Made by a program: the position numbers and the translations under genes
Shown here: in pieces, positions 1-64,000 of the stretch
How the letters are laid out: each line of letters opens with the position of its first letter
How positions within the stretch are numbered: the first letter of the stretch is position 1
The notes under the pieces: generated by a model
What the model was told of the DNA's origin: nothing
What the model saw: only the letters and a program-made list of their open reading frames with translations
The model's database searches: none
From: Tardiphaga robiniae
Lineage (GTDB): Bacteria > Pseudomonadota > Alphaproteobacteria > Rhizobiales > Xanthobacteraceae
Direction: 5' to 3'
DNA: 64,000 nt
Assembly (NCBI RefSeq): GCF_013359755.1
Contig: NZ_JABMCJ010000072.1
Coordinates: forward strand, 124,001 to 188,000

Positions 1-1
1 A

Positions 2-535
2 GTCGAGACGAGTGATTGGGTGTGGTTCGAAGACGGACTTTCCTATGACAACGCTAGACTCTGCCAAGCCTTGATTCTCACCGGCACAGCGATGAAACGG
101 CCGGACTATCTCAATGCCGGGCTGAGAAGCCTGCGCTGGCTGCTGACACAGCAGACCTCGGCCAGCGGTCAGTTCAGGCCGGTGGGCACGGAGGGATTTC
201 ACGACATCCGGCGCCAGCCGCGCAGCTTCGACCAACAGCCTGTCGAGGCTGCTGCCACCATCGCGGCCAGCCTTGCGGCGTGGCGCGCCGACCAGAACAT
301 TGAATGGAAGAGCGAAGCCGCCCGGGTCTTCGCATGGTTCCTCGGCAGCAATGACCTTTCTATCCCGCTCGTCGATCTGGAGACAGGAAGCTGCCGTGAT
401 GGACTGCATCCGGACCGTGCGAATGAAAACCGCGGTGGCGAGTCAGTCGTATCCTACCTGCTCGGACTATCCGAAATTCGGCACATGGCACGTATCGCCG
501 AGGATCAATCCAAATCCGCGACCCGCGTGGCCTGA
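2..535 (+). CDS. C-terminal part of a glycosyltransferase-associated protein (5' end outside window)
   Basis: The reading frame is already open at base 2 and runs to a TGA ending at 535, so this is the 3' part of a longer gene. The visible protein starts SDWVWFEDGLSYDNARL, which is typical of an all-helical (alpha/alpha barrel-like) C-terminal region that often accompanies sugar-active enzymes in rhizobia. I recognise the pattern from its position directly before a GH130 gene 30 bases downstream, not from a defined catalytic motif. The two genes probably form an operon for a periplasmic or capsular glycan. GTG at 20 is available as a start but would cut a conserved stretch, so a start left of the window is preferred. 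Confidence 0.7.
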   Translation, partial: VETSDWVWFEDGLSYDNARLCQALILTGTAMKRPDYLNAGLRSLRWLLTQQTSASGQFRPVGTEGFHDIRRQPRSFDQQPVEAAATIAASLAAWRADQNIEWKSEAARVFAWFLGSNDLSIPLVDLETGSCRDGLHPDRANENRGGESVVSYLLGLSEIRHMARIAEDQSKSATRVA

Positions 536-564
536 TCGCGGCGCGCCCCCCTCTCAGCAGACAA

Positions 565-1875
565 TTGAGATTCCTTTTGCCCTCATCTCCGATACTGAAT
601 CGCCAGGCGCTCTATCTCCGGCCCGATGCATCCCGAGTCATCGTACGGCCGTTTAAACCTGCGACGGAGCCACGCGATCTCAATCCGACAGATAAGACGC
701 GCGCCAATCATATTGTCGACCGGATTCTTGCGCTCAGTCCCGAGCAGGCAGAGCATCAGTTGGCCGACGTGCTTGAAAACTTTCTGGGTCGCCACCGGAA
801 TCTGCTTCAGACATTCGAGGCCCGCGCTGACGAAATGGAAGATGCATTCCACGGCCATAGCCGGTTCACGACGATTCAGCGTCAGCTAGTCGGCGCCTAT
901 TTCCTGAGTGAATACTCGTTTGAAGCATCAGCACTCTTCAATCCGAGCATCGTGCCTCACCCCGATCAATCGGGAACGACAGCCGGCGCCCTGCGCTTCA
1001 TCCTCAGCCTGCGCGCCGTCGGAGAAGGCCATGTGTCATCCCTGACATTTCGCACCGGCCTTGTAGATACCGACGGGACCGTGAGCATCGATCCGACCGC
1101 ACGCCTCGCATCAAATCCAGCAGTTCAACACCTCGGGTCTGGGCCTGGCGGCGAGGATGTCGCCGTCACGTTTCGTAGCAGCGAGGATATCAGTGAGCGG
1201 GTCATTTTTCCGATTACGGAGTCGCAATCGAACGGCATCGAGGATGCGCGCTTTGTGAAATTCGAGCACTCCGAGCGAACTGTCTATTACGCGACGTACA
1301 CGGCCTATAGCGGCAGGGCGATCCGCTCGGAGATCATCGAGACGTCCGACTTCGTCACGTTTCGCTTTTCAGCCCTCAGAGGCAGCGCATCACATAACAA
1401 GGGCATGGCACTTTTCCCCCGGAAAATCGACGGGCGGTTCGCGATGATCGCGCGGCAAGACAATGAAAACCTCTACCTGATCTATTCGGATGATCTTTAT
1501 ACATGGGATGGCGGCACGCCGATCCTGAAGCCGGCCGCCCCTTGGGAGTTCATTCAAATCGGCAACTGCGGCTCACCTATCGAATTAGATGAGGGCTGGC
1601 TATTGCTGACCCACGGTGTCGGCCCGGTCCGCAAGTATTCGATAGGAGCAGCACTGCTCGACAAAAACGACCCGACGAAGGTGCTGGGGCGCCTGGACGA
1701 ACCGCTCCTTCGGCCTGCGCCGTCCGAGCGCGAAGGATATGTGCCGAACGTCGTCTATACATGCGGCGCAATGCGGCATGGCGATCAAATTATCTTCCCG
1801 TATGCGATTTCGGACAGTTACTCGAACATCGCGACGATCGATATAAGAAGCCTGCTCGCAGCGATGGACAAATAA
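565..1875 (+). CDS. GH130-family glycosidase / mannoside phosphorylase
   Basis: A 436-residue cytoplasmic protein with the five-bladed beta-propeller motifs of glycoside hydrolase family 130: NPSIV at about 126, GEGHVSSL with FR at 153-163, EDAR at 226-229, KGM at 279-281, GNCGSPIE at 333-340 and THGVG at 349-353. Family members phosphorolyse or hydrolyse beta-mannosides (beta-1,2- or beta-1,4-linked). The substrate cannot be read here. The start used is TTG at 565 with no clear ribosome site; the region before residue 15 is not conserved enough to decide. No signal peptide is seen. It follows the partial gene by 30 bases and is probably cotranscribed with it. Confidence 0.85.
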   Translation: MRFLLPSSPILNRQALYLRPDASRVIVRPFKPATEPRDLNPTDKTRANHIVDRILALSPEQAEHQLADVLENFLGRHRNLLQTFEARADEMEDAFHGHSRFTTIQRQLVGAYFLSEYSFEASALFNPSIVPHPDQSGTTAGALRFILSLRAVGEGHVSSLTFRTGLVDTDGTVSIDPTARLASNPAVQHLGSGPGGEDVAVTFRSSEDISERVIFPITESQSNGIEDARFVKFEHSERTVYYATYTAYSGRAIRSEIIETSDFVTFRFSALRGSASHNKGMALFPRKIDGRFAMIARQDNENLYLIYSDDLYTWDGGTPILKPAAPWEFIQIGNCGSPIELDEGWLLLTHGVGPVRKYSIGAALLDKNDPTKVLGRLDEPLLRPAPSEREGYVPNVVYTCGAMRHGDQIIFPYAISDSYSNIATIDIRSLLAAMDK

Positions 1876-1989
1876 GAGCTGACTTAGCTTTACCGTAGAA
1901 GCAATCGTACGTGGCTTCTCAGCACGCCCAGCTCGTCCGTGGTTGGCACCTTTCACCAAACGGCAAGTAGAACTTTTGGGAGACGCACA

Positions 1990-2166
1990 GTGACCGGTGA
2001 AAAATCAAGGGCGCTCGTTCTCGGAACGACAGTCTTTTGGAAGAACGATAAAAATGACTTTGGCACCGTCATCGCCAAGGACTGGAGTAGCGTCACGGTC
2101 AAATGGGATAGCCGCGCCAGCCAGACAATCATGCACAACGATATGGATAGCTGCACGGCAGCTTGA
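1990..2166 (+). CDS. Small conserved hypothetical protein, 58 aa
   Basis: GTG at 1990 follows a GGGAG ribosome site by 8 bases, so this start is better than the in-frame ATG at 1939. The product begins MTGEKSRALVLG and contains VFWKNDKNDFG and ITVKWDSR-like strands; such short basic beta-rich proteins are common in Bradyrhizobium relatives and have no known function. It may be a small nucleic-acid-binding or SH3-like barrel protein, but that is a guess from strand pattern only. Confidence 0.5.
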   Translation: MTGEKSRALVLGTTVFWKNDKNDFGTVIAKDWSSVTVKWDSRASQTIMHNDMDSCTAA

Positions 2167-2348
2167 ATTTACTTGGCCCAAACGAGCATTCCTGACCATC
2201 ATTCGCGAAAGCCGACGCGACACCAACCGGCCGCTGAAATCATCGCGAAACGCCCGCCGGGACAAGTCCGACGGGCTGCCAGTTATGTGGTCATTTGGCC
2301 GACAGCCGGGCGCCACCAGACTTGCGGCGCCAGGCAAAAGAGGCCCGA

Positions 2349-2552
2349 TCAGCCAACCCGAAGGTTTTCCGCCGACGTCTTGCCACGGTTGGCCACTTCC
2401 TCAAAGCTGACCTTGGCCCCTTCATTCAAAGTGCTCAGCCCCGCCTTCTCGACGGCCGAGATGTGAACAAAGACGTCTTTGCTGCCATCGTCCGGCTGGA
2501 TAAAGCCGAAGCCCTTCGTCGCATTGAACCATTTTACTACGCCAGTGGTCAC
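2349..2552 (-). CDS. cspA: Cold shock protein (CspA family)
   Basis: A 67-residue single cold-shock domain, the normal length for the family. RNP1 (KGFGFI, residues 13-18) and RNP2 (VFVHI, 27-31) are intact, with TGVVKWFN at the start. It binds single-stranded RNA or DNA and acts as an RNA chaperone in the cytoplasm. GGGAGAA lies just upstream of the ATG. It stands alone on the minus strand between small plus-strand genes. Several copies are usual in this group, so a cold-specific role cannot be assumed. Confidence 0.95.
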
Positions 2553-2775
2553 TTCAGTTCTCCCGGTTGTCTCTCAACGATAGCAACCCTGAATTCAGGA
2601 AGGAGTCAATCAAGCAAACTTCCATCTCCTGAATTGATGCGGCTGTCGGCTGCCAGGATGACGGGTGGCGGTCGTCCGCCCGCGATGCGACAGCGGCTTT
2701 AGGCAACATAATCTCCGGGAGACCCAACCGACGTGCTAATGTCACCGAAGCCCAGTGCGGGCGGAGGACCAAACC

Positions 2776-2907
2776 ATGGCCAAAGGCGAACAACGGAACA
2801 ATCGCGAAGTAAAGAAGCCCAAGAAGGACAAGGCCAAGACGATCGCAGCAGCTCCGACCATGAAGGGCCTGATGCACCCCGAGGCGGAAAAGCCCCGAAA
2901 GAAATAG
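2776..2907 (+). CDS. Small lysine-rich hypothetical protein, 43 aa
   Basis: ATG at 2776 follows GGAGG by 7 bases, a strong ribosome site. The 43-residue product (MAKGEQRNNREVKKPKK...) is very basic, with many Lys, and ends PRKK before TAG at 2905-2907. It resembles a family of short lysine-rich proteins found widely in Bradyrhizobium relatives with no assigned function. It could bind nucleic acid by charge, but nothing in the sequence proves this. Confidence 0.6.
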   Translation: MAKGEQRNNREVKKPKKDKAKTIAAAPTMKGLMHPEAEKPRKK

Positions 2908-3092
2908 TCGAACAGAGCGCATCGCCAGCATAGCTGCAGCATCTGAGGTCACGGGCACCCGACGCATGATCCATGCGCTCGATAGCGCTACCGCGTTCGC
3001 GGTGATCGAGAACCAGAAAATTCAATCAAAATGTCCAATCCCCTTCCGGGGCGCTCCGACGCGCATCGGCGATCATGCCAGATGGAGCAATC

Positions 3093-3281
3093 ATGACACA
3101 TGAAGACCTGGAACTGATCCGTGAGATCGTCCTGCACGGCGGCGCAAAATATACGGCTGGCAATATCGATCGCAGCAAATACCAGCGCCTTGTCGATCTC
3201 GGGTGGCTATCGCCCCTCATCATGAACAAGACAGACATTGCCTATGAGACGACAAAAGCAGGCGAAGTGGCAGCGAGCTGA
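3093..3281 (+). CDS. Small conserved hypothetical protein, 62 aa
   Basis: The start chosen is ATG 3093 (MTHEDLELIREIV), preceded by GGAG at 6-9 bases; the in-frame ATG at 3075 has no such site. The product has the look of a short winged-helix fold: helices, then YQRLVDLGWLSPL and a beta wing ending in TKAGEVAAS, similar to transcriptional-regulator winged helices where a strand ends in T..G. The function is unknown, and DNA binding is only a suggestion from this layout. Confidence 0.5.
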   Translation: MTHEDLELIREIVLHGGAKYTAGNIDRSKYQRLVDLGWLSPLIMNKTDIAYETTKAGEVAAS

Positions 3282-3302
3282 CCCAGCACCCGGGGAGCGG
3301 CT

Positions 3303-3509
3303 CTAGCCCCGCGCGACGATTTTACCGGTCGCGAACTGTTCCAAAGCGTAGAGCGCACTTTCCTCATACGTCGCACCCGGCAGCGGTTCTGCGACCACGA
3401 TCAACTGGCCAATGGTCAATTGAACCATGCCATCCAGGATGTCGTAACTGGCTTCGTACGTCACGCCGGCCAATACCAGTTCGACATAGCCATGCCAGAA
3501 GCCCTTCAA
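3303..3509 (-). CDS. Hypothetical protein, 68 aa, translationally coupled to upstream gene
   Basis: A TTG start at 3509-3507 overlaps the TGA stop of the preceding gene in the tetranucleotide TTGA, with GGGAG just upstream. The product begins MKGFWHGYVELVLAG and carries TYEASYDILDG and YEESALYALEQFA, which look like a small alpha/beta domain. No family is recognised. The overlap means ribosomes finishing the upstream gene can restart here, so the two proteins are probably made in fixed ratio and may act together. Confidence 0.45.
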   Translation of the reverse strand: MKGFWHGYVELVLAGVTYEASYDILDGMVQLTIGQLIVVAEPLPGATYEESALYALEQFATGKIVARG

Positions 3510-3844
3510 CTCCGACTCCCAACCAGATCGATAAACGTCTGAAGTTCTGCAGAAAAGCGCTCGGCCTGCCTGGCATCCAGCCATAGTTTTATCGTCGACG
3601 TCGCCGACAGGACAAAGGCAACCCCGAAACCGCCCGCATTTGGCACACACAGCGCCGACCAGCTGTCTGCTTCGCTCACGATCTTCCGTTCGTTGGGAGT
3701 TCCCGTTTCCAGGACATGATTGATTTGAATCTTAAGCTCGATTGCATCGTCGAACGACAGGGAAATCTCCTCTCCGCTGAAGTTCAAAATTAGCCAGCAA
3801 TCTTTTTGCTTGGATTTGACGTCGGAGGTGAAATTGAAGGCCAT
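3506..3844 (-). CDS. Hypothetical protein, 112 aa
   Basis: The product (MAFNFTSDVKSKQKDCW...) has alternating beta strands and a helix near FDDAIELKIQINHVLE, ending FIDLVGSRS. There is no signal peptide or membrane segment and no known family is recognised. It is the first gene of a two-gene unit; its stop overlaps the start of the 68-aa gene. The coding pattern is consistent over its length. Confidence 0.45.
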   Translation of the reverse strand: MAFNFTSDVKSKQKDCWLILNFSGEEISLSFDDAIELKIQINHVLETGTPNERKIVSEADSWSALCVPNAGGFGVAFVLSATSTIKLWLDARQAERFSAELQTFIDLVGSRS

Positions 3845-4047
3845 GGTGGAACCATGCGCCTATGCCCGTGACGGTCAATCAAATTCGTCGCGACACTATG
3901 CGACTTGATGCACAGCCCTTCCGTAATCGCCTAGCTGCCTGCCAATCGGGAGCAAGTTTCATGTGGCAGCCAAGGTCTGCACGCTTTAACTGGACGTTGC
4001 GGCCTCGCGTTTGAGTCGCACTGAGGCGCAGACAAAGGGGCGATCAA

Positions 4048-4302
4048 ATGGGCGACGGGTGGCAACCAATCAGCACCGCACCGAAGGACGATGAACGGAT
4101 CATCGTTGCGGGTGGAACATGGATACGCGGAAACAAAGACAAGCTACCTCAGACATTTCCATGCCTCGTCATCTGGGACGAAACCGAGTGGCTCATTTGC
4201 GACAATGAAGGGCCGCGAGCGCTCATACGGGGTCCCAAAATCTGGATGGCAATCCCGCCCGCTGACTTGCCTTCAGCATCGGAATTGCTGAAGACGATCT
4301 GA
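4048..4302 (+). CDS. DUF551-like small protein, 84 aa
   Basis: Begins MGDGWQPISTAPKDDERIIV and later has CLVIWDETEW, matching the DUF551-type pattern (W.PI.TAP.DG...I...W). Such proteins occur in phages and as single small genes in rhizobial chromosomes; their function is unknown. AAAGGGGCG lies about 8 bases before the ATG. A second, diverged copy sits at 6023-6256. Confidence 0.6.
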   Translation: MGDGWQPISTAPKDDERIIVAGGTWIRGNKDKLPQTFPCLVIWDETEWLICDNEGPRALIRGPKIWMAIPPADLPSASELLKTI

Positions 4303-4383
4303 CGCATTTCATTAACCATACGATGCTACCCGTCCTGTAGCGCGGGTCTTGTCGAGCGTACCGCGCCAACTCTGGAGTCGCAG

Positions 4384-4599
4384 ATGCAGGTCATCGAAAT
4401 TACGGACCTCGTCGAGGCCAGGCGCGCTCGTCTGGCTCAATATCACGGGCTGCCGCGCGCACTTCAGCTGAACGGTCAAACAGTCACGGGATCGGTGAGA
4501 TCCGTCGTGATGGATGCATCGGCAGCAAAGTGGACTGTAAAGCTGGTTGCAACGCCACCTGTCGTCGACAGAAAATATCGTCTGCGCCGCTCCGCCTAG
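4384..4599 (+). CDS. Small hypothetical protein, 71 aa
   Basis: ATG at 4384 follows GGAG. The product (MQVIEITDLVEARRARL...) has an N-terminal helix rich in Arg, then beta strands (TVTGSVRSVVM, WTVKLVAT). A two-strand barrel with a leading helix is plausible. No family is recognised. It is the only good frame in this stretch. Confidence 0.45.
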   Translation: MQVIEITDLVEARRARLAQYHGLPRALQLNGQTVTGSVRSVVMDASAAKWTVKLVATPPVVDRKYRLRRSA

Positions 4600-4931
4600 A
4601 GCCGGACGCAGACCCGCACGACGACATCCGGCTTTCTTCAACCCCGCCATACCGCAGCCGCATGTATCCGTAGGCGCCCCCTATTCTCCTGAGCCAGCCA
4701 CCCAAGGCACGCGCAGTCCAGTGGATTGACCTCAGCGATTCCGGCGACAAATCAGAACCTTCGAATTAGGTCGACTCGCGAACATAAAGGGAATCTACTG
4801 CACCGCATCATCGGCCGTCCTTAGGCATTCACCGGTGACAGAGAGTTCGGTCGCGCTCCCGCCCAATGTCTCGGGACTGCCATGCCTACCTCCGAATGTA
4901 CTTTGGAATCGCAACAACACAGGTCCGGACA
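4600..4931. other. 332-base stretch without a convincing gene
   Basis: Short open frames exist on both strands, but none has a good ribosome site with a plausible protein pattern. I saw no promoter, repeat or strong hairpin here. Confidence 0.4.
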
Positions 4932-5096
4932 GTGAAAGCTTCTCACCTCGAAGCTGAGCACGCCGCGATGATCGCGCTTGCGACAGCTGCTCAACTCCCT
5001 CACGGAGATGAGCGAACGCTTGCCATGCGAAAAGCTGGACAACTGCAACTAATCGCCGATGCGAAGAAGCATCGGCTACAAACACCGGAAGTGTGA
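4932..5096 (+). CDS. Possible small hypothetical protein, 54 aa
   Basis: A GTG at 4932 gives MKASHLEAEHAAMIALATAAQ..., an almost wholly helical, charged product ending LQTPEV. The ribosome site is weak (AGG only). The frame stays open further upstream, so the start is uncertain. Similar short helical proteins are common in related genomes, but no named family is recognised. Confidence 0.3.
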   Translation: MKASHLEAEHAAMIALATAAQLPHGDERTLAMRKAGQLQLIADAKKHRLQTPEV

Positions 5097-5292
5097 AGAC
5101 CTATCCAGTAATCCAGCTACTAACTCGCGATCGGCACTTTGGCAGCGACACAATTCGTGCTTCCAAAATAATATCTTCCATTCGTAATTTCCGACCGGAA
5201 GCGTAAGATTCAAGCATCACCGTGAGGACTTCGGCTTTTAGCGATGACCGAGAGCCCCGCTCCCGCCTCAACAAGGGGGCGATCATGTCAGA

Positions 5293-5394
5293 GTGTCGGA
5301 AGATCGATTCCGGGATTGCCTTGTGCCCGCAATACTACTGCCGGTCTTTTTAGCTCTTCTTGTTATTGGTGCCGTCGTTATTCGCCGAGACTAG
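5293..5394 (+). CDS. Possible single-pass small membrane protein, 33 aa
   Basis: From GTG 5293 the frame encodes about 11 polar residues, then PAILLPVFLALLVIGAVV as a clear membrane segment, then RRD and a stop. The hydrophobic run followed by basic residues is a typical small inner-membrane protein layout. A second GTG at the segment's start would give 23 residues. Evidence is only the hydropathy pattern and a loose GGGGG upstream. Confidence 0.25.
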   Translation: MSEDRFRDCLVPAILLPVFLALLVIGAVVIRRD

Positions 5395-5491
5395 ACCACT
5401 CCAGCCGGAACGCGCGACAACCTGCTTGACGCCAAGCCCTCGGCTTAACGGAAGAAAAGCTTACGCGATCTCAACTTGAGAGGGTTTCTCA

Positions 5492-5731
5492 ATGTCAGAG
5501 CTGGAATTCAGTGCCGTGAATGACCTTCAACACACGCCGCAGCACGCCAGATGTAACGAGCAGTCCGAATATGAGGCGGCGGTCGAGGTTGCTGCGAAGG
5601 CAATCAGAAAGACCTGGGATACGATGGGCGATATGCCATCACCGCTTTACGAAGATGAAGCGCGGCAACTCGGTAGAGCAGCACTCGATGCCATTATCGC
5701 TTCGCAACCAGTCATTCGGACGACCACATGA
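5492..5731 (+). CDS. Small hypothetical protein, 79 aa
   Basis: ATG at 5492 follows GAGAGGG. The product is mostly helical (YEAAVEVAAKAIRKTW and LGRAALDAIIAS) with a short loop between. It resembles small phage-derived or rhizobial unknowns with an A-A-x-A-I helix pair. No function is known. Confidence 0.45.
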   Translation: MSELEFSAVNDLQHTPQHARCNEQSEYEAAVEVAAKAIRKTWDTMGDMPSPLYEDEARQLGRAALDAIIASQPVIRTTT

Positions 5732-5777
5732 CCTCCATCAGGCTGGCAGACACGCAGCATCTGACGACGGCCTGTCC

Positions 5778-5945
5778 ATGAACGGCGCGCGTGCTGCTCG
5801 GTACAGACGTTTGGCAGCCGCCCAGAGCAGTCCCGAGGTGTACCGGCTACTTATGCTTCTTGCCGACGAAGCCGAAAAAGGAATCCTCTGCATCTCAGCC
5901 TTCAAACACCGACGTCCACCCCACATTGTCGCAAAATCAACGTGA
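5778..5945 (+). CDS. Small hypothetical protein, 55 aa
   Basis: Starts MNGARAARYRRLAAAQSS and continues with a helix VYRLLMLLADEAE. This pattern (YR.LAA....SP.....L..LADEAE) recurs in many short proteins of Bradyrhizobium relatives, of unknown role. The last 15 residues look less typical, so a late frameshift is possible. Confidence 0.4.
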   Translation: MNGARAARYRRLAAAQSSPEVYRLLMLLADEAEKGILCISAFKHRRPPHIVAKST

Positions 5946-6022
5946 ACCGCGTGCGCGGCACGTAGTCATCGCGTCGGACAACATCAGCTTTATTTCTTCC
6001 ACCACTGCAAGGACATGAACCG

Positions 6023-6256
6023 TTGAATTGGCTACCTATAGACACCGCACCACAAGACGGAACGCCAATATTCCTGGCTGGCGGATACGATGACAATTCG
6101 GATCATGCCATGGAATCCGAGGCGGAAAAAATGCGAACCGCCTGCCGCGCATGGTGGAACGACGGCGACTGGATTATTACCCTTGCTGAAGCAGGATGCG
6201 TCAACGTCACCCGGATTGATCCCACGCACTGGGCGCCTATTGAAGAACCGCGCTAG
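6023..6256 (+). CDS. DUF551-like small protein, 77 aa
   Basis: TTG at 6023 gives MNWLPIDTAPQDGTPIFLAGG, the DUF551-type opening, followed by CRAWWNDGDWIITL and a C-terminal PTHWAPIEEP, which is the usual closing W.P motif. AAGGACA lies about 10 bases upstream. It is more complete than the copy at 4048 and is the better family representative. Function unknown. Confidence 0.55.
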   Translation: MNWLPIDTAPQDGTPIFLAGGYDDNSDHAMESEAEKMRTACRAWWNDGDWIITLAEAGCVNVTRIDPTHWAPIEEPR

Positions 6257-6311
6257 CCCAACAAGATCGGATTGCCTTGCGGGCAAGACCGCGTTGCGGC
6301 ACTTTTAACAA

Positions 6312-6515
6312 TCAGTCAAACAGAGGCTCAGAGTAAAATCCGCCTGCCAGGACCTCGAAAAGCGCTGCGTTTCCATCATACCGAGCCTTCCATCGTGTGC
6401 TGCTGAAGCCACTGTTGAACAGATCACCATCGTCCTGCACCTGCCATTCCCAGAAAAGCAGGGGATGTGGAGTGACTGTGACTTCCAGGTTTGGTTGGCG
6501 ATACATAGCCACCAT
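6312..6515 (-). CDS. Small hypothetical protein, 67 aa
   Basis: The start at 6515 (MVAMYRQPNLEV) has GAGG 8 bases upstream. The product is beta-rich with WEWQVQDDGDLFNSGF and a Tyr/Trp-rich middle. Such small strand-rich proteins (tryptophan in W-x-W pairs, GF..T...A) recur in Bradyrhizobium relatives. No function is known. Confidence 0.45.
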   Translation of the reverse strand: MVAMYRQPNLEVTVTPHPLLFWEWQVQDDGDLFNSGFSSTRWKARYDGNAALFEVLAGGFYSEPLFD

Positions 6516-6641
6516 GTCGAGCCTCACTTTCGAAACAGCATTTACAAAAGGTCGCTTCCTGCCTGTTTATCTGAAGGCGCCGCGCGCCGTTCTGCAGCGA
6601 TCGGGGCGCTTGCTCTTGACAGATGACGGGCAGAGCGCCTC

Positions 6642-6820
6642 TCATTCTGCAGTGATGATGACACCATCGAACCAGCCATCGATGACATTCACCATGCGCT
6701 CCTGAGTCGTCGCGTCAATCCAATTTACAGCGGGCCTCCACCAATCCGTCGGCCATATATCCGCCGTGCCCGGATTGACGTAGCTGATTATCCGCCATCC
6801 ATCCTGCGAGGCTAAACACG
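6642..6820 (-). pseudogene. 5'-truncated gene fragment next to the glycosyltransferase start
   Basis: On the minus strand, a frame ending in TGA at 6642-6644 encodes a protein-like stretch containing DGWRIISYVNPGTADIW, WPTDWWRPAVNWIDAT and VIDGWFDGVII. It stays open back to a TAG inside the divergent glycosyltransferase gene, but no ATG, GTG or TTG is in frame before the late ATG of MVNVIDGW. The composition looks like real coding sequence, so I read it as the tail of a gene that lost its front. The alternative is a gene using a rare start codon. Confidence 0.35.
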
Positions 6821-7825
6821 ATGCGTGTCGCGATGTTAGCGCCTATATCCTGGCGAACTCCTCCCCGGCATTACGGCCCGTGGGAACTCGTGACGAGCTT
6901 GCTGACGGAGGCACTGCTCTTGCGGGGAGTTGACGTCACGTTGTTTGCCACGAAGGACAGTTTGACATCGGGAAATCTCGCAGGTGTCGTGCCGGCACCA
7001 TACTCTGAGGACCCGTCGCTCGACGCCAAGGCGTGGGAACTCCTGCATGTTGCAAATGTCTTCGAGCGGGCCGGCGAATTCGACATCATCCACAATCAGG
7101 CAGATTTTGTACCGCTGGGCTTCTCTCGCCTTGTGGACACGCCAGTCGTCACAACCATTCACGGCTTTTCATCAGCCCGTATTGTTCCGGTTTTCAAGGA
7201 GTATGAGGATCGTGTCCATTATGTCGCAATCAGCGATGCCAATCGCCATCCCGACCTTCGCTATGCGGCAACGATCCATCACGGCATTCCGATCGACGAG
7301 TTTCCCTTCGATCCGCTTGGCAGCGACGATCTTCTATTCTTCGGTCGCATTCATCCCGATAAAGGGGCTGCGGAAGCGATAGCAACTGCCGAAGCGGCGG
7401 GCCGCCACCTCATCATGGCCGGTATCGTTCAGGATGCGGACTATCATCGACGTCATGTGGTGCCAGCACTGGGAAGGTCCGCGACTTATCTCGGTCCGGT
7501 CGGAGGTCTGGAGCGGACACGCGTTCTGGGATCCGCACAGGCATTGCTTCACCTGATCAATTTCGACGAACCATTCGGGTTATCAGTTGTTGAGGCGCTT
7601 GCCTGCGGAACACCGGTGATCGCGCGTAACCGCGGATCGATGCCCGAATTGATCACAGATGGCGTGACAGGTTTCCTGGTCAATAGCGCCCTCGAAGCTG
7701 TTCAAGCCGTTGAGCGCATTGGCGAACTGGATAGACGCGCCTGCCGGGCGGCGGTTTCTGAGCACTTTACCGTCGATAGAATGGCAGATCGCTACCTGGC
7801 TCTATACCAATCTATCCTGGGCTAA
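6821..7825 (+). CDS. GT4-family glycosyltransferase
   Basis: A 334-residue GT-B fold enzyme of family GT4. It begins MRVAMLAPISWRTPP, has the acceptor-domain TTIHGF at 111-116, FFGRIHPDKG at 173-182 opening the donor domain, and the E-x7-E nucleotide-sugar motif (E250 and E258 in FDEPFGLSVVEAL). It transfers a sugar from an activated donor to an unknown acceptor in the cytoplasm. Slightly shorter than the usual 350-400 residues but complete. It may serve the same glycan as the GH130 gene 5 kb upstream, though the two are not in one operon. Confidence 0.88.
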   Translation: MRVAMLAPISWRTPPRHYGPWELVTSLLTEALLLRGVDVTLFATKDSLTSGNLAGVVPAPYSEDPSLDAKAWELLHVANVFERAGEFDIIHNQADFVPLGFSRLVDTPVVTTIHGFSSARIVPVFKEYEDRVHYVAISDANRHPDLRYAATIHHGIPIDEFPFDPLGSDDLLFFGRIHPDKGAAEAIATAEAAGRHLIMAGIVQDADYHRRHVVPALGRSATYLGPVGGLERTRVLGSAQALLHLINFDEPFGLSVVEALACGTPVIARNRGSMPELITDGVTGFLVNSALEAVQAVERIGELDRRACRAAVSEHFTVDRMADRYLALYQSILG

Positions 7826-7904
7826 CCGACGGAGAACCGCAGCGAGAGCGAGATCGCCTTCAGGGCCGCCCTCGTCCACATACATTGAACGCATAGACGT
7901 CGTA

Positions 7905-8180
7905 ATGTTCCTGGAGTTCGGGCTTTCGCCGAGCTTTATGGATCCAAACATGATTGCTATTTCGACACAGGTTCAGGCGCCTGATGACTTTCAGCGCGTG
8001 GCGTTCGACATAAGACACGGCAACCGCCGGATTGCGTGTACCCTGACGACCAAGTTTCCAACCAAAGATCAGGCCAAAAGGTACTTCCACGCCAACAGGC
8101 CGCTGATCGAGAAACTGGCGCGCGAGCAGATGGAACTGGTTGCAGCCAACGACGGTGAGATCAAGCTGGTGATGATTTAG
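7905..8180 (+). CDS. Conserved hypothetical protein, 91 aa
   Basis: ATG at 7905 gives MFLEFGLSPSFMDPNMIAIS; the longer frame from 7710 overlaps the glycosyltransferase gene and is rejected. The body has strands around VQAPDDFQRVAFDI and NRRIACTLT, a helix KDQAKRYFHANRPLIEKLA and a closing GEIKLVMI. It resembles small single-domain proteins of unknown function in related rhizobia, loosely like DUF1488. No catalytic motif is visible. Confidence 0.5.
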   Translation: MFLEFGLSPSFMDPNMIAISTQVQAPDDFQRVAFDIRHGNRRIACTLTTKFPTKDQAKRYFHANRPLIEKLAREQMELVAANDGEIKLVMI

Positions 8181-8273
8181 AAGTCGCCCGCCATACTTGC
8201 CGTTTCTGCGAAACTAAAGGCCTGATCTGATCTTCAGGGTTGGCTCAAACGATGACGCAAGGGAATACCCACT

Positions 8274-8534
8274 ATGGCGAAGTCGCTGCTTTCCAGACAC
8301 GACCTCGAACATGCGGCATTGCTGCAAATCCGCAGCTGCTACGGGTGCGAAGATGTCACGGCCGTGATCATTGACGAGATCGCAGACCCTCGCTTTGAGA
8401 CGAACTGGGGCATTCTCTCACTTCACCGAGCAGCCGACGTGCAATTGAGGCTCACCGCAGAGCTCAATACAGTCCGCGCGATTGACGGCACGCAAGAAAG
8501 ATTGCGCAAGCTCTACAACCTCAAGACCAACTGA
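8274..8534 (+). CDS. Conserved hypothetical protein, 86 aa
   Basis: Starts MAKSLLSRHDLEHAALLQIR. It continues with CEDVTAVIIDEI, TNWGILSL and a C-terminal helix ending LRKLYNLKT. This fold pattern (helix, three strands, long helix) is shared by short proteins of unknown function that are multi-copy in Bradyrhizobium relatives. No partner or regulator is apparent. Confidence 0.55.
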   Translation: MAKSLLSRHDLEHAALLQIRSCYGCEDVTAVIIDEIADPRFETNWGILSLHRAADVQLRLTAELNTVRAIDGTQERLRKLYNLKTN

Positions 8535-8836
8535 GCTCGTCTAACTTCTGGTGAGGCGCATAGTCCAGATCGACGGGGAGGTTCCGCCGCCCCAGGGCGA
8601 ATTCCGTCGGGGGCCACCGCCCTTTTAGGAGCGTGCCTGGCAGCGCATTTTTAACCTCCTCGCGACACGCATCATCGACCAGCAGAATGTTCCCTTACAT
8701 GACGCGTGATAGGCAATCCCAGGATTATGTCGACTTCGGATGTAAAAATCGCTAGGTTCCTTCACATCACCTCGGTACGATAGGCGCTCGGTGACTGAGG
8801 GCCGTGTGTGCTCCCGCCTTGATGGGAGCAGCTTAG
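8535..8836. other. 302-base intergenic stretch before the histidine kinase gene
   Basis: No convincing gene. It should hold the promoter of the kinase gene at 8837, but I could not identify a clear consensus. In particular, no GGAAC-N16/17-GTT general-stress promoter was found on the plus strand here. Confidence 0.4.
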
Positions 8837-9994
8837 GTGTCATCATCTCGAGATAAGACCAACGTGCTTGTCGTCGAAGACGAGATGGTGCTGCGTATGC
8901 GAGCTGTCGACATCGTTGAGGATGCAGGATTTACGGCCGTCGAAGCGACGAACGCCGATCAAGCCATCAGCGTGCTCGAGGCGCGATCCGACATTTCGCT
9001 CTTGTTTTCGGACATCCAGATGCCCGGTAGTATGGATGGATTGAAGCTTGCTCATGCGGTCCATGAACGCTGGCCACAGATCAAGATCATCCTGGTATCC
9101 GGCCAGATAACCCCCTCAAGCGACGAGAAACCGGAGAACAGCCGCTTCTTTGGTAAGCCCATCGACAGCAAGGAAATGATCGCCGAACTGCAAGACATGA
9201 TCGGTGCAGGCACCCTTGAGGTCGTTTCTGGCCAGGCAGGTTTGACCGTCAATCCGACGCGGCCAAGCCAGTCTGTCGCGGAAGAGACACTGACGGCCGA
9301 GAACGACAGCTTACGACTATTGCTGGAACAGGCTGGAATAGATGCCAAGCTGTTGCTCGCGCAGGCCGGCATAGACGCCAAGGAGCGGGAAGCAGCCGAC
9401 AAGCTGCAAAAGCTTGTGCTCGGCGAATTGCACCACCGCATCAAGAATACCCTCGCAACTGTAAGTGCGATCGCTTCACAAAGCCTTCGGACCGCCACCA
9501 GCGTTCAGCATGCGCAGCAAGCCATCGAGGGGCGGCTTCTTGCGCTCGGTCGAGCTCATGACCTCTTGATGCAAGTCAGTTGGGCGAGTGCCGGACTCGA
9601 GATGACAATCCGTAATGCCACCGAGCCCTATGACAACAAGGGAGTTGGCCGCTTCGCTGTCTCAGGACCCGAAGTAGATATGGGGTCGGGCGCAGTTATC
9701 GCCCTGGCGATGACACTCAACGAACTTTGCACCAACGCCACCAAGTTCGGAGCGCTTTCGGACCCGAGTGGCATTGTTAAGGTCGACTGGACGATCGACC
9801 AGGCGTCGCAGCAACTGACCTTGAGCTGGATCGAAAGCGGCGGCGCGCTGGTCAATCCGCCCGTCCGCCGCAGCTTTGGCACACGCATGATGGAATCGCT
9901 CGGACGGCAACTGAACGGCACTGTGCGTTTGGCTTATCCACCATCAGGCTTCATCTACACTCTGGAAGTACCGATAGCCTCGCTGAACAAATGA
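8837..9994 (+). CDS. Receiver-HWE/HisKA_2 hybrid histidine kinase
   Basis: A 385-residue soluble protein. A receiver domain (1-120) has phospho-acceptor D59 in FSDIQMPG, acidic pocket VVEDE at 12-16 and K107 in FGKPID. A linker follows, then a HWE/HisKA_2 kinase core: H-box ELHHRIKN with H200, arginine/histidine in GRAHDLL near 241, N-box LNELCTNA at 294-301, and WIESGG at 331-336. The N-box residue before E is Asn where classic HWE kinases have His. The linker has an exact-style 11-residue repeat LLL(E/A)QAGIDAK twice, likely a coiled coil. GTG 8837 follows GGGAG. No partner regulator is adjacent. Confidence 0.88.
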   Translation: MSSSRDKTNVLVVEDEMVLRMRAVDIVEDAGFTAVEATNADQAISVLEARSDISLLFSDIQMPGSMDGLKLAHAVHERWPQIKIILVSGQITPSSDEKPENSRFFGKPIDSKEMIAELQDMIGAGTLEVVSGQAGLTVNPTRPSQSVAEETLTAENDSLRLLLEQAGIDAKLLLAQAGIDAKEREAADKLQKLVLGELHHRIKNTLATVSAIASQSLRTATSVQHAQQAIEGRLLALGRAHDLLMQVSWASAGLEMTIRNATEPYDNKGVGRFAVSGPEVDMGSGAVIALAMTLNELCTNATKFGALSDPSGIVKVDWTIDQASQQLTLSWIESGGALVNPPVRRSFGTRMMESLGRQLNGTVRLAYPPSGFIYTLEVPIASLNK

Positions 9995-10200
9995 GCCAGT
10001 GGACGGCTTGTTTGGCTCAATCTGTGGAGATGGGCCCGCATTTGAGGGTTTTTCTTTCAAGCGAGAGGGTCCCTAGGTGGCAAAACCGGTCCCAGTAGCC
10101 GTCCAATTCCCGAAAGTCTCCGGCTAGACCGCGCTGCTAGGAGACCAAGGGTCACCAAAATAGACCTCGACTAGTCGGCAGCGTGTTCGGTCGGGCGCCA

Positions 10201-11124
10201 TTACCCACCAGAACCGTTCGAGAACACTCGGCTCGCGAGCACATCCGAAGCCTCCAGTGACATGATGTCATCGACGCTCAGCACGCGGTCGAGATCGGCG
10301 ACAAGCCGGTTGGCCTGACGCAGCCGCATGCGATCGAGCGCGTTGCGGATCGAACGGGCGTTGGAGAACAGCGGCTGGGTCTTGCGCAGCGCGATGTAGC
10401 GGACGAACGCCGCACGCGCATCGGCGCTGAATTTGTAGTTCATATCGCCGAGCATCAATTCGGAAATGGCGAGCAATTCGTCGTCGGCATAGTCGGGGAA
10501 ATCGATATGGTGGGCGATGCGCGAGCGGAAGCCGGGATTGCTGCCGAAGAACTTGTCCATGCGGTCGCCGTAGCCGGCGAGGATCACCACCAGATCCTCG
10601 CGCTGCGATTCCATCACTTGCAGCAGGATCTCGATCGCCTCCTGGCCGTAATCGCGCTCGTTATCGGGCCGATGCAGGTAGTAGGCCTCGTCGATGAACA
10701 ACACGCCGCCCATCGCCTTCTTCAGGATCTCCTTCGTCTTCGGCGCGGTATGGCCGATATATTGCCCGACCAGTTCGTCGCGCGTCACCGACACCACCTG
10801 CCCTCGCCGCACGAAACCCAATTTATGCAGGATGCTGGCGATGCGCAGCGCCACCGTAGTCTTGCCGGTGCCGGGATTGCCTGTGAACGACATGTGCAGC
10901 GTCGGGTTGCCCGACGCTAGGTCCATGCGCTTGCGGATGCGCTCGATCAGCAGCAGCGAAGCAATCTCGCGAATCCGCGTTTTCACCGGCTTCAGCCCGA
11001 TCAATTCACGATCGAGCTGATCGAGCACCTCGCCGATGCCGACCTCGTCGAACTCACGGCGCAGATCGACCTGCGTCGCCGGCGGCGCGTCCCCGGCGCT
11101 ATCGACCACCGTCAGCGTGCTCAC
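10201..11124 (-). CDS. cbbX: CbbX, red-type Rubisco activase
   Basis: A 307-residue AAA+ ATPase that removes inhibitory sugar phosphates from form IC/ID Rubisco by pulling on the large-subunit C terminus. Walker A GNPGTGKT at 82-89, pore loop YIG at 122-124, Walker [10 protein letters not shown] with D145-E146, and arginine-containing GFRSRI further on. GTG start overlaps the cbbS stop in GTGA, so translation is coupled. Last gene of the cbb operon; the downstream gene is convergent. Confidence 0.96.
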
Positions 11125-11546
11125 GACCCACCGTAGCGCTGGCCTTCGGGGCGATCGACGGCATAGGATTTGGTCGTATAGCGGATGTTGCGGCCTTCCA
11201 CCTCATGCCGCTCGAGCCGGAAACCTGGCTCTTCCTTCGGACGGTTGACGATGAAGGAGAGCCGCACCGATTCCCAACCATGACTCGAGTCGAATGCCGA
11301 CAGCCGGATGTAGCGATCGCCATACACCTTGCGGCATTCGGTCAGTTCCATCAGCACGCCAGCGGCGTCGCGCAGATCGAACATCGGCAGGCCCCACATT
11401 TCCCAGAAATTGTTGCGGGGATGCGGATCGTCGGTGAATTCGATGTTCACGGCCCAGCCATTGGCGAGGCAATACTGCACCTGTTTTGAAATCTGTTCAT
11501 CAGTGAGATCGGGCAGGAACGAGAAGCAGCCCTGGGTAATGCGCAT
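11121..11546 (-). CDS. cbbS: Ribulose bisphosphate carboxylase small subunit, form IC
   Basis: 141 residues, the longer C-terminal form typical of red-type small subunits. It begins [19 protein letters not shown] and has the [16 protein letters not shown] and [11 protein letters not shown] stretches. It caps the large-subunit octamer of Rubisco. Lies 11 bases after cbbL and overlaps cbbX by 4 bases. Confidence 0.97.
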
Positions 11547-11557
11547 GATCGTACTCC

Positions 11558-14156
<2,599 letters not shown>

Positions 14157-14190
14157 AGGTCCTCCATTCCGTTGTCTTGTCCCGAACAAC

Positions 14191-16227
14191 TCATTCGGCG
14201 GCAGCGATGCGCGAGCGGGCAATGCAGCGCATCGCCGCCGTTGCGACCGCCGCGGCGGTGATACCGAATTCGCGATACAGATCATCCGCAGGCGCCGAGG
14301 CGCCGAATCCGGTCATGCCGACGAACTCACCGCCATCGCCAAGCCAGCGCGCCCAATCGCCTTCGATCGCGGCCTCGACACCGACGCGCGGAGCACTGCC
14401 GAGAATTGCCGCCCGATAGTCGCCGGGCTGTTGCCGGAACAGATCGAAACACGGCGCCGACACCACCGCGGCGCGGATGCCGTCATCGGCAAGCAGCTTG
14501 GCCGCAACAATCGCAATCGACACTTCGGAGCCGGTCGCGATCAGGGTGACGTCGCGACCACCTTCCGGCTCGATGACGACATAGGCACCGCGCGCGACCC
14601 GATTGGTGGAATCGATGCCCTCGCGGAACACAGGCAGCGCCTGACGCGACAGGCAAAGCACCGACGGCGCATGCGGCGTCCGCAACGCGCAATCCCAGGC
14701 CTCGGCAGTCTCGACGGCGTCGCCGGGACGGAACACCAGCAGATTTGGAATCGCGCGCAGGGAAGCCAGGTGCTCGACCGGCTGATGGGTCGGGCCGTCC
14801 TCGCCAAGCCCGATCGAGTCGTGCGTCATCACGTGAATGACGCGGATGCCCATCAACGCGGCCAGCCGGATCGCGGGGCGGCTGTAATCGGCAAAGCACA
14901 GGAAGGTGCCGCCATAGGGAATGAGGCCGCCATGCAAAGCGACGCCGTTCATCGCCGCAGCCATGGCATGCTCGCGCACGCCGTAATGAACGTAGCTGCC
15001 GTCGAAGGCATCGTGCTGGATCGGCGCCTGCATCCTGGCGCGCGTGAGGTTCGAATGGGTGAGGTCAGCCGATCCGCCGAGCAGATTCGGCAGGACATCG
15101 GCAATGACATCGATGACGAGTTGCGAGGCCTGCCGGGTGGCGATCTTCGGCCGCTCCTGCAAGAAGTGGGCGCGAATCTTGGCCAGCGCATTGTCGTATC
15201 CGCCGGAGAGCTGGCCCTTCAGCGCGGCCTGGAAGTAGTCCCGCACAGCGCCGTCCAGACGCGCAACGCGCCCCGCCCATTCCGCATGCGCCGTCTGTCC
15301 GCGCGCGCCGACCGCGCGCCATTGTCCCGCCACCGCATCGGGAACGTGGAACGGTGCGTGTGGCCAGTGCAGCGCGTCGCGCGTCCTCGCGATCTCGTCC
15401 GCGCCCAGCGGCGCGCCATGCGCCTTCTCACTGCCTTGCCGATTTGGCGCGCCGAAGCCGATCACCGTGCGGCACGCGATCAGCGATGGGCGGTCGTTGT
15501 CGCGCGCCCGTGCAATGGCCGCGGCCACGGCCTCGGGATCATGGCCGTTGACGCGACTGGCCGACCATCCCGATGCAGCGAAGCGCGCAAGCTGATCGTC
15601 CGAACACGACAGCGAGGTCGCGCCGTCGATCGATATCTCGTTATCGTCGAACAGCACGATCAGACGATTGAGCCGCAGATGTCCCGCCAGCGAGATCGCC
15701 TCGTGGCTGAGGCCCTCCATCAAGCAGCCATCGCCGGCGATCACGTACGTGTAGTGATCGACGAGGCCGTCGCCGAAGCGCGCATTCATCAGGCGTTCGG
15801 CCAAAGCCATGCCGACCGCTGTGGCGATACCCTGGCCGAGCGGGCCGGTGGTCGTCTCAACGCCCGCGGTGTGGCCGTATTCGGGATGGCCGGGTGTCTT
15901 CGAGCCCCATTGCCGGAACGACTGCAACTGATCGAGCGTCACCTCCGCCGATCCGGTCAGATGCAGCAGCGCGTAGAGCAACATCGAGCCGTGGCCGGCG
16001 GACAAGATGAAGCGGTCGCGGTCTGGCCAGGCCGGATCGGCGGCATCGAATTTGAGGAAGCGTGAGAACAGCACTGTCGCCGCGTCGGCCATACCCATCG
16101 GCATGCCGGGATGGCCCGACTTCGCCTTTTCCACCGCATCGATCGCGAGAAAGCGAATCGCACTTGCCATATCCGCGTGCGGAACGGTCGCTTGATCCAT
16201 CTGGGGAGCGGGACTCTGAATATTCAT
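14191..16227 (-). CDS. cbbT: Transketolase
   Basis: 678 residues, normal length. N-terminal [10 protein letters not shown], the thiamine diphosphate motif [13 protein letters not shown]...N and the C-terminal EHAMAA and [15 protein letters not shown] stretches are all present. It moves two-carbon units between sugar phosphates for ribulose-1,5-bisphosphate regeneration. ATG 16227 overlaps the cbbP stop (ATGA). The sequence on the opposite strand is open for 639 codons, but that is a shadow of this gene. Confidence 0.97.
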
Positions 16228-17099
16228 ACCGTGCGCCTTTTGCGTTCCATCAATTGCAGGATCAGCGGGGTGAGGATGAGCTGCATCGCCAGATCCAGCT
16301 TCGAGCCGTGGATCACGATCGAGTTGGCGCGCGACATGAAGCTGTTGGGGATCATCGACAGCAGATAGGGGAAATCGATGCCGCGCGGATTCTTCAACCG
16401 GATCACCACCATCGATTCATCCGGCGTCGGGATCCACCGCGCGATGAAGGGGTTCGAGGTATCGACCGTCGGCACACGCTGGAAGTTGATGTCGGTCTCG
16501 GCAAATTGCGGGCAGATGTAGTTCACATAGTCCGGCATCCGCCGCAGGATGGTGTCGGTGACGGCTTCCTGCGTGTAGCCGCGATCCTTACGGTCGCGAT
16601 GCAGCTTCTGAATCCACTCCAGATTGATGACGGGAACGACGCCGACCTTGAGGTCAGCATGCTGGGCGATATTGACCTTGTCGGTCACCACAGCGCCATG
16701 CAGGCCTTCGTAAAATAGCAGATCGGACTTGTCCGGCAGCGGACCCCATTCGGTAAAGGTCCCCGGTGCCGCCCCGTATAATTTGGCTTCGTCCTCGTCG
16801 TGCACGTAATGACGGGCGGTGCCGGTGCCGGATTCGCCGTAGTCGCGGAAGACTTTCTCCAGCTCCTCGAACAGGTTGGTTTCCGGGCTGAAGTGGCTGA
16901 AGTGCTTGTTGCCCTTCTCGCCTTCCTCCAGCATCTTCATGCGCATTTCGACGCGGTTGTAGCGATGAAACGCATCGCCCTCGATATAGGCGGCCGCGAC
17001 TTTCTCGCGACGGAAGATGTTCTCGAACGTCTTTTTCACCGAGGTGGTGCCGGCGCCCGACGAACCCGTGATCGATATGATGGGATAGCTGCGCGACAT
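16224..17099 (-). CDS. cbbP: Phosphoribulokinase
   Basis: 291 residues, the proteobacterial (octameric, short) type. P-loop GSSGAGTTS at 12-20, and GDAFHRYNR after IE at 40-50. It phosphorylates ribulose-5-phosphate to the Rubisco substrate and is specific to the Calvin cycle. Its stop overlaps cbbT by 4 bases and its start is 18 bases after cbbF. Confidence 0.97.
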
Positions 17100-17117
17100 T
17101 TTTGCTCTATCTCCGGC

Positions 17118-18155
17118 TCAGCGAAACAGGCCGCGCCGCGCAAATAGCGGCGCGTCGCTATTGTCGAACATCGGCTCGATTCCTTCGTGAATGGCGGCGA
17201 CGTCGCGAACGCCGCGCATCGAGCCCATGATCAGCGGCACGCGCTGGTGCGGTGTTCGCGCCGAAACTTCGAGGATGCGGCGACGGCCGGTGGTTGCGGA
17301 GCCTCCGGCCCACTCCATGACCAACGCCATCGGGTGCGCTTCGTATAAAAGGCGTAGGCGCCCTTCGCGGTATCCGGGGCGCGCGTCGGCCGGATAAAGG
17401 AACACGCCGCCGCGGACGAGAATGCGAAGTGACTCGGCGACCAGCGAGCCGATCCAGCGCATGTTGAAATCGGCACCGCCGTCGCCACCAATGCCGGCCA
17501 GGCATTCGTCGATATAGGTCCGCACCGGACCGTGCCAGTGCCGCCGGTTCGACGCGTTGATGGCGAATTCCGGCGTATTGGGCGCAATCCTGACGCCTTG
17601 TGCGACAAGCAGGAATTCACGTGCGCGGCGGTCGAGAATAAAGATATCGACGCGCCCGTTATGCGCCAGCACCAACGTGGTCTGGGGACCGTAGACCACG
17701 AAGCCCGCGGCGCATTGGGCTGTGCCGGGCTCGAAGAAGGTGGAAACCACATCGTTACCGCGCGGACGGATCGAGAAGATGGTGCCGACCGAGATGTTGT
17801 TCTCAAGATTGGCGGAGCCATCCAGCGGATCGATCGCGACACAGAGCGGCGCGGCGACATCGAGGATTTCGGGCAATTCTGCCTCTTCCGACAGAATCGC
17901 GGCGACGGGGGTCACGAGCAGCGCGCGGCGCATTATCCTGTCTGCGACAAGATCGATGTCCTTCTGCGCATCGCCGTCGGAATTCACGCCGCTGAGACGA
18001 CCGGTAATGCCGGCCAGCGGGCCGTCGGCAATAAGGTCGGCAAGTTCGATGGATGCGGCGGCGATTCCCTCGATCACGGCGGCGATCGCAAGCCGGTTTG
18101 GCGTCTTCGCCCCCGCGCGATCGAGATGCGAACGCAATGTCACGCGTTCATCCAT
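17118..18155 (-). CDS. cbbF: Fructose-1,6-bisphosphatase, class I
   Basis: 345 residues. The metal-binding DPLDGSAN at 109-116 and E90/E91 (LSEEAEL) identify class I fructose-bisphosphatase. It dephosphorylates fructose-1,6-bisphosphate (and possibly sedoheptulose-1,7-bisphosphate) in the Calvin cycle. First gene of the operon cbbFPTALSX. The divergent cbbR expected upstream is broken (18310-18480). Confidence 0.96.
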   Translation of the reverse strand: MDERVTLRSHLDRAGAKTPNRLAIAAVIEGIAAASIELADLIADGPLAGITGRLSGVNSDGDAQKDIDLVADRIMRRALLVTPVAAILSEEAELPEILDVAAPLCVAIDPLDGSANLENNISVGTIFSIRPRGNDVVSTFFEPGTAQCAAGFVVYGPQTTLVLAHNGRVDIFILDRRAREFLLVAQGVRIAPNTPEFAINASNRRHWHGPVRTYIDECLAGIGGDGGADFNMRWIGSLVAESLRILVRGGVFLYPADARPGYREGRLRLLYEAHPMALVMEWAGGSATTGRRRILEVSARTPHQRVPLIMGSMRGVRDVAAIHEGIEPMFDNSDAPLFARRGLFR

Positions 18156-18240
18156 AGCCGTTCCCTCATCGCTGCCCTCTGCGGGGCCATTTTCAAAGCG
18201 TCGTGCCGTTCGGCCGTCCGCGCACCAACAACATCCCAGT

Positions 18241-18309
18241 TTGTAGAATTAGTAAAATATTCTTATCTTTGGCCAGAGCAAAGTTTTCCTTATAGAGGTT
18301 GCGAGGCTG
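18241..18309 (-). promoter_or_regulatory. Candidate cbb operon promoter/operator region
   Basis: An AT-rich block in an otherwise GC-rich region, between cbbF and the cbbR remnant, where the operon promoter should lie. On the minus strand ATAAG occurs twice, 27 bases apart (complement at 18262-18266 and 18289-18293), and T-N11-A type spacing expected for LysR binding is possible. Assignment rests on position and composition; no start site is proven. Confidence 0.4.
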
Positions 18310-18480
18310 GTGAGCCGGTTTCCACGGGAATTGATCCGTCGCCAGTTGCGCGCTGACCGCCGTTCACCGCGATCGCTCGGTCACGGCTGCGGCCAAAAAA
18401 CTGCATCTGAGACAGTCCGCGGTCACGCTGCAGATTCGCAGTCTGCAGACACTAGCGGGCCAGATCGCCCATTATCCACA
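18310..18480 (+). pseudogene. cbbR: cbbR remnant (LysR activator), frameshifted and truncated
   Basis: A GTG at 18310 with GAGG upstream begins MSRFPRELIRRQLRA, as in LysR-type CbbR proteins. The homology then continues in another frame as LTAVHRDRSVTAAAKKLHL followed by SAVTLQIRSLQTLAG, a complete LysR helix-turn-helix. The switch at about 18350 fits loss of two bases in a GC run. Homology stops near 18453 and the thiolase-like gene ends at 18507. About 50 of roughly 310 codons remain, so no functional CbbR is encoded here. Direction and position (divergent from cbbF) match a normal cbbR. Confidence 0.75.
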
Positions 18481-18506
18481 AAGTGTGAACATCAACAGAT
18501 CTGTCA

Positions 18507-19655
18507 TTACAGCGTGTTGGCGCCGCCAAGCACGGCCGTAAATTCATGCGAGAAGGTGCAGCCATTGCCATGAGCGATCGCGATCTCGGCACCCGCGATC
18601 TGCCGTGCGCCGGCATTGCCGCGTAATTGCTCCGTCGCTTCGATCAGCGTGAACAGCCCATACATGCCTGGATGCACAAACGACAATCCACCACCATTGG
18701 TATTGACGGGCAGAGCACCACCCGGCGCGATCCGGCCACCGGAGACAAACGCGCCGCCCTCGCCTTTCTTGCAGAATCTCATGTCTTCCAGGAACATGAT
18801 GACATTGATGGTGAAGGCATCGTAGAGCTGCAACACATCGACATCAGCCGTGGTGATGCCCGCCATCTCGAATGCCCGCGGCGCGCATTCCGCCGTCGGC
18901 GTCGTACAGAAATCCGGGATCTGCGAGACTTCGCGGCTCCAGCTCGCGCCGGCGCCGCCGAGGAAATAGACCGGCTTTTGCTTCAGCGCTTTCGCACGAT
19001 CGGGACTGGTGACGATGATGGCCGCACCACCATCACTCATCAGGCAGCAATCCAGCCGCGAGAGCGGATCGGCCACCAGCGGCGATGCCAGCACATCGTC
19101 GATGGTCAGCGGCGCCTTCATCGTTGCGTCAGGGTGCAGTTGTGCCCATTGCCGCGCGGCCACGGCAACTTCCGCCATCTGCGCGCGCGTGGTGCCGTAT
19201 TCATACATGTGCCGCGCGGCGCACATCGCGTAACCGGGCAGCGGCGACATCAGGCCGTAGACTTTCTCGAAGGTCGGCAGTTCGTGGATGCCGAAGGTAC
19301 CGGCCCCTTTGAGATTGGAGCCATAAGCGATCAGCACCGTAGTGCAGAGCCCTGCCTCGATGGCCATGGTCGCCTGCAGGAGGTGTGACAGGAAGGACGA
19401 GCCGCCGGTCATGTCGGAGCAGGCCCATTTCGGGCGGATGCCGAGATACTCACCCATCGAGAGCGTCGGGAACATGTGATACAGCGTGCCACCGCAGATG
19501 CCGTCGATGTCCCTCAACTGCAGACCCGCATCGGCGACCGCGCGCGCAGTGGCGCCCGCCATCAGATCCATCGCCGACATCCCCGGCGCACGGCCGAGGC
19601 CGTAGGTGCCGATACCGACGATGGCGCTCTTGCCACGCAACGAGGATGCGGTCAT
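18507..19655 (-). CDS. Thiolase-like (SCP2/lipid-transfer type) protein lacking the catalytic Cys
   Basis: 382 residues of the SCP2-type thiolase superfamily. The position of the nucleophilic cysteine reads DMTGGSSF (81-88) instead of AC.SG, and the C-terminal region has TNGGGLSFVHPGMYG and HGNGCTFSHE. Relatives of this Cys-less class (Ltp2-like) act as retro-aldolases on acyl-CoA thioesters with a DUF35 partner rather than as thiolases; that is family knowledge, not shown here. The DUF35 gene directly upstream overlaps it by ATGA, which supports a two-subunit enzyme. Last gene of its cluster. Confidence 0.85.
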   Translation of the reverse strand: MTASSLRGKSAIVGIGTYGLGRAPGMSAMDLMAGATARAVADAGLQLRDIDGICGGTLYHMFPTLSMGEYLGIRPKWACSDMTGGSSFLSHLLQATMAIEAGLCTTVLIAYGSNLKGAGTFGIHELPTFEKVYGLMSPLPGYAMCAARHMYEYGTTRAQMAEVAVAARQWAQLHPDATMKAPLTIDDVLASPLVADPLSRLDCCLMSDGGAAIIVTSPDRAKALKQKPVYFLGGAGASWSREVSQIPDFCTTPTAECAPRAFEMAGITTADVDVLQLYDAFTINVIMFLEDMRFCKKGEGGAFVSGGRIAPGGALPVNTNGGGLSFVHPGMYGLFTLIEATEQLRGNAGARQIAGAEIAIAHGNGCTFSHEFTAVLGGANTL

Positions 19656-20074
19656 GGCGCGGCTCCCACGGGACGAAACAGCACGATGGGCTGCTCGCTA
19701 TTGGCATAGGTGCCGAAATCCACCGGCGCGATCACGGCCTGCAGGCGCATACCGATATGAACCTCATCCGGCGCGCACTCAATGACGCGACTAAGCATGC
19801 GGACGCCCTCGTCGAGCTCGACGACGCAGGCATTGTAGTCGCCGCCGTGCTTCGCGGGCCGCCGCATGATGGTGGTCGAATAGACCGTGCCGAAGCCACT
19901 AACTTCGACGAATTCGAGATCGTCTGCGCCGCTGCGGGGCGCGATCAGGCGTGGATAGAACACATATTCGCCGGTCGAGTGCGAACGCTGGATCATCAGT
20001 CTGCCGGCGCGCAGATGGGCCCAGAACTGTCCTTCGGGACCAAGCTCGGCCGCTGGCGAGGTTGCTGTCGTCAT
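19652..20074 (-). CDS. DUF35 OB-fold partner of the thiolase-like protein
   Basis: 140 residues from ATG 20074, which overlaps the stop of the upstream ligase gene in ATGA. Layout follows DUF35: a short N-terminal rubredoxin-like part and a C-terminal OB fold (GTVYSTTIMRRP, VVELDEG, IGMRLQAVI). The zinc-ribbon cysteines are absent (QRSHSTGEYVFYPRL), so this part probably binds no zinc. Likely helps the Cys-less thiolase-like protein bind acyl-CoA. Confidence 0.85.
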   Translation of the reverse strand: MTTATSPAAELGPEGQFWAHLRAGRLMIQRSHSTGEYVFYPRLIAPRSGADDLEFVEVSGFGTVYSTTIMRRPAKHGGDYNACVVELDEGVRMLSRVIECAPDEVHIGMRLQAVIAPVDFGTYANSEQPIVLFRPVGAAP

Positions 20075-21723
20075 GCCCACTCCGCTTCCTGCAGCGACCG
20101 CCAACTGATCTTGTTGCTTTCCGAGCGCGGCAGGCTATCGACCAGCACCACCGAGCGTGGCGTCTTGTAATTGGCCATGGCGCCGCGCGCCCAGCCGATG
20201 ATCTCGTCTGCCGTTGTCGACGATTTGGCCGCATCATGCAGCACCACCAGCGCCTTCACCGACTCTCCGCGATAGCTGTCCGGCGTCGAGATGATGCAGC
20301 ACTCCTTGATGGCGGGATGGCCATACATGATGGACTCGACTTCCGCCGGCCACACCTTGAAGCCACTGACATTGATCATCCGCTTCAGCCGGTCGACCGC
20401 GAAGAAATAGCCGTCACGATCGCGATAGCCGAGATCGCCGGTGCGCAGGAAGCGCTTGCCGCCCAGCGTGACGAATGCGGTCTCGTTCGCTTCAGGCTTG
20501 TTCCAGTAGTTTTGCAGCACCTGCGGGCCGTTGACCACGATCTCGCCGATTGCGTCACTGCCGAGCTCGGTCAGCGTGTCTGGATCGATGATCCGCGCAT
20601 CCGTCTGATGCACCGGGATGCCGAGGCACTGCCGCCTCGGCACTTCCATCGGATTGATGTGGGTCGGCGACATGGTCTCGGTCATGCCGTAGCCCTCGAC
20701 GAATTCGAGGCTAAAGCGGGTCTTCAACCGTTCGGCCACCGCCACCGGCATTGCCGCGCCGCCGCCGGTGATGACCTTGAGCTTCGCAAAACACGCTTCA
20801 CGAAATGTCGGGCTGGAGAGCACGTCGACGATCATGGTCGGCGCCGCGTTCCAGAAGGTAACGCCATGGGCCTCGAACAGATCAGGGATCAGGTCCTTAT
20901 CCCAGCGCGCCATCAGCATCAGCGTCGCGCCGACCGAGATCGCCGCATTCATCGAGCCCTGCATGCCCGCCACATGAAAGAACGGCTGCGCGCCAGTCAG
21001 CACATCGTCGCCACCGAGCCGGTACCAGCGCGCCTGCAGCACTGCCGTGAATAGCACGCTCGAGTGCAGATGCATGCAGGCCTTCGGCTTGCCCGTGGTG
21101 CCGGATGTGTAAGGGAACAGGCAGAGATCGGCTGGCGTCGCGGTCATCGGCGACGGCGTCTCGTTGCGAGCGATCACATAATCCCAGGCGCGCCAACCCG
21201 GCGCCGTGGGGCACGATCCGTTTTGCGTCACGCAGGCTGGCAGCGTGTAAGGCGATGTCTCGGGCACATAGTCGCGATAGTGCGCGACGATGATGCTGTT
21301 GATGACGTTGCCAAGCAGCGGTGCAAAAACATCGACGAGATCGCTGCCGACGATCGCCACCGTGGCGCCGCTGTCGGACGCGATATAGTCGAGTTCGGCG
21401 GTCTTGTTCATCGGGTTGATCGGCACAACCACGGCGTCGGCCCGCATGACGGCGTAATACGCGATCACATATTGCGGCGAATTCTGCAGCGCGACCATCA
21501 CGCGGTCACCGCGCTTCACCCCGCAGATGTTCTGCAGATAGCCGGCAAGCGCGTCTACCTGCCGTAACAATTCCGCGTAAGTGAGAACTCCGCCGTAGAA
21601 CAGCGTGGCCGGATGATCCGGCCGCGCTGTCGCCGCCCGTACCAGCGCGTCGTAGAGGACGCCTTCAGGCAGCGGCAGCGTGTGCGGTTCGCCGGGCGGC
21701 CAGAACGGAGAGACAGCATTCAC
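20071..21723 (-). CDS. Acyl-CoA synthetase (AMP-forming)
   Basis: 550 residues of the ANL superfamily. AMP-binding P-loop YTSGTTGKPK, then YGMTET, GDLGYRD and the C-terminal lysine in SESNKISW. It activates a carboxylic acid to its CoA thioester at the cost of ATP to AMP. The acid cannot be predicted. Within a run of overlapping or close minus-strand genes with the aminotransferase and Hyu genes, so it probably acts in their pathway. Confidence 0.92.
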   Translation of the reverse strand: MNAVSPFWPPGEPHTLPLPEGVLYDALVRAATARPDHPATLFYGGVLTYAELLRQVDALAGYLQNICGVKRGDRVMVALQNSPQYVIAYYAVMRADAVVVPINPMNKTAELDYIASDSGATVAIVGSDLVDVFAPLLGNVINSIIVAHYRDYVPETSPYTLPACVTQNGSCPTAPGWRAWDYVIARNETPSPMTATPADLCLFPYTSGTTGKPKACMHLHSSVLFTAVLQARWYRLGGDDVLTGAQPFFHVAGMQGSMNAAISVGATLMLMARWDKDLIPDLFEAHGVTFWNAAPTMIVDVLSSPTFREACFAKLKVITGGGAAMPVAVAERLKTRFSLEFVEGYGMTETMSPTHINPMEVPRRQCLGIPVHQTDARIIDPDTLTELGSDAIGEIVVNGPQVLQNYWNKPEANETAFVTLGGKRFLRTGDLGYRDRDGYFFAVDRLKRMINVSGFKVWPAEVESIMYGHPAIKECCIISTPDSYRGESVKALVVLHDAAKSSTTADEIIGWARGAMANYKTPRSVVLVDSLPRSESNKISWRSLQEAEWA

Positions 21724-21758
21724 GGCAAGCCTCCTGACAGGTACATTTCAGCAATTAA

Positions 21759-22124
21759 TCAGGCGAAGAAGTGCCACACCTTGGCAATGATCTGCCAGCG
21801 GCTATCGATCTTGATGAAGGAAAGTTCGTTGACGAAGCGCTTCGGCAGATACATGTCCTTGACGCGCGCATGGGCCGTAGTCGGCGATGCCACAGACACG
21901 CTCACGATCTCGTCCTCGCGCGGGTCGCCCCGCGACGCCGATGACGGCCGCGCGGCAACCATGCCCATATAGGTTTCGAGATCGAGATTGACGAGCGTGC
22001 CATCGGTTGCCGAGGATAGCCGCACCTGCGGGTGCAACACCCGACGGAAGCCGGCGACATCGCCGCGATAGAGCGCTTCGAAATAGCCGGCGATGACGGC
22101 GCGGATGTCCTGTTCGTCTTGCAT
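21759..22124 (-). CDS. NTF2-like / lumazine-binding-type small protein
   Basis: 121 residues from ATG 22124 (MQDEQDIRAVIAGYFEALYRGD). The helix, the LHPQVRLSS strand and the C-terminal W.II.KVWHFF fit the NTF2-like superfamily (SnoaL / putative lumazine-binding type). Such cone-shaped domains bind small ligands or catalyse simple isomerisations or dehydrations. No clear catalytic pair can be chosen. Placed between the aminotransferase and ligase genes, so a role in the same pathway is likely. Confidence 0.75.
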   Translation of the reverse strand: MQDEQDIRAVIAGYFEALYRGDVAGFRRVLHPQVRLSSATDGTLVNLDLETYMGMVAARPSSASRGDPREDEIVSVSVASPTTAHARVKDMYLPKRFVNELSFIKIDSRWQIIAKVWHFFA

Positions 22125-22147
22125 CTTCAAGTCTCTGTTGTCGTGTG

Positions 22148-23461
22148 TCAGTTGAGGTCGCCGGAACGCGCATGTTCCTGGTCGGCAAGTTCGAGTCCGT
22201 GGTCGAGCGCTGCGAGCAGCCGCTCGGCATCCTGCTCGCTGATGATCAGCGGCGGAGCCAGGAACAGCGAGGTCTGCTCGCCGCTGGTGCCAATCACTGC
22301 GCCGGCTTCCATCGCCCGCGCGGCGACGCGTGAGGCGATCGGATTTTCCATGGTGTCGGCGGCCCATGAACGCCAGTCGGGCCCATGTACTTCGACGGTC
22401 CAGTGCAGGCCCTGGCCGGCAACGCGGCTGACGCTCGGATGGTTACGCGCGATTTCGAGCAGGCGCTTCGTGAAGAACACTTCCATGGCGCGCACGCGCG
22501 CCAGAATGTCTTCTTCCGTAACCACATTGAGATAGGCGCTGATGGCGGCCATGCTGATCGGATGGCCGCGGAGCGTGCCGTAGTTCTGCCAGCTCGATCC
22601 CTTGAGCTGCTCGACGATCTTCTTCGAGACCACCACTGCGGCAACCGCTGCAGCACCACCGCCGAGCGACTTGCCCATGGTGACGATATCCGGACGGCTC
22701 TTGGCGCCTTGGAAAGCGAACCAGCGGCCGGAGCGGCCGGCACCGGTGACGACTTCGTCGGCAATCCAGATCGAATTCGCCTTGGCGGCGTGATCAGCGA
22801 CCTCGTCCTGATATTCGCCGTCGTAGTAATTGCCACCCTGCGTGTAGTCGATGATGGTCGCCGCCGTGTCCGCCAGAATAGTGCCAGCATCGGCGAGAAC
22901 ATCCTTCACCGGCTGGTTGCTCAGCGGCGCGCCAAAGATCGCCCCGTCAGGTGCAGGCAGGATCTTCACCGGCGCCATCGGGGCCGGCAGACGCGAACCG
23001 CCGGCCTGCACGGCGAGCCCACCATGCCAGTGCGGCTGCACAGTCATGCTGCGCGAGAGACCGACGAGGCCGTGATAGGCGCGCTCGCGCGTCGCCAATG
23101 CCGTCTTCTGCGACAGGGCCTGGCACAACGATAGCGCCATGTCGTTGGCCTCGCTGCCGCTGATGCAGAAGCGCACGCCGCCGACCCAATCCTCTTCGCC
23201 CGCAAAGGCCGTGCCGATCAGATCATCGGCAGCTTTCTCGCGACCGATCCAGGTCCAGCCTTCGTTGACGACCGGCGTATCCGCGGCTGCACGAATGGCT
23301 TCCACCATTTTCGGGTGGCGATGACCGAGCCCGCCACCGGTATTGCTGCCGTCGATCAGGCGACGCCCATCCTGCAGATGGAAATATACGCCTTCGCCGC
23401 CAACCACGGTCAGGGGTGCGCTATCGCCTGCATTGAGGCCCGTCCGCAAAAGTCTGCTCAT
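22148..23461 (-). CDS. Class III aminotransferase
   Basis: 437 residues, fold type I PLP enzyme. PLP lysine K264 in TMGKSLGGG, cofactor aspartate D235 in WIADEVVTGAGR, and SGSEAND at 101-107. It resembles glutamate-1-semialdehyde aminomutase and omega-aminotransferases, so it likely transfers an amino group from an amine or omega-amino acid. The substrate is unknown. Genes on both sides are on the same strand. Confidence 0.9.
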   Translation of the reverse strand: MSRLLRTGLNAGDSAPLTVVGGEGVYFHLQDGRRLIDGSNTGGGLGHRHPKMVEAIRAAADTPVVNEGWTWIGREKAADDLIGTAFAGEEDWVGGVRFCISGSEANDMALSLCQALSQKTALATRERAYHGLVGLSRSMTVQPHWHGGLAVQAGGSRLPAPMAPVKILPAPDGAIFGAPLSNQPVKDVLADAGTILADTAATIIDYTQGGNYYDGEYQDEVADHAAKANSIWIADEVVTGAGRSGRWFAFQGAKSRPDIVTMGKSLGGGAAAVAAVVVSKKIVEQLKGSSWQNYGTLRGHPISMAAISAYLNVVTEEDILARVRAMEVFFTKRLLEIARNHPSVSRVAGQGLHWTVEVHGPDWRSWAADTMENPIASRVAARAMEAGAVIGTSGEQTSLFLAPPLIISEQDAERLLAALDHGLELADQEHARSGDLN

Positions 23462-23489
23462 CGATTATCCTTTTCCTTGCGGAGGTGCA

Positions 23490-25061
23490 TCACGCGCGGC
23501 CATAGCCGCCGCCGCCGCACATCTCGATGGTGATGAGATCGTCCCGTTGCAGCACGAGGTTCGACTTGCCCTCGACATCGATCACCTCGTCGCCCCGCGT
23601 GAGCGTGAGGCGTGCGGTCTTGCCGGGTGCGCCGCCCTTCAGGCCAAACGGGGGAATAAGCTTGCGCTCGACGCAACTGGTCAGATGCATGCTCGGCGCA
23701 AGGATGCGGTAGCTGCGCACGACACCGTCGCCGCCCGGATAGGCGCCAGCGCCGCCGGAGCCCCAGCGGATCGCCTGCTGCTCGACGCGAATATTGTAGT
23801 TGGCCTCGATGGCCTCCGCCGGCGTGTTGGAGGTGTTCGTCAGGTGCACGCGGGTCGCAGCGCAGCCGGCGCGGTCATGCCGCGCGCCCTCGCCGCCGGC
23901 ATGGACCTCGTACAGCATCTTCCACGAGCCATCCTGCCGCGGCTCGGCGAAAGAGAGCATGCCTGACGTGGTGGCGCCGCCCGACGACAGCCGCTCCGGA
24001 ATCACATCCTGCATGGCCAGGAAGATCGCATCGACGATGCGCAGCGACGTCTCGTGATTACCGGCCGCCACCGGCGCGGTGAGACCGGGTTCGAAGATCG
24101 AGCCCGGACGGGTGATGATGGTGAGCGGACGCAACGCGCCGCCATTCTGCTGCATATCACGCCCGCTCATGATGCGCGCGCTATAGGCCACCGCGGATTT
24201 CGCGATGAAGGACGTCGTATTGCAGAAATTCGAGACCCGGTCGCAACTGCCGGACAGATCGAACGTCGCTTCGTCGCCCTTGATCGTGATCTTGACATGG
24301 ATGCGGGCCGGTTCATCGCCAGGGCCGCCGTCATCGAGGAAATCTTCGCCTTCATAGACGCCGTCAGGTAGCCCGAGAATGGCTTCGCGCATTTCGGCTT
24401 CGGAGAGATCGTGCAGCCGCGACAGCGCCGCCACGAACATTGCCTTGCCGTGCTGCTTGCACAATTCGACGATGCGCTTTTCGCCGGCCAGTGTGCAGGC
24501 AATCTGGCCGAGCAGATCGCCCTCGCAGGATTCGGGATCGCGGACATTCACCTTGAGGAACTGGACGATGGCATCGCTGACGCCTGCTGCCGTGGCGATC
24601 TTGATCGGCGGAATCCGCAGTGCTTCCTGAAAGGTGTCGATGGCCTTGGCGAGATAGCTGCCAGGCCAGGTGCCGCCGATATCGGGCCAATGCGCGAGAC
24701 TGACGGCGAAAGCGACGATGTCCCCCTCGAAGAACACCGGGCGAACGACCTTAACGTCGTTGAGGTGATTGCCGCCGAGCGCGCCGAGATTATAGATCAG
24801 CACATCGCCTTCGCTCAGCGTCGCAGCCGGCACGACCTTCAGCAATTCGCGGATCGTATAGGCCATGGCGCCGAGATGAACGGGGATGTCGCGGCCCTGC
24901 CCGACCAGTTCGCCCTGCGCATCGGTGATCGCCGAAGACAGATCACCGGCCTCGCGCAGCAGCGGTGAACGCGCCGAACGTGTCATCACCAGGCTCATCT
25001 CTTCCGCTGCGGCCGACAGGCCATGGCGGATCACCTCGACGGCGAACGGGTCGAGCTTCAT
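23490..25061 (-). CDS. hyuB: Hydantoinase B / oxoprolinase-type subunit
   Basis: 523 residues from ATG 25061 (MKLDPFAVEVIRHGL), overlapping the hyuA stop in ATGA. Typical HyuB features: SPLLREAGDLSSAI, GQGRDIPVHLGAM, the Gly-rich GGHETSLRIVD-like region and AIRWGSGGAGAYPGG. With HyuA it forms ATP-dependent enzymes that open hydantoins or 5-oxoproline, or that carboxylate ketones (acetone and acetophenone carboxylases). The reaction here is undetermined. Confidence 0.93.
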   Translation of the reverse strand: MKLDPFAVEVIRHGLSAAAEEMSLVMTRSARSPLLREAGDLSSAITDAQGELVGQGRDIPVHLGAMAYTIRELLKVVPAATLSEGDVLIYNLGALGGNHLNDVKVVRPVFFEGDIVAFAVSLAHWPDIGGTWPGSYLAKAIDTFQEALRIPPIKIATAAGVSDAIVQFLKVNVRDPESCEGDLLGQIACTLAGEKRIVELCKQHGKAMFVAALSRLHDLSEAEMREAILGLPDGVYEGEDFLDDGGPGDEPARIHVKITIKGDEATFDLSGSCDRVSNFCNTTSFIAKSAVAYSARIMSGRDMQQNGGALRPLTIITRPGSIFEPGLTAPVAAGNHETSLRIVDAIFLAMQDVIPERLSSGGATTSGMLSFAEPRQDGSWKMLYEVHAGGEGARHDRAGCAATRVHLTNTSNTPAEAIEANYNIRVEQQAIRWGSGGAGAYPGGDGVVRSYRILAPSMHLTSCVERKLIPPFGLKGGAPGKTARLTLTRGDEVIDVEGKSNLVLQRDDLITIEMCGGGGYGRA

Positions 25062-27058
25062 GACATCACCTTCGCGAGATAGAGGTTGCCATTGGCATCC
25101 GGCGTCGCCTGCCATTGCGGTGGCAGCACCACGGTGGACCAAGCGTCTTCGATGATCGCAGGGCCAATAATGGTGTCGGTCATCGCGCTGCGATCGATCA
25201 CATCGGTCATCACATCCAGTGCGCCATCGAACGAACAGCGGCGCCTGGGAGTCGCCATGGTGCGCAGCGCCGTCTTTGGACGGCTGACTTCGGTGGTCGA
25301 GGGCTGGCGGGCCTGCGCACGCACGGATTCGATCACGCAGCTCTCGCTGGTCGCATAGCCGAACAATTCGCGATGCTTGACGAGGAAGTCCTGCCGCAGC
25401 TTGTCGACGTCCAGCGGCATCGTGAACGGCACCGGGATCGCATCGGCCTGCGCGGCATAGCGCATCAGCGCGACCAGTTCGGTCTGGATCGACGCGCGCG
25501 GAATCGCATTGGCCAGCAGAGGTGCAAAGGTCTGCTCGACCAGCGCTTCGATGCGCTGCGTGACCTTGGCCAGGTCAATTCCGTCCAGCGCCACGCGCAA
25601 CGTCTGCTGCTGCAGGAAGCTGAAATCCGCAGTCAGACATCCCAGCGCGGAGAAGGCGCTGGACGCAGCGGGCACCACGATCTCTGTGATCCCGTAGAGT
25701 TCGGCGAGGCCCGCCGCATGCATCGGGCCACCACCGCCAAACGCCAACAGCGTACAGTCGCGACCATCGATGCCGCGTTCGACCGTCACGCGGCGCAGCG
25801 CGCGGGCCATGGTGGCATTCGCGACGCGGATGATGCCGAGCGCGGTCTCAGTAAGGCTGAGTCCAAGGCCCTGCGCGATCGGCTCGATCACGCGGGCTGC
25901 GGCATCGACAGCTATGCCGATGCGGTCGCCGAGCTTGGTTTCGGGGTTGAGATAACCGAGCAGCGCATTGGCATCGGTGATGGTCGGCCTGGTGCCGCCA
26001 CGGCCATAGCAGGCTGGGCCCGGCTCGGAGCCGGCACTTTCCGGCCCGACGGTCAGACCGCCTGCGCCCGCGCGCACGATGGAGCCACCGCCGGCGCCGA
26101 TGGAATGCACCGCGAGCATCGGCTGACGCAGCGGGCGATCGCCAAGCATCTTGCCGTCGGCCATCTCCGCCTGACCATCGACGATGAGGCAGACGTCGGT
26201 CGTCGTGCCGCCCATATCGAAAGTGAGCACGCGGGATTTTTTGAGCTGGCGCGCGATGCTGACCGAGGCCGCGACGCCGGCGGCCGGGCCAGACATCGCC
26301 ATCACCAGCGGGCGGCGTTTGACGGCAGAAATCGGGATCATCGCGCCGGCGGAATGAAAGACCTGCAGGCCCGGACCGATGGGCAGACGCTCTTCAAGCT
26401 CGCTCAGATATTCCACCGCAATTGGCATCGCCGCCGCATTGAACGCCGTCGACGACGTGCGCTCATATTCGCGCGCTTCGGGATTGATCTCATGCGACAG
26501 CGAGACATGCGGCACGATGGTCTTCAGCCGTTCCGCCAGCATCTGTTCATGGACGGGATTGGCATAGGCATGCAGCAGCGAGACGGCGACGCTTTCCACG
26601 CCGGTCTCCTTCAGCCAGGCGATCAGGCGTTCGATCTCGGCTTCGGCCAGCGGCTTCAAAACCTGACCTTCATGGTCGAGACGCTCATCGAGCGCGAAGC
26701 ACAATTCACGCGGCACCAGCGCCTTGGCCTTTGGCGCGATGTCCAGACGATAGAGATCGCGGCGGCGATATCTGGCGATCTCCAGAACGTCCTCGAACCC
26801 CTTGGTCGCGATCAGGGCGATCCTGGGCAGACGCTCCTCGACGATCGCATTGGTGATCCGGGTGGTGCCATGAATGAAACGCTTCACATCGCTCTTGCGC
26901 AGGCCGACCGCCTCGATCGCTTCCAGCATCGCCTGCACCGGCGCATGTGGGCGCGACGGCACTTTGGCGATCCGCGTCTCTGACGTGTCGCGCCGAATGG
27001 CGATGATATCGGTGAAGGTGCCACCGATGTCGGTTCCGATTTCCCAGATATTCGTCAC
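25058..27058 (-). CDS. hyuA: Hydantoinase A / oxoprolinase-type subunit
   Basis: 666 residues. ATP-binding DIGGTFTDI at 10-18, then HGTTRITNAIVE, MGGTTTDVC and GGGPMHAAGL are the usual hydantoinase A signatures (actin-like ATPase fold). It works with the next gene (4-base overlap). The pair, together with a CoA ligase and a thiolase-like protein, resembles the layout of acetophenone carboxylase clusters, but the thiolase lacks its Cys and subunits like ApcB-E are not all present. Confidence 0.93.
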   Translation of the reverse strand: MTNIWEIGTDIGGTFTDIIAIRRDTSETRIAKVPSRPHAPVQAMLEAIEAVGLRKSDVKRFIHGTTRITNAIVEERLPRIALIATKGFEDVLEIARYRRRDLYRLDIAPKAKALVPRELCFALDERLDHEGQVLKPLAEAEIERLIAWLKETGVESVAVSLLHAYANPVHEQMLAERLKTIVPHVSLSHEINPEAREYERTSSTAFNAAAMPIAVEYLSELEERLPIGPGLQVFHSAGAMIPISAVKRRPLVMAMSGPAAGVAASVSIARQLKKSRVLTFDMGGTTTDVCLIVDGQAEMADGKMLGDRPLRQPMLAVHSIGAGGGSIVRAGAGGLTVGPESAGSEPGPACYGRGGTRPTITDANALLGYLNPETKLGDRIGIAVDAAARVIEPIAQGLGLSLTETALGIIRVANATMARALRRVTVERGIDGRDCTLLAFGGGGPMHAAGLAELYGITEIVVPAASSAFSALGCLTADFSFLQQQTLRVALDGIDLAKVTQRIEALVEQTFAPLLANAIPRASIQTELVALMRYAAQADAIPVPFTMPLDVDKLRQDFLVKHRELFGYATSESCVIESVRAQARQPSTTEVSRPKTALRTMATPRRRCSFDGALDVMTDVIDRSAMTDTIIGPAIIEDAWSTVVLPPQWQATPDANGNLYLAKVMS

Positions 27059-27132
27059 GCGCGTTGGTCCCGCTTTCGTTCAGGGCCGGCGATGCAGCAC
27101 AAGGGCTACATCGTCGGGTCGTTCGTCTTCGC

Positions 27133-28743
27133 TTACTTGCGGGCGAGATCGCGGAAGTCGACTTGGCGGTGAAACCAGTAGGTGTAGCCATCGAGTTGCG
27201 GGATCGTCACGGCGTCCTGGTTAGCCTGCCACAAGAGCACCAGCGGAATTTCCTTGACGTATTCCGCGATCATCTGCTTGCCCATCTCATCATACTTGGC
27301 CTGATCCTGCTCGAACCGAGCCTGATTGGCCAGTTTCACCACCAGCTCGTCATTCCAGGAGCTGTAATTCCAGCGCTGGTTACCGGTGAAGAAATTGCGG
27401 AAGAAGTAATCGGTGGTCGGCAGCCAGGCGGTGGAACCTTCGGTGAAGAACGGCAGCTTCTTCTCGGTGATCTGCGTCGACATCTGCGAGTCCGGCAGCT
27501 TCTGCACGTCGACCTCAATGTTGAGCTTCGCCAGCGCCTCCTTCAGCAGCGCCGCCATCGGCTCGGTGACAGCGGCGGAGCCGACATTGATGCTGAAAGT
27601 GGTCTTGAAGCCCTTCTCGAAACCGGCTTCAGCCAGAAGCTGCTTGGCCTTGGCCATATCGGTCTTCGCCGGCATCGGCTGCGGGAAATCGGCATTCGGC
27701 GGCGACGTCCACGATGCGCCGAACAGCGGAAAGCCACGTTTGAAGATTGCTGCGCTGAACATGTCGTTATAGGGCAGCGCCATGGCGATGGCCTGACGGA
27801 CCTTGAGATTGTCGAACGGCGCCATCTGCGTGTTGAAGGCGATCATGGTGAAGCCGTTGGTCTGCGGCGTCGATTCCACCTTGACCTTGCCGCGCTGTTG
27901 CAGCGACGGTACGTCGCTGGCCTGCAGATCGATGGCGATGTCGGCATCGCCCTTCTCGATCAGATTGGCCCGCGTAGCGGGATCGCCGATGGTCTGTTCG
28001 ATAACGCGCTTGAAGTAAGGAAGCTTGCCGTCACGACCGCTCTTCCAGTTGTCGTTGCGCTTCAGGATCAACTGTTCACCCGGCTTGAACATCTCGACCG
28101 TGTAGGCGCCCGAGCCGGCGGTATTGGTCTTCAGCCATTCCTGAGCCCAGGGATCTTCGGCTGTCGCATGCTGCTTCGCGAGCTTGCTGTTGAAGATCGG
28201 CGCCAGCGGTGTGGCGAGATTGGCCAGCGCCAGACGATCCGCTTTGGGTAGTGTTACAGTGATCGTGCGATCATCGACCATCGCGAACTGCTCGGCCTTG
28301 GTCAGCGATCCCGTGCCCATTTGCCCTGCAGCAATAGATTTGGCCGTGACGGCACGATCGAGCGACCATTTCACGTCTTCTGCGGTGACGGGCGTGCCAT
28401 CGTGCCACTTGGTATCGCGCAGCTTGAAGGTGATCTTCAGCCCGTCCGGGCTGACCTCATAGCTCTCGGCCAATTCGCCGCGGATCTTGCTGCGGTCGAA
28501 TACCCAGACGCCGTTCTCGTCGCGCTTGCGGTCGAAGGCCACAAGGCGGTCATAGATGCTGGTCGAGACGCCGAACGCCTCGCGCGTCGCCCCCGGCGTG
28601 GTCGGGTCCAGCGTGGGGATATTGTTACCGGTCACCTGACGCAGCGTCTCCGCACGCGTCTGCGCCTGTGCCGCCGCTGGTGTGAGCACCATGAGCAGCA
28701 CGCTGCCCGTCAATCTCAACAAACGTCCGCGATCAGCCATCAT
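27133..28743 (-). CDS. ABC transporter substrate-binding protein, family 5
   Basis: 536 residues with a signal peptide (1-28, ending AAAQAQ) and the family 5 (DppA/OppA-like) layout: LDPTTPG, WHDGTPVTAEDV and NTQMAPFDNLKVRQAI. It captures peptides or other amine compounds in the periplasm. No family 5 permease or ATPase genes lie beside it in this window, so it must use components encoded elsewhere. It is 75 bases upstream of hyuA in the same direction and probably delivers the pathway's substrate. Confidence 0.9.
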   Translation of the reverse strand: MMADRGRLLRLTGSVLLMVLTPAAAQAQTRAETLRQVTGNNIPTLDPTTPGATREAFGVSTSIYDRLVAFDRKRDENGVWVFDRSKIRGELAESYEVSPDGLKITFKLRDTKWHDGTPVTAEDVKWSLDRAVTAKSIAAGQMGTGSLTKAEQFAMVDDRTITVTLPKADRLALANLATPLAPIFNSKLAKQHATAEDPWAQEWLKTNTAGSGAYTVEMFKPGEQLILKRNDNWKSGRDGKLPYFKRVIEQTIGDPATRANLIEKGDADIAIDLQASDVPSLQQRGKVKVESTPQTNGFTMIAFNTQMAPFDNLKVRQAIAMALPYNDMFSAAIFKRGFPLFGASWTSPPNADFPQPMPAKTDMAKAKQLLAEAGFEKGFKTTFSINVGSAAVTEPMAALLKEALAKLNIEVDVQKLPDSQMSTQITEKKLPFFTEGSTAWLPTTDYFFRNFFTGNQRWNYSSWNDELVVKLANQARFEQDQAKYDEMGKQMIAEYVKEIPLVLLWQANQDAVTIPQLDGYTYWFHRQVDFRDLARK

Positions 28744-29084
28744 CTGCCACCGTCCCCTGTCGAACCTCGTTCTGCAAATCTTGGCGCGTCGCGCGCATCC
28801 GGATAGAGCCAGACTCGCTGGAAACGACTAGGCCAGATTGCCGGACGCAGCGTAACGCGCGAGCGATGGGCCAAGGTGCTTGGTTACAGTGCAAATGCTG
28901 CACGCGAATGCAGCAACGATCCCATCGGCGCGCCGATCCATTCAGACGCAGGATGTGCGGCAGTTATCGCGCTATCGATGGTTCGACGCGATCGCGCCTT
29001 GGCGGCGGCCGGGAGCACCCCGCCGAAGATTGCGCAATTCGCGGGCGCGTGACCACTGCCGGGAAACGCATATGGCGGATCGGA
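28744..29084. other. 341-base intergenic region between the MocR gene and the binding-protein gene
   Basis: No gene seen. A perfect dyad TGCTGCA-CGCGAA-TGCAGCA lies at 28896-28915 and could be an operator for the family 5 binding protein / hyu operon. The adjacent MocR regulator is the obvious candidate protein, but there is no direct evidence. Confidence 0.35.
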
Positions 29085-30560
29085 TTATTTTTTCGCTGCA
29101 GATGGCTTCACACCGAGAATCTGCGCCATTTTCGCGATCAGGCGCGTCGCATCGGTGGGCTTGAGGCGGCCGTAGCCCAATACGAGGCCGGCATAGATCG
29201 GCGTCTCCAGATGGTTCTGCGATAGCGGCTGCACGTGGAGACCCGCTTGCTTCAACAACCGTGCCGCCTCCACATCGCTCATCCGCGCCTTCAGGCGCTC
29301 GGTGAACAGAGCGACGAGATGAAGACCGGTTGCGCAGGGAGCGACGGTGAGATCATCAGGCAAATACTGACGGATCGCATCCATCAGGGCCTTCTGCCGC
29401 TCCGCATAGACTTTTCGCATGCGGCGGAGATGGCGCAGCAGATGGCCCTCGCGCATGAATTCGGCGAGCGCGCGCTGGCCGATGCCGGAACTGTGCACGT
29501 CGATACGCGCGCGGCCCTTGGTGAAGATCTCGACGAAGCGCTCCGGCGCGACGATATAGCCCAGGCGCAAGCTCGGCATCATGATCTTGGAGAAGGTGCC
29601 GAGATAGATCACGCGCTGCTCGCGGTCGAGCGACTTCAGCGACGCGATCATGCTGTCCTGATGTCGGAACTCGGAATTGTAGTCGTCCTCGACAATCCAG
29701 ACATCGTTGCGATTGGCCCAGTCGAGCAATTCCAGCCGCCGCTCCAACCCCATGCTGACGCCGAGCGGATATTGATGCGACGGCGTCACCACGATCAGCT
29801 TCGCCTTCGGCGCGCGGCGAATGCCCTCGGTGACGCACAGCCCCTTGTCGTCCACCGGTATCGGCACCAGTTTACCGCCCGCCGCTGTCAGCGACCACTG
29901 CGCCTCGACGAAGCCCGGTTCCTCCACCCAAACTTCGTCGCCATGATCGAGGATCATGCGGCTGCACAGGTCGAGCGCGCTGGAAGTGCCCGAGGTCACG
30001 ACGATCTGCTCAGGCGTGCAGACGAGACCACGTACCGCGCCGAGGAAATCCGCGATCTCGCGCCGAAGCTCGGGAAGCCCGGCCGGGGACAAATCGAGGC
30101 ATTCCTCCTTGTCGGGTTGCAGCGACGTCTGGCGCAGCAACCGAGCCCAGTCGCCGAACGGAAAGGTCGAGATATCGGGCGCACCGGGGCTGAAATCGGA
30201 CGCCCAATTGGTCTCATAGGTGAAGCCAATCAGCGACTGCCAGCGCTGAGAGATGGGACCGGCGATACGAGAGGTATCCGCAGACACGTCCACCGGCGAT
30301 GCCGCGTTGCGGCTCACTGCGGCGACCGAGACACCGCCGCGCGGCATCGATTCCAGATAGCCTTCGGCGTAGAGGATGTCCCAGGCACTCAACACCACCA
30401 TGCGCGAGCAACCAAGCTCGCGCGCAATCTCCCGCGAACCGAGAAACTGGGTGCCCGCCGGCAGCGTCCCGTGCAGAATCCCGTCGCGCATCTGCGCCGC
30501 GATTTGCTGGGGCAATGCAACTGACGAAGCCCGGTCAAGACGGATGCCCGCCAGCGACAT
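29085..30560 (-). CDS. MocR/PdxR-type PLP-dependent transcriptional regulator
   Basis: About 491 residues from ATG 30560 (MSLAGIRLDR), which has GAGGAGGCGG directly upstream. An N-terminal GntR winged helix (GSREIARELGCSRMVV) is followed by a fold type I aminotransferase domain with the PLP lysine in GTFSKIMMPSLRLGY. MocR proteins sense amines or amino acids through PLP chemistry and often control neighbouring aminotransferase or transporter genes. It lies upstream of the cluster in the same direction and is its likely regulator. Confidence 0.93.
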   Translation of the reverse strand: MSLAGIRLDRASSVALPQQIAAQMRDGILHGTLPAGTQFLGSREIARELGCSRMVVLSAWDILYAEGYLESMPRGGVSVAAVSRNAASPVDVSADTSRIAGPISQRWQSLIGFTYETNWASDFSPGAPDISTFPFGDWARLLRQTSLQPDKEECLDLSPAGLPELRREIADFLGAVRGLVCTPEQIVVTSGTSSALDLCSRMILDHGDEVWVEEPGFVEAQWSLTAAGGKLVPIPVDDKGLCVTEGIRRAPKAKLIVVTPSHQYPLGVSMGLERRLELLDWANRNDVWIVEDDYNSEFRHQDSMIASLKSLDREQRVIYLGTFSKIMMPSLRLGYIVAPERFVEIFTKGRARIDVHSSGIGQRALAEFMREGHLLRHLRRMRKVYAERQKALMDAIRQYLPDDLTVAPCATGLHLVALFTERLKARMSDVEAARLLKQAGLHVQPLSQNHLETPIYAGLVLGYGRLKPTDATRLIAKMAQILGVKPSAAKK

Positions 30561-30796
30561 CCGCCTCCTCTGGCCAGTGGAATTCTGCATGCGAAACGGG
30601 GCCCGGACAAACGATCAAGATGAATGCGACCGAACACGTAGCAGCACGGAAGGCTGGACGTCCACATCGCCCGTACAACCCCGATGGCCGAGCTCGCCAG
30701 GCGCCCTGCACACGGGTTGAGATCGGAGCCAAGACGCTTCCAGCCGCTAAAATCTCGATCGCAAAGCGGACAAGCCAACCATTGCTGATTCCGAAG

Positions 30797-31903
30797 TCAG
30801 AAACTCTGGGTAGTCCAAGAGACGAGCTCTTTGGCAAGGCTTGAGAAAGCGGAGTCGAAAGCCCGAACGGTTCCTGGTGCATCCAGCTTTTCGATCCTCT
30901 GGCTCTGGCGAAATATCCGTGAAGCCATGACCTTTCCATCCTTATCCAGAATCTTTGTAGACAACTCAATTTCTGCCGCAGGTGTTTCATCAGGCCCAAC
31001 GTCAAATCGTCTGACATCGATCAAAAGCTGATAATCGGGCTGAACGCCGTCCAGCGGCCGCGTGGGTGCATGTGTTACGTCGTAGTTTTCGAAACTCTCC
31101 AAGATCTTCGCCTGGATGAGCTTGGGGATGCTGTCTGCCCACTGCGCATCGGGGAAGGCCGCCGTGTCCTTGGGCTGCGAAAACAAGAATCGTTGCGTCT
31201 GCAAAAGGACGACAGCTGTTGGCTCGGGTATCGCGAACTGCCCCTTAAGTATTTTGGTTGGTGCCGGGAAATCAACAGCAGCGCGAAGATTATAGGTCAC
31301 CTTAGATACCGGAGAAGCGCCGCCGCCCGTCATTCGCTCCAGACCGCTGACAATTCCGTCGAGCTTTCCAGTGTTGCGAGCGAGTCCTTCTGAGAACACT
31401 TGAAGATTGGCGATCGTGCTTTTGAGCGGCGCGGCATTGTCCGCCAGAACGCCGTCGACCCGCCCAAGGGCATCGCGTGCCGCTTGTGTCATACTGCGGC
31501 CAGCGCCGGGTTCGGCTACCAGCATCGTCACGGGAGCGGAATTCGTCAACAATTTACCTCCCTCCAATGCGATTACCGGCACCCCCGTCAGTCCCTGGAA
31601 GTCCAATCCCACCTTTGTGTCACGGCGAACGGGAGTGGTGTTCACAACCGAGATGCTTGCATTGACGCGACTGGGGCTATCGGCCGCCAAATCGAGACGC
31701 GTCACCTCCCCTACGCGAATGCCGTTAAAGAGCACCGCGGCGCCCACCAGCAGACCCGGCACAGAGCCGTCGAACTGAATCTGATAGGTAGTCCGCGGAC
31801 CTGAATTTCCGGTGCTATGCAGCCAGAATATAAAGCCGAATACCGCAGCGATAGCTGCGAGAACGAATGCGCCGACGATGACGAAAGGAGCGCGCGTTTC
31901 CAT
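30797..31903 (-). CDS. MCE (MlaD) protein fused to a PqiC-like auxiliary domain
   Basis: 368 residues. One N-terminal membrane segment (8-28), an MCE domain at about 39-116 (LLVGAAVLFNGIRVGEV), a helical linker, and from about 204 an ABC_trans_aux/PqiC-like domain (YNLRAAVDFP, YQLLIDVRRFD, AAEIELSTKILDKDGKV). The auxiliary domain is usually a separate lipoprotein; here it has no lipobox because it is tethered. The protein would form the periplasmic lipid shuttle or tunnel of the ABC transporter encoded just upstream. Confidence 0.88.
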   Translation of the reverse strand: METRAPFVIVGAFVLAAIAAVFGFIFWLHSTGNSGPRTTYQIQFDGSVPGLLVGAAVLFNGIRVGEVTRLDLAADSPSRVNASISVVNTTPVRRDTKVGLDFQGLTGVPVIALEGGKLLTNSAPVTMLVAEPGAGRSMTQAARDALGRVDGVLADNAAPLKSTIANLQVFSEGLARNTGKLDGIVSGLERMTGGGASPVSKVTYNLRAAVDFPAPTKILKGQFAIPEPTAVVLLQTQRFLFSQPKDTAAFPDAQWADSIPKLIQAKILESFENYDVTHAPTRPLDGVQPDYQLLIDVRRFDVGPDETPAAEIELSTKILDKDGKVMASRIFRQSQRIEKLDAPGTVRAFDSAFSSLAKELVSWTTQSF

Positions 31904-31904
31904 A

Positions 31905-32684
31905 TCAAATCGCCTTTGGTTGGAGCATGAGGGAGCGCTTGCCGTGGAAATAAGCCTTAACCCATGGATGCTCGGATCGAAGCAGCTCGCTCATCGGTCC
32001 GATCGTGACGATTTTTCCATCAGCCAGGGCGGCAACGCGATCACAAACGGTATTCAGACTGGCGAGATCGTGCGTGACCATGAAGACCGTGAGTCCCAGC
32101 GTCTTCTGCAACGTCTTGATCAGCGTATCGAAATCGCCAGCTGCGATAGGATCGAGGCCGGAAGTCGGTTCATCGAGAAAGACGATGGCCGGATCCAGCG
32201 CCAATGCGCGTGCAAGCGCGACTCGCTTTGTCATGCCGCCGGAAAGTTCCGACGGAAACTTGGCACCGTCTTCCGGCGCGAGACCCACCATTTCCAGCTT
32301 GGCACTCGCAATCTCGGTCATGAGCTCGTCCGAGAGCGTTGCATTCTCGCGAAGTGGAAACTCGACGTTCTGCAATGCCGTAAGTGACGAGAACAGTGCC
32401 CCCTGCTGAAACAACACTCCCCATTTTGCAGCGACATCCCTTGTCCGGCGCCCGGGCGTCAGACCGATATCGCTCCCCATGACCTCGATCTTTCCGCTAT
32501 TCCGCTCAATCAAACCAATCACGGTCCGCATCAGCACCGATTTCCCGCCACCGGAGGCACCGACCAGCCCCAGGATTTCGCCGCGCCGAACATCGAGTGA
32601 AAGACGATCGATGACGATATGGCGACCGAAACCGACAACTAGGTCCTCAACATGAATGGCAAGATGTGTATCTGTCTCCTGCAT
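31905..32684 (-). CDS. mlaF: Lipid ABC transporter ATP-binding protein (MlaF type)
   Basis: 259 residues. Walker A GASGGGKS, signature LSGGMTKR and Walker B IVFLDEPTSGLD. LSGGM, the R-A-LALAR-like turn and the neighbours place it with MlaF/TtgA-type ATPases that drive phospholipid movement between membranes. It sits between the permease gene (2 bases) and the MCE gene (1 base), so the three are one operon. Confidence 0.93.
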   Translation of the reverse strand: MQETDTHLAIHVEDLVVGFGRHIVIDRLSLDVRRGEILGLVGASGGGKSVLMRTVIGLIERNSGKIEVMGSDIGLTPGRRTRDVAAKWGVLFQQGALFSSLTALQNVEFPLRENATLSDELMTEIASAKLEMVGLAPEDGAKFPSELSGGMTKRVALARALALDPAIVFLDEPTSGLDPIAAGDFDTLIKTLQKTLGLTVFMVTHDLASLNTVCDRVAALADGKIVTIGPMSELLRSEHPWVKAYFHGKRSLMLQPKAI

Positions 32685-32686
32685 CG

Positions 32687-33820
32687 CTACATTCCTATCG
32701 ATGCGAAGAACACGGCGAATAGTCCGTCGAGAACGATGACGAGAAAGATCGATTTGACGACGGATGTCGTTGTTTGTTTGCCTAGGGATTCAGCGCTCCC
32801 TTTTACGCGGAGCCCCTCACTACATGCGACGATCCCGATCACCAGCGCCATGAATGGTGCCTTGATGATACCCACTTCGAAATGCGTCACCGAAATCGCC
32901 TCATGTAACCGGGCTATGAATGTTACCGGCGACATTCTCCCATAAAACCATGCGACGAGGCCTCCCCCGTAAAGCGCCGCGACCGCCCCCACGAAGGCTA
33001 GGATCGGCAACGCGACGATCAACGCGACGACGCGAGGCAGGATCAGCACATCGACCGGATCAAGACCCATCGTCGATAGAGCATCAATCTCCTCGCGCAT
33101 CTTCATGGAGCCCAGTTCAGCGGTGTAGGCGCTCCCGGATCTTCCGGCGACCATGATTGCAACGATCAAAACCCCGAGTTCACGCAACACCAGGATCCCG
33201 ACCATATCGACTACATATGCCTCCGCGCCGAACTTGCGGAAGTGGAAGATACCCTGCTGTGCGATGATGGCACCGATCAGAAATGTGATCAGGACCACGA
33301 TCGGGAGCGCCTGCCAGCCAACCCGATAGATCTGGTACACCAGCGATGTCAGCCGAAACGATCTCGGGCGGCGAAGCACACCGACAGCGGCCAGGCAAAT
33401 CGCGCCGAGCATTTGAAGGAAAGCCGACAGATCCAGAACTGCAGCCAGCGCCGCCCGACCCAGCATTTCCAATCTGTCGGCGATGGAGTTACGCTCTGTG
33501 GGATCCGGATTACGTCGTCGATTGACCTGTCTCAATTCCTCGATCAGATCGATATAGTCTTCTGCAGCTCCCACAATGTGCGCGCGTTGGCCGCCGCTGG
33601 CCAAATGTCGCGATAATCGCTCGATCAGCCAAGCGCCCAACATGTCGAGCTCCCGGACGCCGGACATGTTCACGGTTACCGACCGTGCCCGCGCGAGCTG
33701 CGGCGCTATGCTGGCAGATAGTTGCTCCAGAGTTGCCGCATTGACGACGGTCCAACTTCCTGTCGGGCGTAATTCGAGCTCATCGCCACTGGCGCTGGCT
33801 ATCAGCAAAGGTGCACTCAC
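32687..33820 (-). CDS. mlaE: Lipid ABC transporter permease (MlaE type) with N-terminal STAS domain
   Basis: 377 residues. Residues 1 to about 115 are a STAS-like domain (VTVNMSGVRELDMLGAW). The rest is a MlaE permease with GRSGSAYTAELGSMKMREEIDAL and DPVDVLILPRV, and several membrane segments. STAS-MlaE fusions are known in Proteobacteria, where MlaB is otherwise separate. First gene of the three-gene lipid transport operon. Confidence 0.93.
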   Translation of the reverse strand: MSAPLLIASASGDELELRPTGSWTVVNAATLEQLSASIAPQLARARSVTVNMSGVRELDMLGAWLIERLSRHLASGGQRAHIVGAAEDYIDLIEELRQVNRRRNPDPTERNSIADRLEMLGRAALAAVLDLSAFLQMLGAICLAAVGVLRRPRSFRLTSLVYQIYRVGWQALPIVVLITFLIGAIIAQQGIFHFRKFGAEAYVVDMVGILVLRELGVLIVAIMVAGRSGSAYTAELGSMKMREEIDALSTMGLDPVDVLILPRVVALIVALPILAFVGAVAALYGGGLVAWFYGRMSPVTFIARLHEAISVTHFEVGIIKAPFMALVIGIVACSEGLRVKGSAESLGKQTTTSVVKSIFLVIVLDGLFAVFFASIGM

Positions 33821-34012
33821 GACGATCTCCTGCGCTTATGCCAAAATAGGCCAGTGGAGGCGCCATCGAGCATCGTCAGCAGGACGACACGCGGGTTGAA
33901 GTGGAGGCTACATGTTGGGTGACACGGATCGCCCTCAAATCATACAACGAAGTTCCTTCAGCCTGATCACCGGAACGAAACTCCGTTTATCGTCGGCCTG
34001 TAACTTATCTTC

Positions 34013-34037
34013 GGAACTTACGCCGCTCTGGCGGTTT
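34013..34037 (+). promoter_or_regulatory. Candidate EcfG (general stress) promoter
   Basis: GGAAC (34013-34017), then 16 bases, then GTTT (34034-34037). This fits the alphaproteobacterial EcfG consensus GGAAC-N16/17-GTT. It lies about 220 bases before the eRF1-like gene at 34259 and faces it. Confidence 0.4.
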
Positions 34038-34107
34038 GGATGAAGTGAACTAGATCATCACGCGCGTTCTGGTCTTTTTCCATTAGATCGTTTCTGACGT
34101 GACGGCT

Positions 34108-34125
34108 GTTTGACGTATGTCAAAC
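34108..34125 (+). promoter_or_regulatory. Fnr/FixK-type operator
   Basis: A perfect dyad GTTTGAC-GTAT-GTCAAAC, whose core TTGAC-N4-GTCAA fits the TTG-N8-CAA consensus of Crp/Fnr-family sites such as FixK boxes. Its centre at 34116.5 would activate transcription starting near 34158 in a class II arrangement, about 100 bases before the eRF1-like gene and the phosphoketolase/acetate kinase genes. Confidence 0.65.
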
Positions 34126-34258
34126 GGCCGCTCGCCGTTTGCCGTACTGTTCTGCGACGATATTCTGCAACAGCAAGCATGTACCTGGCTTCTGCAGAGG
34201 ATAACACAGCTGCAAGAGCAAGTTAGACGCGAAAGCAAATCGCAAACAAGGAAACAGG

Positions 34259-34657
34259 ATGCATCATTATCATGCGGTCGTTTGGATCGACCATCGCGAA
34301 GCGAAGATATTCCATGTCGGCCTCACCGGGACAGATCAACTCGATCTTCATCCGACGTTCGAGACACGCCACATTCATCACAAGGCCAACGAAATCGGAA
34401 GCGGTCATGTCCACGAAGACAAGGGGCTGATGAAAGATGTGGCGGGCGCGGTGAGTGATGCCGGTGAGATTCTGATCATTGGTCCGGCGCAGGCGAAAAC
34501 CGAACTGGCGACCTATCTGCGAGAGCATACGCATATCGGCAGCCGCATTGTCGGCGTCGAGGCCGTTGACCATCCCACCGATGGCCAAATCGTCGCTTAC
34601 GCAAAGAAACACTTCAAGATCGGCACATTGCGCGGCGACGCGCCCGCAAGCCGCTGA
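34259..34657 (+). CDS. eRF1-domain-like 'translational machinery' protein
   Basis: 132 residues, [21 protein letters not shown]..., with [16 protein letters not shown], a nucleotide-fold-like [13 protein letters not shown] and a C-terminal [11 protein letters not shown]. This matches the small proteins annotated as translational machinery proteins in Bradyrhizobium relatives, related to the C-terminal domain of eRF1/Pelota and to baeRF proteins. Biochemical role unproven; ribosome-linked stress function is suggested by family. First gene after the Fnr-type box and EcfG-like promoter. Confidence 0.7.
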
Positions 34658-34734
34658 AATTTACGGCAAAGCTATTGCGAATATTGGCGGCAAATATTTT
34701 GCCGCTGCGCGGCGACTGGATCAAGGTGCAGCAT

Positions 34735-37137
34735 ATGCCACGTTATGGAGAAGCTTTCCTCAGTACCGGCGAGGTGCAATTGATTGATCGCTATTGGCGC
34801 GCCGCAAATTACCTGTCGGTGGGTCAGATATATCTGCTCGACAACGCCCTGCTGCGCGAGCCGTTGCGCAAGGACCACATCAAGCCCCGGCTGCTCGGCC
34901 ATTGGGGAACCACGCCTGGGCTAAACTTCATCTACGCGCACCTGAATCGCGTTATTCGAGCCCACGACCTCGACATGATCTATATCTGCGGCCCCGGCCA
35001 TGGCGGCCCGGGGATGGTAGCAAATACATATCTGGAGGGTACCTATAGCGAGGTCTATCCGGACATTACCCAGGACGAAGACGGACTGCAGAAACTGTTT
35101 CGACAGTTCTCGTTTCCGGGCGGCATTCCCAGTCATGCGGCTCCGGAAACTCCCGGTTCCATCCATGAAGGCGGCGAACTCGGCTATGCGCTGATACACG
35201 CCTATGGCGCAGCCTTCGACAATCCCGACCTGATCGTCACCTGTGTCGTCGGAGACGGAGAAGCGGAGACAGGCCCCCTCGCCGCGTCATGGCACTCCAA
35301 CAAGTTCTTGAGCCCGAAGCATGACGGCGCGGTACTGCCCATTCTTCATCTCAACGGTTACAAAATTGCCAGTCCCACCGTGATGGGACGGATGAGCGAC
35401 GACGAAATACGCCATCTGTTTCATGGCTACGGTCATGAACCGATGTTCGTCGAGGGCAGCGATCCCGCCATGATGCACCCGTTGATGGCACACACGCTTG
35501 AGCGCGCGATCGACAGGATTCGTGCGATCCAGGCTTCCGCTCGTGACGGTCGCGCAACGGTGGATCGGCCGAAATGGCCCATGATCGTCATGCGCAGTCC
35601 AAAGGGCTGGACCGGCCCCAAGGAAGTCGACGGCTTGAAGGTCGAAGGTTTCTGGCGCGCTCACCAGGTACCGATTGTCAATCCGCGCGGCAATCCCGAA
35701 CATCTCAGTCTGCTCGAAGAATGGATGCGCAGCTACCGGATCGACGATCTGTTCGACAAAGCCGGCCGGCTGCTACCTGAGTTGCAGGCTCTGGCGCCGC
35801 AGGGGCGCCGGCGCATGGGAGCGAATCCTCATGCCAACGGCGGTTTGCTGAAGCGCGAGCTGAAGCTGCCCGACTTCCGCGACTACGCCATCGATGTTCC
35901 CCATCCCGGCGGGACCGAAGGCGAAGCGACCCGCGTGATGGGGCAATTCCTGCGCGACGTCATCAAGCTGAACGCAGCTGCGCGCAACTTTCGCATCATG
36001 GGTCCAGACGAGACAGCATCCAACAGGCTCGACGCGGTATTCGACGTGACCGAGCGCGTCTGGATGGAAGGAATCGAGCCGTATGATGTCCACCTCGCCC
36101 AGGACGGCCGGGTGATGGAAGTGCTCAGCGAGCATCTTTGCCAGGGCTGGCTGGAAGGCTATCTGCTGACCGGCCGCCACGGACTGCTGTCCTGTTATGA
36201 GGCCTTCATCCACATCGTTGATTCAATGTTCAATCAGCACGCCAAATGGCTGAAAGTTTCCCGGGCGCTACCCTGGCGACACCCCGTTGCCTCTCTCAAC
36301 TATCTTCTGACATCCCATGTCTGGCGCCAGGACCACAACGGCTTCAGTCATCAGGATCCGGGCTTTGTCGACCTGGTTGCCAACAAGAAGGCCGATATCG
36401 TCCGGATCTACTTCCCGCCCGACGCAAACACCCTGCTCTGGATCGCCGATCACGTGCTTCGGACGTATGACCGCATCAACGTCATCGTTGCCGGCAAGCA
36501 GCCGTCGCCGCAATGGCTCGGCATCGAGGAAGCTGCGACTCATTGCGATGCCGGAATCGGTATCTGGCCATGGGCTGGCACCGAAGACACAGGCAGCGAA
36601 CCGGATGTCGTGATGGCCTGTTGTGGCGACGTGCCTACCCTGGAAACCATGGCCGCGGTGGACCTATTGCGGCAGGCCGTACCCGACTTGAAGATCCGTG
36701 TCGTCAACATCGTTGATTTGATGACGTTGCAACCCAAGACGCAGCACCCGCACGGACTGGATGACCGGGACTTTGATGGCATGTTCACCCGGGACAAGCC
36801 CGTGATCTTCGCCTTTCACGGTTATCCCAACCTGATCCACCGCCTGACCTATAGCCGCGCCAACCATGCCGGCATGCATGTGCACGGCTTCGAGGAAGAA
36901 GGGACGACGACCACACCGTTCGACATGGTGGTACTGAACCGGCTCGACCGCTTCCATCTCGCCATCGATGTCATCGAACGCGTTCCTCGCCTCGGCATCA
37001 CAGCAGCGGCGATCAAGCAGCAGTTTCGCGACAAGCTGCTGGAGCACACAACTTATGTGCGCGCCCATGGCGAAGACATGCCGCAGATTCGCGATTGGAG
37101 CTGGCCAGACCGCTTCCCCAAGCACACCGCCGACTGA
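34735..37137 (+). CDS. xfp: Phosphoketolase (xylulose-5-P/fructose-6-P)
   Basis: 800 residues from ATG 34735 ([14 protein letters not shown]), which has AAGGTG 8 bases upstream; the TTG at 34675 lacks a site. HWGTTPG at 56-62, GPGHGGP at 86-92 and the thiamine-binding [15 protein letters not shown] at 173-187 are intact. It splits xylulose-5-phosphate or fructose-6-phosphate with phosphate into acetyl phosphate and a shorter sugar phosphate. The acetate kinase gene follows by 9 bases. Confidence 0.96.
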
Positions 37138-37146
37138 GGACAAGCG

Positions 37147-38346
37147 ATGCCTGATGCCGTCCTTGTCGTGAATTCCGGCTCCTCAAGCATTAAGCTTGCG
37201 CTATTCGATATCGTATCAGATGGAGAGCCGAGATTGCTCTGCCGGGGGAGTCTGGACGAGCACGACGCCGAGCCGCGCCTGACGATCAGGGAGACCGACG
37301 GGGCCATTCTCTATGATCGGCATCGCAAGGTCGCGGACGGCCACGGAGAAGAACTGCTGCTTGATGCGTTGAATTGGGTCGATGGCTATCTTGCCAGTGA
37401 CGATCTGGTTGCAGTTGGTCATCGCGTTGTCCATGGCGGATTGGCCTTCGCAGCGCCGGTTCGATTGACGGGATCGATAGTCAATGAGCTTGAAAAACTG
37501 ACACCGATAGCGCCACTGCATCAGCCACGCTGTCTATCGCCGATACGTGCGATCATGACCGAAAGGCCGGAACTGCCCCAAATCGCCTGCTTCGACACGG
37601 CGTTCCACCACTCACTTCCCGCCTCCGCCACCCGCTTTGCCATTCCACGCCAGCTCCATGACGCCGGCATCCGCCGCTATGGATTTCACGGCCTATCATT
37701 CGAGTTCATTGCCGGACGATTCCTGGAACTCTCACCATCTTGCGCCGAGAAACGATGCGTTGTCGCGCATCTGGGTAGCGGCGCCAGCCTATGCGCCATG
37801 CGTGGAGGCGCCAGTATCGACACCACGATGGGCTTCACACCGCTCGACGGCCTGGTGATGGCTACCCGCTGCGGCGCCATTGATCCCGGCGTGCTCCTCT
37901 ATCTGCAGCAAGAGCGCGGAATGTCGGCAACCGACCTCGAAAATCTGCTCTATCGAGAATCCGGGCTACTTGGAGTGTCGGGACTATCAGGCGACATGCG
38001 AGCACTGCTTGCCAGCAAAGACCCGCATGCCTCCGACGCCATCGATCTGTTCGTGACGTCCATCGCCAGAGAAACAGCGATGATGGTCAATAGCCTTGGT
38101 GGCATGGAGTGCCTGATCTTCACAGGGGGGATTGGAGAGCACGCACAGGAAATTCGACGGCGCGTTTGCGAGCGGATGAGCTGGCTTGGCTTAACCGTCG
38201 ATGCAGACGCAAACGATGCAGGATCCGCGTGCATCAGCACTTGGGATAGCAGTGTTGAAATACGGATCATTCCGACGAACGAGGAATTGGTCATCGCGCG
38301 TTATTGCGTAAGGAACCTAGCTGATAGCATCTCCGATCCAGCCTAG
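37147..38346 (+). CDS. ackA: Acetate kinase
   Basis: 399 residues, normal length, with phosphate-binding NSGSSSIK at 9-16, GHRVVHGG, FHGLS and FTGGIGEH. It makes ATP and acetate from acetyl phosphate. The operon with phosphoketolase gives substrate-level ATP from sugar phosphates, useful under low oxygen, which fits the upstream Fnr-type box. Confidence 0.97.
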   Translation: MPDAVLVVNSGSSSIKLALFDIVSDGEPRLLCRGSLDEHDAEPRLTIRETDGAILYDRHRKVADGHGEELLLDALNWVDGYLASDDLVAVGHRVVHGGLAFAAPVRLTGSIVNELEKLTPIAPLHQPRCLSPIRAIMTERPELPQIACFDTAFHHSLPASATRFAIPRQLHDAGIRRYGFHGLSFEFIAGRFLELSPSCAEKRCVVAHLGSGASLCAMRGGASIDTTMGFTPLDGLVMATRCGAIDPGVLLYLQQERGMSATDLENLLYRESGLLGVSGLSGDMRALLASKDPHASDAIDLFVTSIARETAMMVNSLGGMECLIFTGGIGEHAQEIRRRVCERMSWLGLTVDADANDAGSACISTWDSSVEIRIIPTNEELVIARYCVRNLADSISDPA

Positions 38347-38425
38347 GAGATCCACCGTCTGCTTCAAACTACCGAGAGACATTCGACGGGCTACCCATCT
38401 GCACCATATAACCAACGAGGCCCCC

Positions 38426-38650
38426 ATGATAAATCTTGAAACATACGCACATGGCATCAGGGAAGCTCTGGACGAATGCCACGAGCACATGTCGCCTATG
38501 GAAGCTGGCGAACTGCAGATCGGCAAGCGCGCCAACGGTGCCGATTGGCAGGACATAACGGCCGAGACAATCGATCGGCACAAGAAGATGATCACCACTT
38601 ACGAAGGTATTTTGAAGGTGCTCTCTGCCAAGCTGCAGGGCAGTTTTTAA
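38426..38650 (+). CDS. Small hypothetical protein, 74 aa
   Basis: GAGG lies 8 bases before ATG 38426. The product (MINLETYAHGIREALDECHEH...) is all helical and charged. No family is recognised. It lies 80 bases after ackA and 26 bases before the GNAT gene, so it is probably part of the same transcript. Confidence 0.5.
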   Translation: MINLETYAHGIREALDECHEHMSPMEAGELQIGKRANGADWQDITAETIDRHKKMITTYEGILKVLSAKLQGSF

Positions 38651-38675
38651 TGCAGGATCGAGCCACGAGCCACAC

Positions 38676-39218
38676 ATGAACGCAGTCGGTGGATCAGCTC
38701 GTCCTTACCCGGTCGAATGGGAGCGACATCTCGTTCTCAATTCTGACTGGAGAATTTTTACGCGGCCGATCACGGCGGCGGATGAACCTCTGGTTCTGAC
38801 GCTTCTCTCCCGCGTTAATAAGGGCGATCTCAGGCTTCGATTCTTTGGTGCCATCAAAGAATTCTCCCACCCGTTTCTCGTAAGCTTGACGCAGATTGAT
38901 TATGCCAAGGCCATGGCATTCATCGCGTTCGATGAGGCGAGCCAGGAGCCGCTTGGCGTCGTCAGGATGCATCGTAAAGATGACGGCGTTTCCGGTGAAT
39001 ATGCCATCCTCCTTCAATCGGACCTCAAAGGCAGAGGGCTCGGTTGGGCTTTGATGCAGTTGATTATTGAGTATTCCCGCTCCGAAGGGCTTAAACAGAT
39101 CGTTGGCCAGATCATGCGCGAAAACACGATCATGCTTCAAATGTGTAGGGAGCTGGGTTTCGAAGTCATGGCCGACGCAGAAGATCATGGAATTTATGAT
39201 GTCACTTTAGACCTCTGA
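38676..39218 (+). CDS. GNAT-family acetyltransferase resembling the Pat C-terminal domain
   Basis: 180 residues. YPVEWERHLVLNSDW, FTRPITAADEPL and the acetyl-CoA binding turn LKGRGLGWALMQ are seen. It resembles the GNAT half of Pat-type protein acetyltransferases, but the large acyl-CoA-synthetase-like half is missing. Such enzymes acetylate lysines, including on acetyl-CoA synthetase. Position after phosphoketolase and acetate kinase suggests a link to acetyl phosphate or acetyl-CoA control. Confidence 0.85.
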   Translation: MNAVGGSARPYPVEWERHLVLNSDWRIFTRPITAADEPLVLTLLSRVNKGDLRLRFFGAIKEFSHPFLVSLTQIDYAKAMAFIAFDEASQEPLGVVRMHRKDDGVSGEYAILLQSDLKGRGLGWALMQLIIEYSRSEGLKQIVGQIMRENTIMLQMCRELGFEVMADAEDHGIYDVTLDL

Positions 39219-39392
39219 ATAAATGTGCCGCCTGGAATCCGGCATTCCGAAAGGCGACCTCGAACACTCAGTAAGGCCGGACTTCCGGATCAAAAGCGTT
39301 TTATGACGATGTCCGCTTTGCGCCAAACGCGGACACTATTCACCCTGAAGCGAAGGCTGCAAAGAGGTAGATGCCAACGACCCCGCTTGGCT

Positions 39393-40094
39393 CTAAGGCG
39401 CCAAATACTGCAACAATCTCGGATCGTCGCGAATCTCGCCGGCCGAACCTGTCAATGCAACCCGGCCGCGATCCAGCACGTAAGCGCGGCTCGCGACCCG
39501 AAGCGCCAGATCGAGATGCTGCTCGACGATGACGACGGCAATGTCCTTCGCCAGCAGGATCAGGCGCTCGGTAATTTCCTCGATGACACCGATCCAGACG
39601 CCCTCAGTGGGCTCATCCAGCAGCAAGATTTTGGGATCGGACAGCATGGCGCGCCCGATCGCCAGCATCTTGCGCTCACCGCCGGACAATGTGCCGGCAA
39701 ACTGATCGAGCCGCTGGCCGAGCTTCGGGAAGATCTCTAGCACGCGGTTGACCGCCCCGCTGTCGCGATTGGTCAGCGCGCCGACGGCGAGATTGTCCCG
39801 CACCGAGAGTTTCGCAAACACCGAATGTTCCTGCGGGACATAGCCGACGCCGCGGCGGATGCGCTGCTCGGTCGGCAGTTTGCCGACATCGCGGCCATCG
39901 AGGCTCACCGCACCGCCGAGCACCGGCAACTCGCCGACAATAGCCTTCATCAGCGTGGTTTTTCCGGCGCCGTTGCGGCCGAGAATGGCGACGCCGCCGC
40001 GCCACGGCACGCTGACCGTAACGCCGAACAGCACCTGGCTGCGGCCGTAACCGGCATCCAGCGACTGGATATCGAGGAATTTATCGTCAGGCAC
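39393..40094 (-). CDS. livF: Branched-chain/amide-type ABC transporter ATP-binding protein
   Basis: 233 residues from GTG 40094 (MPDDKFLDIQSL). Walker A GRNGAGKT, signature LSGGERK and Walker B ILLLDEPTEG are intact. The short family of LivF ATPases drives uptake of amino acids, urea or short amides. The GTG overlaps the livG stop by 8 bases. Last gene of the transporter operon. Confidence 0.93.
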   Translation of the reverse strand: MPDDKFLDIQSLDAGYGRSQVLFGVTVSVPWRGGVAILGRNGAGKTTLMKAIVGELPVLGGAVSLDGRDVGKLPTEQRIRRGVGYVPQEHSVFAKLSVRDNLAVGALTNRDSGAVNRVLEIFPKLGQRLDQFAGTLSGGERKMLAIGRAMLSDPKILLLDEPTEGVWIGVIEEITERLILLAKDIAVVIVEQHLDLALRVASRAYVLDRGRVALTGSAGEIRDDPRLLQYLAP

Positions 40095-40821
40095 GGCGGA
40101 GATAGACCTCCTGGACTTTGGGGCACGACTGCACATGCTGCACCGTGCCGGTCTGCAGGATCTGGCCCTGATCCAGCACGGTCAGGCGGTCGCAGATATC
40201 GCGGATGAAATCGAGATCGTGCTCGACGATGACGAGTGAACAGCGCGCCTTGATCGGCTGCAGCAATTCGCCGGTGACGCGCCGCTCTTCCAGACTCATA
40301 CCGCCGGTCGGCTCGTCGAGCAGCAGGAGCTTGGGCTCGGGTGCCAGCGCCATGGCGATCTCAAGCCATTGCTGCTGCCCGTGCGACAGCGCGGAGGCCG
40401 GCTCGTGGGCGCGATCGACGAGGCGAAACTGTTCGAGCATCGCCATCACCTTGTCATGCAGCACGCCGCGGGTGCGCGACAGCGCCAGATTGAGCAGCGA
40501 TGTCTGTGCCTGCAGCGCCAGCAAGATGTTGTCGTACAGCGTCAGAGCCGGAAGCACGCTGGTGATCTGGAATTTCAGACTCATGCCGGCGCGGGCGCGC
40601 TCGGCTGGCGAGGCCTGCGTGATATCGCGACCGCCGAAAGTGACGGTGCCTTGCGTCGGCGTCTCCGCACCGGCGATGCATTTCATCAGCGTGCTCTTGC
40701 CGGAGCCATTGGGTCCGATCAGGCCGTGAAATTCATTGGCAGCGATGGTGAGATCGGCGCCGTTCAGCGCCGTGAGCTTGCCGAATATTTTGATGAGGCC
40801 TTTTGCTTCCAGAAGCGCCAT
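40087..40821 (-). CDS. livG: Branched-chain/amide-type ABC transporter ATP-binding protein
   Basis: 244 residues with Walker A GPNGSGKS, signature region LSHGQQQWLEIAM and Walker B LLLLDEPTGGM. LSHGQ instead of LSGGQ is typical of LivG/UrtD. It pairs with LivF. Starts 3 bases after the livM stop. Confidence 0.94.
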   Translation of the reverse strand: MALLEAKGLIKIFGKLTALNGADLTIAANEFHGLIGPNGSGKSTLMKCIAGAETPTQGTVTFGGRDITQASPAERARAGMSLKFQITSVLPALTLYDNILLALQAQTSLLNLALSRTRGVLHDKVMAMLEQFRLVDRAHEPASALSHGQQQWLEIAMALAPEPKLLLLDEPTGGMSLEERRVTGELLQPIKARCSLVIVEHDLDFIRDICDRLTVLDQGQILQTGTVQHVQSCPKVQEVYLRRA

Positions 40822-40823
40822 GA

Positions 40824-41855
40824 CTATCGCTTCCCCGGACGGCCGAAGCTGCCGACCCGCTCCCGCTCTGACAACAACAGGCTGATCAGTCCTGCGGGCC
40901 GGAACAGGATGACCAGCAGCAGCAATACGCCAAGAATGATCGGCCAGATGTCCTGATAGCTGTTCGACAGCCAGAAGCTGACGGCCTCAATGACGACCGT
41001 GCCGATCACGGCGCCGATCAGCGTGCCGGAACCGCCGAACAACACATAGAGCACCACCTGGGTGGAAATCACGACACCCAGCATGTTGGGCCAGACGAAG
41101 CCTTCGTGAAACGCATAGAGACTGCCGGCGAGCCCAGCGATAGCCCCGCTCAGCGAAAAGATGATCGCCTTGAGGTGCTGCACCTTGTAGCCGAAGAAGG
41201 CGATGCGCTGTTCGTTCTCGCGCAGGCCGGCCAGCGCGAGGCCGAATTGCGAGCGCATCAGGAAACGACAGAGCAGATAGACCACGATCAGGAAGCCGAT
41301 GGCCATGTAGTAATAGACAGGTCCCTCTGTGAGCTCATAGCTGCCGATTGTCATCGGCGGGATCGAGGGAATGCCGTTCTGGCCGCCGAGATAGTACCAG
41401 CCCCGCGCCAGACGATCGCAGGCATAGGAACCGGTCAGCGTGCCCAGCGCGACGAAGATGACGCTGGCGGGATGGCGACCAAGCAACAGAAAGCCGCCGA
41501 GCAGCAGCGCAAAGGCGAAGCCGATCAGAAGGCCGGCGGGCAGCACGAGCAGGATGGACGTAATGCCAAGATCGCGCGCCAGCAGCGCCACGCCATACCC
41601 GGCCGAGCCGAAAAACACAGCTTGGCCGAAACTCATGATTCCGGCATAGCCCCAGACCAGGTCGAATGACAGCGCGAACAGGCAGAGGATCAGCACGCGC
41701 GTGGCATAGACGGTGAGATAGTCCTGCAGCACTAGCGGCAGCAGCAGGCCAATGACCAGCACTGCGATCTCGATCATCGGCAGCACGCGCCATTGGCGAG
41801 ATGCGCTGATGCCTCGCGTCAGAGATACGGTAGAGAGTGGCGTCGTCTCGGTCAT
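40824..41855 (-). CDS. livM: Branched-chain/amide-type ABC transporter permease
   Basis: 343 residues, multi-spanning. The SFDLVWGYAGIMSFGQAVFFG stretch and the C-terminal conserved loop near NEQRIAFFGY mark the LivM permease family. It forms the membrane channel with LivH. The 71-base gap to the binding-protein gene shows no obvious terminator. Confidence 0.94.
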   Translation of the reverse strand: MTETTPLSTVSLTRGISASRQWRVLPMIEIAVLVIGLLLPLVLQDYLTVYATRVLILCLFALSFDLVWGYAGIMSFGQAVFFGSAGYGVALLARDLGITSILLVLPAGLLIGFAFALLLGGFLLLGRHPASVIFVALGTLTGSYACDRLARGWYYLGGQNGIPSIPPMTIGSYELTEGPVYYYMAIGFLIVVYLLCRFLMRSQFGLALAGLRENEQRIAFFGYKVQHLKAIIFSLSGAIAGLAGSLYAFHEGFVWPNMLGVVISTQVVLYVLFGGSGTLIGAVIGTVVIEAVSFWLSNSYQDIWPIILGVLLLLVILFRPAGLISLLLSERERVGSFGRPGKR

Positions 41856-41926
41856 CAGGTCGCCGGCATGAGAGAAAGAGAAGCGGGAGTGATATCGGCC
41901 ACTCCCGCGAGGTTCGAACTATCGAC

Positions 41927-43147
41927 TCAGCATTCCTTGGGATCGACGAGACCGGCGCTGCGCGCGACGACTTCATACTTTCCGCCCTTGGCCACAGCCG
42001 TATACATCTTCATCTTGCAGTGCCGCTGACCGGGGACCATCTCGGCTGGACCGCCCGGGCCTTCGGCGATCTTGGCATGGTCGAGTGCCTTGGCAACTGC
42101 ATCTCGATCGACACTGCCGGCTTCCTTGACGGCCGCCTCCCACAGTTTCAGGCCGCGATAGGTGCCGGTCGCGGCACTGCCAGCCGCGAACAGGAAATTG
42201 CCCGGGAACTGTTTTTCGTAGGCCGCCTGGAGCTTGGCACTGAACGGATCTTCCGGCGTCAGCGCCTTGAAGTAATCGAGGCAGCTTGCGAGGCCCTCGA
42301 TTTCGGCCGGCTGATTGATGCTGAGCGTGTTCTCGTCATAGTAGACGCAGGCGAGCCGTCCGCCATTCTTGAGGAAGCCTGCTTCGGAGAGCTGCTTGAA
42401 GAACGGTCCGACACCTGGCGGAATGACGGTGTTGAAGACGACATCGACCTTGTTCGAAATGATGCGGTTCACGGTCGACGAAAAATCGATCTGGTCGAGC
42501 GGGTAGTATTCCTCGAACACGACCTCGCCGCCATTGGCCTCGATCACCTTGCGCGCATAGACGTTCAACGTGTGCGGCCAGACGTAATTGGCACTGGGCA
42601 ACGCAAACTTCTTGCCGCCATTCTTGATCAGCCAGGGGATGAATTCGTCACATTGCTGCGCCGGCGTCGGCCCGGTGCAGAACAGATAGGGCGTGCACTC
42701 CTTGCCCTCATAGAGCTGCGGATAGATATAGAGCGTCTTCCCGCGGGAGACGATGACGTCCTTGATGGCGTTGCGCATCGACGAGGTGATGCCGCCGATG
42801 ACCAGATCGACCTTCTCGCGCTGGATCAGCTTACGCACATTGCCGACCGCGACGGATTCATTGGACGCAGTGTCCTCGATATACAGTTCCAGCGGCCGAC
42901 CCAGCAGTCCGCCGGCATCGTTGATGTCCTTGATCACCATCCTGGCCACATTGGCGTCAGCATTGCCGGCATAGCCCATCGGCCCGGTCAGATCGGTACC
43001 GACACCGACCTTGATGGGTCCGGCAGCCGCGTTGGCCCAGCCTGCGGGGATGACCCAGCTGCCGACGCCGGTGGCGATGGCCGTACCGAACAGCGCCGCA
43101 TTGCCGAGAAAGCGGCGACGGCTGAGAGTGTTGGCGTCTTGAGACAT
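41927..43147 (-). CDS. ABC transporter substrate-binding protein (amide/urea type)
   Basis: 406 residues from ATG 43147 with a twin-arginine-like signal (SRRRFLGNAALFG). The mature protein resembles the periplasmic receptors of the AmiC / FmdD / UrtA branch of type I binding proteins (DLTGPMGYAG, YPQLYEGKECTPY, YVWPHTLN). With amidase and formamidase genes nearby, short-chain amides or urea are more likely ligands than branched-chain amino acids; this is inference. Confidence 0.9.
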   Translation of the reverse strand: MSQDANTLSRRRFLGNAALFGTAIATGVGSWVIPAGWANAAAGPIKVGVGTDLTGPMGYAGNADANVARMVIKDINDAGGLLGRPLELYIEDTASNESVAVGNVRKLIQREKVDLVIGGITSSMRNAIKDVIVSRGKTLYIYPQLYEGKECTPYLFCTGPTPAQQCDEFIPWLIKNGGKKFALPSANYVWPHTLNVYARKVIEANGGEVVFEEYYPLDQIDFSSTVNRIISNKVDVVFNTVIPPGVGPFFKQLSEAGFLKNGGRLACVYYDENTLSINQPAEIEGLASCLDYFKALTPEDPFSAKLQAAYEKQFPGNFLFAAGSAATGTYRGLKLWEAAVKEAGSVDRDAVAKALDHAKIAEGPGGPAEMVPGQRHCKMKMYTAVAKGGKYEVVARSAGLVDPKEC

Positions 43148-43151
43148 TGGA

Positions 43152-44009
43152 CTAAACCCCTTTTCCTGCAACGAGGCCCTGCGGCCGGAATTTGATGAAG
43201 ATGATGGCGAGCACGAATACGGCGACATCGGCGATAACGGGCGAGATGACCCAGGGCAGCGCCGCACTCAGCGTGCCGATCAGGCCTGCGCCGGCCACCG
43301 GTCCGGCAAAGGAGCCGATGCCGCCGACCATGACGGCGACGAAGCCCTGAATCAGAAAGCGAATGCCGAGATCGGCGAACAGCGTGAACACCGGCACGAT
43401 CAGCGCGCCGGCCAGACCTGCGAGCGCGGCGCCGAACGCGAAGGTTGCGCCATAGATTGCGTTGGTCGAAATGCCGGAGGCTCGCGCCAGCGCCGGGTTC
43501 TCCAGCGAAGCGCGGATGCGCAGGCCGAACGCGGTGCGCGCCAGAAGCAGATAGCTCCCTGCCATCACCAGCGCAGTGATCACGATGATCACCAGACGCC
43601 AGGTTGAGAAATGCATGCCGCCGATGGCCACCGAGCCGCCGACCGGCTCCGGCACCGAGAGATACAGTCCGCCGATCAGGCCGCGCACGATCTCGCGAAT
43701 GATCAGTCCGAGCGCATAGGTACCGAGCATGGCGACGATCGGCGCAGCATAGAAGCGCCGGACGATCAGCCGCTCGAGCACGAAGCCCAGTGCGCCGACA
43801 ACAAATGGTGCCGCGACCATACCGAGCCACACCGGCAAACCCGCTGTGTGAACAATGTAGGTGACATAGGCCCCGAGCAGAACGAACTCGCCCTGCGCGA
43901 AATTGAAGATGCCCATCATGCTGGCGATGATCCCCAGCCCCAGCACGACCAGCACGACGATCGCCCCGAAACTGGCGATCTCGAAGATCGCCATGATCAG
44001 ATTATCCAT
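43152..44009 (-). CDS. livH: Branched-chain/amide-type ABC transporter permease
   Basis: 285 residues, about eight membrane segments, with GIFNFAQGEFVLLGAY near the start and ASGISTNAIYGATFAFG later, both LivH marks. It pairs with LivM. Just upstream of the receptor gene, with 4 bases between; the amidase gene precedes it by 35 bases, so all six genes from amidase to livF likely share a transcript. Confidence 0.94.
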   Translation of the reverse strand: MDNLIMAIFEIASFGAIVVLVVLGLGIIASMMGIFNFAQGEFVLLGAYVTYIVHTAGLPVWLGMVAAPFVVGALGFVLERLIVRRFYAAPIVAMLGTYALGLIIREIVRGLIGGLYLSVPEPVGGSVAIGGMHFSTWRLVIIVITALVMAGSYLLLARTAFGLRIRASLENPALARASGISTNAIYGATFAFGAALAGLAGALIVPVFTLFADLGIRFLIQGFVAVMVGGIGSFAGPVAGAGLIGTLSAALPWVISPVIADVAVFVLAIIFIKFRPQGLVAGKGV

Positions 44010-44044
44010 GCGCGATCACCGACCCTCGTCTCCGCATGGATGCC

Positions 44045-45559
44045 TCACATCGTCTTCCAATCGGCGGACTGCTCGAAAGCGTGCGCGGCGCGATAGATGG
44101 TCATCTCATCGAAATGCTTGCCGACCAGCATCAGCCCGACCGGCAGACCATCGACCATGCCGCAGGGGATCGACATCGCCGGATGATGCGAGATGTCGAA
44201 GGGCGAGGTGTTGGAGATCATCTCGAAGGCGCGGCCGACGACTTCTTCACGCGGCGCGCCGGGCGCCGGCAGCGGTGTCGCCTTCATCGGTGTGGTCGGC
44301 ATCAGCAACAGATCATAGCTCGCCAGTGCCTTGTCATAGGCAGCTGTGACACGACGCGAGATGTTCAGTGCTTTGCCGTAAAAACGAGGGCCGAAATTGT
44401 TATTGATATAGGTGCCGAACAGCAGCAGCAGTTTGGTGGTTTCGGACAGCGAGTCCGCCTGCCCGCGCCAGCCGCGATGGGCATCCATCAGCGAGGTCGA
44501 ATAGAGATCCGACCGACTGAGGCCATAGCCGTCCCCCACCATCATGGTCTGGGTCATGCCTTCGGTGCCGATCGGCGTCCAGACCGCCGCCGCGGTGAGA
44601 TGCATCGGGATCGAGATCGTCTCCACTGTCGCGCCCAGATCGGCGAAGCGCTTGGCCGCTTCGCGAACGCTGCGGTTGACCGCATCCTCGGCGCCGAGCT
44701 GCTCGAAACCTTCCTTGACGATGGCGATCTTCATGCCCTTGACACCGGCGCCGAGCGCCTTGGTGTATTCCGGCACTTCCGGCGACTTGATCCGCGGATC
44801 ATAACCGTCATCGCCGGCAAGCACTTCCAGCAACAGCGCATTGTCGGCGACATTGGATGTCATCGGGCCGGTGTGATCGACGAAAATCTCGATCGGCATG
44901 ATGCCCGTATAAGGCACCAGACCCCAGGTCGGCTTCATGCCATAGGTGCCGGAGAAGGACGACGGCATGCGGATGGAGCCGCCCTGATCGCCGCCGATTG
45001 CCATGTCGACTTCGCCAAGCGCCACGACAACGGCGCTGCCGGACGAAGACCCGCCGGCGGAATAGCCCATCTTGTGCGGGTTATGCACGTTACCCGTCGA
45101 ATTGGTGTGGCTGCCGCCGGACATGCAGAAGGATTCGCAATGCACCTTGCCCATGATCTCGGCGCCGGCATCCAGCATGCGCGTGACGATGGTAGCGTCG
45201 AAATCCGGCACATAGCCTTCCAGCGTGGAGGAGCCGTTCATCATCGGCACACCGGCCAGCATGATGTTGTCCTTCAGCGCGACGGTCTTGCCCTTGAGCT
45301 TGCCGCTGGGCGCACCCTTCACCACCGACTTGCGATACCAGGCGTTGCGCGTGTTCTCTTCCGGCGCGGGCCGATAGCCAGGTGTACGCGGATATTTCAC
45401 TTCGGGTACTTCGTCGGGCATCGCCGCCACGACGTTGTAGGCATCGACGGATCCCTGCATCAGCGCGCGGAACGAGGTGACGTCCTCATCGGACAGCGCG
45501 AGGCCGCACTGATCGGCGACGGCGAGGAGTTGATCGGGAGTGGGAAGTGAAACGGCCAC
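44045..45559 (-). CDS. Amidase (amidase signature family)
   Basis: 504 residues. The Ser-cisSer-Lys triad is K96 (ALKDNIM), S171 (GGSSSGS) and S195 (GGSIRMPS), the same numbering as the Rhodococcus J1 amidase. It hydrolyses amides to acid and ammonia in the cytoplasm. First gene of the transporter operon; a terminator-like hairpin sits in its leader at 45624-45647. Confidence 0.95.
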   Translation of the reverse strand: MAVSLPTPDQLLAVADQCGLALSDEDVTSFRALMQGSVDAYNVVAAMPDEVPEVKYPRTPGYRPAPEENTRNAWYRKSVVKGAPSGKLKGKTVALKDNIMLAGVPMMNGSSTLEGYVPDFDATIVTRMLDAGAEIMGKVHCESFCMSGGSHTNSTGNVHNPHKMGYSAGGSSSGSAVVVALGEVDMAIGGDQGGSIRMPSSFSGTYGMKPTWGLVPYTGIMPIEIFVDHTGPMTSNVADNALLLEVLAGDDGYDPRIKSPEVPEYTKALGAGVKGMKIAIVKEGFEQLGAEDAVNRSVREAAKRFADLGATVETISIPMHLTAAAVWTPIGTEGMTQTMMVGDGYGLSRSDLYSTSLMDAHRGWRGQADSLSETTKLLLLFGTYINNNFGPRFYGKALNISRRVTAAYDKALASYDLLLMPTTPMKATPLPAPGAPREEVVGRAFEMISNTSPFDISHHPAMSIPCGMVDGLPVGLMLVGKHFDEMTIYRAAHAFEQSADWKTM

Positions 45560-45623
45560 GATGATTTCTCCTAATATCCACGATGCAACCGGCGCGGTAT
45601 TTCTTCGGGGATGCCCACACCGA

Positions 45624-45647
45624 AAAGGCGACGACGGTGTCGCCTTT
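45624..45647 (-). terminator. Terminator-like hairpin in amidase leader / after the receptor gene
   Basis: A 9-base-pair stem AAAGGCGAC / GTCGCCTTT with a 6-base loop. On the minus strand it ends in CTTTT. It may terminate the receptor gene (stop at 45727), or act as an attenuator 65 bases upstream of the amidase start. An AT-rich block at 45660-45700 lies upstream and may hold the amidase promoter. Confidence 0.45.
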
Positions 45648-45726
45648 CACGCATCATTAGAAAGAGAAATATTTTCCTTTTCAAGTATTATTTTTCGGGA
45701 TCGTCCTGATCGGGTCTGCGACTGAC

Positions 45727-46908
45727 CTAGAATGTCCGGATGAGCCTGAAATCCAGACCGTCTGCTTCGGCAAGATAGATCGGCATTTTCGCCCGCCCGC
45801 CGCGCATGCTGACCTCACCGCGGGCGCCGTGATAGGCCACGCTGGACGCCGCGTTCAGCATCGGCCGGACGTCGAATGAGCCCGCCTTGGTCGCCACGGA
45901 TTCGAGAAACCTAAGCCCCTCGTAATTCGACTGCGCGACCGATCCCGGCACAGGCGCACAGCGTCCGAACGATGCTTCATATTGCGCACGGAATGCATCA
46001 TTCGCCGCCGACGCACGGTCGACGAAATAGCCCGATGCACAATAGAGCCCCTCGGAGCTATCCGCGCCCATGCCGAGCAGCAGCGTTTCATCCATGGCCC
46101 CCGCCAGTCGGAGAACCTTCGACGAGAGACCATGTTCGGCGAAGGCGCGGTTGAACACGATGCTGTCGGTGCCGATCAGCGAGATGACCACGACATCCGG
46201 CTTGGCGGCCCGGATACGGGCGATCTGGGCATCGTGATTCTGCTCGCCAAGCGCAACGAATTCCTCACCCACCACGCGCCCTCCGGCACCGGCGATGTAT
46301 GTCTTGGTGGCCTTGTGGGCCAGCCACGGCCAGACGTAATCGCTGCCGATCAGATACCAGCGCTTCGCCTTCTTTTCATTCGCCAGCCATTCGATGGCCG
46401 GGCGCGACTGATCGCGCGGCGTCTCGCCGATCGCCATCACGCCGGGCGTGCGTTCTCCGCCTTCATAGACAGGCGTATAGATATAGGGCACGCGCCCGGC
46501 GATCACCTTGCGCAACGCGACGCGGACCGCGCTGATATGCGAGCCCATGATGACATCGACATCGCCAGCCGCGATCATGTCGGCTGCCGTGCGGACAACG
46601 CCATCGATATCGCCGCCGGCGTCATGAAACACCGGCTCGATCTCGCGCCCGAGAATGCCGCCGCGCCGATTGATCTCCGATGCCGCGAGCATCATGCTAT
46701 TGGTGCCCGCCAGGCCCCAGATCCCGGCCGGGCCGGACAGGCCGATAAAATTGACGACGCGCAGCTTTTCGCGATTGCGACGCCGCGGAAACAGATCGGG
46801 ACGTGCAATCGCGTCACGACCTTCCCCGCTGTCCTGAAAGCCCTTCAGCAACCATGGCGCCGGCATCGGCAGCGCGCCGGTTGTTGCAATCTGCAGTGAC
46901 GAGAGCAT
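45727..46908 (-). CDS. Signal-less type I periplasmic-binding-fold protein (AmiC-like?)
   Basis: 393 residues. The fold is that of amide/urea receptors (DVIMGSHISAV, YIYTPVYEGGERT, YLIGSDYVWPW), but the N terminus (MLSSLQIATTGALPMP, then charged residues) has no signal peptide. In Pseudomonas the homologous AmiC is a cytoplasmic amide sensor that controls amidase. This protein may do the same, or be an exported protein with an atypical start. No AmiR-type ANTAR partner was seen nearby. Confidence 0.8.
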   Translation of the reverse strand: MLSSLQIATTGALPMPAPWLLKGFQDSGEGRDAIARPDLFPRRRNREKLRVVNFIGLSGPAGIWGLAGTNSMMLAASEINRRGGILGREIEPVFHDAGGDIDGVVRTAADMIAAGDVDVIMGSHISAVRVALRKVIAGRVPYIYTPVYEGGERTPGVMAIGETPRDQSRPAIEWLANEKKAKRWYLIGSDYVWPWLAHKATKTYIAGAGGRVVGEEFVALGEQNHDAQIARIRAAKPDVVVISLIGTDSIVFNRAFAEHGLSSKVLRLAGAMDETLLLGMGADSSEGLYCASGYFVDRASAANDAFRAQYEASFGRCAPVPGSVAQSNYEGLRFLESVATKAGSFDVRPMLNAASSVAYHGARGEVSMRGGRAKMPIYLAEADGLDFRLIRTF

Positions 46909-46998
46909 GTCGCTCTCCTTTCGACGTTGTCAGCGGCGGTGCGGCGTCAATTTATCGGCAGTAAAATCGTGCGAAAGAAAATATCGTAGAGGAAAATA

Positions 46999-47010
46999 TT
47001 GAATATTCAA
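46999..47010. promoter_or_regulatory. Palindrome in the MarR-receptor intergenic region
   Basis: The perfect 12-base palindrome TTGAATATTCAA lies between the divergent receptor gene and the MarR gene, 15 bases before the MarR start. MarR proteins bind such AT-rich palindromes and repress their own gene, so this is the best operator candidate. Confidence 0.45.
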
Positions 47011-47024
47011 CGATTCCCGTGCAT

Positions 47025-47519
47025 ATGGATCAGGCAAAGTCGCTTAATATTCATCACCCCTTCCAGCAAAGTCTCCCAGCCGTGGCCAAATCGCCGAGCA
47101 CGCCCATCACCGAACACCTCGCTTATCTGCTGGCGCAGGCGAACCGGGAGATTAATCGCCAGCTCGATGCTCGCTTCAAGAAGGAAGGCGTGCCGGTCGA
47201 ACAGTGGCGCATTCTGAAAGTGCTGTCTGACGGTAAGGGCCACTCCATGGGCGACCTCGCCGATGCGGTTCTGCTGAATCATCCGACCCTGACCAAGATG
47301 GTCGATAGGATGGTGTCTGATGCACTGGTCTACCGGGTGCAGGACCCCGACGACCGCCGCAAGGTGGTGATGTTCATATCCGACCGCGGCAAGACACTAA
47401 CCCAGCGGCTGAACTCGCTGGCGCTGAGCCAGGAAGCCCATATCGCCGAGAACTACGGCAACAAGGCAACGGCCGACCTGAAGCGCCTGCTGGAAAGCCT
47501 GATCGAAAAGGCGAACTAG
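47025..47519 (+). CDS. MarR-family transcriptional regulator
   Basis: About 164 residues from ATG 47025. A winged helix is seen: EQWRILKVLSDGKGHSMGDLADAVLLNHPTLTK as helices 2-4, then DPDDRRKVVMFISDRG as the wing, which is a strong MarR mark. It is divergent from the receptor gene at 46908 and probably controls it and the amide genes. No ribosome site is obvious; GTG at 47019 is also possible. Confidence 0.93.
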   Translation: MDQAKSLNIHHPFQQSLPAVAKSPSTPITEHLAYLLAQANREINRQLDARFKKEGVPVEQWRILKVLSDGKGHSMGDLADAVLLNHPTLTKMVDRMVSDALVYRVQDPDDRRKVVMFISDRGKTLTQRLNSLALSQEAHIAENYGNKATADLKRLLESLIEKAN

Positions 47520-47544
47520 GTTTTCCATCTCTTCGCACCGACCA

Positions 47545-47931
47545 TTATCTGGGCCGTCGACAAACTAGGTCGATTTCGATCAGAGCGTCATAAGCGAGGC
47601 CCGTGACGCCGACACAGGTCCGCGCCGGCAAACGATCCGGCGGAAAATAGCTGCGATAGGTCTCGTTCATCGCCACGTAGTCGCGCTTGAATTCGGTGAG
47701 ATAGATCCGCGTCATGGTGATGTGCTCGAAGCCGAGATCGAGCCCCGCGAGCACCACGCGCAGATTTTCCATCACCGCTTCGGTCTGTGCCACGATGCCA
47801 TCGGGCAGCACGCCCGGCATTGCCGGCGTGTCCGGCATCTGCCCGGTGACGAACACGAAGCCGTCGGCCTCCACAGCATGGCTGAACGGCGCGACCGGCT
47901 TCGGCCCGCCGGAGATCATGTGAAATTGCAA
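47545..47931 (-). CDS. RidA-family protein
   Basis: 128 residues. PVAPFSHAVEADGFVFVTGQ and TRIYLTEFKRDY and the C-terminal AYDALIEIDLVCRR fit RidA, with the arginine in PARTCVG. RidA proteins deaminate reactive enamines or imines made by PLP enzymes. TTG 47931 has GGAG 8 bases upstream; ATG 47919 is the alternative. It follows the formamidase gene by 18 bases. Confidence 0.9.
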   Translation of the reverse strand: MQFHMISGGPKPVAPFSHAVEADGFVFVTGQMPDTPAMPGVLPDGIVAQTEAVMENLRVVLAGLDLGFEHITMTRIYLTEFKRDYVAMNETYRSYFPPDRLPARTCVGVTGLAYDALIEIDLVCRRPR

Positions 47932-47949
47932 CAGCGCGTCTCCTGGACC

Positions 47950-50310
47950 TTATGATTTTGACGTGTGATCGAACACCCGCTTGCTCAGAATGGCATGAAC
48001 GCCCCAATTGCCGTCGACAACCTGCGTCACGCCGAAGTCGACGGCGACCGACATCAACGCGATCGCCTCATCCTCGGTGAGACCTTTGATGTTCATCAGG
48101 AAGCGCCGCATCTTGCGAAAGGCGTCCTTCATCGCGAGATCGAGCGACGAGGTCGCATAGACCTCGCTCTGCCCCTTGGCGCCGAATTCAGCGAGATAGT
48201 TCGGATGGCTGAAGCCCATCAGCACCCAGTCACTCTCGGTCTCGATCAGCGGATAAGTGAGATCGGCGAACGCCTGGCCGGCGAGATTGCCCTTCTTGTG
48301 CAAGACCACCTGGAAGGTTCCGGTCATCGAACATTCGATCGCCGTGCCACCGAGTTCACCGTCGCCCTGCGCGGCATGGGGATCGCCGACGGACAGCAAT
48401 GCGCCGGGCACCGATACCGGCAGATAGACCGTCGATCCCTTGCCGAGCCGCCAATTGTCGAGATTACCGCCAAAATAGGCTGGCGGCACTGAATCGACGA
48501 GATCGGCCTCTCGCGGCGCGACGGCAATGACACCGAAATGTGGACGCAGAGGAATGCGAATGCCGTCGAGCACGTCATGCCGACGCCGCACAGAGGCCGG
48601 CGTAATCGGAATGCCCGGATAATCGTAGGTATTGTGCACGGTGCCGAACGGATCGGTCTGCGGCTCCCAGCGATACGAGTAGAGCGCGCGCGCATATGGC
48701 ACGTCGTCGTGATCGAGAATTTCGTAGATCGTCACCGCCTCACGCGTATTCTGCTCGGCGAGAAATTCCTTGTAGTGATAGCCCCACCACGCCGCGACGC
48801 TACTGCCGAAAACCTGACCGTCGAAATCCGGATTGCGACTGGCGCGCGGCACGATGTCGAGGATGCGAATTTCCAGCACATCGCCGGGCTGCGCGTCCCT
48901 GATCGCCACCGGCCCGGTGCAAATGTGGACGCCAAAGCCCTCACCGGCCCCACGGCCATAGATCGAGGCGTCCATCGGACCGGCCCCGCGGCGATCGACA
49001 TTCTTCTGATCGCGCGTCCAGCAGAACACGCTCTCAGCGCCGATATCGCCCTTGATCATCCGCTCGGGATCGTCGGATGCGTGCTGCGTCAGTGTTTCGA
49101 TGGTGATCGTGTCGCCGGAATTGATCTCGATCTGCGGCGGCAACGAGCGGCTGAAATACCCCCAGTGCACGCGAGATGCATCGGCGGCAAGATGATGGTG
49201 CCGGAGATTCTTCGAAGCATCCGCGATGCCGTGCGTGATCGTCTCGGCCGGCTCCGGCTGCGCAATCTTCCCCGTGGTCGACGGCGCGTGCTGGCTGCGC
49301 AACTGCGCCAGCGCTTCCTGCGGCCATCCGCGTTGTCCCGCCGCCGTCGCCGATGCCGTCAGGCGCTCGGCTTCATTCTGGCGGAATTCGCGCGGCGACA
49401 GGCCGAAGCGGTGACGGAACGTGCGGCTGAAATGCGCGGAGTCATTGAAGCCGGCACTAAAGGCAATCTCGGAAATCGAGTGATTTGCCTCGGACGGATT
49501 CGACAGATCGGCCCAGGTGCGCTGCAGCCGGCGTTCGCGCAGGTAATGCGTAAAGCTGCTGCCGGTGCCTTCGAATAGTTTCTGCAGATAACGTTCGGAG
49601 ATGCCCTCGGCCTGCGCCACCTTGGCCGGCGTCAGATCCGCATCGTCGAGGCGTCGCTCGATGGTTTGGCACAGCCGATGCAAGGTCGCCGCCTTGGTCG
49701 CCGTGCCGCTGTTGAGATCGGCCGTCGGCTCGGCCAGTTGACGTGTAAAGGTCGGCAACAGATCGGCAAGACTTTGTGCGATCGCCAACCATTCGGCATC
49801 GGACAATGTTTCGAGGTTGCGGGCCGCCTGTTCCATCATACGCGCGAACACGTCGCCGAAGCCGCCGGGGCCTATGATCTGGACATCGGGGATGGCGGGG
49901 GCACTAGCGCGGCGGCTGTGCAGCGGATCGGACGTCACCGAGAGCACCACCGCGCGCATGTCGCGCTGGAATGCGACGCTCCAGTCCCCTTTGCGGGGCA
50001 GCAACAGCAGATGCCCGACGGCGACGATCTGATGTCCGGCGGTGGTCTTCAGTGCAACACCGTCCTCGAGCGGCAGCAATACGAGGGGATGATCGCTGGC
50101 CAGATCCGACAATGGCGAGATCGCCTGTGCGCCGGCAGACAATTTGGCCAGTGCAATACCTTCGAAGGTGCGACGAACTGCGGTGGCGTGACCGTGATGC
50201 GTGGTCGTCGCAGCCGTCGGCTGCAGGCCAATCGAACTCAGGACGTCGCGCCATGCTTCGGGGCGGTCGTCTTCAGAGTAGGATTCACTGGTGAACGGAC
50301 GGAGGCTCAT
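47950..50310 (-). CDS. AraC-type regulator fused to acetamidase/formamidase
   Basis: A single open frame of 786 residues from ATG 50310 (MSLRPFTSES). Residues 1-200 are a ligand-binding-like AraC N-terminal domain, 207-310 an AraC helix-turn-helix pair (LTPAKVAQAEGISERYLQ; ISEIAFSAGFNDSAHFS; FGLSPREF), and 368-786 a full-length acetamidase/formamidase (VHWGYFSRSLPP, GDPHAAQGDGELGG). The enzyme part is as long as the separate 413-residue copy downstream of the neighbouring genes. No stop or frameshift separates the halves. It may be a bifunctional enzyme/regulator that senses its own substrate. Confidence 0.88.
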   Translation of the reverse strand: MSLRPFTSESYSEDDRPEAWRDVLSSIGLQPTAATTTHHGHATAVRRTFEGIALAKLSAGAQAISPLSDLASDHPLVLLPLEDGVALKTTAGHQIVAVGHLLLLPRKGDWSVAFQRDMRAVVLSVTSDPLHSRRASAPAIPDVQIIGPGGFGDVFARMMEQAARNLETLSDAEWLAIAQSLADLLPTFTRQLAEPTADLNSGTATKAATLHRLCQTIERRLDDADLTPAKVAQAEGISERYLQKLFEGTGSSFTHYLRERRLQRTWADLSNPSEANHSISEIAFSAGFNDSAHFSRTFRHRFGLSPREFRQNEAERLTASATAAGQRGWPQEALAQLRSQHAPSTTGKIAQPEPAETITHGIADASKNLRHHHLAADASRVHWGYFSRSLPPQIEINSGDTITIETLTQHASDDPERMIKGDIGAESVFCWTRDQKNVDRRGAGPMDASIYGRGAGEGFGVHICTGPVAIRDAQPGDVLEIRILDIVPRASRNPDFDGQVFGSSVAAWWGYHYKEFLAEQNTREAVTIYEILDHDDVPYARALYSYRWEPQTDPFGTVHNTYDYPGIPITPASVRRRHDVLDGIRIPLRPHFGVIAVAPREADLVDSVPPAYFGGNLDNWRLGKGSTVYLPVSVPGALLSVGDPHAAQGDGELGGTAIECSMTGTFQVVLHKKGNLAGQAFADLTYPLIETESDWVLMGFSHPNYLAEFGAKGQSEVYATSSLDLAMKDAFRKMRRFLMNIKGLTEDEAIALMSVAVDFGVTQVVDGNWGVHAILSKRVFDHTSKS

Positions 50311-50438
50311 GCATCGACCTTCATAGCCGAAGCGAAGCAACCTCCGTGCCATCCCGAAGGACGCAGCGCCTTGCCCTGCAACTTCCCCGATCACCGCGCC
50401 ATCATCCTCATAGCCGAATTCAGTGCAATTTCATCCGC

Positions 50439-51680
50439 TTAGTCGCAGCGGAAGACGTTCTTGCGGATTGTGCCATGGACGCCCCAATTGGCATCGACCA
50501 CCTGCGTCACCCCGAAATCCGCACCGACCGACATCAGCGAGATCGCCTCGTCTTCACTCATCTTGTGCACCGTCATCAGGAAACGCCTGAGCTTGCGGAA
50601 CGCATCGCGCATGGCCCGATCGAGGCTGGAATGATTGGCGACGTCGAGCTGCGCCTTGGCGCCGAGTTCGGCGAGATAGTTCGGGAAGGTGAAGCCGTAG
50701 ACCGACCAGGCATCGGCGGTTTCCAGCATCGGATGCGTCAGGCCTTCGAGCGCTGTGCCGCCGAGGTCACGATGCTTGTGCAGAATAAATTCGAAGTCGC
50801 CGGTCAGCGAGGTCTCGATCGCCGTGCCGCCGAGCTCGCTGTCGCCCTGCGCGGCATGGGGATCGCCGACCGAGAAGAACGCGCCGGGCACCGCCACGGG
50901 ATAGAACATCTTGGCGCCCTTGCCGACGCGCCAGTCATCGATATTGCCGCCGGTGTAACTCGGCGGGATCGACGACACGAAATCCTCCTCGGATGGCGCG
51001 AGGCCCATGGTTCCGAAATGCAGCCGTGCCGGCACCCTGACATTGGGCAGGATGTTTTCGCGTTTCCTGATGGTCGCGTGATCGACGCGTACGCCGGGAT
51101 AATCGATGGTCGGATGCAGGATGCCATCGGGATCAATCTGCGGCGTCCAGACATAATTATAGACCGCCCTGGCGAAGGGTTCGCCCGACGTATCGAGCTC
51201 AAAGATCGTCACGACCTCGCGCGGCTTCGGTTCCTCGATCAGGTCGTGATAGTGGAAGCCCCAATTCGCGGCGACGTTGGAGCCGAAGCACTTGCCGGCA
51301 TGACAGGCCTTGCAGGCCGGCCGCGGGCGCACGTCGAGAATACGTACTTCCAGCACATCGCCCGGCTCCGCGCCTTCGATCGCCACCGGCCCGGTGAGCA
51401 GATGCACGCCGACGCCTTCGCCTGAGCCGCGAATGAACGGACCTTCCGTCGGGCCGGAGCCGCGGCGGACGATGGCCTTGTGCTCGCGGGTCCATTTGAA
51501 CACGCTCTCGGCGCCGGGATCGCCTTCGATCATGCGCTCGTAATCGTCATTGGCATGATGCGTCAGCGTTTCGATGGTAGCGCGGTCGCCCGACTTCAGC
51601 GTTAGCGCGGGCGTGACCACCTTGCTGAAATAGCCCCAGTGAACGGTCTTCGGCGACACCGGAAGAAGATGATGCTTCAT
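50439..51680 (-). CDS. fmdA: Acetamidase/formamidase
   Basis: 413 residues (MKHHLLPVSPKTVHWGYFSK). The FmdA/AmdA family marks VHWGYFSK, GDPHAAQGDSELGG, and GTMGLAPSEED are present. It hydrolyses formamide or acetamide to acid and ammonia in the cytoplasm. Strongly similar in pattern to the C-terminal part of the fusion protein encoded 130 bases downstream, so the pair arose by duplication. The amino-acid ABC transporter genes lie just upstream. Confidence 0.94.
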   Translation of the reverse strand: MKHHLLPVSPKTVHWGYFSKVVTPALTLKSGDRATIETLTHHANDDYERMIEGDPGAESVFKWTREHKAIVRRGSGPTEGPFIRGSGEGVGVHLLTGPVAIEGAEPGDVLEVRILDVRPRPACKACHAGKCFGSNVAANWGFHYHDLIEEPKPREVVTIFELDTSGEPFARAVYNYVWTPQIDPDGILHPTIDYPGVRVDHATIRKRENILPNVRVPARLHFGTMGLAPSEEDFVSSIPPSYTGGNIDDWRVGKGAKMFYPVAVPGAFFSVGDPHAAQGDSELGGTAIETSLTGDFEFILHKHRDLGGTALEGLTHPMLETADAWSVYGFTFPNYLAELGAKAQLDVANHSSLDRAMRDAFRKLRRFLMTVHKMSEDEAISLMSVGADFGVTQVVDANWGVHGTIRKNVFRCD

Positions 51681-51725
51681 GCTGAGGCCCTCATAGACAT
51701 TGAACGAACTTGCGACGCGTAGCGA

Positions 51726-53336
51726 TCACGAGACTTCCGCCTCCATCGCATTGAGGAAACGCTGCGCGACGGGATTGCGCGGATTGGTCAGGACTTCACT
51801 CGCTGGGCCTTCCTCGATGATCGCTCCTCCGGCGAGCAGCACCACACGGTCGGCCACTTCGCTGGCAAAGCGCAGCTGATGCGTCGAGATGATCATGGTC
51901 AGGCCGTCCTCAACGGCGAGGCGGCGGATCACTTCGAGCACTTCATTGACCAGTTCGGGATCGAGCGCCGAGGTCGGCTCGTCCAGCAACAGCACGCTCG
52001 GATTGGGCGCGATGGCCCGGGCAATGGCGACGCGCTGTTGTTGGCCGCCGGACAGATGCCGTGGCAGCGCATCCGCGCGATGGCTGAGCCCGACGCGCGC
52101 CAGGAGTTCATCGGCCCGACGATCGGCATCGGCGCGCGCGACGCCGTGCACCCAGCGCAGCGGGCCGGCAATGTTCTCCTTGGCCGTGAGGTGGCCGAAC
52201 AGGTTGAACTGCTGGAACACCATGCCGACGCCGACCTCGGCGCGAGCATTCGCGAGCAGCCGCGGCGACAGCGGCTTGCCATGCGCGTTGAAGCCGAGCT
52301 GGCGGCCGGCGACCTTGATGGCGCCGCCGTTCCACAGTTCGAGATTGTTGATACAGCGGAGCAGCGTGCTCTTGCCGGAGCCACTTGGTCCGAGCAGCGC
52401 GATCACTTCACCGATCCTGACCGTGATGTCGACGCCATCGAGCACCACGTTCCTGTCGTAGCTCTTGCGGAGATCGGAGACCTCGACAGCGACATTGTTG
52501 CGCGCCAGCATCTCGGCGCGTTTGATGGGATCGCCGCGTTCCGGCCGCATCCGCGGCGGCGGTAATTCCGCAATGCCACCGTCGGGCAGGATTTCCGACG
52601 GCATGTCGACCTGCGGCGCCAGCGGATCGTCGCTGCCAGGCGCGCGATACCATGGCATGACGCGCATGAATTGGTTCTGCCCGGTCGTGCGATCGAGGTC
52701 GAACTTCCATTCCAGAAGCAGCTGGATGCCCGCGATCGCCGCTGTGAGCAGCAGGTAGATCAGACCCGACGCGAAGAAGATCGAAAAGAAATCGAAGGTC
52801 GAGGACGCCAGTTGCGTCGAGCGCAGCGTCAGCTCCTGCACGGCGATGACGGAGGCCAGCGACGAATTCTTCAGCGCGCTGACCGCTTCGTTGCCGAAAG
52901 CGGGGATCATCGACCGGATCGCCTGCGGCGCGATGATCCGGCGCATCAGGACGCCCGGGGTCATGCCGAGCGCCTGGCCGGCCACCACCTGACCGCGGTC
53001 GACGCCGAGCACGCCGGAGCGCAGCATCTCGGCGATGAACGGCGCTTCGTTGCAGGCCAGCGCCAGGCCGGCGGCGAGAATGGCGGGAAGCTTGATGCCA
53101 ATCTGCGGCAGGGCATTATAGGCAAACACCATCTGCAGGATCAGCGGGGTGCCGCGAAAGATCACGGCATAGACCCGGGCGAAGGATGCCAGCGGCTTGA
53201 ACCTGCTGAGTTGCATCCATGCCAGGATCACACCGAGGATCAGCCCACCGCACAGACCGAGGGCGGTGACCTGCAAGGTCGCCTGGATACCCTCGATCAT
53301 ATACGGCATGCTGAGATAGTGGAGGAACAGCTCCAT
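51726..53336 (-). CDS. Polar amino-acid ABC transporter, permease-ATPase fusion
   Basis: 536 residues. N-terminal permease (about 1-215) with the EAA-type loop GQALGMTPGVLMRRIIAPQA. Then a proline-rich linker, and an ATPase from 282 with Walker A GPSGSGKS at 316-323, LSGGQQQRVAIARA and LLLDEPTSALD. The two functions are normally separate HisM- and HisP-like proteins. Together with the family 3 receptor upstream, it forms a minimal importer. Confidence 0.92.
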   Translation of the reverse strand: MELFLHYLSMPYMIEGIQATLQVTALGLCGGLILGVILAWMQLSRFKPLASFARVYAVIFRGTPLILQMVFAYNALPQIGIKLPAILAAGLALACNEAPFIAEMLRSGVLGVDRGQVVAGQALGMTPGVLMRRIIAPQAIRSMIPAFGNEAVSALKNSSLASVIAVQELTLRSTQLASSTFDFFSIFFASGLIYLLLTAAIAGIQLLLEWKFDLDRTTGQNQFMRVMPWYRAPGSDDPLAPQVDMPSEILPDGGIAELPPPRMRPERGDPIKRAEMLARNNVAVEVSDLRKSYDRNVVLDGVDITVRIGEVIALLGPSGSGKSTLLRCINNLELWNGGAIKVAGRQLGFNAHGKPLSPRLLANARAEVGVGMVFQQFNLFGHLTAKENIAGPLRWVHGVARADADRRADELLARVGLSHRADALPRHLSGGQQQRVAIARAIAPNPSVLLLDEPTSALDPELVNEVLEVIRRLAVEDGLTMIISTHQLRFASEVADRVVLLAGGAIIEEGPASEVLTNPRNPVAQRFLNAMEAEVS

Positions 53337-53385
53337 GGAGGCAGAAAGCCCTTACGTGAGAGTGATCCTTGCTTGCGGGCTGGCG

Positions 53386-54306
53386 TTACTTCACCGTCAG
53401 CAGGCCGGGCTCCATCAGGTTTTCCGGATCGAGTTTCCACTTCTTCAGCAGTGCGAGCTGATCACCGGACTTGTAGATCTCGGTGAGTGCGGCCTTCACC
53501 GCATCGCGGAACTTGGGCTTGTCCTTCGGCACGGCGATGCCGACCTGATAGGGGATCGTCACCGCGACCGCCTTCTCGAGCTTGTCCGGATAGGCCTTCA
53601 CCGCGTTGTCGACGGTGTTGACGTCATTGATATAGGTATCAGCGCGGCCGGCAAGGATCGCCTGGATGCAGTTGGCATTGTTGTCATAGAGCTGGATGGT
53701 CGGCTCGGCCTTGCCTTCCTTCTTGCATTCCGGCCCCAGCGCCTGGATCAGCGGCACTTCGACATAGCCCGTGTTTTCCGCCGCAGCCGTGCCGCACAGC
53801 GAGGTGTTGATACCGGTGATCTTCTTAGGGTTACCCTTGGCGACGAGCACGCCGTCGAACACCTTGGAATAGGTGATGAAGTCGGCGGCCTTGGCGCGCT
53901 CCTCGGTGGCATAGATGTCGGAAATCACGATGTCGGCCTGACCCGATGCCAGCGTGGTCAGCAAGGCCGCGAAGGTCACAGCCTTGTAGGTCAGCTTGAA
54001 GCCAAGGCATTCGCCGATCTGCTCGCCGAGATCGATATCGAAACCGATATATTTGTTGGGATCCTTGGGATCGATCGATTCATAGCCCGGTGTATGCGGA
54101 TTAATGGCGTTGACGAGTGTCTTGCCTTTCCAGTCCGGAAATTTTGCCTGCAATTCCGCGCAAGCCGCCGGCACGGCCGCCTGCGCGGACATCGGAACAA
54201 AGGTGCCGACCGCCAATAGCGCGCCCACTGCCGCCGCACGCCATCCGATCATCGCGCCCGTTTCAGGCCAAAGCCTACGGATGTCAGTAAAATGCAACTT
54301 GACCAT
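53386..54306 (-). CDS. ABC transporter substrate-binding protein, family 3
   Basis: 306 residues with a signal peptide (about 15-43, ending SAQA). GFDIDLGEQIGECLG, VTFAALLTTLASGQADIVIS and EERAKAADFITYSKVFDG fit polar amino-acid receptors. Upstream of the permease-ATPase fusion by 50 bases in the same direction. Ligand is likely an amino acid or amide such as an amidated amino acid; unproven. Confidence 0.92.
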   Translation of the reverse strand: MVKLHFTDIRRLWPETGAMIGWRAAAVGALLAVGTFVPMSAQAAVPAACAELQAKFPDWKGKTLVNAINPHTPGYESIDPKDPNKYIGFDIDLGEQIGECLGFKLTYKAVTFAALLTTLASGQADIVISDIYATEERAKAADFITYSKVFDGVLVAKGNPKKITGINTSLCGTAAAENTGYVEVPLIQALGPECKKEGKAEPTIQLYDNNANCIQAILAGRADTYINDVNTVDNAVKAYPDKLEKAVAVTIPYQVGIAVPKDKPKFRDAVKAALTEIYKSGDQLALLKKWKLDPENLMEPGLLTVK

Positions 54307-54718
54307 TCGATCGCTCCTTCGACGTTGTCATGGCCTGAACCATGTTCCTAACCTCGAAGAAGCCTACGGGCGCATGTCCGCAGAAAGCTTGTCCCGGGAC
54401 GTACAATAATTTGGATCGTCCGCTCCCATGATTTGGGCAGAGCTGCCACATTAATGGGCGATGGCGGGGATCTTACCAGGCGGATCTTATCTGCCGCATG
54501 TCGGCTGCGCGCCAGAGAGGGCGTCGAGCCCTCGGCTCAGCCGTGCAGTCAACGCTGTGAGTATTGTCGCGACAAAGCAGCGGGCCGATCGCAGCGACGC
54601 CGAAGCGCGATTATTCGGGTGACCCACCAAGTCGAAGCCCCTTGCCGGAGCAAATCTACTAATAGCAACGCCGGTAGCGACATGTCGCCACCGGCGGATA
54701 CTCATATGCTGTGTTGAC
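54307..54718. other. 412-base intergenic region between transport and C1 genes
   Basis: No convincing gene on either strand. It carries the terminator-like hairpin at 54669-54696 that ends the gfa/frmA/xox transcript, and must hold the promoter of the receptor gene at 54306, for which no consensus is clear. Confidence 0.5.
54669..54696 (-). terminator. Terminator-like hairpin after gfa
   Basis: The outer stem CGCCGGT / ACCGGCG (7 pairs) encloses the inner dyad GCGACA-TGTCGC. On the minus strand it follows the gfa stop by about 22 bases and is followed by a T-containing tract (TTGCTATTA). A likely end of the C1 operon, though the U-tract is weak. Confidence 0.5.
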
Positions 54719-55282
54719 TCAGGCCGCTTTGGCCGTTGCCACGTGATTGGCGAGGACATCCATCAGCGCAGGCGAAAGGCAATCATAAGGCTCGAGTCCC
54801 AGTTCCTTGAGGCGCGACCGTATTGCGGTCATGTCGCTCGGCTTCACGCCGGATTCAATCACCGACGAGACGAAGGCGGCGAAGCCCGGTGCGGCCGAGC
54901 CGGATTCTTCGAATAATTCAGGATGAATGAAGTCGAGGCCATAGAACGCATGTCCCTTGTTCTCGATGCGGCCGAACATGTGGGTGCCGCATCCGGTGCA
55001 GGCATGACGCTGGATGGTTGCGGCCTGATCGACGATGCGCAGCTTGTCGCCGTTTTGCAGTACGGTGACGTTTTCGCGCGGAACCACTGCGACGACAGAG
55101 AACGTCGCGCCGCTCGGCTTCCAGCACTTGGTGCAGCCGCAGGCGTGGTTATGAGCGACGTCGCCTTTGACACCAACCTTGACCGGCTTGTCGCTGCATT
55201 TGCAGACCAGCGTTCCGCCCGCAAAATGGCCTGAACCTTGTTTGACACCGCCGTCAACGGACGGGTGGATATGAACAGTCAT
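54719..55282 (-). CDS. gfa: Glutathione-dependent formaldehyde-activating enzyme
   Basis: 187 residues from ATG 55282, which has AGGAGG 8 bases upstream. Zinc-binding [15 protein letters not shown] and [13 protein letters not shown] are the Gfa signatures. It promotes formation of S-hydroxymethylglutathione from formaldehyde and glutathione. It follows the formaldehyde dehydrogenase gene by 76 bases and acts in the same step. Confidence 0.95.
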
Positions 55283-55358
55283 CAGTCTATCCTCCTGGTA
55301 TGATGCGTCACTTGTGTGAAGCATTGTTGTATTGGCACTCTGGTGTTGCAGCCTGCAT

Positions 55359-56498
<1,140 letters not shown>

Positions 56499-56565
56499 TC
56501 ATCCGGTCCTGTGTGGTCCGAGCTCGCGTCATCCGGGATTGCAGGTCAGCGGCTTGCGATCCGCA

Positions 56566-57087
56566 TCAGTGCGGTTTCCCCATGCAGGCGCTCTCGGCCT
56601 CCGTATAGGCTGCGGGTTTTTCCTCACGCTTGCCCGGGCGGACGCGGCCGACTGCATCATTGGCGCGCGCACGCAGATAGACGTAGAGATCGTCCATATA
56701 GCAGGCGACATTGGTATTATCGCCAAAGGCCGGCATGACGCTTTCCTGCGACGTGCTGACATTCTTGCGGCCGCTGGCGACAACGCCGAGGAAATCGCCA
56801 TAGCTCATCGTTTTCAGCGAGTCCTTCAGCGCCGGCGCGTAGGTCGATCCCATCCCATCGGGGCCATGACAAACGTGGCATTCCGAGTGATAGCGCCGGT
56901 AACCCGAATATGTGTACCAGTCGATGGTGCCATCGGCGGCAACGTTGAAGGTCGGATTGCCCTCCTTGTCCAGATACTTGCCGTCCTCGGATTTGACGGC
57001 TTTCGGATCGCCGGCATTCTCGGCGAAGCTCGTATTCCCGGAGGCCACGACAACAATCGTGGCAATGACAGACCAGATGTGACGCAA
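56566..57087 (-). CDS. xoxG: c-type cytochrome associated with methanol oxidation (XoxG-like)
   Basis: Four conserved cysteines: CHVCH haem motif, plus ACYMDD and ACMGKPH, as in the methanol-metabolism-related '4-cysteine' cytochromes. It should accept electrons from XoxF in the periplasm. ATGs at 57141 and 57129 lie inside a terminator hairpin; TTG 57087 has GAGGAC 7 bases upstream and begins a clean signal peptide (LRHIWSVIATIVVVASGNTSFA), so I prefer it. The start remains uncertain. Confidence 0.88.
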   Translation of the reverse strand: MRHIWSVIATIVVVASGNTSFAENAGDPKAVKSEDGKYLDKEGNPTFNVAADGTIDWYTYSGYRRYHSECHVCHGPDGMGSTYAPALKDSLKTMSYGDFLGVVASGRKNVSTSQESVMPAFGDNTNVACYMDDLYVYLRARANDAVGRVRPGKREEKPAAYTEAESACMGKPH

Positions 57088-57120
57088 TAGCTTGTCCTCG
57101 ACATGCGATTTCAGAAAAGA

Positions 57121-57148
57121 CCGGCGCATGGACGAAGCCATGCGCCGG
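57121..57148 (-). terminator. Strong hairpin between xoxF and the cytochrome gene
   Basis: A perfect 11-base-pair stem (CCGGCGCATGG / CCATGCGCCGG) with a 6-base loop, followed on the minus strand by TCTTTTCTG. It sits 16 bases after the xoxF stop. It looks like an intrinsic terminator that would reduce transcription of the downstream cytochrome, frmA and gfa genes relative to xoxF. Confidence 0.7.
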
Positions 57149-57164
57149 TGACTGATGCGTCAGT

Positions 57165-58970
57165 TCACTGTGGGAGTGCAAAGACCGTCAGCGCGCCGCC
57201 GAGTGCGGTATAGTTGGTCAGGGCTGCGTAACCACCGACGGCACCGAGACCGGCAGTCGGATCCGTCAGACCCGCTGCGAGACCGATGCCGGCCCAGCCG
57301 CCGACGCCTGACAGGACGGCGATATACTGCCGGCCATTGTTTTCGTAGGTGGTGACGTTGCCGATGATGCCGGACGGAGTCTTGAACTTGTAGAGTTCCT
57401 TACCCGTCTTGGCATCGACCGCCTTCAGGTAGCCTTCCAGCGTCCCGTAGAACACCACGCCACCGGCAGTGGCGAGCGCCCCCGACCAGACCGAGAACTG
57501 TTCCTTGTTGGACCAGACGATCTTGCCGGTCTTGTTGTCCCAGGCAATGAAGTTGCCCATATGGGTTTCGCCCGGAGGTGGATACATCGACAGCGTCGCA
57601 CCCACATAAGGCTGGCCGGCGGTGTAGTTCACCTTGAACGGCTCATAGTCCATGCAGACATGGTTGGTCGGCACATAGAACAGCTGGGTATCCGGCGAAT
57701 AGGCTCCGGGTTGCTGATCCTTGGTGCCGAGTGCCGCCGGGCAGACGCCCTTGGTGTTGACGTCTTCACCTTGCTTCTCGGTGGAGTACTGATCGACCAC
57801 TTTCGGACGGCCATAGGTCGGCGACGACTTGTTCATGTCGACACCGGTGGTCCAGTTCACCTTCGGATCGTATTTTTCGGCAACCAGCAATTCACCGGTG
57901 ACACGGTCCATGGTGTAAGCGAGGCCGTTACGATCGAAATGCGTCAGCAGCTTGCGGTTTTGGCCGTTCATCTGCTGATCGCTGAGGATCATTTCGTTGA
58001 CGCCGTCATAGTCCCATTCGTCATGCGGAGTCATCTGATAGACCCACTTGGCCATGCCTGTGTCGGCATCGCGCGCGAAGATGGTCATTGACCACTTGTT
58101 GTCGCCCGGCCGTTGCTTCGGATTCCAGGTCGAGGGATTGCCCGAGCCGTAATAGACGAGGTTCAGCTCCGGATCGTAGGAGGTCCAGCCCCAGGTGCAG
58201 CCGCCGCCGATCTTCCACTGATCGCCTTGCCACGTCTTGATGCTGGAGTCCTTGCCGACGGGCTTGCCGAGTGCGGTGGTCTTCTCCGGATCCACCATGA
58301 TCTGGTCGTCCGGTCCTTCCGAGAAGGCGCGCCAAGCGAGCTTGCCGGTCTTCAGGTCATAGGCAGTCATGTGGCACTGAACGCCGAATTCGCCGCCCGA
58401 GATGCCGATCAGGACCTTATCCTTGACCACGAGCGGAGACGACGTGCCGGTTGCACCCTTGCCAGGGTCGCCGTTCTTGACGGTCCAGACTTCCTTGCCG
58501 GTCTTAGCGTCGAGTGCGACCAGCGTGGTATCGGCCTGGTGCAGGAAGATCTTGCCATCCGCATAGGCAACGCCGCGATTGACGGTGTCGCAGCACATCA
58601 CCGGAATGACGTTCGGATCCTGCTTCGGTTCATACTTCCAGACGATCTTGTTGTCCTGCGACAGGTCCATTGCGTAGACCTTGTTTGGGAACGGCGTATG
58701 CACATACATCATGTTGCCGATGATCAGCGGACCGCCTTCGTGGCCGCGCAGAACACCGGTAGAGAAGGTCCAGGCCACCTGCAGCTTGCCGACATTAGCC
58801 GCCGTGATCTGGTTCAGCTTCGAATAGCGCGTATTGGCGTAGTCGCCCGCTGGCATGACCCAGTCTTTCGGGTTCTGCGCCATCTTTGTCAGTTCATCAT
58901 TGGCGATGGCAACGCCTGCGGCAGAGGCCGCCATTGTGCCAAGACAGGTCGCAAGCAGCACCTTTCGCAT
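57165..58970 (-). CDS. xoxF: XoxF, lanthanide-dependent methanol dehydrogenase
   Basis: 601 residues from ATG 58970 ([10 protein letters not shown]), with GGGAGGA upstream and a signal peptide ending near residue 23. A PQQ-binding eight-bladed propeller; catalytic D320 and the second aspartate D322 in DYDG (the lanthanide-coordinating residue missing from calcium-type MxaF), with vicinal cysteines C127-C128. It oxidises methanol to formaldehyde in the periplasm. Longer frame to 59189 is not used. Confidence 0.97.
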
Positions 58971-59417
58971 CGTGATGTCCTCCCAGACATAATGCCGGGT
59001 CTCGTCAAGCGGCCCAGCTTCATTTTGGTATCTATGAGTAGCAAGATCCGCTGCTGCATACTTGCCCAAGAGCGAAGCAGGCTTGCTCGACAGAGAACCC
59101 GTGCAAGATAATTTTCTCGTACATTGACGAAAAACCTGAACGGTATCTGGAAAGCCCGCGCCTTTCGCACTGCACACGGATCGCCGCACTGCGACCTAAG
59201 GGTGATGTTTCACTTGACGGGGCTGGTATCGAGTCAGAGGATCGACAAGGAGAAGTGAGTTACTCTGACCACAATTCACGAGCTGCGGGCTGTGCCGTTA
59301 CATATTGTTTCGCACATTTTTCCATATGTGCTTCGTTCGATATGTGCTTCGTTCTGTAAGTATAGTTCCGTCTCGTGACGAATTGTTACGTGATGACCTT
59401 TCATCGGTGAATTGTTC
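58971..59417. other. 447-base divergent regulatory region xoxF / AraC gene
   Basis: Contains no gene. It must hold both promoters. The main feature is a direct repeat at 59324-59354. The AT-rich segment around 59300-59420 is nearer the AraC gene. Confidence 0.5.
59324..59354. repeat. Tandem 15-base direct repeat, probable regulator site
   Basis: ATATGTGCTTCGTTC occurs exactly twice, 59324-59338 and 59340-59354, at a 16-base period, with a partial third element just upstream (CATATTGTTTCGCAC). AraC-family proteins bind such direct repeats, and the AraC gene starts 64 bases away, so autoregulation or xoxF control is likely. The assignment is inferred. Confidence 0.55.
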
Positions 59418-60395
59418 ATGTCCGATACGCTTAGTTCTCTCAGCACATCCGGATTGACGCCGACAAGGCAGATCCAGGTTTGGTCAGATGCCCTGACCGA
59501 TCTGTGCGGGCGATTTGACATCGATCCGCTGGAAGCATCCACATTCGATGCACTGATCAGCTGCACATCGGTTTCGCGGCTGAAATTGTGTCACATCGAG
59601 GCGAGCCAGCACCGAATCGGCCACGCGGCCCCGCGAATTCGGCAAAGCGATCATCCCTACGTGAAGATCGTGTTCCAAACTTATGGCGTTTCGCATTTCG
59701 AACAGGACAGTCGCCGGATCGATATCGGGCCCGGCGATTGCCTCGTCTATGATGTGTCGTGCCCGCATACCATCGTCAGCCCGGCCTTTACACGCCATGA
59801 CGTCGTGATCGTGCCCAAGGAGTTGCTGCATGAGCGCGGCCTCGGTGCGGGAAATCTGGCCGCCTGCAAACTGTCGGCGCGCGCCGGCACCGGGCGCATC
59901 GCACACGAATTCGTACAGGCCGCTTTCCACGAAGCGACCAGACTATCGCCAAACAGTGCCATCGGTGTTGCCGATTCACTGATTGATCTGTTGCTGTTGC
60001 CGCTGCGGGAAGTCGACATGACGCTTGATCGTGTCGGGCCGGAAGCCATGTATGTCCGTGCGCAGGGTTTCATTCGGGAACATTTGCGCGACCCCGAGCT
60101 CAGCATCGATCAGATTTCGACCGCATTGCATTGCACCAAACGTTATCTGCATATGCTGTTCAGCGACCGCGGGATAACTGTCAGCGACTATATCTGGCAG
60201 GCGCGGCTGCAGAATTGCCGGCAGGAACTGGAAGCGCAGAACGGAAAGACGATCACGGACGTCGCATTTTCCTGGGGCTTCTCAAGTTCCTCGCATTTCA
60301 GTCGCGTGTTCCGGAAGTATTTTGGCGTGGCTCCATCCGCGATACACAAGGCGCATCACGGCCATCAGCGGCCTGCTCTCACCGAAGAAGTGTAG
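59418..60395 (+). CDS. AraC-family transcriptional regulator
   Basis: About 325 residues. An N-terminal cupin-like sensory part (DPLEASTFDAL, YVKIVFQTYG, IDIGPGDCLVYD) is followed by a C-terminal AraC double helix-turn-helix (LSIDQISTALHCTKRYLH; ITDVAFSWGFSSSSHFS; FGVAPSAI). Divergent from xoxF and upstream of pqqA, so it probably controls C1/PQQ genes. The start at ATG 59418 has a weak ribosome site; TTG 59412 is possible. Similar N-terminal domain to FeaR/ activators of alcohol use. Confidence 0.93.
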   Translation: MSDTLSSLSTSGLTPTRQIQVWSDALTDLCGRFDIDPLEASTFDALISCTSVSRLKLCHIEASQHRIGHAAPRIRQSDHPYVKIVFQTYGVSHFEQDSRRIDIGPGDCLVYDVSCPHTIVSPAFTRHDVVIVPKELLHERGLGAGNLAACKLSARAGTGRIAHEFVQAAFHEATRLSPNSAIGVADSLIDLLLLPLREVDMTLDRVGPEAMYVRAQGFIREHLRDPELSIDQISTALHCTKRYLHMLFSDRGITVSDYIWQARLQNCRQELEAQNGKTITDVAFSWGFSSSSHFSRVFRKYFGVAPSAIHKAHHGHQRPALTEEV

Positions 60396-60452
60396 TTACA
60401 TTTCGGTTGCCTGCACATTTTGCGCCGCAACCTGAGGAGTTAAGTTGAAAGA

Positions 60453-60482
60453 CGCCGCCTCACTGCTTATCGTGCGGCGGCG
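60453..60482 (+). promoter_or_regulatory. Hairpin in the pqqA leader
   Basis: CGCCGCC (60453-60459) pairs with GGCGGCG (60476-60482), loop 16 bases, ending 31 bases before pqqA. May control pqqA mRNA. No known riboswitch fold is recognised. Confidence 0.35.
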
Positions 60483-60513
60483 CAATCATCGCGCAAACTC
60501 TGAGGAGACCAAG

Positions 60514-60594
60514 ATGAGCTGGAAGACTCCGAAGATCGTGGAAGTGCAGGTCGGCATGGAAATCAACATGTACGCCTGCGCGGCCCGTAAGTGA
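60514..60594 (+). CDS. pqqA: PqqA, PQQ precursor peptide
   Basis: A 26-residue peptide MSWKTPKIVEVQVGMEINMY followed by ACAARK. The glutamate (E16) and tyrosine (Y20) of the E-x3-Y core, whose crosslink becomes PQQ, are present, as is the usual leader. ATG 60514 follows GAGGAG. It lies alone: no pqqB, C, D or E is in this window, so the rest of the pathway must be elsewhere. A TTG 23 codons upstream, in frame and with its own GAGGAG, could give an N-terminally longer form. Confidence 0.95.
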   Translation: MSWKTPKIVEVQVGMEINMYACAARK

Positions 60595-60620
60595 CAGATT
60601 GATCGTCTTGATCGATCTCT

Positions 60621-60652
60621 CCCGGCTCGCAGACTACGGTTTGTGAGCCGGG
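60621..60652 (+). terminator. Hairpin between pqqA and the EthD-like gene
   Basis: CCCGGCTCGCA pairs with TGTGAGCCGGG (11 pairs, one G-U) around a 10-base loop. Lies 26 bases after pqqA, between convergent genes. No T tract follows, so it may be a processing or two-way termination element. Confidence 0.4.
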
Positions 60653-60681
60653 CAGAGGCCGCTGAACGCGCGTTGCGATTG

Positions 60682-60990
60682 TCAGACGTCCTTCGTGTCG
60701 AAAATCAGAAGATCTACGCCGCCATCCGCAAAATTCGCGAGGTCGCCTGCTGCGGCCTGCCCTTCCGGCGAGGCGAGGCCAAGCTTGAGCGCCGCAACCG
60801 TTTCGAAATCCAGCGCGGCGACCAGATGAATATCGCTGTCGCCCGTCGGCGTTGTGACGCCCCCTGTGCTGACACCATAGTGTCTCAGCCCCGGAATCTT
60901 CTTTGCCAGCGGGATATGTACAGATTGATAGTATTTGTCGAAGGCTGCGGGCTTCTTCGGTGTTTTGTAGAGGACCAGGAGTCTCGCCAT
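60682..60990 (-). CDS. EthD-family protein
   Basis: About 102 residues from ATG 60990 (MARLLVLYKTPKKPAAFDKYY); GGAAGG lies 9 bases upstream. The dimeric alpha/beta ferredoxin-like fold of EthD is shown by FDKYYQSVHIPLAKKIPGLRHY and the closing strand LLIFDTK. Related proteins assist oxidations in ether or quinone metabolism, or act as small oxygenase partners. Convergent with pqqA and thus not in its operon. Confidence 0.85.
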   Translation of the reverse strand: MARLLVLYKTPKKPAAFDKYYQSVHIPLAKKIPGLRHYGVSTGGVTTPTGDSDIHLVAALDFETVAALKLGLASPEGQAAAGDLANFADGGVDLLIFDTKDV

Positions 60991-61165
60991 GGACATATCC
61001 TTCCCTGACTATTGGCACTAACGGCGCGCCGCATGCGTATAGCAACCGATCCTGGTGCGATGTTCAAGTCAATCGCAGAGACGTCTTCGCGGCTGGGCCA
61101 ATTTCGACTAGGCTCGCGCGGTGCATTATCTCTATATATACGCCTCTCTTCGATGACAGGATTGG

Positions 61166-62038
61166 ATGCAGGTGCAGCGCGGCGTCAGGACAGTCTACGC
61201 GGCGATTCTTGCATTCAGCACGCTGGCCGTGCCGCGCGCGCAGGCCGGTGACATCGATACCGAGCATATTTTCGGCTTCATGATCGGCAGTGACGTCGGC
61301 CGGGTGGGCGAGCGGGAATTCCAGAGCGAGACGACCGGGCGATTCGGCAAATCCGGCGGTCGCTATCGCGCGGGCGAGCAGGAATTCGAACTGGAGTTCG
61401 TTCCCGCCAAGGACATCCGCATTGAGATCGGCAGCAGTTTCTCAGCCCATCGGATCACTGGTGTTCCCGGATTCGCCGATCAGCGCACGCTGGCCTGGCA
61501 GGGGGCATCGCTGGACTTTCGCTACAGATTTCTTGATCGCGAGACGGCCCCCGTCGGCATGACGCTCGCGATCGACGCGCAGTTCAACGGGATCGACGAA
61601 ACGAGCGCAGCGCGGGTCAGGAGCTACGGCACTGGGCTGACGCTGGCCTTCGATCGAGAGATCGTCCCTGACGTTGCTGTTGCGGCACTCAATCTGATCT
61701 ATCAGCCGGAATGGACGCGCTATGTCGATACCGGAACGCGGGAACGCGAGGCGAGCATCGGAGCGGCGCTCGGCGTCATGATGCAGGTGCGCCCCGGCAT
61801 CCTTCTCGGCGGCGAGGCGCGCTATATGCGCCGATATGAAGGGATCGGTCTTGGCGAACTGTCTGGTCAGGCGCTGTTCGTCGGGCCAACCGCCTATGTC
61901 CAGCTTTCGGACCGGTCACGACTGACTGCAAGCTGGAGCACTCAAGTATGGGGCCGCTCCGAGGTGCCGGGATCGTCGCTGGATCTGGTCAATTTTGAGC
62001 GTCACCAGGCCCGTCTGGTTTACGGGATCAATTTTTAG
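61166..62038 (+). CDS. Predicted outer-membrane beta-barrel protein
   Basis: 290 residues with a signal peptide (cleavage after QAG near residue 28). The mature part has alternating strands (FELEFVPAKDIRIEIG, ASLDFRYRF, AALNLIYQPEWTRYV, YVQLSDRSRLTASWS) and ends in F, as outer-membrane barrels do. No specific family is recognised. Its place between pqqA and SoxYZ-like genes suggests a role in the same periplasmic metabolism. Confidence 0.65.
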   Translation: MQVQRGVRTVYAAILAFSTLAVPRAQAGDIDTEHIFGFMIGSDVGRVGEREFQSETTGRFGKSGGRYRAGEQEFELEFVPAKDIRIEIGSSFSAHRITGVPGFADQRTLAWQGASLDFRYRFLDRETAPVGMTLAIDAQFNGIDETSAARVRSYGTGLTLAFDREIVPDVAVAALNLIYQPEWTRYVDTGTREREASIGAALGVMMQVRPGILLGGEARYMRRYEGIGLGELSGQALFVGPTAYVQLSDRSRLTASWSTQVWGRSEVPGSSLDLVNFERHQARLVYGINF

Positions 62039-62117
62039 CCTGGAAATCGCCGAAACTTCGCGCTGACGGGCGCGTATTTCAGATGTTATCGTCCGGTGAA
62101 CGATCTGGGATGCCGAC

Positions 62118-62327
62118 ATGAATATGATCAATCTGGTCCTGACAGTCTGCGCGGTGATGTCGCCAAACACCTGCGAAGAGCGGAACCTGTCGTTCACGGC
62201 GGACTTCTCGCTGCATCAATGCGCGATGGCGGCGCCGCCCTACATCGCCCAGTGGATCGGCGAACATCCGAAATGGACCGCGGTGAAGTGGCGCTGCGAA
62301 TATCCGCATAGCCACGACAAGGCATGA
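62118..62327 (+). CDS. Small secreted/periplasmic Cys-containing protein, 69 aa
   Basis: MNMINLVLTVCAVMSPNTC looks like a short export signal, followed by FTADFSLHQCAMAAPPYIAQW and KWTAVKWRCEY. The cysteines suggest disulfides. Similar short proteins of unknown function occur in other Rhizobiales. No motif is diagnostic. Confidence 0.6.
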   Translation: MNMINLVLTVCAVMSPNTCEERNLSFTADFSLHQCAMAAPPYIAQWIGEHPKWTAVKWRCEYPHSHDKA

Positions 62328-62330
62328 TCG

Positions 62331-62687
62331 CTACTTGTTGCAGTCCTGCAGGTCCTTGTCCGCAATCGAGAAGACCGCATCGGCCTTGATCTCGATATTC
62401 CTGACCACGCACTGGCGCGCCTCGGAATAGCTGACCTTGGCGTCGTAACTGCCGGGCTCTATCCCCGTGATTCGCAGCCGCTCGTCGTGATCGACTTCCT
62501 TATCCTTGTCCGCCAATGTCAGGTTGGCGCTCCATTGCTGCTTTCCAGCTGGGGATAGCTGGAACCCAGTAATGGTTGATGTCGTCAGGTTCCAGAGCCG
62601 AATGCCCTTGCCGGCTTTGCCTTGAGCATGAGCATGGCCTGCAATGAGCAGCAGTATGACAGCCATCGATAGAGATGCGCGTGACAT
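62331..62687 (-). CDS. Secreted hypothetical protein, 118 aa
   Basis: ATG 62687 follows GGAGGGG. A signal peptide (MSRASLSMAVILLLIAGHAHA) is followed by a small beta-rich domain with TSTITGFQLSP and two cysteines near the end (RQCVVRNIE and LQDCNK), a pattern of an Ig-like or DUF-type periplasmic domain. Minus strand, divergent from the next gene. Role unknown. Confidence 0.65.
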   Translation of the reverse strand: MSRASLSMAVILLLIAGHAHAQGKAGKGIRLWNLTTSTITGFQLSPAGKQQWSANLTLADKDKEVDHDERLRITGIEPGSYDAKVSYSEARQCVVRNIEIKADAVFSIADKDLQDCNK

Positions 62688-62790
62688 GTCCCCTCCATAT
62701 CTGTTCGGCTTATTGAGCCGTTTCGTTTTCTTAGTATAGTTTGCCAGTCGTCTTCGCCAGCTTTGCGAGGCTCTCGTGGGACCCGATCGA

Positions 62791-63132
62791 ATGACAGGAT
62801 ATCTCGTCGCGTTTGCGGCCGTTACCGTTTTGTCGGGGTCAGCAAGGGCGGCGGAGGTCAATGACTATCCGACCTCCGCCCGCGCCGAATATGTGTTTGG
62901 CTGCATGAAAGCGAATGGCGAGACCCGGCAATCGATCGAACAATGCTCATGCTCGATCGATGTCGTGGCGTCGCTGGTGCCCTATACCCGCTATATCACG
63001 GCGGAAACGGCACTGAGCATGTCGCAGGTGCGCGGCAATCTGAGCGCCCAGTTCCGAACCTCGGAACAGGCTAACAGCGCCATCAATGACGTCAGGCGCG
63101 CCCAGGCCGAGGCTGAAGTGCGCTGCTTCTAG
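62791..63132 (+). CDS. Secreted Cys-rich hypothetical protein, 113 aa
   Basis: ATG 62791 begins a signal peptide (MTGYLVAFAAVTVLSGSARA). The mature part has FGCMKANG, EQCSCSIDVV and a C-terminal RCF, so two or more disulfides are likely. The body is helical. Similar small proteins are found beside quinoprotein genes in related genomes, but no function is known. Convergent with the SoxYZ-like gene. Confidence 0.65.
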   Translation: MTGYLVAFAAVTVLSGSARAAEVNDYPTSARAEYVFGCMKANGETRQSIEQCSCSIDVVASLVPYTRYITAETALSMSQVRGNLSAQFRTSEQANSAINDVRRAQAEAEVRCF

Positions 63133-63158
63133 CGCTCCGCTCTGCATGATGCGCTGCA

Positions 63159-63989
63159 CTACATGCCGGAGCCATTGACCTTCCACTCATGCCTGAACTG
63201 ATGCCCGTCAGTGTCCTTGGCCTCGGCGCGGAACGTCTTTGCGCCATTTGAGACGTAAGTGAATCGAATATTCGGGTCTTCGGAGATCGAGATGCCGCCC
63301 TCCACCGACAGGACCGGGCTGTTGTCCTGCCAAAGCTGGAGCCGGTCGACATAGAGGGCCGGGATATAGAGTTGCGAGACCTGATCCATCTGCAGGCCGG
63401 AATTATTGGGGTGGCCGATCATGACCTGCGCCTCGCGCGTACCGCTTTTTTCCTCGTTTTGCGCTCCAGCAAACTCCCTGTAGCGCATCTGGCCCAACCG
63501 GCCCTTGGCCTCTTCGGCATTCTTCGCCGCCGGCGCAGAGCAGCCACCGGATGCCTTCACATAGGTTTGCACCACATGGAGTTTGCCGTCACTGGTCTCC
63601 GCGACGGCATGGACGTTGGTGTAATTGTTGATACGGACACGCGTTGAAATCTCCGAGACATTGGCGTCGGCCCCGAGCTTGAATTTCGCGGCCATAGGCG
63701 CCGGGTTCTGGTCGATCACCAGCGTGATCGTCACCACCCGCGAGCGTGCGTCGAATGTCGGCTTGAGGCGCAACGTCACCGGCACGATGGCAGCATCCTC
63801 CGCGCGCGTCGGCATCTCGAGTGCGATCAGGTTGCTGCCGTCTTCCATCGGTCGGCTGTCGAAAATATCCTGCACCAGCCCCGGCCATGGATCGTAAGGC
63901 TCCGGACCGGCCGCGGACACAGAATGCGGACTGAGTACGGCGCTCAGCAGGATGGCGGCACAGACGCTGCGGATTGCAAATTCCGGCAT
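63159..63989 (-). CDS. Quinoprotein dehydrogenase-associated SoxYZ-like carrier
   Basis: 276 residues. Signal peptide ends near residue 26. A SoxY-like domain (30-150) ends in GGCSAP with the carrier cysteine C150, and a SoxZ-like domain (about 175-276) follows (AQVMIGHPNNSGLQ, FRHEWKVNGSGM). In Sox systems SoxYZ carries sulfur on this Cys; in the fused form beside quinoprotein dehydrogenases its cargo is unknown. The gene reaches the right edge region, and its promoter lies outside. Confidence 0.92.
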   Translation of the reverse strand: MPEFAIRSVCAAILLSAVLSPHSVSAAGPEPYDPWPGLVQDIFDSRPMEDGSNLIALEMPTRAEDAAIVPVTLRLKPTFDARSRVVTITLVIDQNPAPMAAKFKLGADANVSEISTRVRINNYTNVHAVAETSDGKLHVVQTYVKASGGCSAPAAKNAEEAKGRLGQMRYREFAGAQNEEKSGTREAQVMIGHPNNSGLQMDQVSQLYIPALYVDRLQLWQDNSPVLSVEGGISISEDPNIRFTYVSNGAKTFRAEAKDTDGHQFRHEWKVNGSGM

Positions 63990-64000
63990 GGTACGGCCCT

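Follow-up and report, generated by a model that had tools for sequence, protein, structure and literature searches.

Can a whole enzyme be turned into the sensor of a transcription factor? This question is raised by a gene of Tardiphaga robiniae (contig NZ_JABMCJ010000072.1), the product of which joins an AraC-type regulator to a complete domain of the acetamidase/formamidase (FmdA) family. The gene lies in a window of 64,000 nucleotides, by which we mean the whole stretch of DNA that was analysed. An initial annotation, made from this sequence, had proposed a transcription factor that carries the enzyme consuming its likely inducer. Comparison with related genomes leads us to a somewhat different answer. 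The fusion is probably a dedicated one-component regulator of its own operon, in which the FmdA-fold domain serves as the sensor.

The fusion protein

The fusion is encoded in one uninterrupted frame on the minus strand, exactly where the initial annotation had placed it (Table 1). A GTG start at 50394 would lengthen the protein from 786 to 814 aa. The ATG at 50310 is the likelier start, because its methionine is shared by at least 90% of the 42 fusions in one alignment (A2). Pfam and structure matches agree that an AraC N-terminal domain, a helix-turn-helix (HTH) and a full FmdA domain share one chain, as had been annotated. Pfam recognised AraC_binding_2 (28.4 bits, cut-off 27), HTH_18 (77.9 bits; HTH_AraC reached 42.5 bits) and FmdA_AmdA (PF03069; up to residue 780, 106 bits), with both the family score and the fold supporting the last. 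HTH_18 and FmdA_AmdA were each matched in all 42 members of A2.

The regulator and the enzyme-like half are connected by a linker with pLDDT values below 50 across residues 323-366. It nevertheless contains R327, G328 and P330 (R-G-x-P), which are invariant in 39/39 and 78/78 aligned fusions of two overlapping sets; the larger alignment left out three of the 80 loci described below, in which the fusion frame has at most 740 aa (L157, L168, L192). The R-G-x-P motif was not seen in an unfused AraC protein of the same genome, for which one sequence was compared (L004).

The fusion scored 61.1 bits with the NCBIfam formamidase model (NF045496), for which the equivalog cut-off is 500. We rejected a canonical formamidase on account of this wide gap, and “formamidase” would be a loose label for the protein. 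The formamidase/acetamidase identity, like turnover of the inducer as the signal, is a hypothetical part of the initial proposal, whereas the gene linkage and the fusion-tracking motif described below do give the protein the look of a local regulator.

Table 1. Positions of the fusion, its parts and neighbouring features in the window.
Feature	Position	Strand	Basis
Predicted operator upstream of the operon, 29 bp	54387..54415	minus	matrix score 29.9
Family 3 solute-binding protein, first gene of the presumed operon	53386..54306	minus	Pfam
Polar amino-acid type ABC permease and ATPase in one chain	51726..53336	minus	profile matches
Stand-alone FmdA paralogue, 413 aa	50439..51680	minus	Pfam
AraC-FmdA fusion, 786 aa	47950..50310	minus	ORF, Pfam and relatives
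AraC_binding_2 (cupin-like) N-terminal domain, residues 37-186	49753..50202	minus	Pfam and fold match
AraC helix-turn-helix domain, residues 232-311	49378..49617	minus	
Flexible linker, residues 321-366	49213..49350	minus	alignments and pLDDT
Complete FmdA-fold domain, residues 367-783	47962..49212	minus	
Codon 409, Gln (His in aligned stand-alone relatives)	49084..49086	minus	
RidA-family protein, last gene of the presumed operon	47545..47931	minus	profile matches
MarR-type gene beside the amide/urea-type cluster	47019-47519	plus	
Urea/branched-chain type solute-binding proteins	41927-43267, 45727-46908	minus	
Amidase, PRK07235 subfamily	44045-45559	minus	
Permease-like frame	43152-44009	minus	
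Branched-chain type permease	40824-41855	minus	
GFA-family gene	54719-55324	minus	
Zinc alcohol dehydrogenase beside the GFA-family gene	55359-56474	minus	
PQQ-type dehydrogenase	57165-59189	minus	

Gene neighbourhoods of the fusion

On the minus strand, the genes follow each other in the order solute-binding protein, ABC permease-ATPase, FmdA, fusion and RidA. From this order and the spacing we infer that the five genes form one operon. The separate FmdA just upstream of the fusion, which the initial annotation had also reported, is 57% identical to the fused domain. It is presumed to be cytoplasmic, because its frame starts at the FmdA domain and has no signal region.

The same gene set was found beside the fusion in other genomes. 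Among the best-scoring 80 named loci, which were chosen by score, so that counts over them are no measure of frequency, 65 combine the fusion with FmdA and with solute-binding and ABC proteins that are both at least 60% identical. RidA is also present in 53 of these 65 loci. In several Betaproteobacteria (L189, L198-L200) the order or direction of the genes has changed and the set has not. One locus of the operon type (L081) has a fragment of the ABC gene, and lacks both the solute-binding protein and the operator site.

Other fusions have different neighbours. In eight loci (L109, L110, L114-L119) an FmdA with a Tat motif lies opposite the fusion. In five more (L106, L107, L108, L113, L120), a TRAP transporter and a gamma-glutamyltranspeptidase are located opposite a paralogous fusion, as identified by Pfam on L106 and by clustering in the others. 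A group of divergent fusions (L101-L105, L111, L112) is accompanied by varying sets that include a shorter FmdA, a XapX-type protein or a dihydroxy-acid dehydratase. The amino-acid type transporter and RidA, together with the gamma-glutamyltranspeptidase elsewhere, hint that the ligand could be an amino-acid-like amide. For the TRAP-type neighbourhoods, the hint is that a gamma-glutamyl amide may be the ligand of the fusion.

Several other genes of the window were annotated. A second cluster of amide/urea type (40824-46908, minus strand) adjoins the operon. The genes between 54719 and 59189 look like a set for alcohol/C1 oxidation with formaldehyde handling. A phosphoketolase gene, directly followed by an acetate kinase gene, forms an apparent operon at 34675-38346 on the plus strand.

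The FmdA half as a candidate sensor

Conservation of the fusion is highest in its FmdA half. Over 39 fusions, the mean frequency of the commonest residue per column is 0.76 in the FmdA half, 0.64 in residues 201-320 and 0.44 in residues 1-200. In a tree of 127 tips, all 65 fused FmdA domains fall into one clade (support 0.913), separate from those of operon FmdA (0.997) and Tat FmdA (0.634). One fusion event is the simplest reading, because the fused domains form a single clade. The tree and the residue counts exclude empty, short or wrong-frame sequences (S_L003, S_L061, S_L069, S_L070, S_L072, S_L073), a distant member (S_L005) and further wrong-frame sequences (S_L066, S_L067, S_L071).

The family signature D643, H645, D650, E652 and E659 is invariant in both fusion sets. 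Residue 409 separates the fusions from their relatives. It is Gln in 62 of the 65 fusions and His in all 62 aligned stand-alone relatives (39 operon, 15 Tat or similar, 8 short type). A second, overlapping set of fusions gave Gln in 76/78, and a count by regular expression, with 37 unmatched sequences left out, gave 91 Gln and 3 His for fusions versus 0 Gln and 87 His for stand-alone proteins. The His is kept in three fusions, two of them without a partner FmdA in the fetched stretch (L184, L197) and one with such a partner (L118). A distant family member of the same genome (L005) has, by eye, Ala at this position. The His-to-Gln difference may point to a changed chemistry of the fused domain. 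L630 is also specific to the fusions; we rejected it as a lost catalytic residue, since distant solved members of the family carry Leu there.

Does the fused domain still work as an enzyme? In a true trigger enzyme, the FmdA domain would hydrolyse the inducer at a useful rate, and turnover, through the presence of substrate or the formation of product, would set DNA binding, with the signal ending by itself once the amide is exhausted. Such an activity would agree with the invariant signature, and with the similar conservation of the fused domain and the separate enzyme (72-92% and 70-95% identity, respectively, to those of the window in 18 complete operon-type loci). It would also suit the five TRAP-type loci, where no separate FmdA was found within the fetched stretch and, therefore, the fusion could be the enzyme. 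However, the Gln of most fusions occurs at position 409 in 0/62 of the stand-alone relatives, and 77 of the best-scoring 80 loci have a separate FmdA within the fetched stretch, so that a second enzyme is unneeded in them. Taken together, a true trigger enzyme is conceivable but unlikely. Some turnover of the ligand by the fused domain is possible, with the difference at residue 409 weighing mildly against it. For an FmdA-fold domain that acts as a sensor, the reading that we prefer, occupancy with slow or no turnover, by analogy with GabR, would be the likeliest mode, because most fusions differ by the His-to-Gln exchange in an otherwise preserved signature.

The sensor could also be sought at the other end of the protein. 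The N-terminal cupin-like domain might be the sole sensor, with the FmdA domain attached for the sake of co-expression, either as an enzyme or as a platform for oligomerisation. AraC_binding_2 was recognised in 40 of the 42 members of A2, and the N-domain of the fusion has a fold known from the AraC family, as indicated by structure matches to the N-domains of CuxR, BgaR and AraC. Against this speak three observations: among the folded parts of the fusion, the N-domain shows the lowest conservation, well below the FmdA half; the FmdA fusion is retained across loci of differing make-up; and the linker motif is invariant. We consider a sole sensor in the N-domain doubtful. If the FmdA half is the sensor, as we prefer, the N-domain may possibly provide a second sensing site.

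A predicted operator that tracks the fusion

AraC/XylS regulators bind direct-repeat sites at their target promoters. The upstream regions of the operon share a 29-bp motif, nCAA-N6-GTGCG-N6-GACAA[G/C]. A loose regular expression, composed after the sequences had been inspected, matched 82 of 84 operon upstream regions, 80 of them at the main spacing; this set is redundant, as both the fusion sets and the 84 upstream regions include near-identical genomes and overlap between analyses. The two upstream regions without a match (L093, L187) have a weaker copy of the motif, as found with a matrix that was built from 21 non-redundant operon sites. When this matrix was applied to the window, no position other than the predicted operator (Table 1) scored above 12.2 in the 64 kb. 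A search of the 6.3 Mb genome for the exact core pattern gave one match, that of this operon. Allowing up to one mismatch gave 9 matches in the genome versus 6 for a reversed control, and thus only the exact match is informative.

The motif is not confined to the operon. The operon-trained matrix had its top match of 17-18 kb in the gap beside the fusion in all 13 loci of the other types (8 Tat-FmdA, 5 TRAP), with p values per gap of 0.003-0.02 against resampled sequence. In the eight loci that pair a fusion with a Tat-FmdA, the scores lay between 9.7 and 28.2. For 13/13 FmdA genes, 12 of which have a Tat motif, taken from genomes without a detected fusion, the best score in the 1.5 kb upstream was between -6.0 and 5.4. 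As a background, 615 random 1.5-kb pieces of the loci, true sites included, had a median best score of -0.9 and a 90th percentile of 9.7, and 7.5% of them reached 13. Present where a fusion accompanies a Tat-FmdA or a TRAP transporter, and absent at the FmdA genes of genomes without a detected fusion, the motif follows the fusion and not one particular target gene. A matrix made from Alphaproteobacteria only gave a similar picture for all 16 betaproteobacterial loci, with its top match either in the divergent gap or where the FmdA or transporter genes begin. Several of these matches fall inside the longest-start frame, and the true start was taken to be further in, as judged from protein length.

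Although the conserved CAA-repeat motif tracks most fusions, the divergent group is an exception. No clear operator was found there by matrix. Two of its loci have weak, mutually similar variants upstream of XapX-type genes (L103, 12081-12109; L104, 5513-5541), which perhaps reflect a shifted DNA specificity. The matrix also gave no clear site in L181, and its top matches in L184, L194 and L196 are separated from the fusion or its FmdA by about 2 kb or more.

The distribution of the motif strongly suggests that the fusion is the protein binding it. Alternatively, another regulator could bind the motif, or the motif could be the core promoter, and the fusion would then be an enzyme that happens to share the operon. 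The 3' half of the motif, GACAAG, is by eye near a possible -35 box position, and binding by the fusion itself is a prediction. This explanation is, however, difficult to reconcile with the presence of the motif in 13/13 Tat-FmdA and TRAP loci with a fusion versus 0/13 FmdA genes without a detected one. Furthermore, a sigma-70 consensus scan of positions 54200-54720 yielded no promoter, for which reason we rejected a sigma-70 promoter at the operator. We judge a different binder, or a core promoter, to be very improbable, and retain the fusion as the presumed binding protein. A search against Rfam gave no match within the window at gathering scores.

Authenticity and spread of the fusion

The check for a hidden stop or frameshift found neither. 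Within the genus, 11 of 18 genomes, counting that of the window, contain a full-length match free of stops, at identities of 97-98% for four of them and 77-86% for another six. The remaining seven gave no match at 1e-30, meaning that they do not carry the two halves as split genes. A single broken copy was found, in a draft metagenome genome (L097/L157). Beyond the genus, matches to either the fusion or a stand-alone FmdA were obtained in 77 of 296 genomes of the family (at 1e-60), 44 of 397 of the order (at 1e-150) and 16 of 398 of the phylum (at 1e-60); these genome sets overlap, and the top two or three candidates were scored per genome.

A fusion frame is present in 80/80 of the best-scoring named loci, truncated or interrupted in three of them. 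The nearest of the named records is 86% identical to the fusion of the window and fits its probable placement in Tardiphaga. The loci include Tardiphaga, Bradyrhizobium, Rhodopseudomonas, Ancylobacter, Labrenzia/Roseibium, Martelella and Rhizobium, as well as Paraburkholderia, Caballeronia, Rubrivivax, Ramlibacter, Nevskia, Parvibaculum and others. From the genus names, we take the carriers to belong to the Alpha-, Beta- and Gammaproteobacteria, a wider recurrence of the architecture than one window would suggest. An artefact of assembly or gene calling, for which we found nothing to count, can practically be dismissed in view of full-length, uninterrupted frames in 11/18 genus genomes and in three proteobacterial classes.

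Proposed mechanism

Sequence comparison establishes the fusion itself, its conservation, its linkage to the neighbouring genes and the motif at the promoter. From these we infer how the regulator might work. The AraC HTH would bind the direct-repeat operator, with CAA boxes 22 bp apart around GTGCG, just upstream of an operon that serves to import and hydrolyse an amide-like compound. The FmdA-fold domain would derive from an amidase closely related to the enzyme that this operon encodes. The amide, imported by the transporter of the operon, or one of its breakdown products, would bind in the old active site of the FmdA half, in which catalysis is presumably reduced. Ligand binding would then change the state of the HTH via the flexible linker, and the uptake and hydrolysis genes would be made when the compound is present, that is, by activation rather than repression. 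A more far-reaching suggestion, which we offer tentatively and consider unlikely, is a widespread, apparently undescribed class of regulator, an amidase-fold amide sensor related to the enzyme of its own regulon, in which slow turnover, tuned by the change of His409 to Gln, would act as a timer that ends induction with the substrate.

Comparison with known regulators

In GabR, the aminotransferase-fold domain binds GABA as an external aldimine, which activates gabTD, the genes of GABA degradation, and further transamination-like catalysis is blocked (PMC6917764). MocR/GabR regulators resemble the fusion in combining an HTH and a linker with a whole enzyme-fold domain. They differ in their GntR HTH, aminotransferase fold and PLP, whereas the fusion has an additional N-terminal cupin-like domain, and Pfam detected in it AraC-type and FmdA domains only, with no GntR winged HTH or aminotransferase fold. 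A MocR-type regulator with a GntR HTH and an aminotransferase domain is itself encoded in the window (29085-30590, minus strand), as another fusion of an HTH with an enzyme.

BzdR, an XRE HTH with a shikimate-kinase-like domain, was proposed to stem from a fusion of HTH and enzyme, in which activity was lost and affinity for the inducer then gained (PMC3602430); its inducer, benzoyl-CoA, is not the substrate of the ancestral enzyme. BzdR is thus similar as a regulator proposed to come from an enzyme fused to an HTH, and different in both the HTH and the enzyme. The structure 3b9t, a Tat-pathway protein of the FmdA family from Methylobacillus flagellatus, has the same fold and 55-60% identity to residues 367-783, but no HTH and a His at position 409. 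FeaR, of the AraC/XylS type, shares the arrangement of N-domain and HTH, yet the fusion reached 110.9 bits with the FeaR model, below the cut-off of 199. AraC/XylS regulators such as FeaR are not known to carry an enzyme domain. The fmd cluster of Methylophilus methylotrophus encodes a formamidase, a putative regulator and a high-affinity uptake system for short amides and urea, and is induced by formamide and urea (PMC10781810). There, the regulator and the formamidase are separate products and the FmdA is of another subfamily.

Significance

Regulators with enzyme-like domains are known; the pairing of AraC with FmdA seems to be new, as do its operator and its distribution. The open-access PMC literature, judged by titles and abstract openings, yielded no description of such a fusion. 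In plasmid records, the fusion is mostly named “acetamidase/formamidase family protein”, in one case “AraC family regulator”, and in some cases no name is listed. Naming the protein after one of its halves hides a regulator of three proteobacterial classes, which include such genera as Bradyrhizobium and Paraburkholderia. With the regulator, the paralogous enzyme, the transporter and the predicted operator all known, the locus offers a directly testable case of an enzyme that became a sensor. In related loci, a regulator of this type is combined with an FmdA that is exported or with a TRAP transporter. A possible use of the fusion would be as an amide biosensor module.
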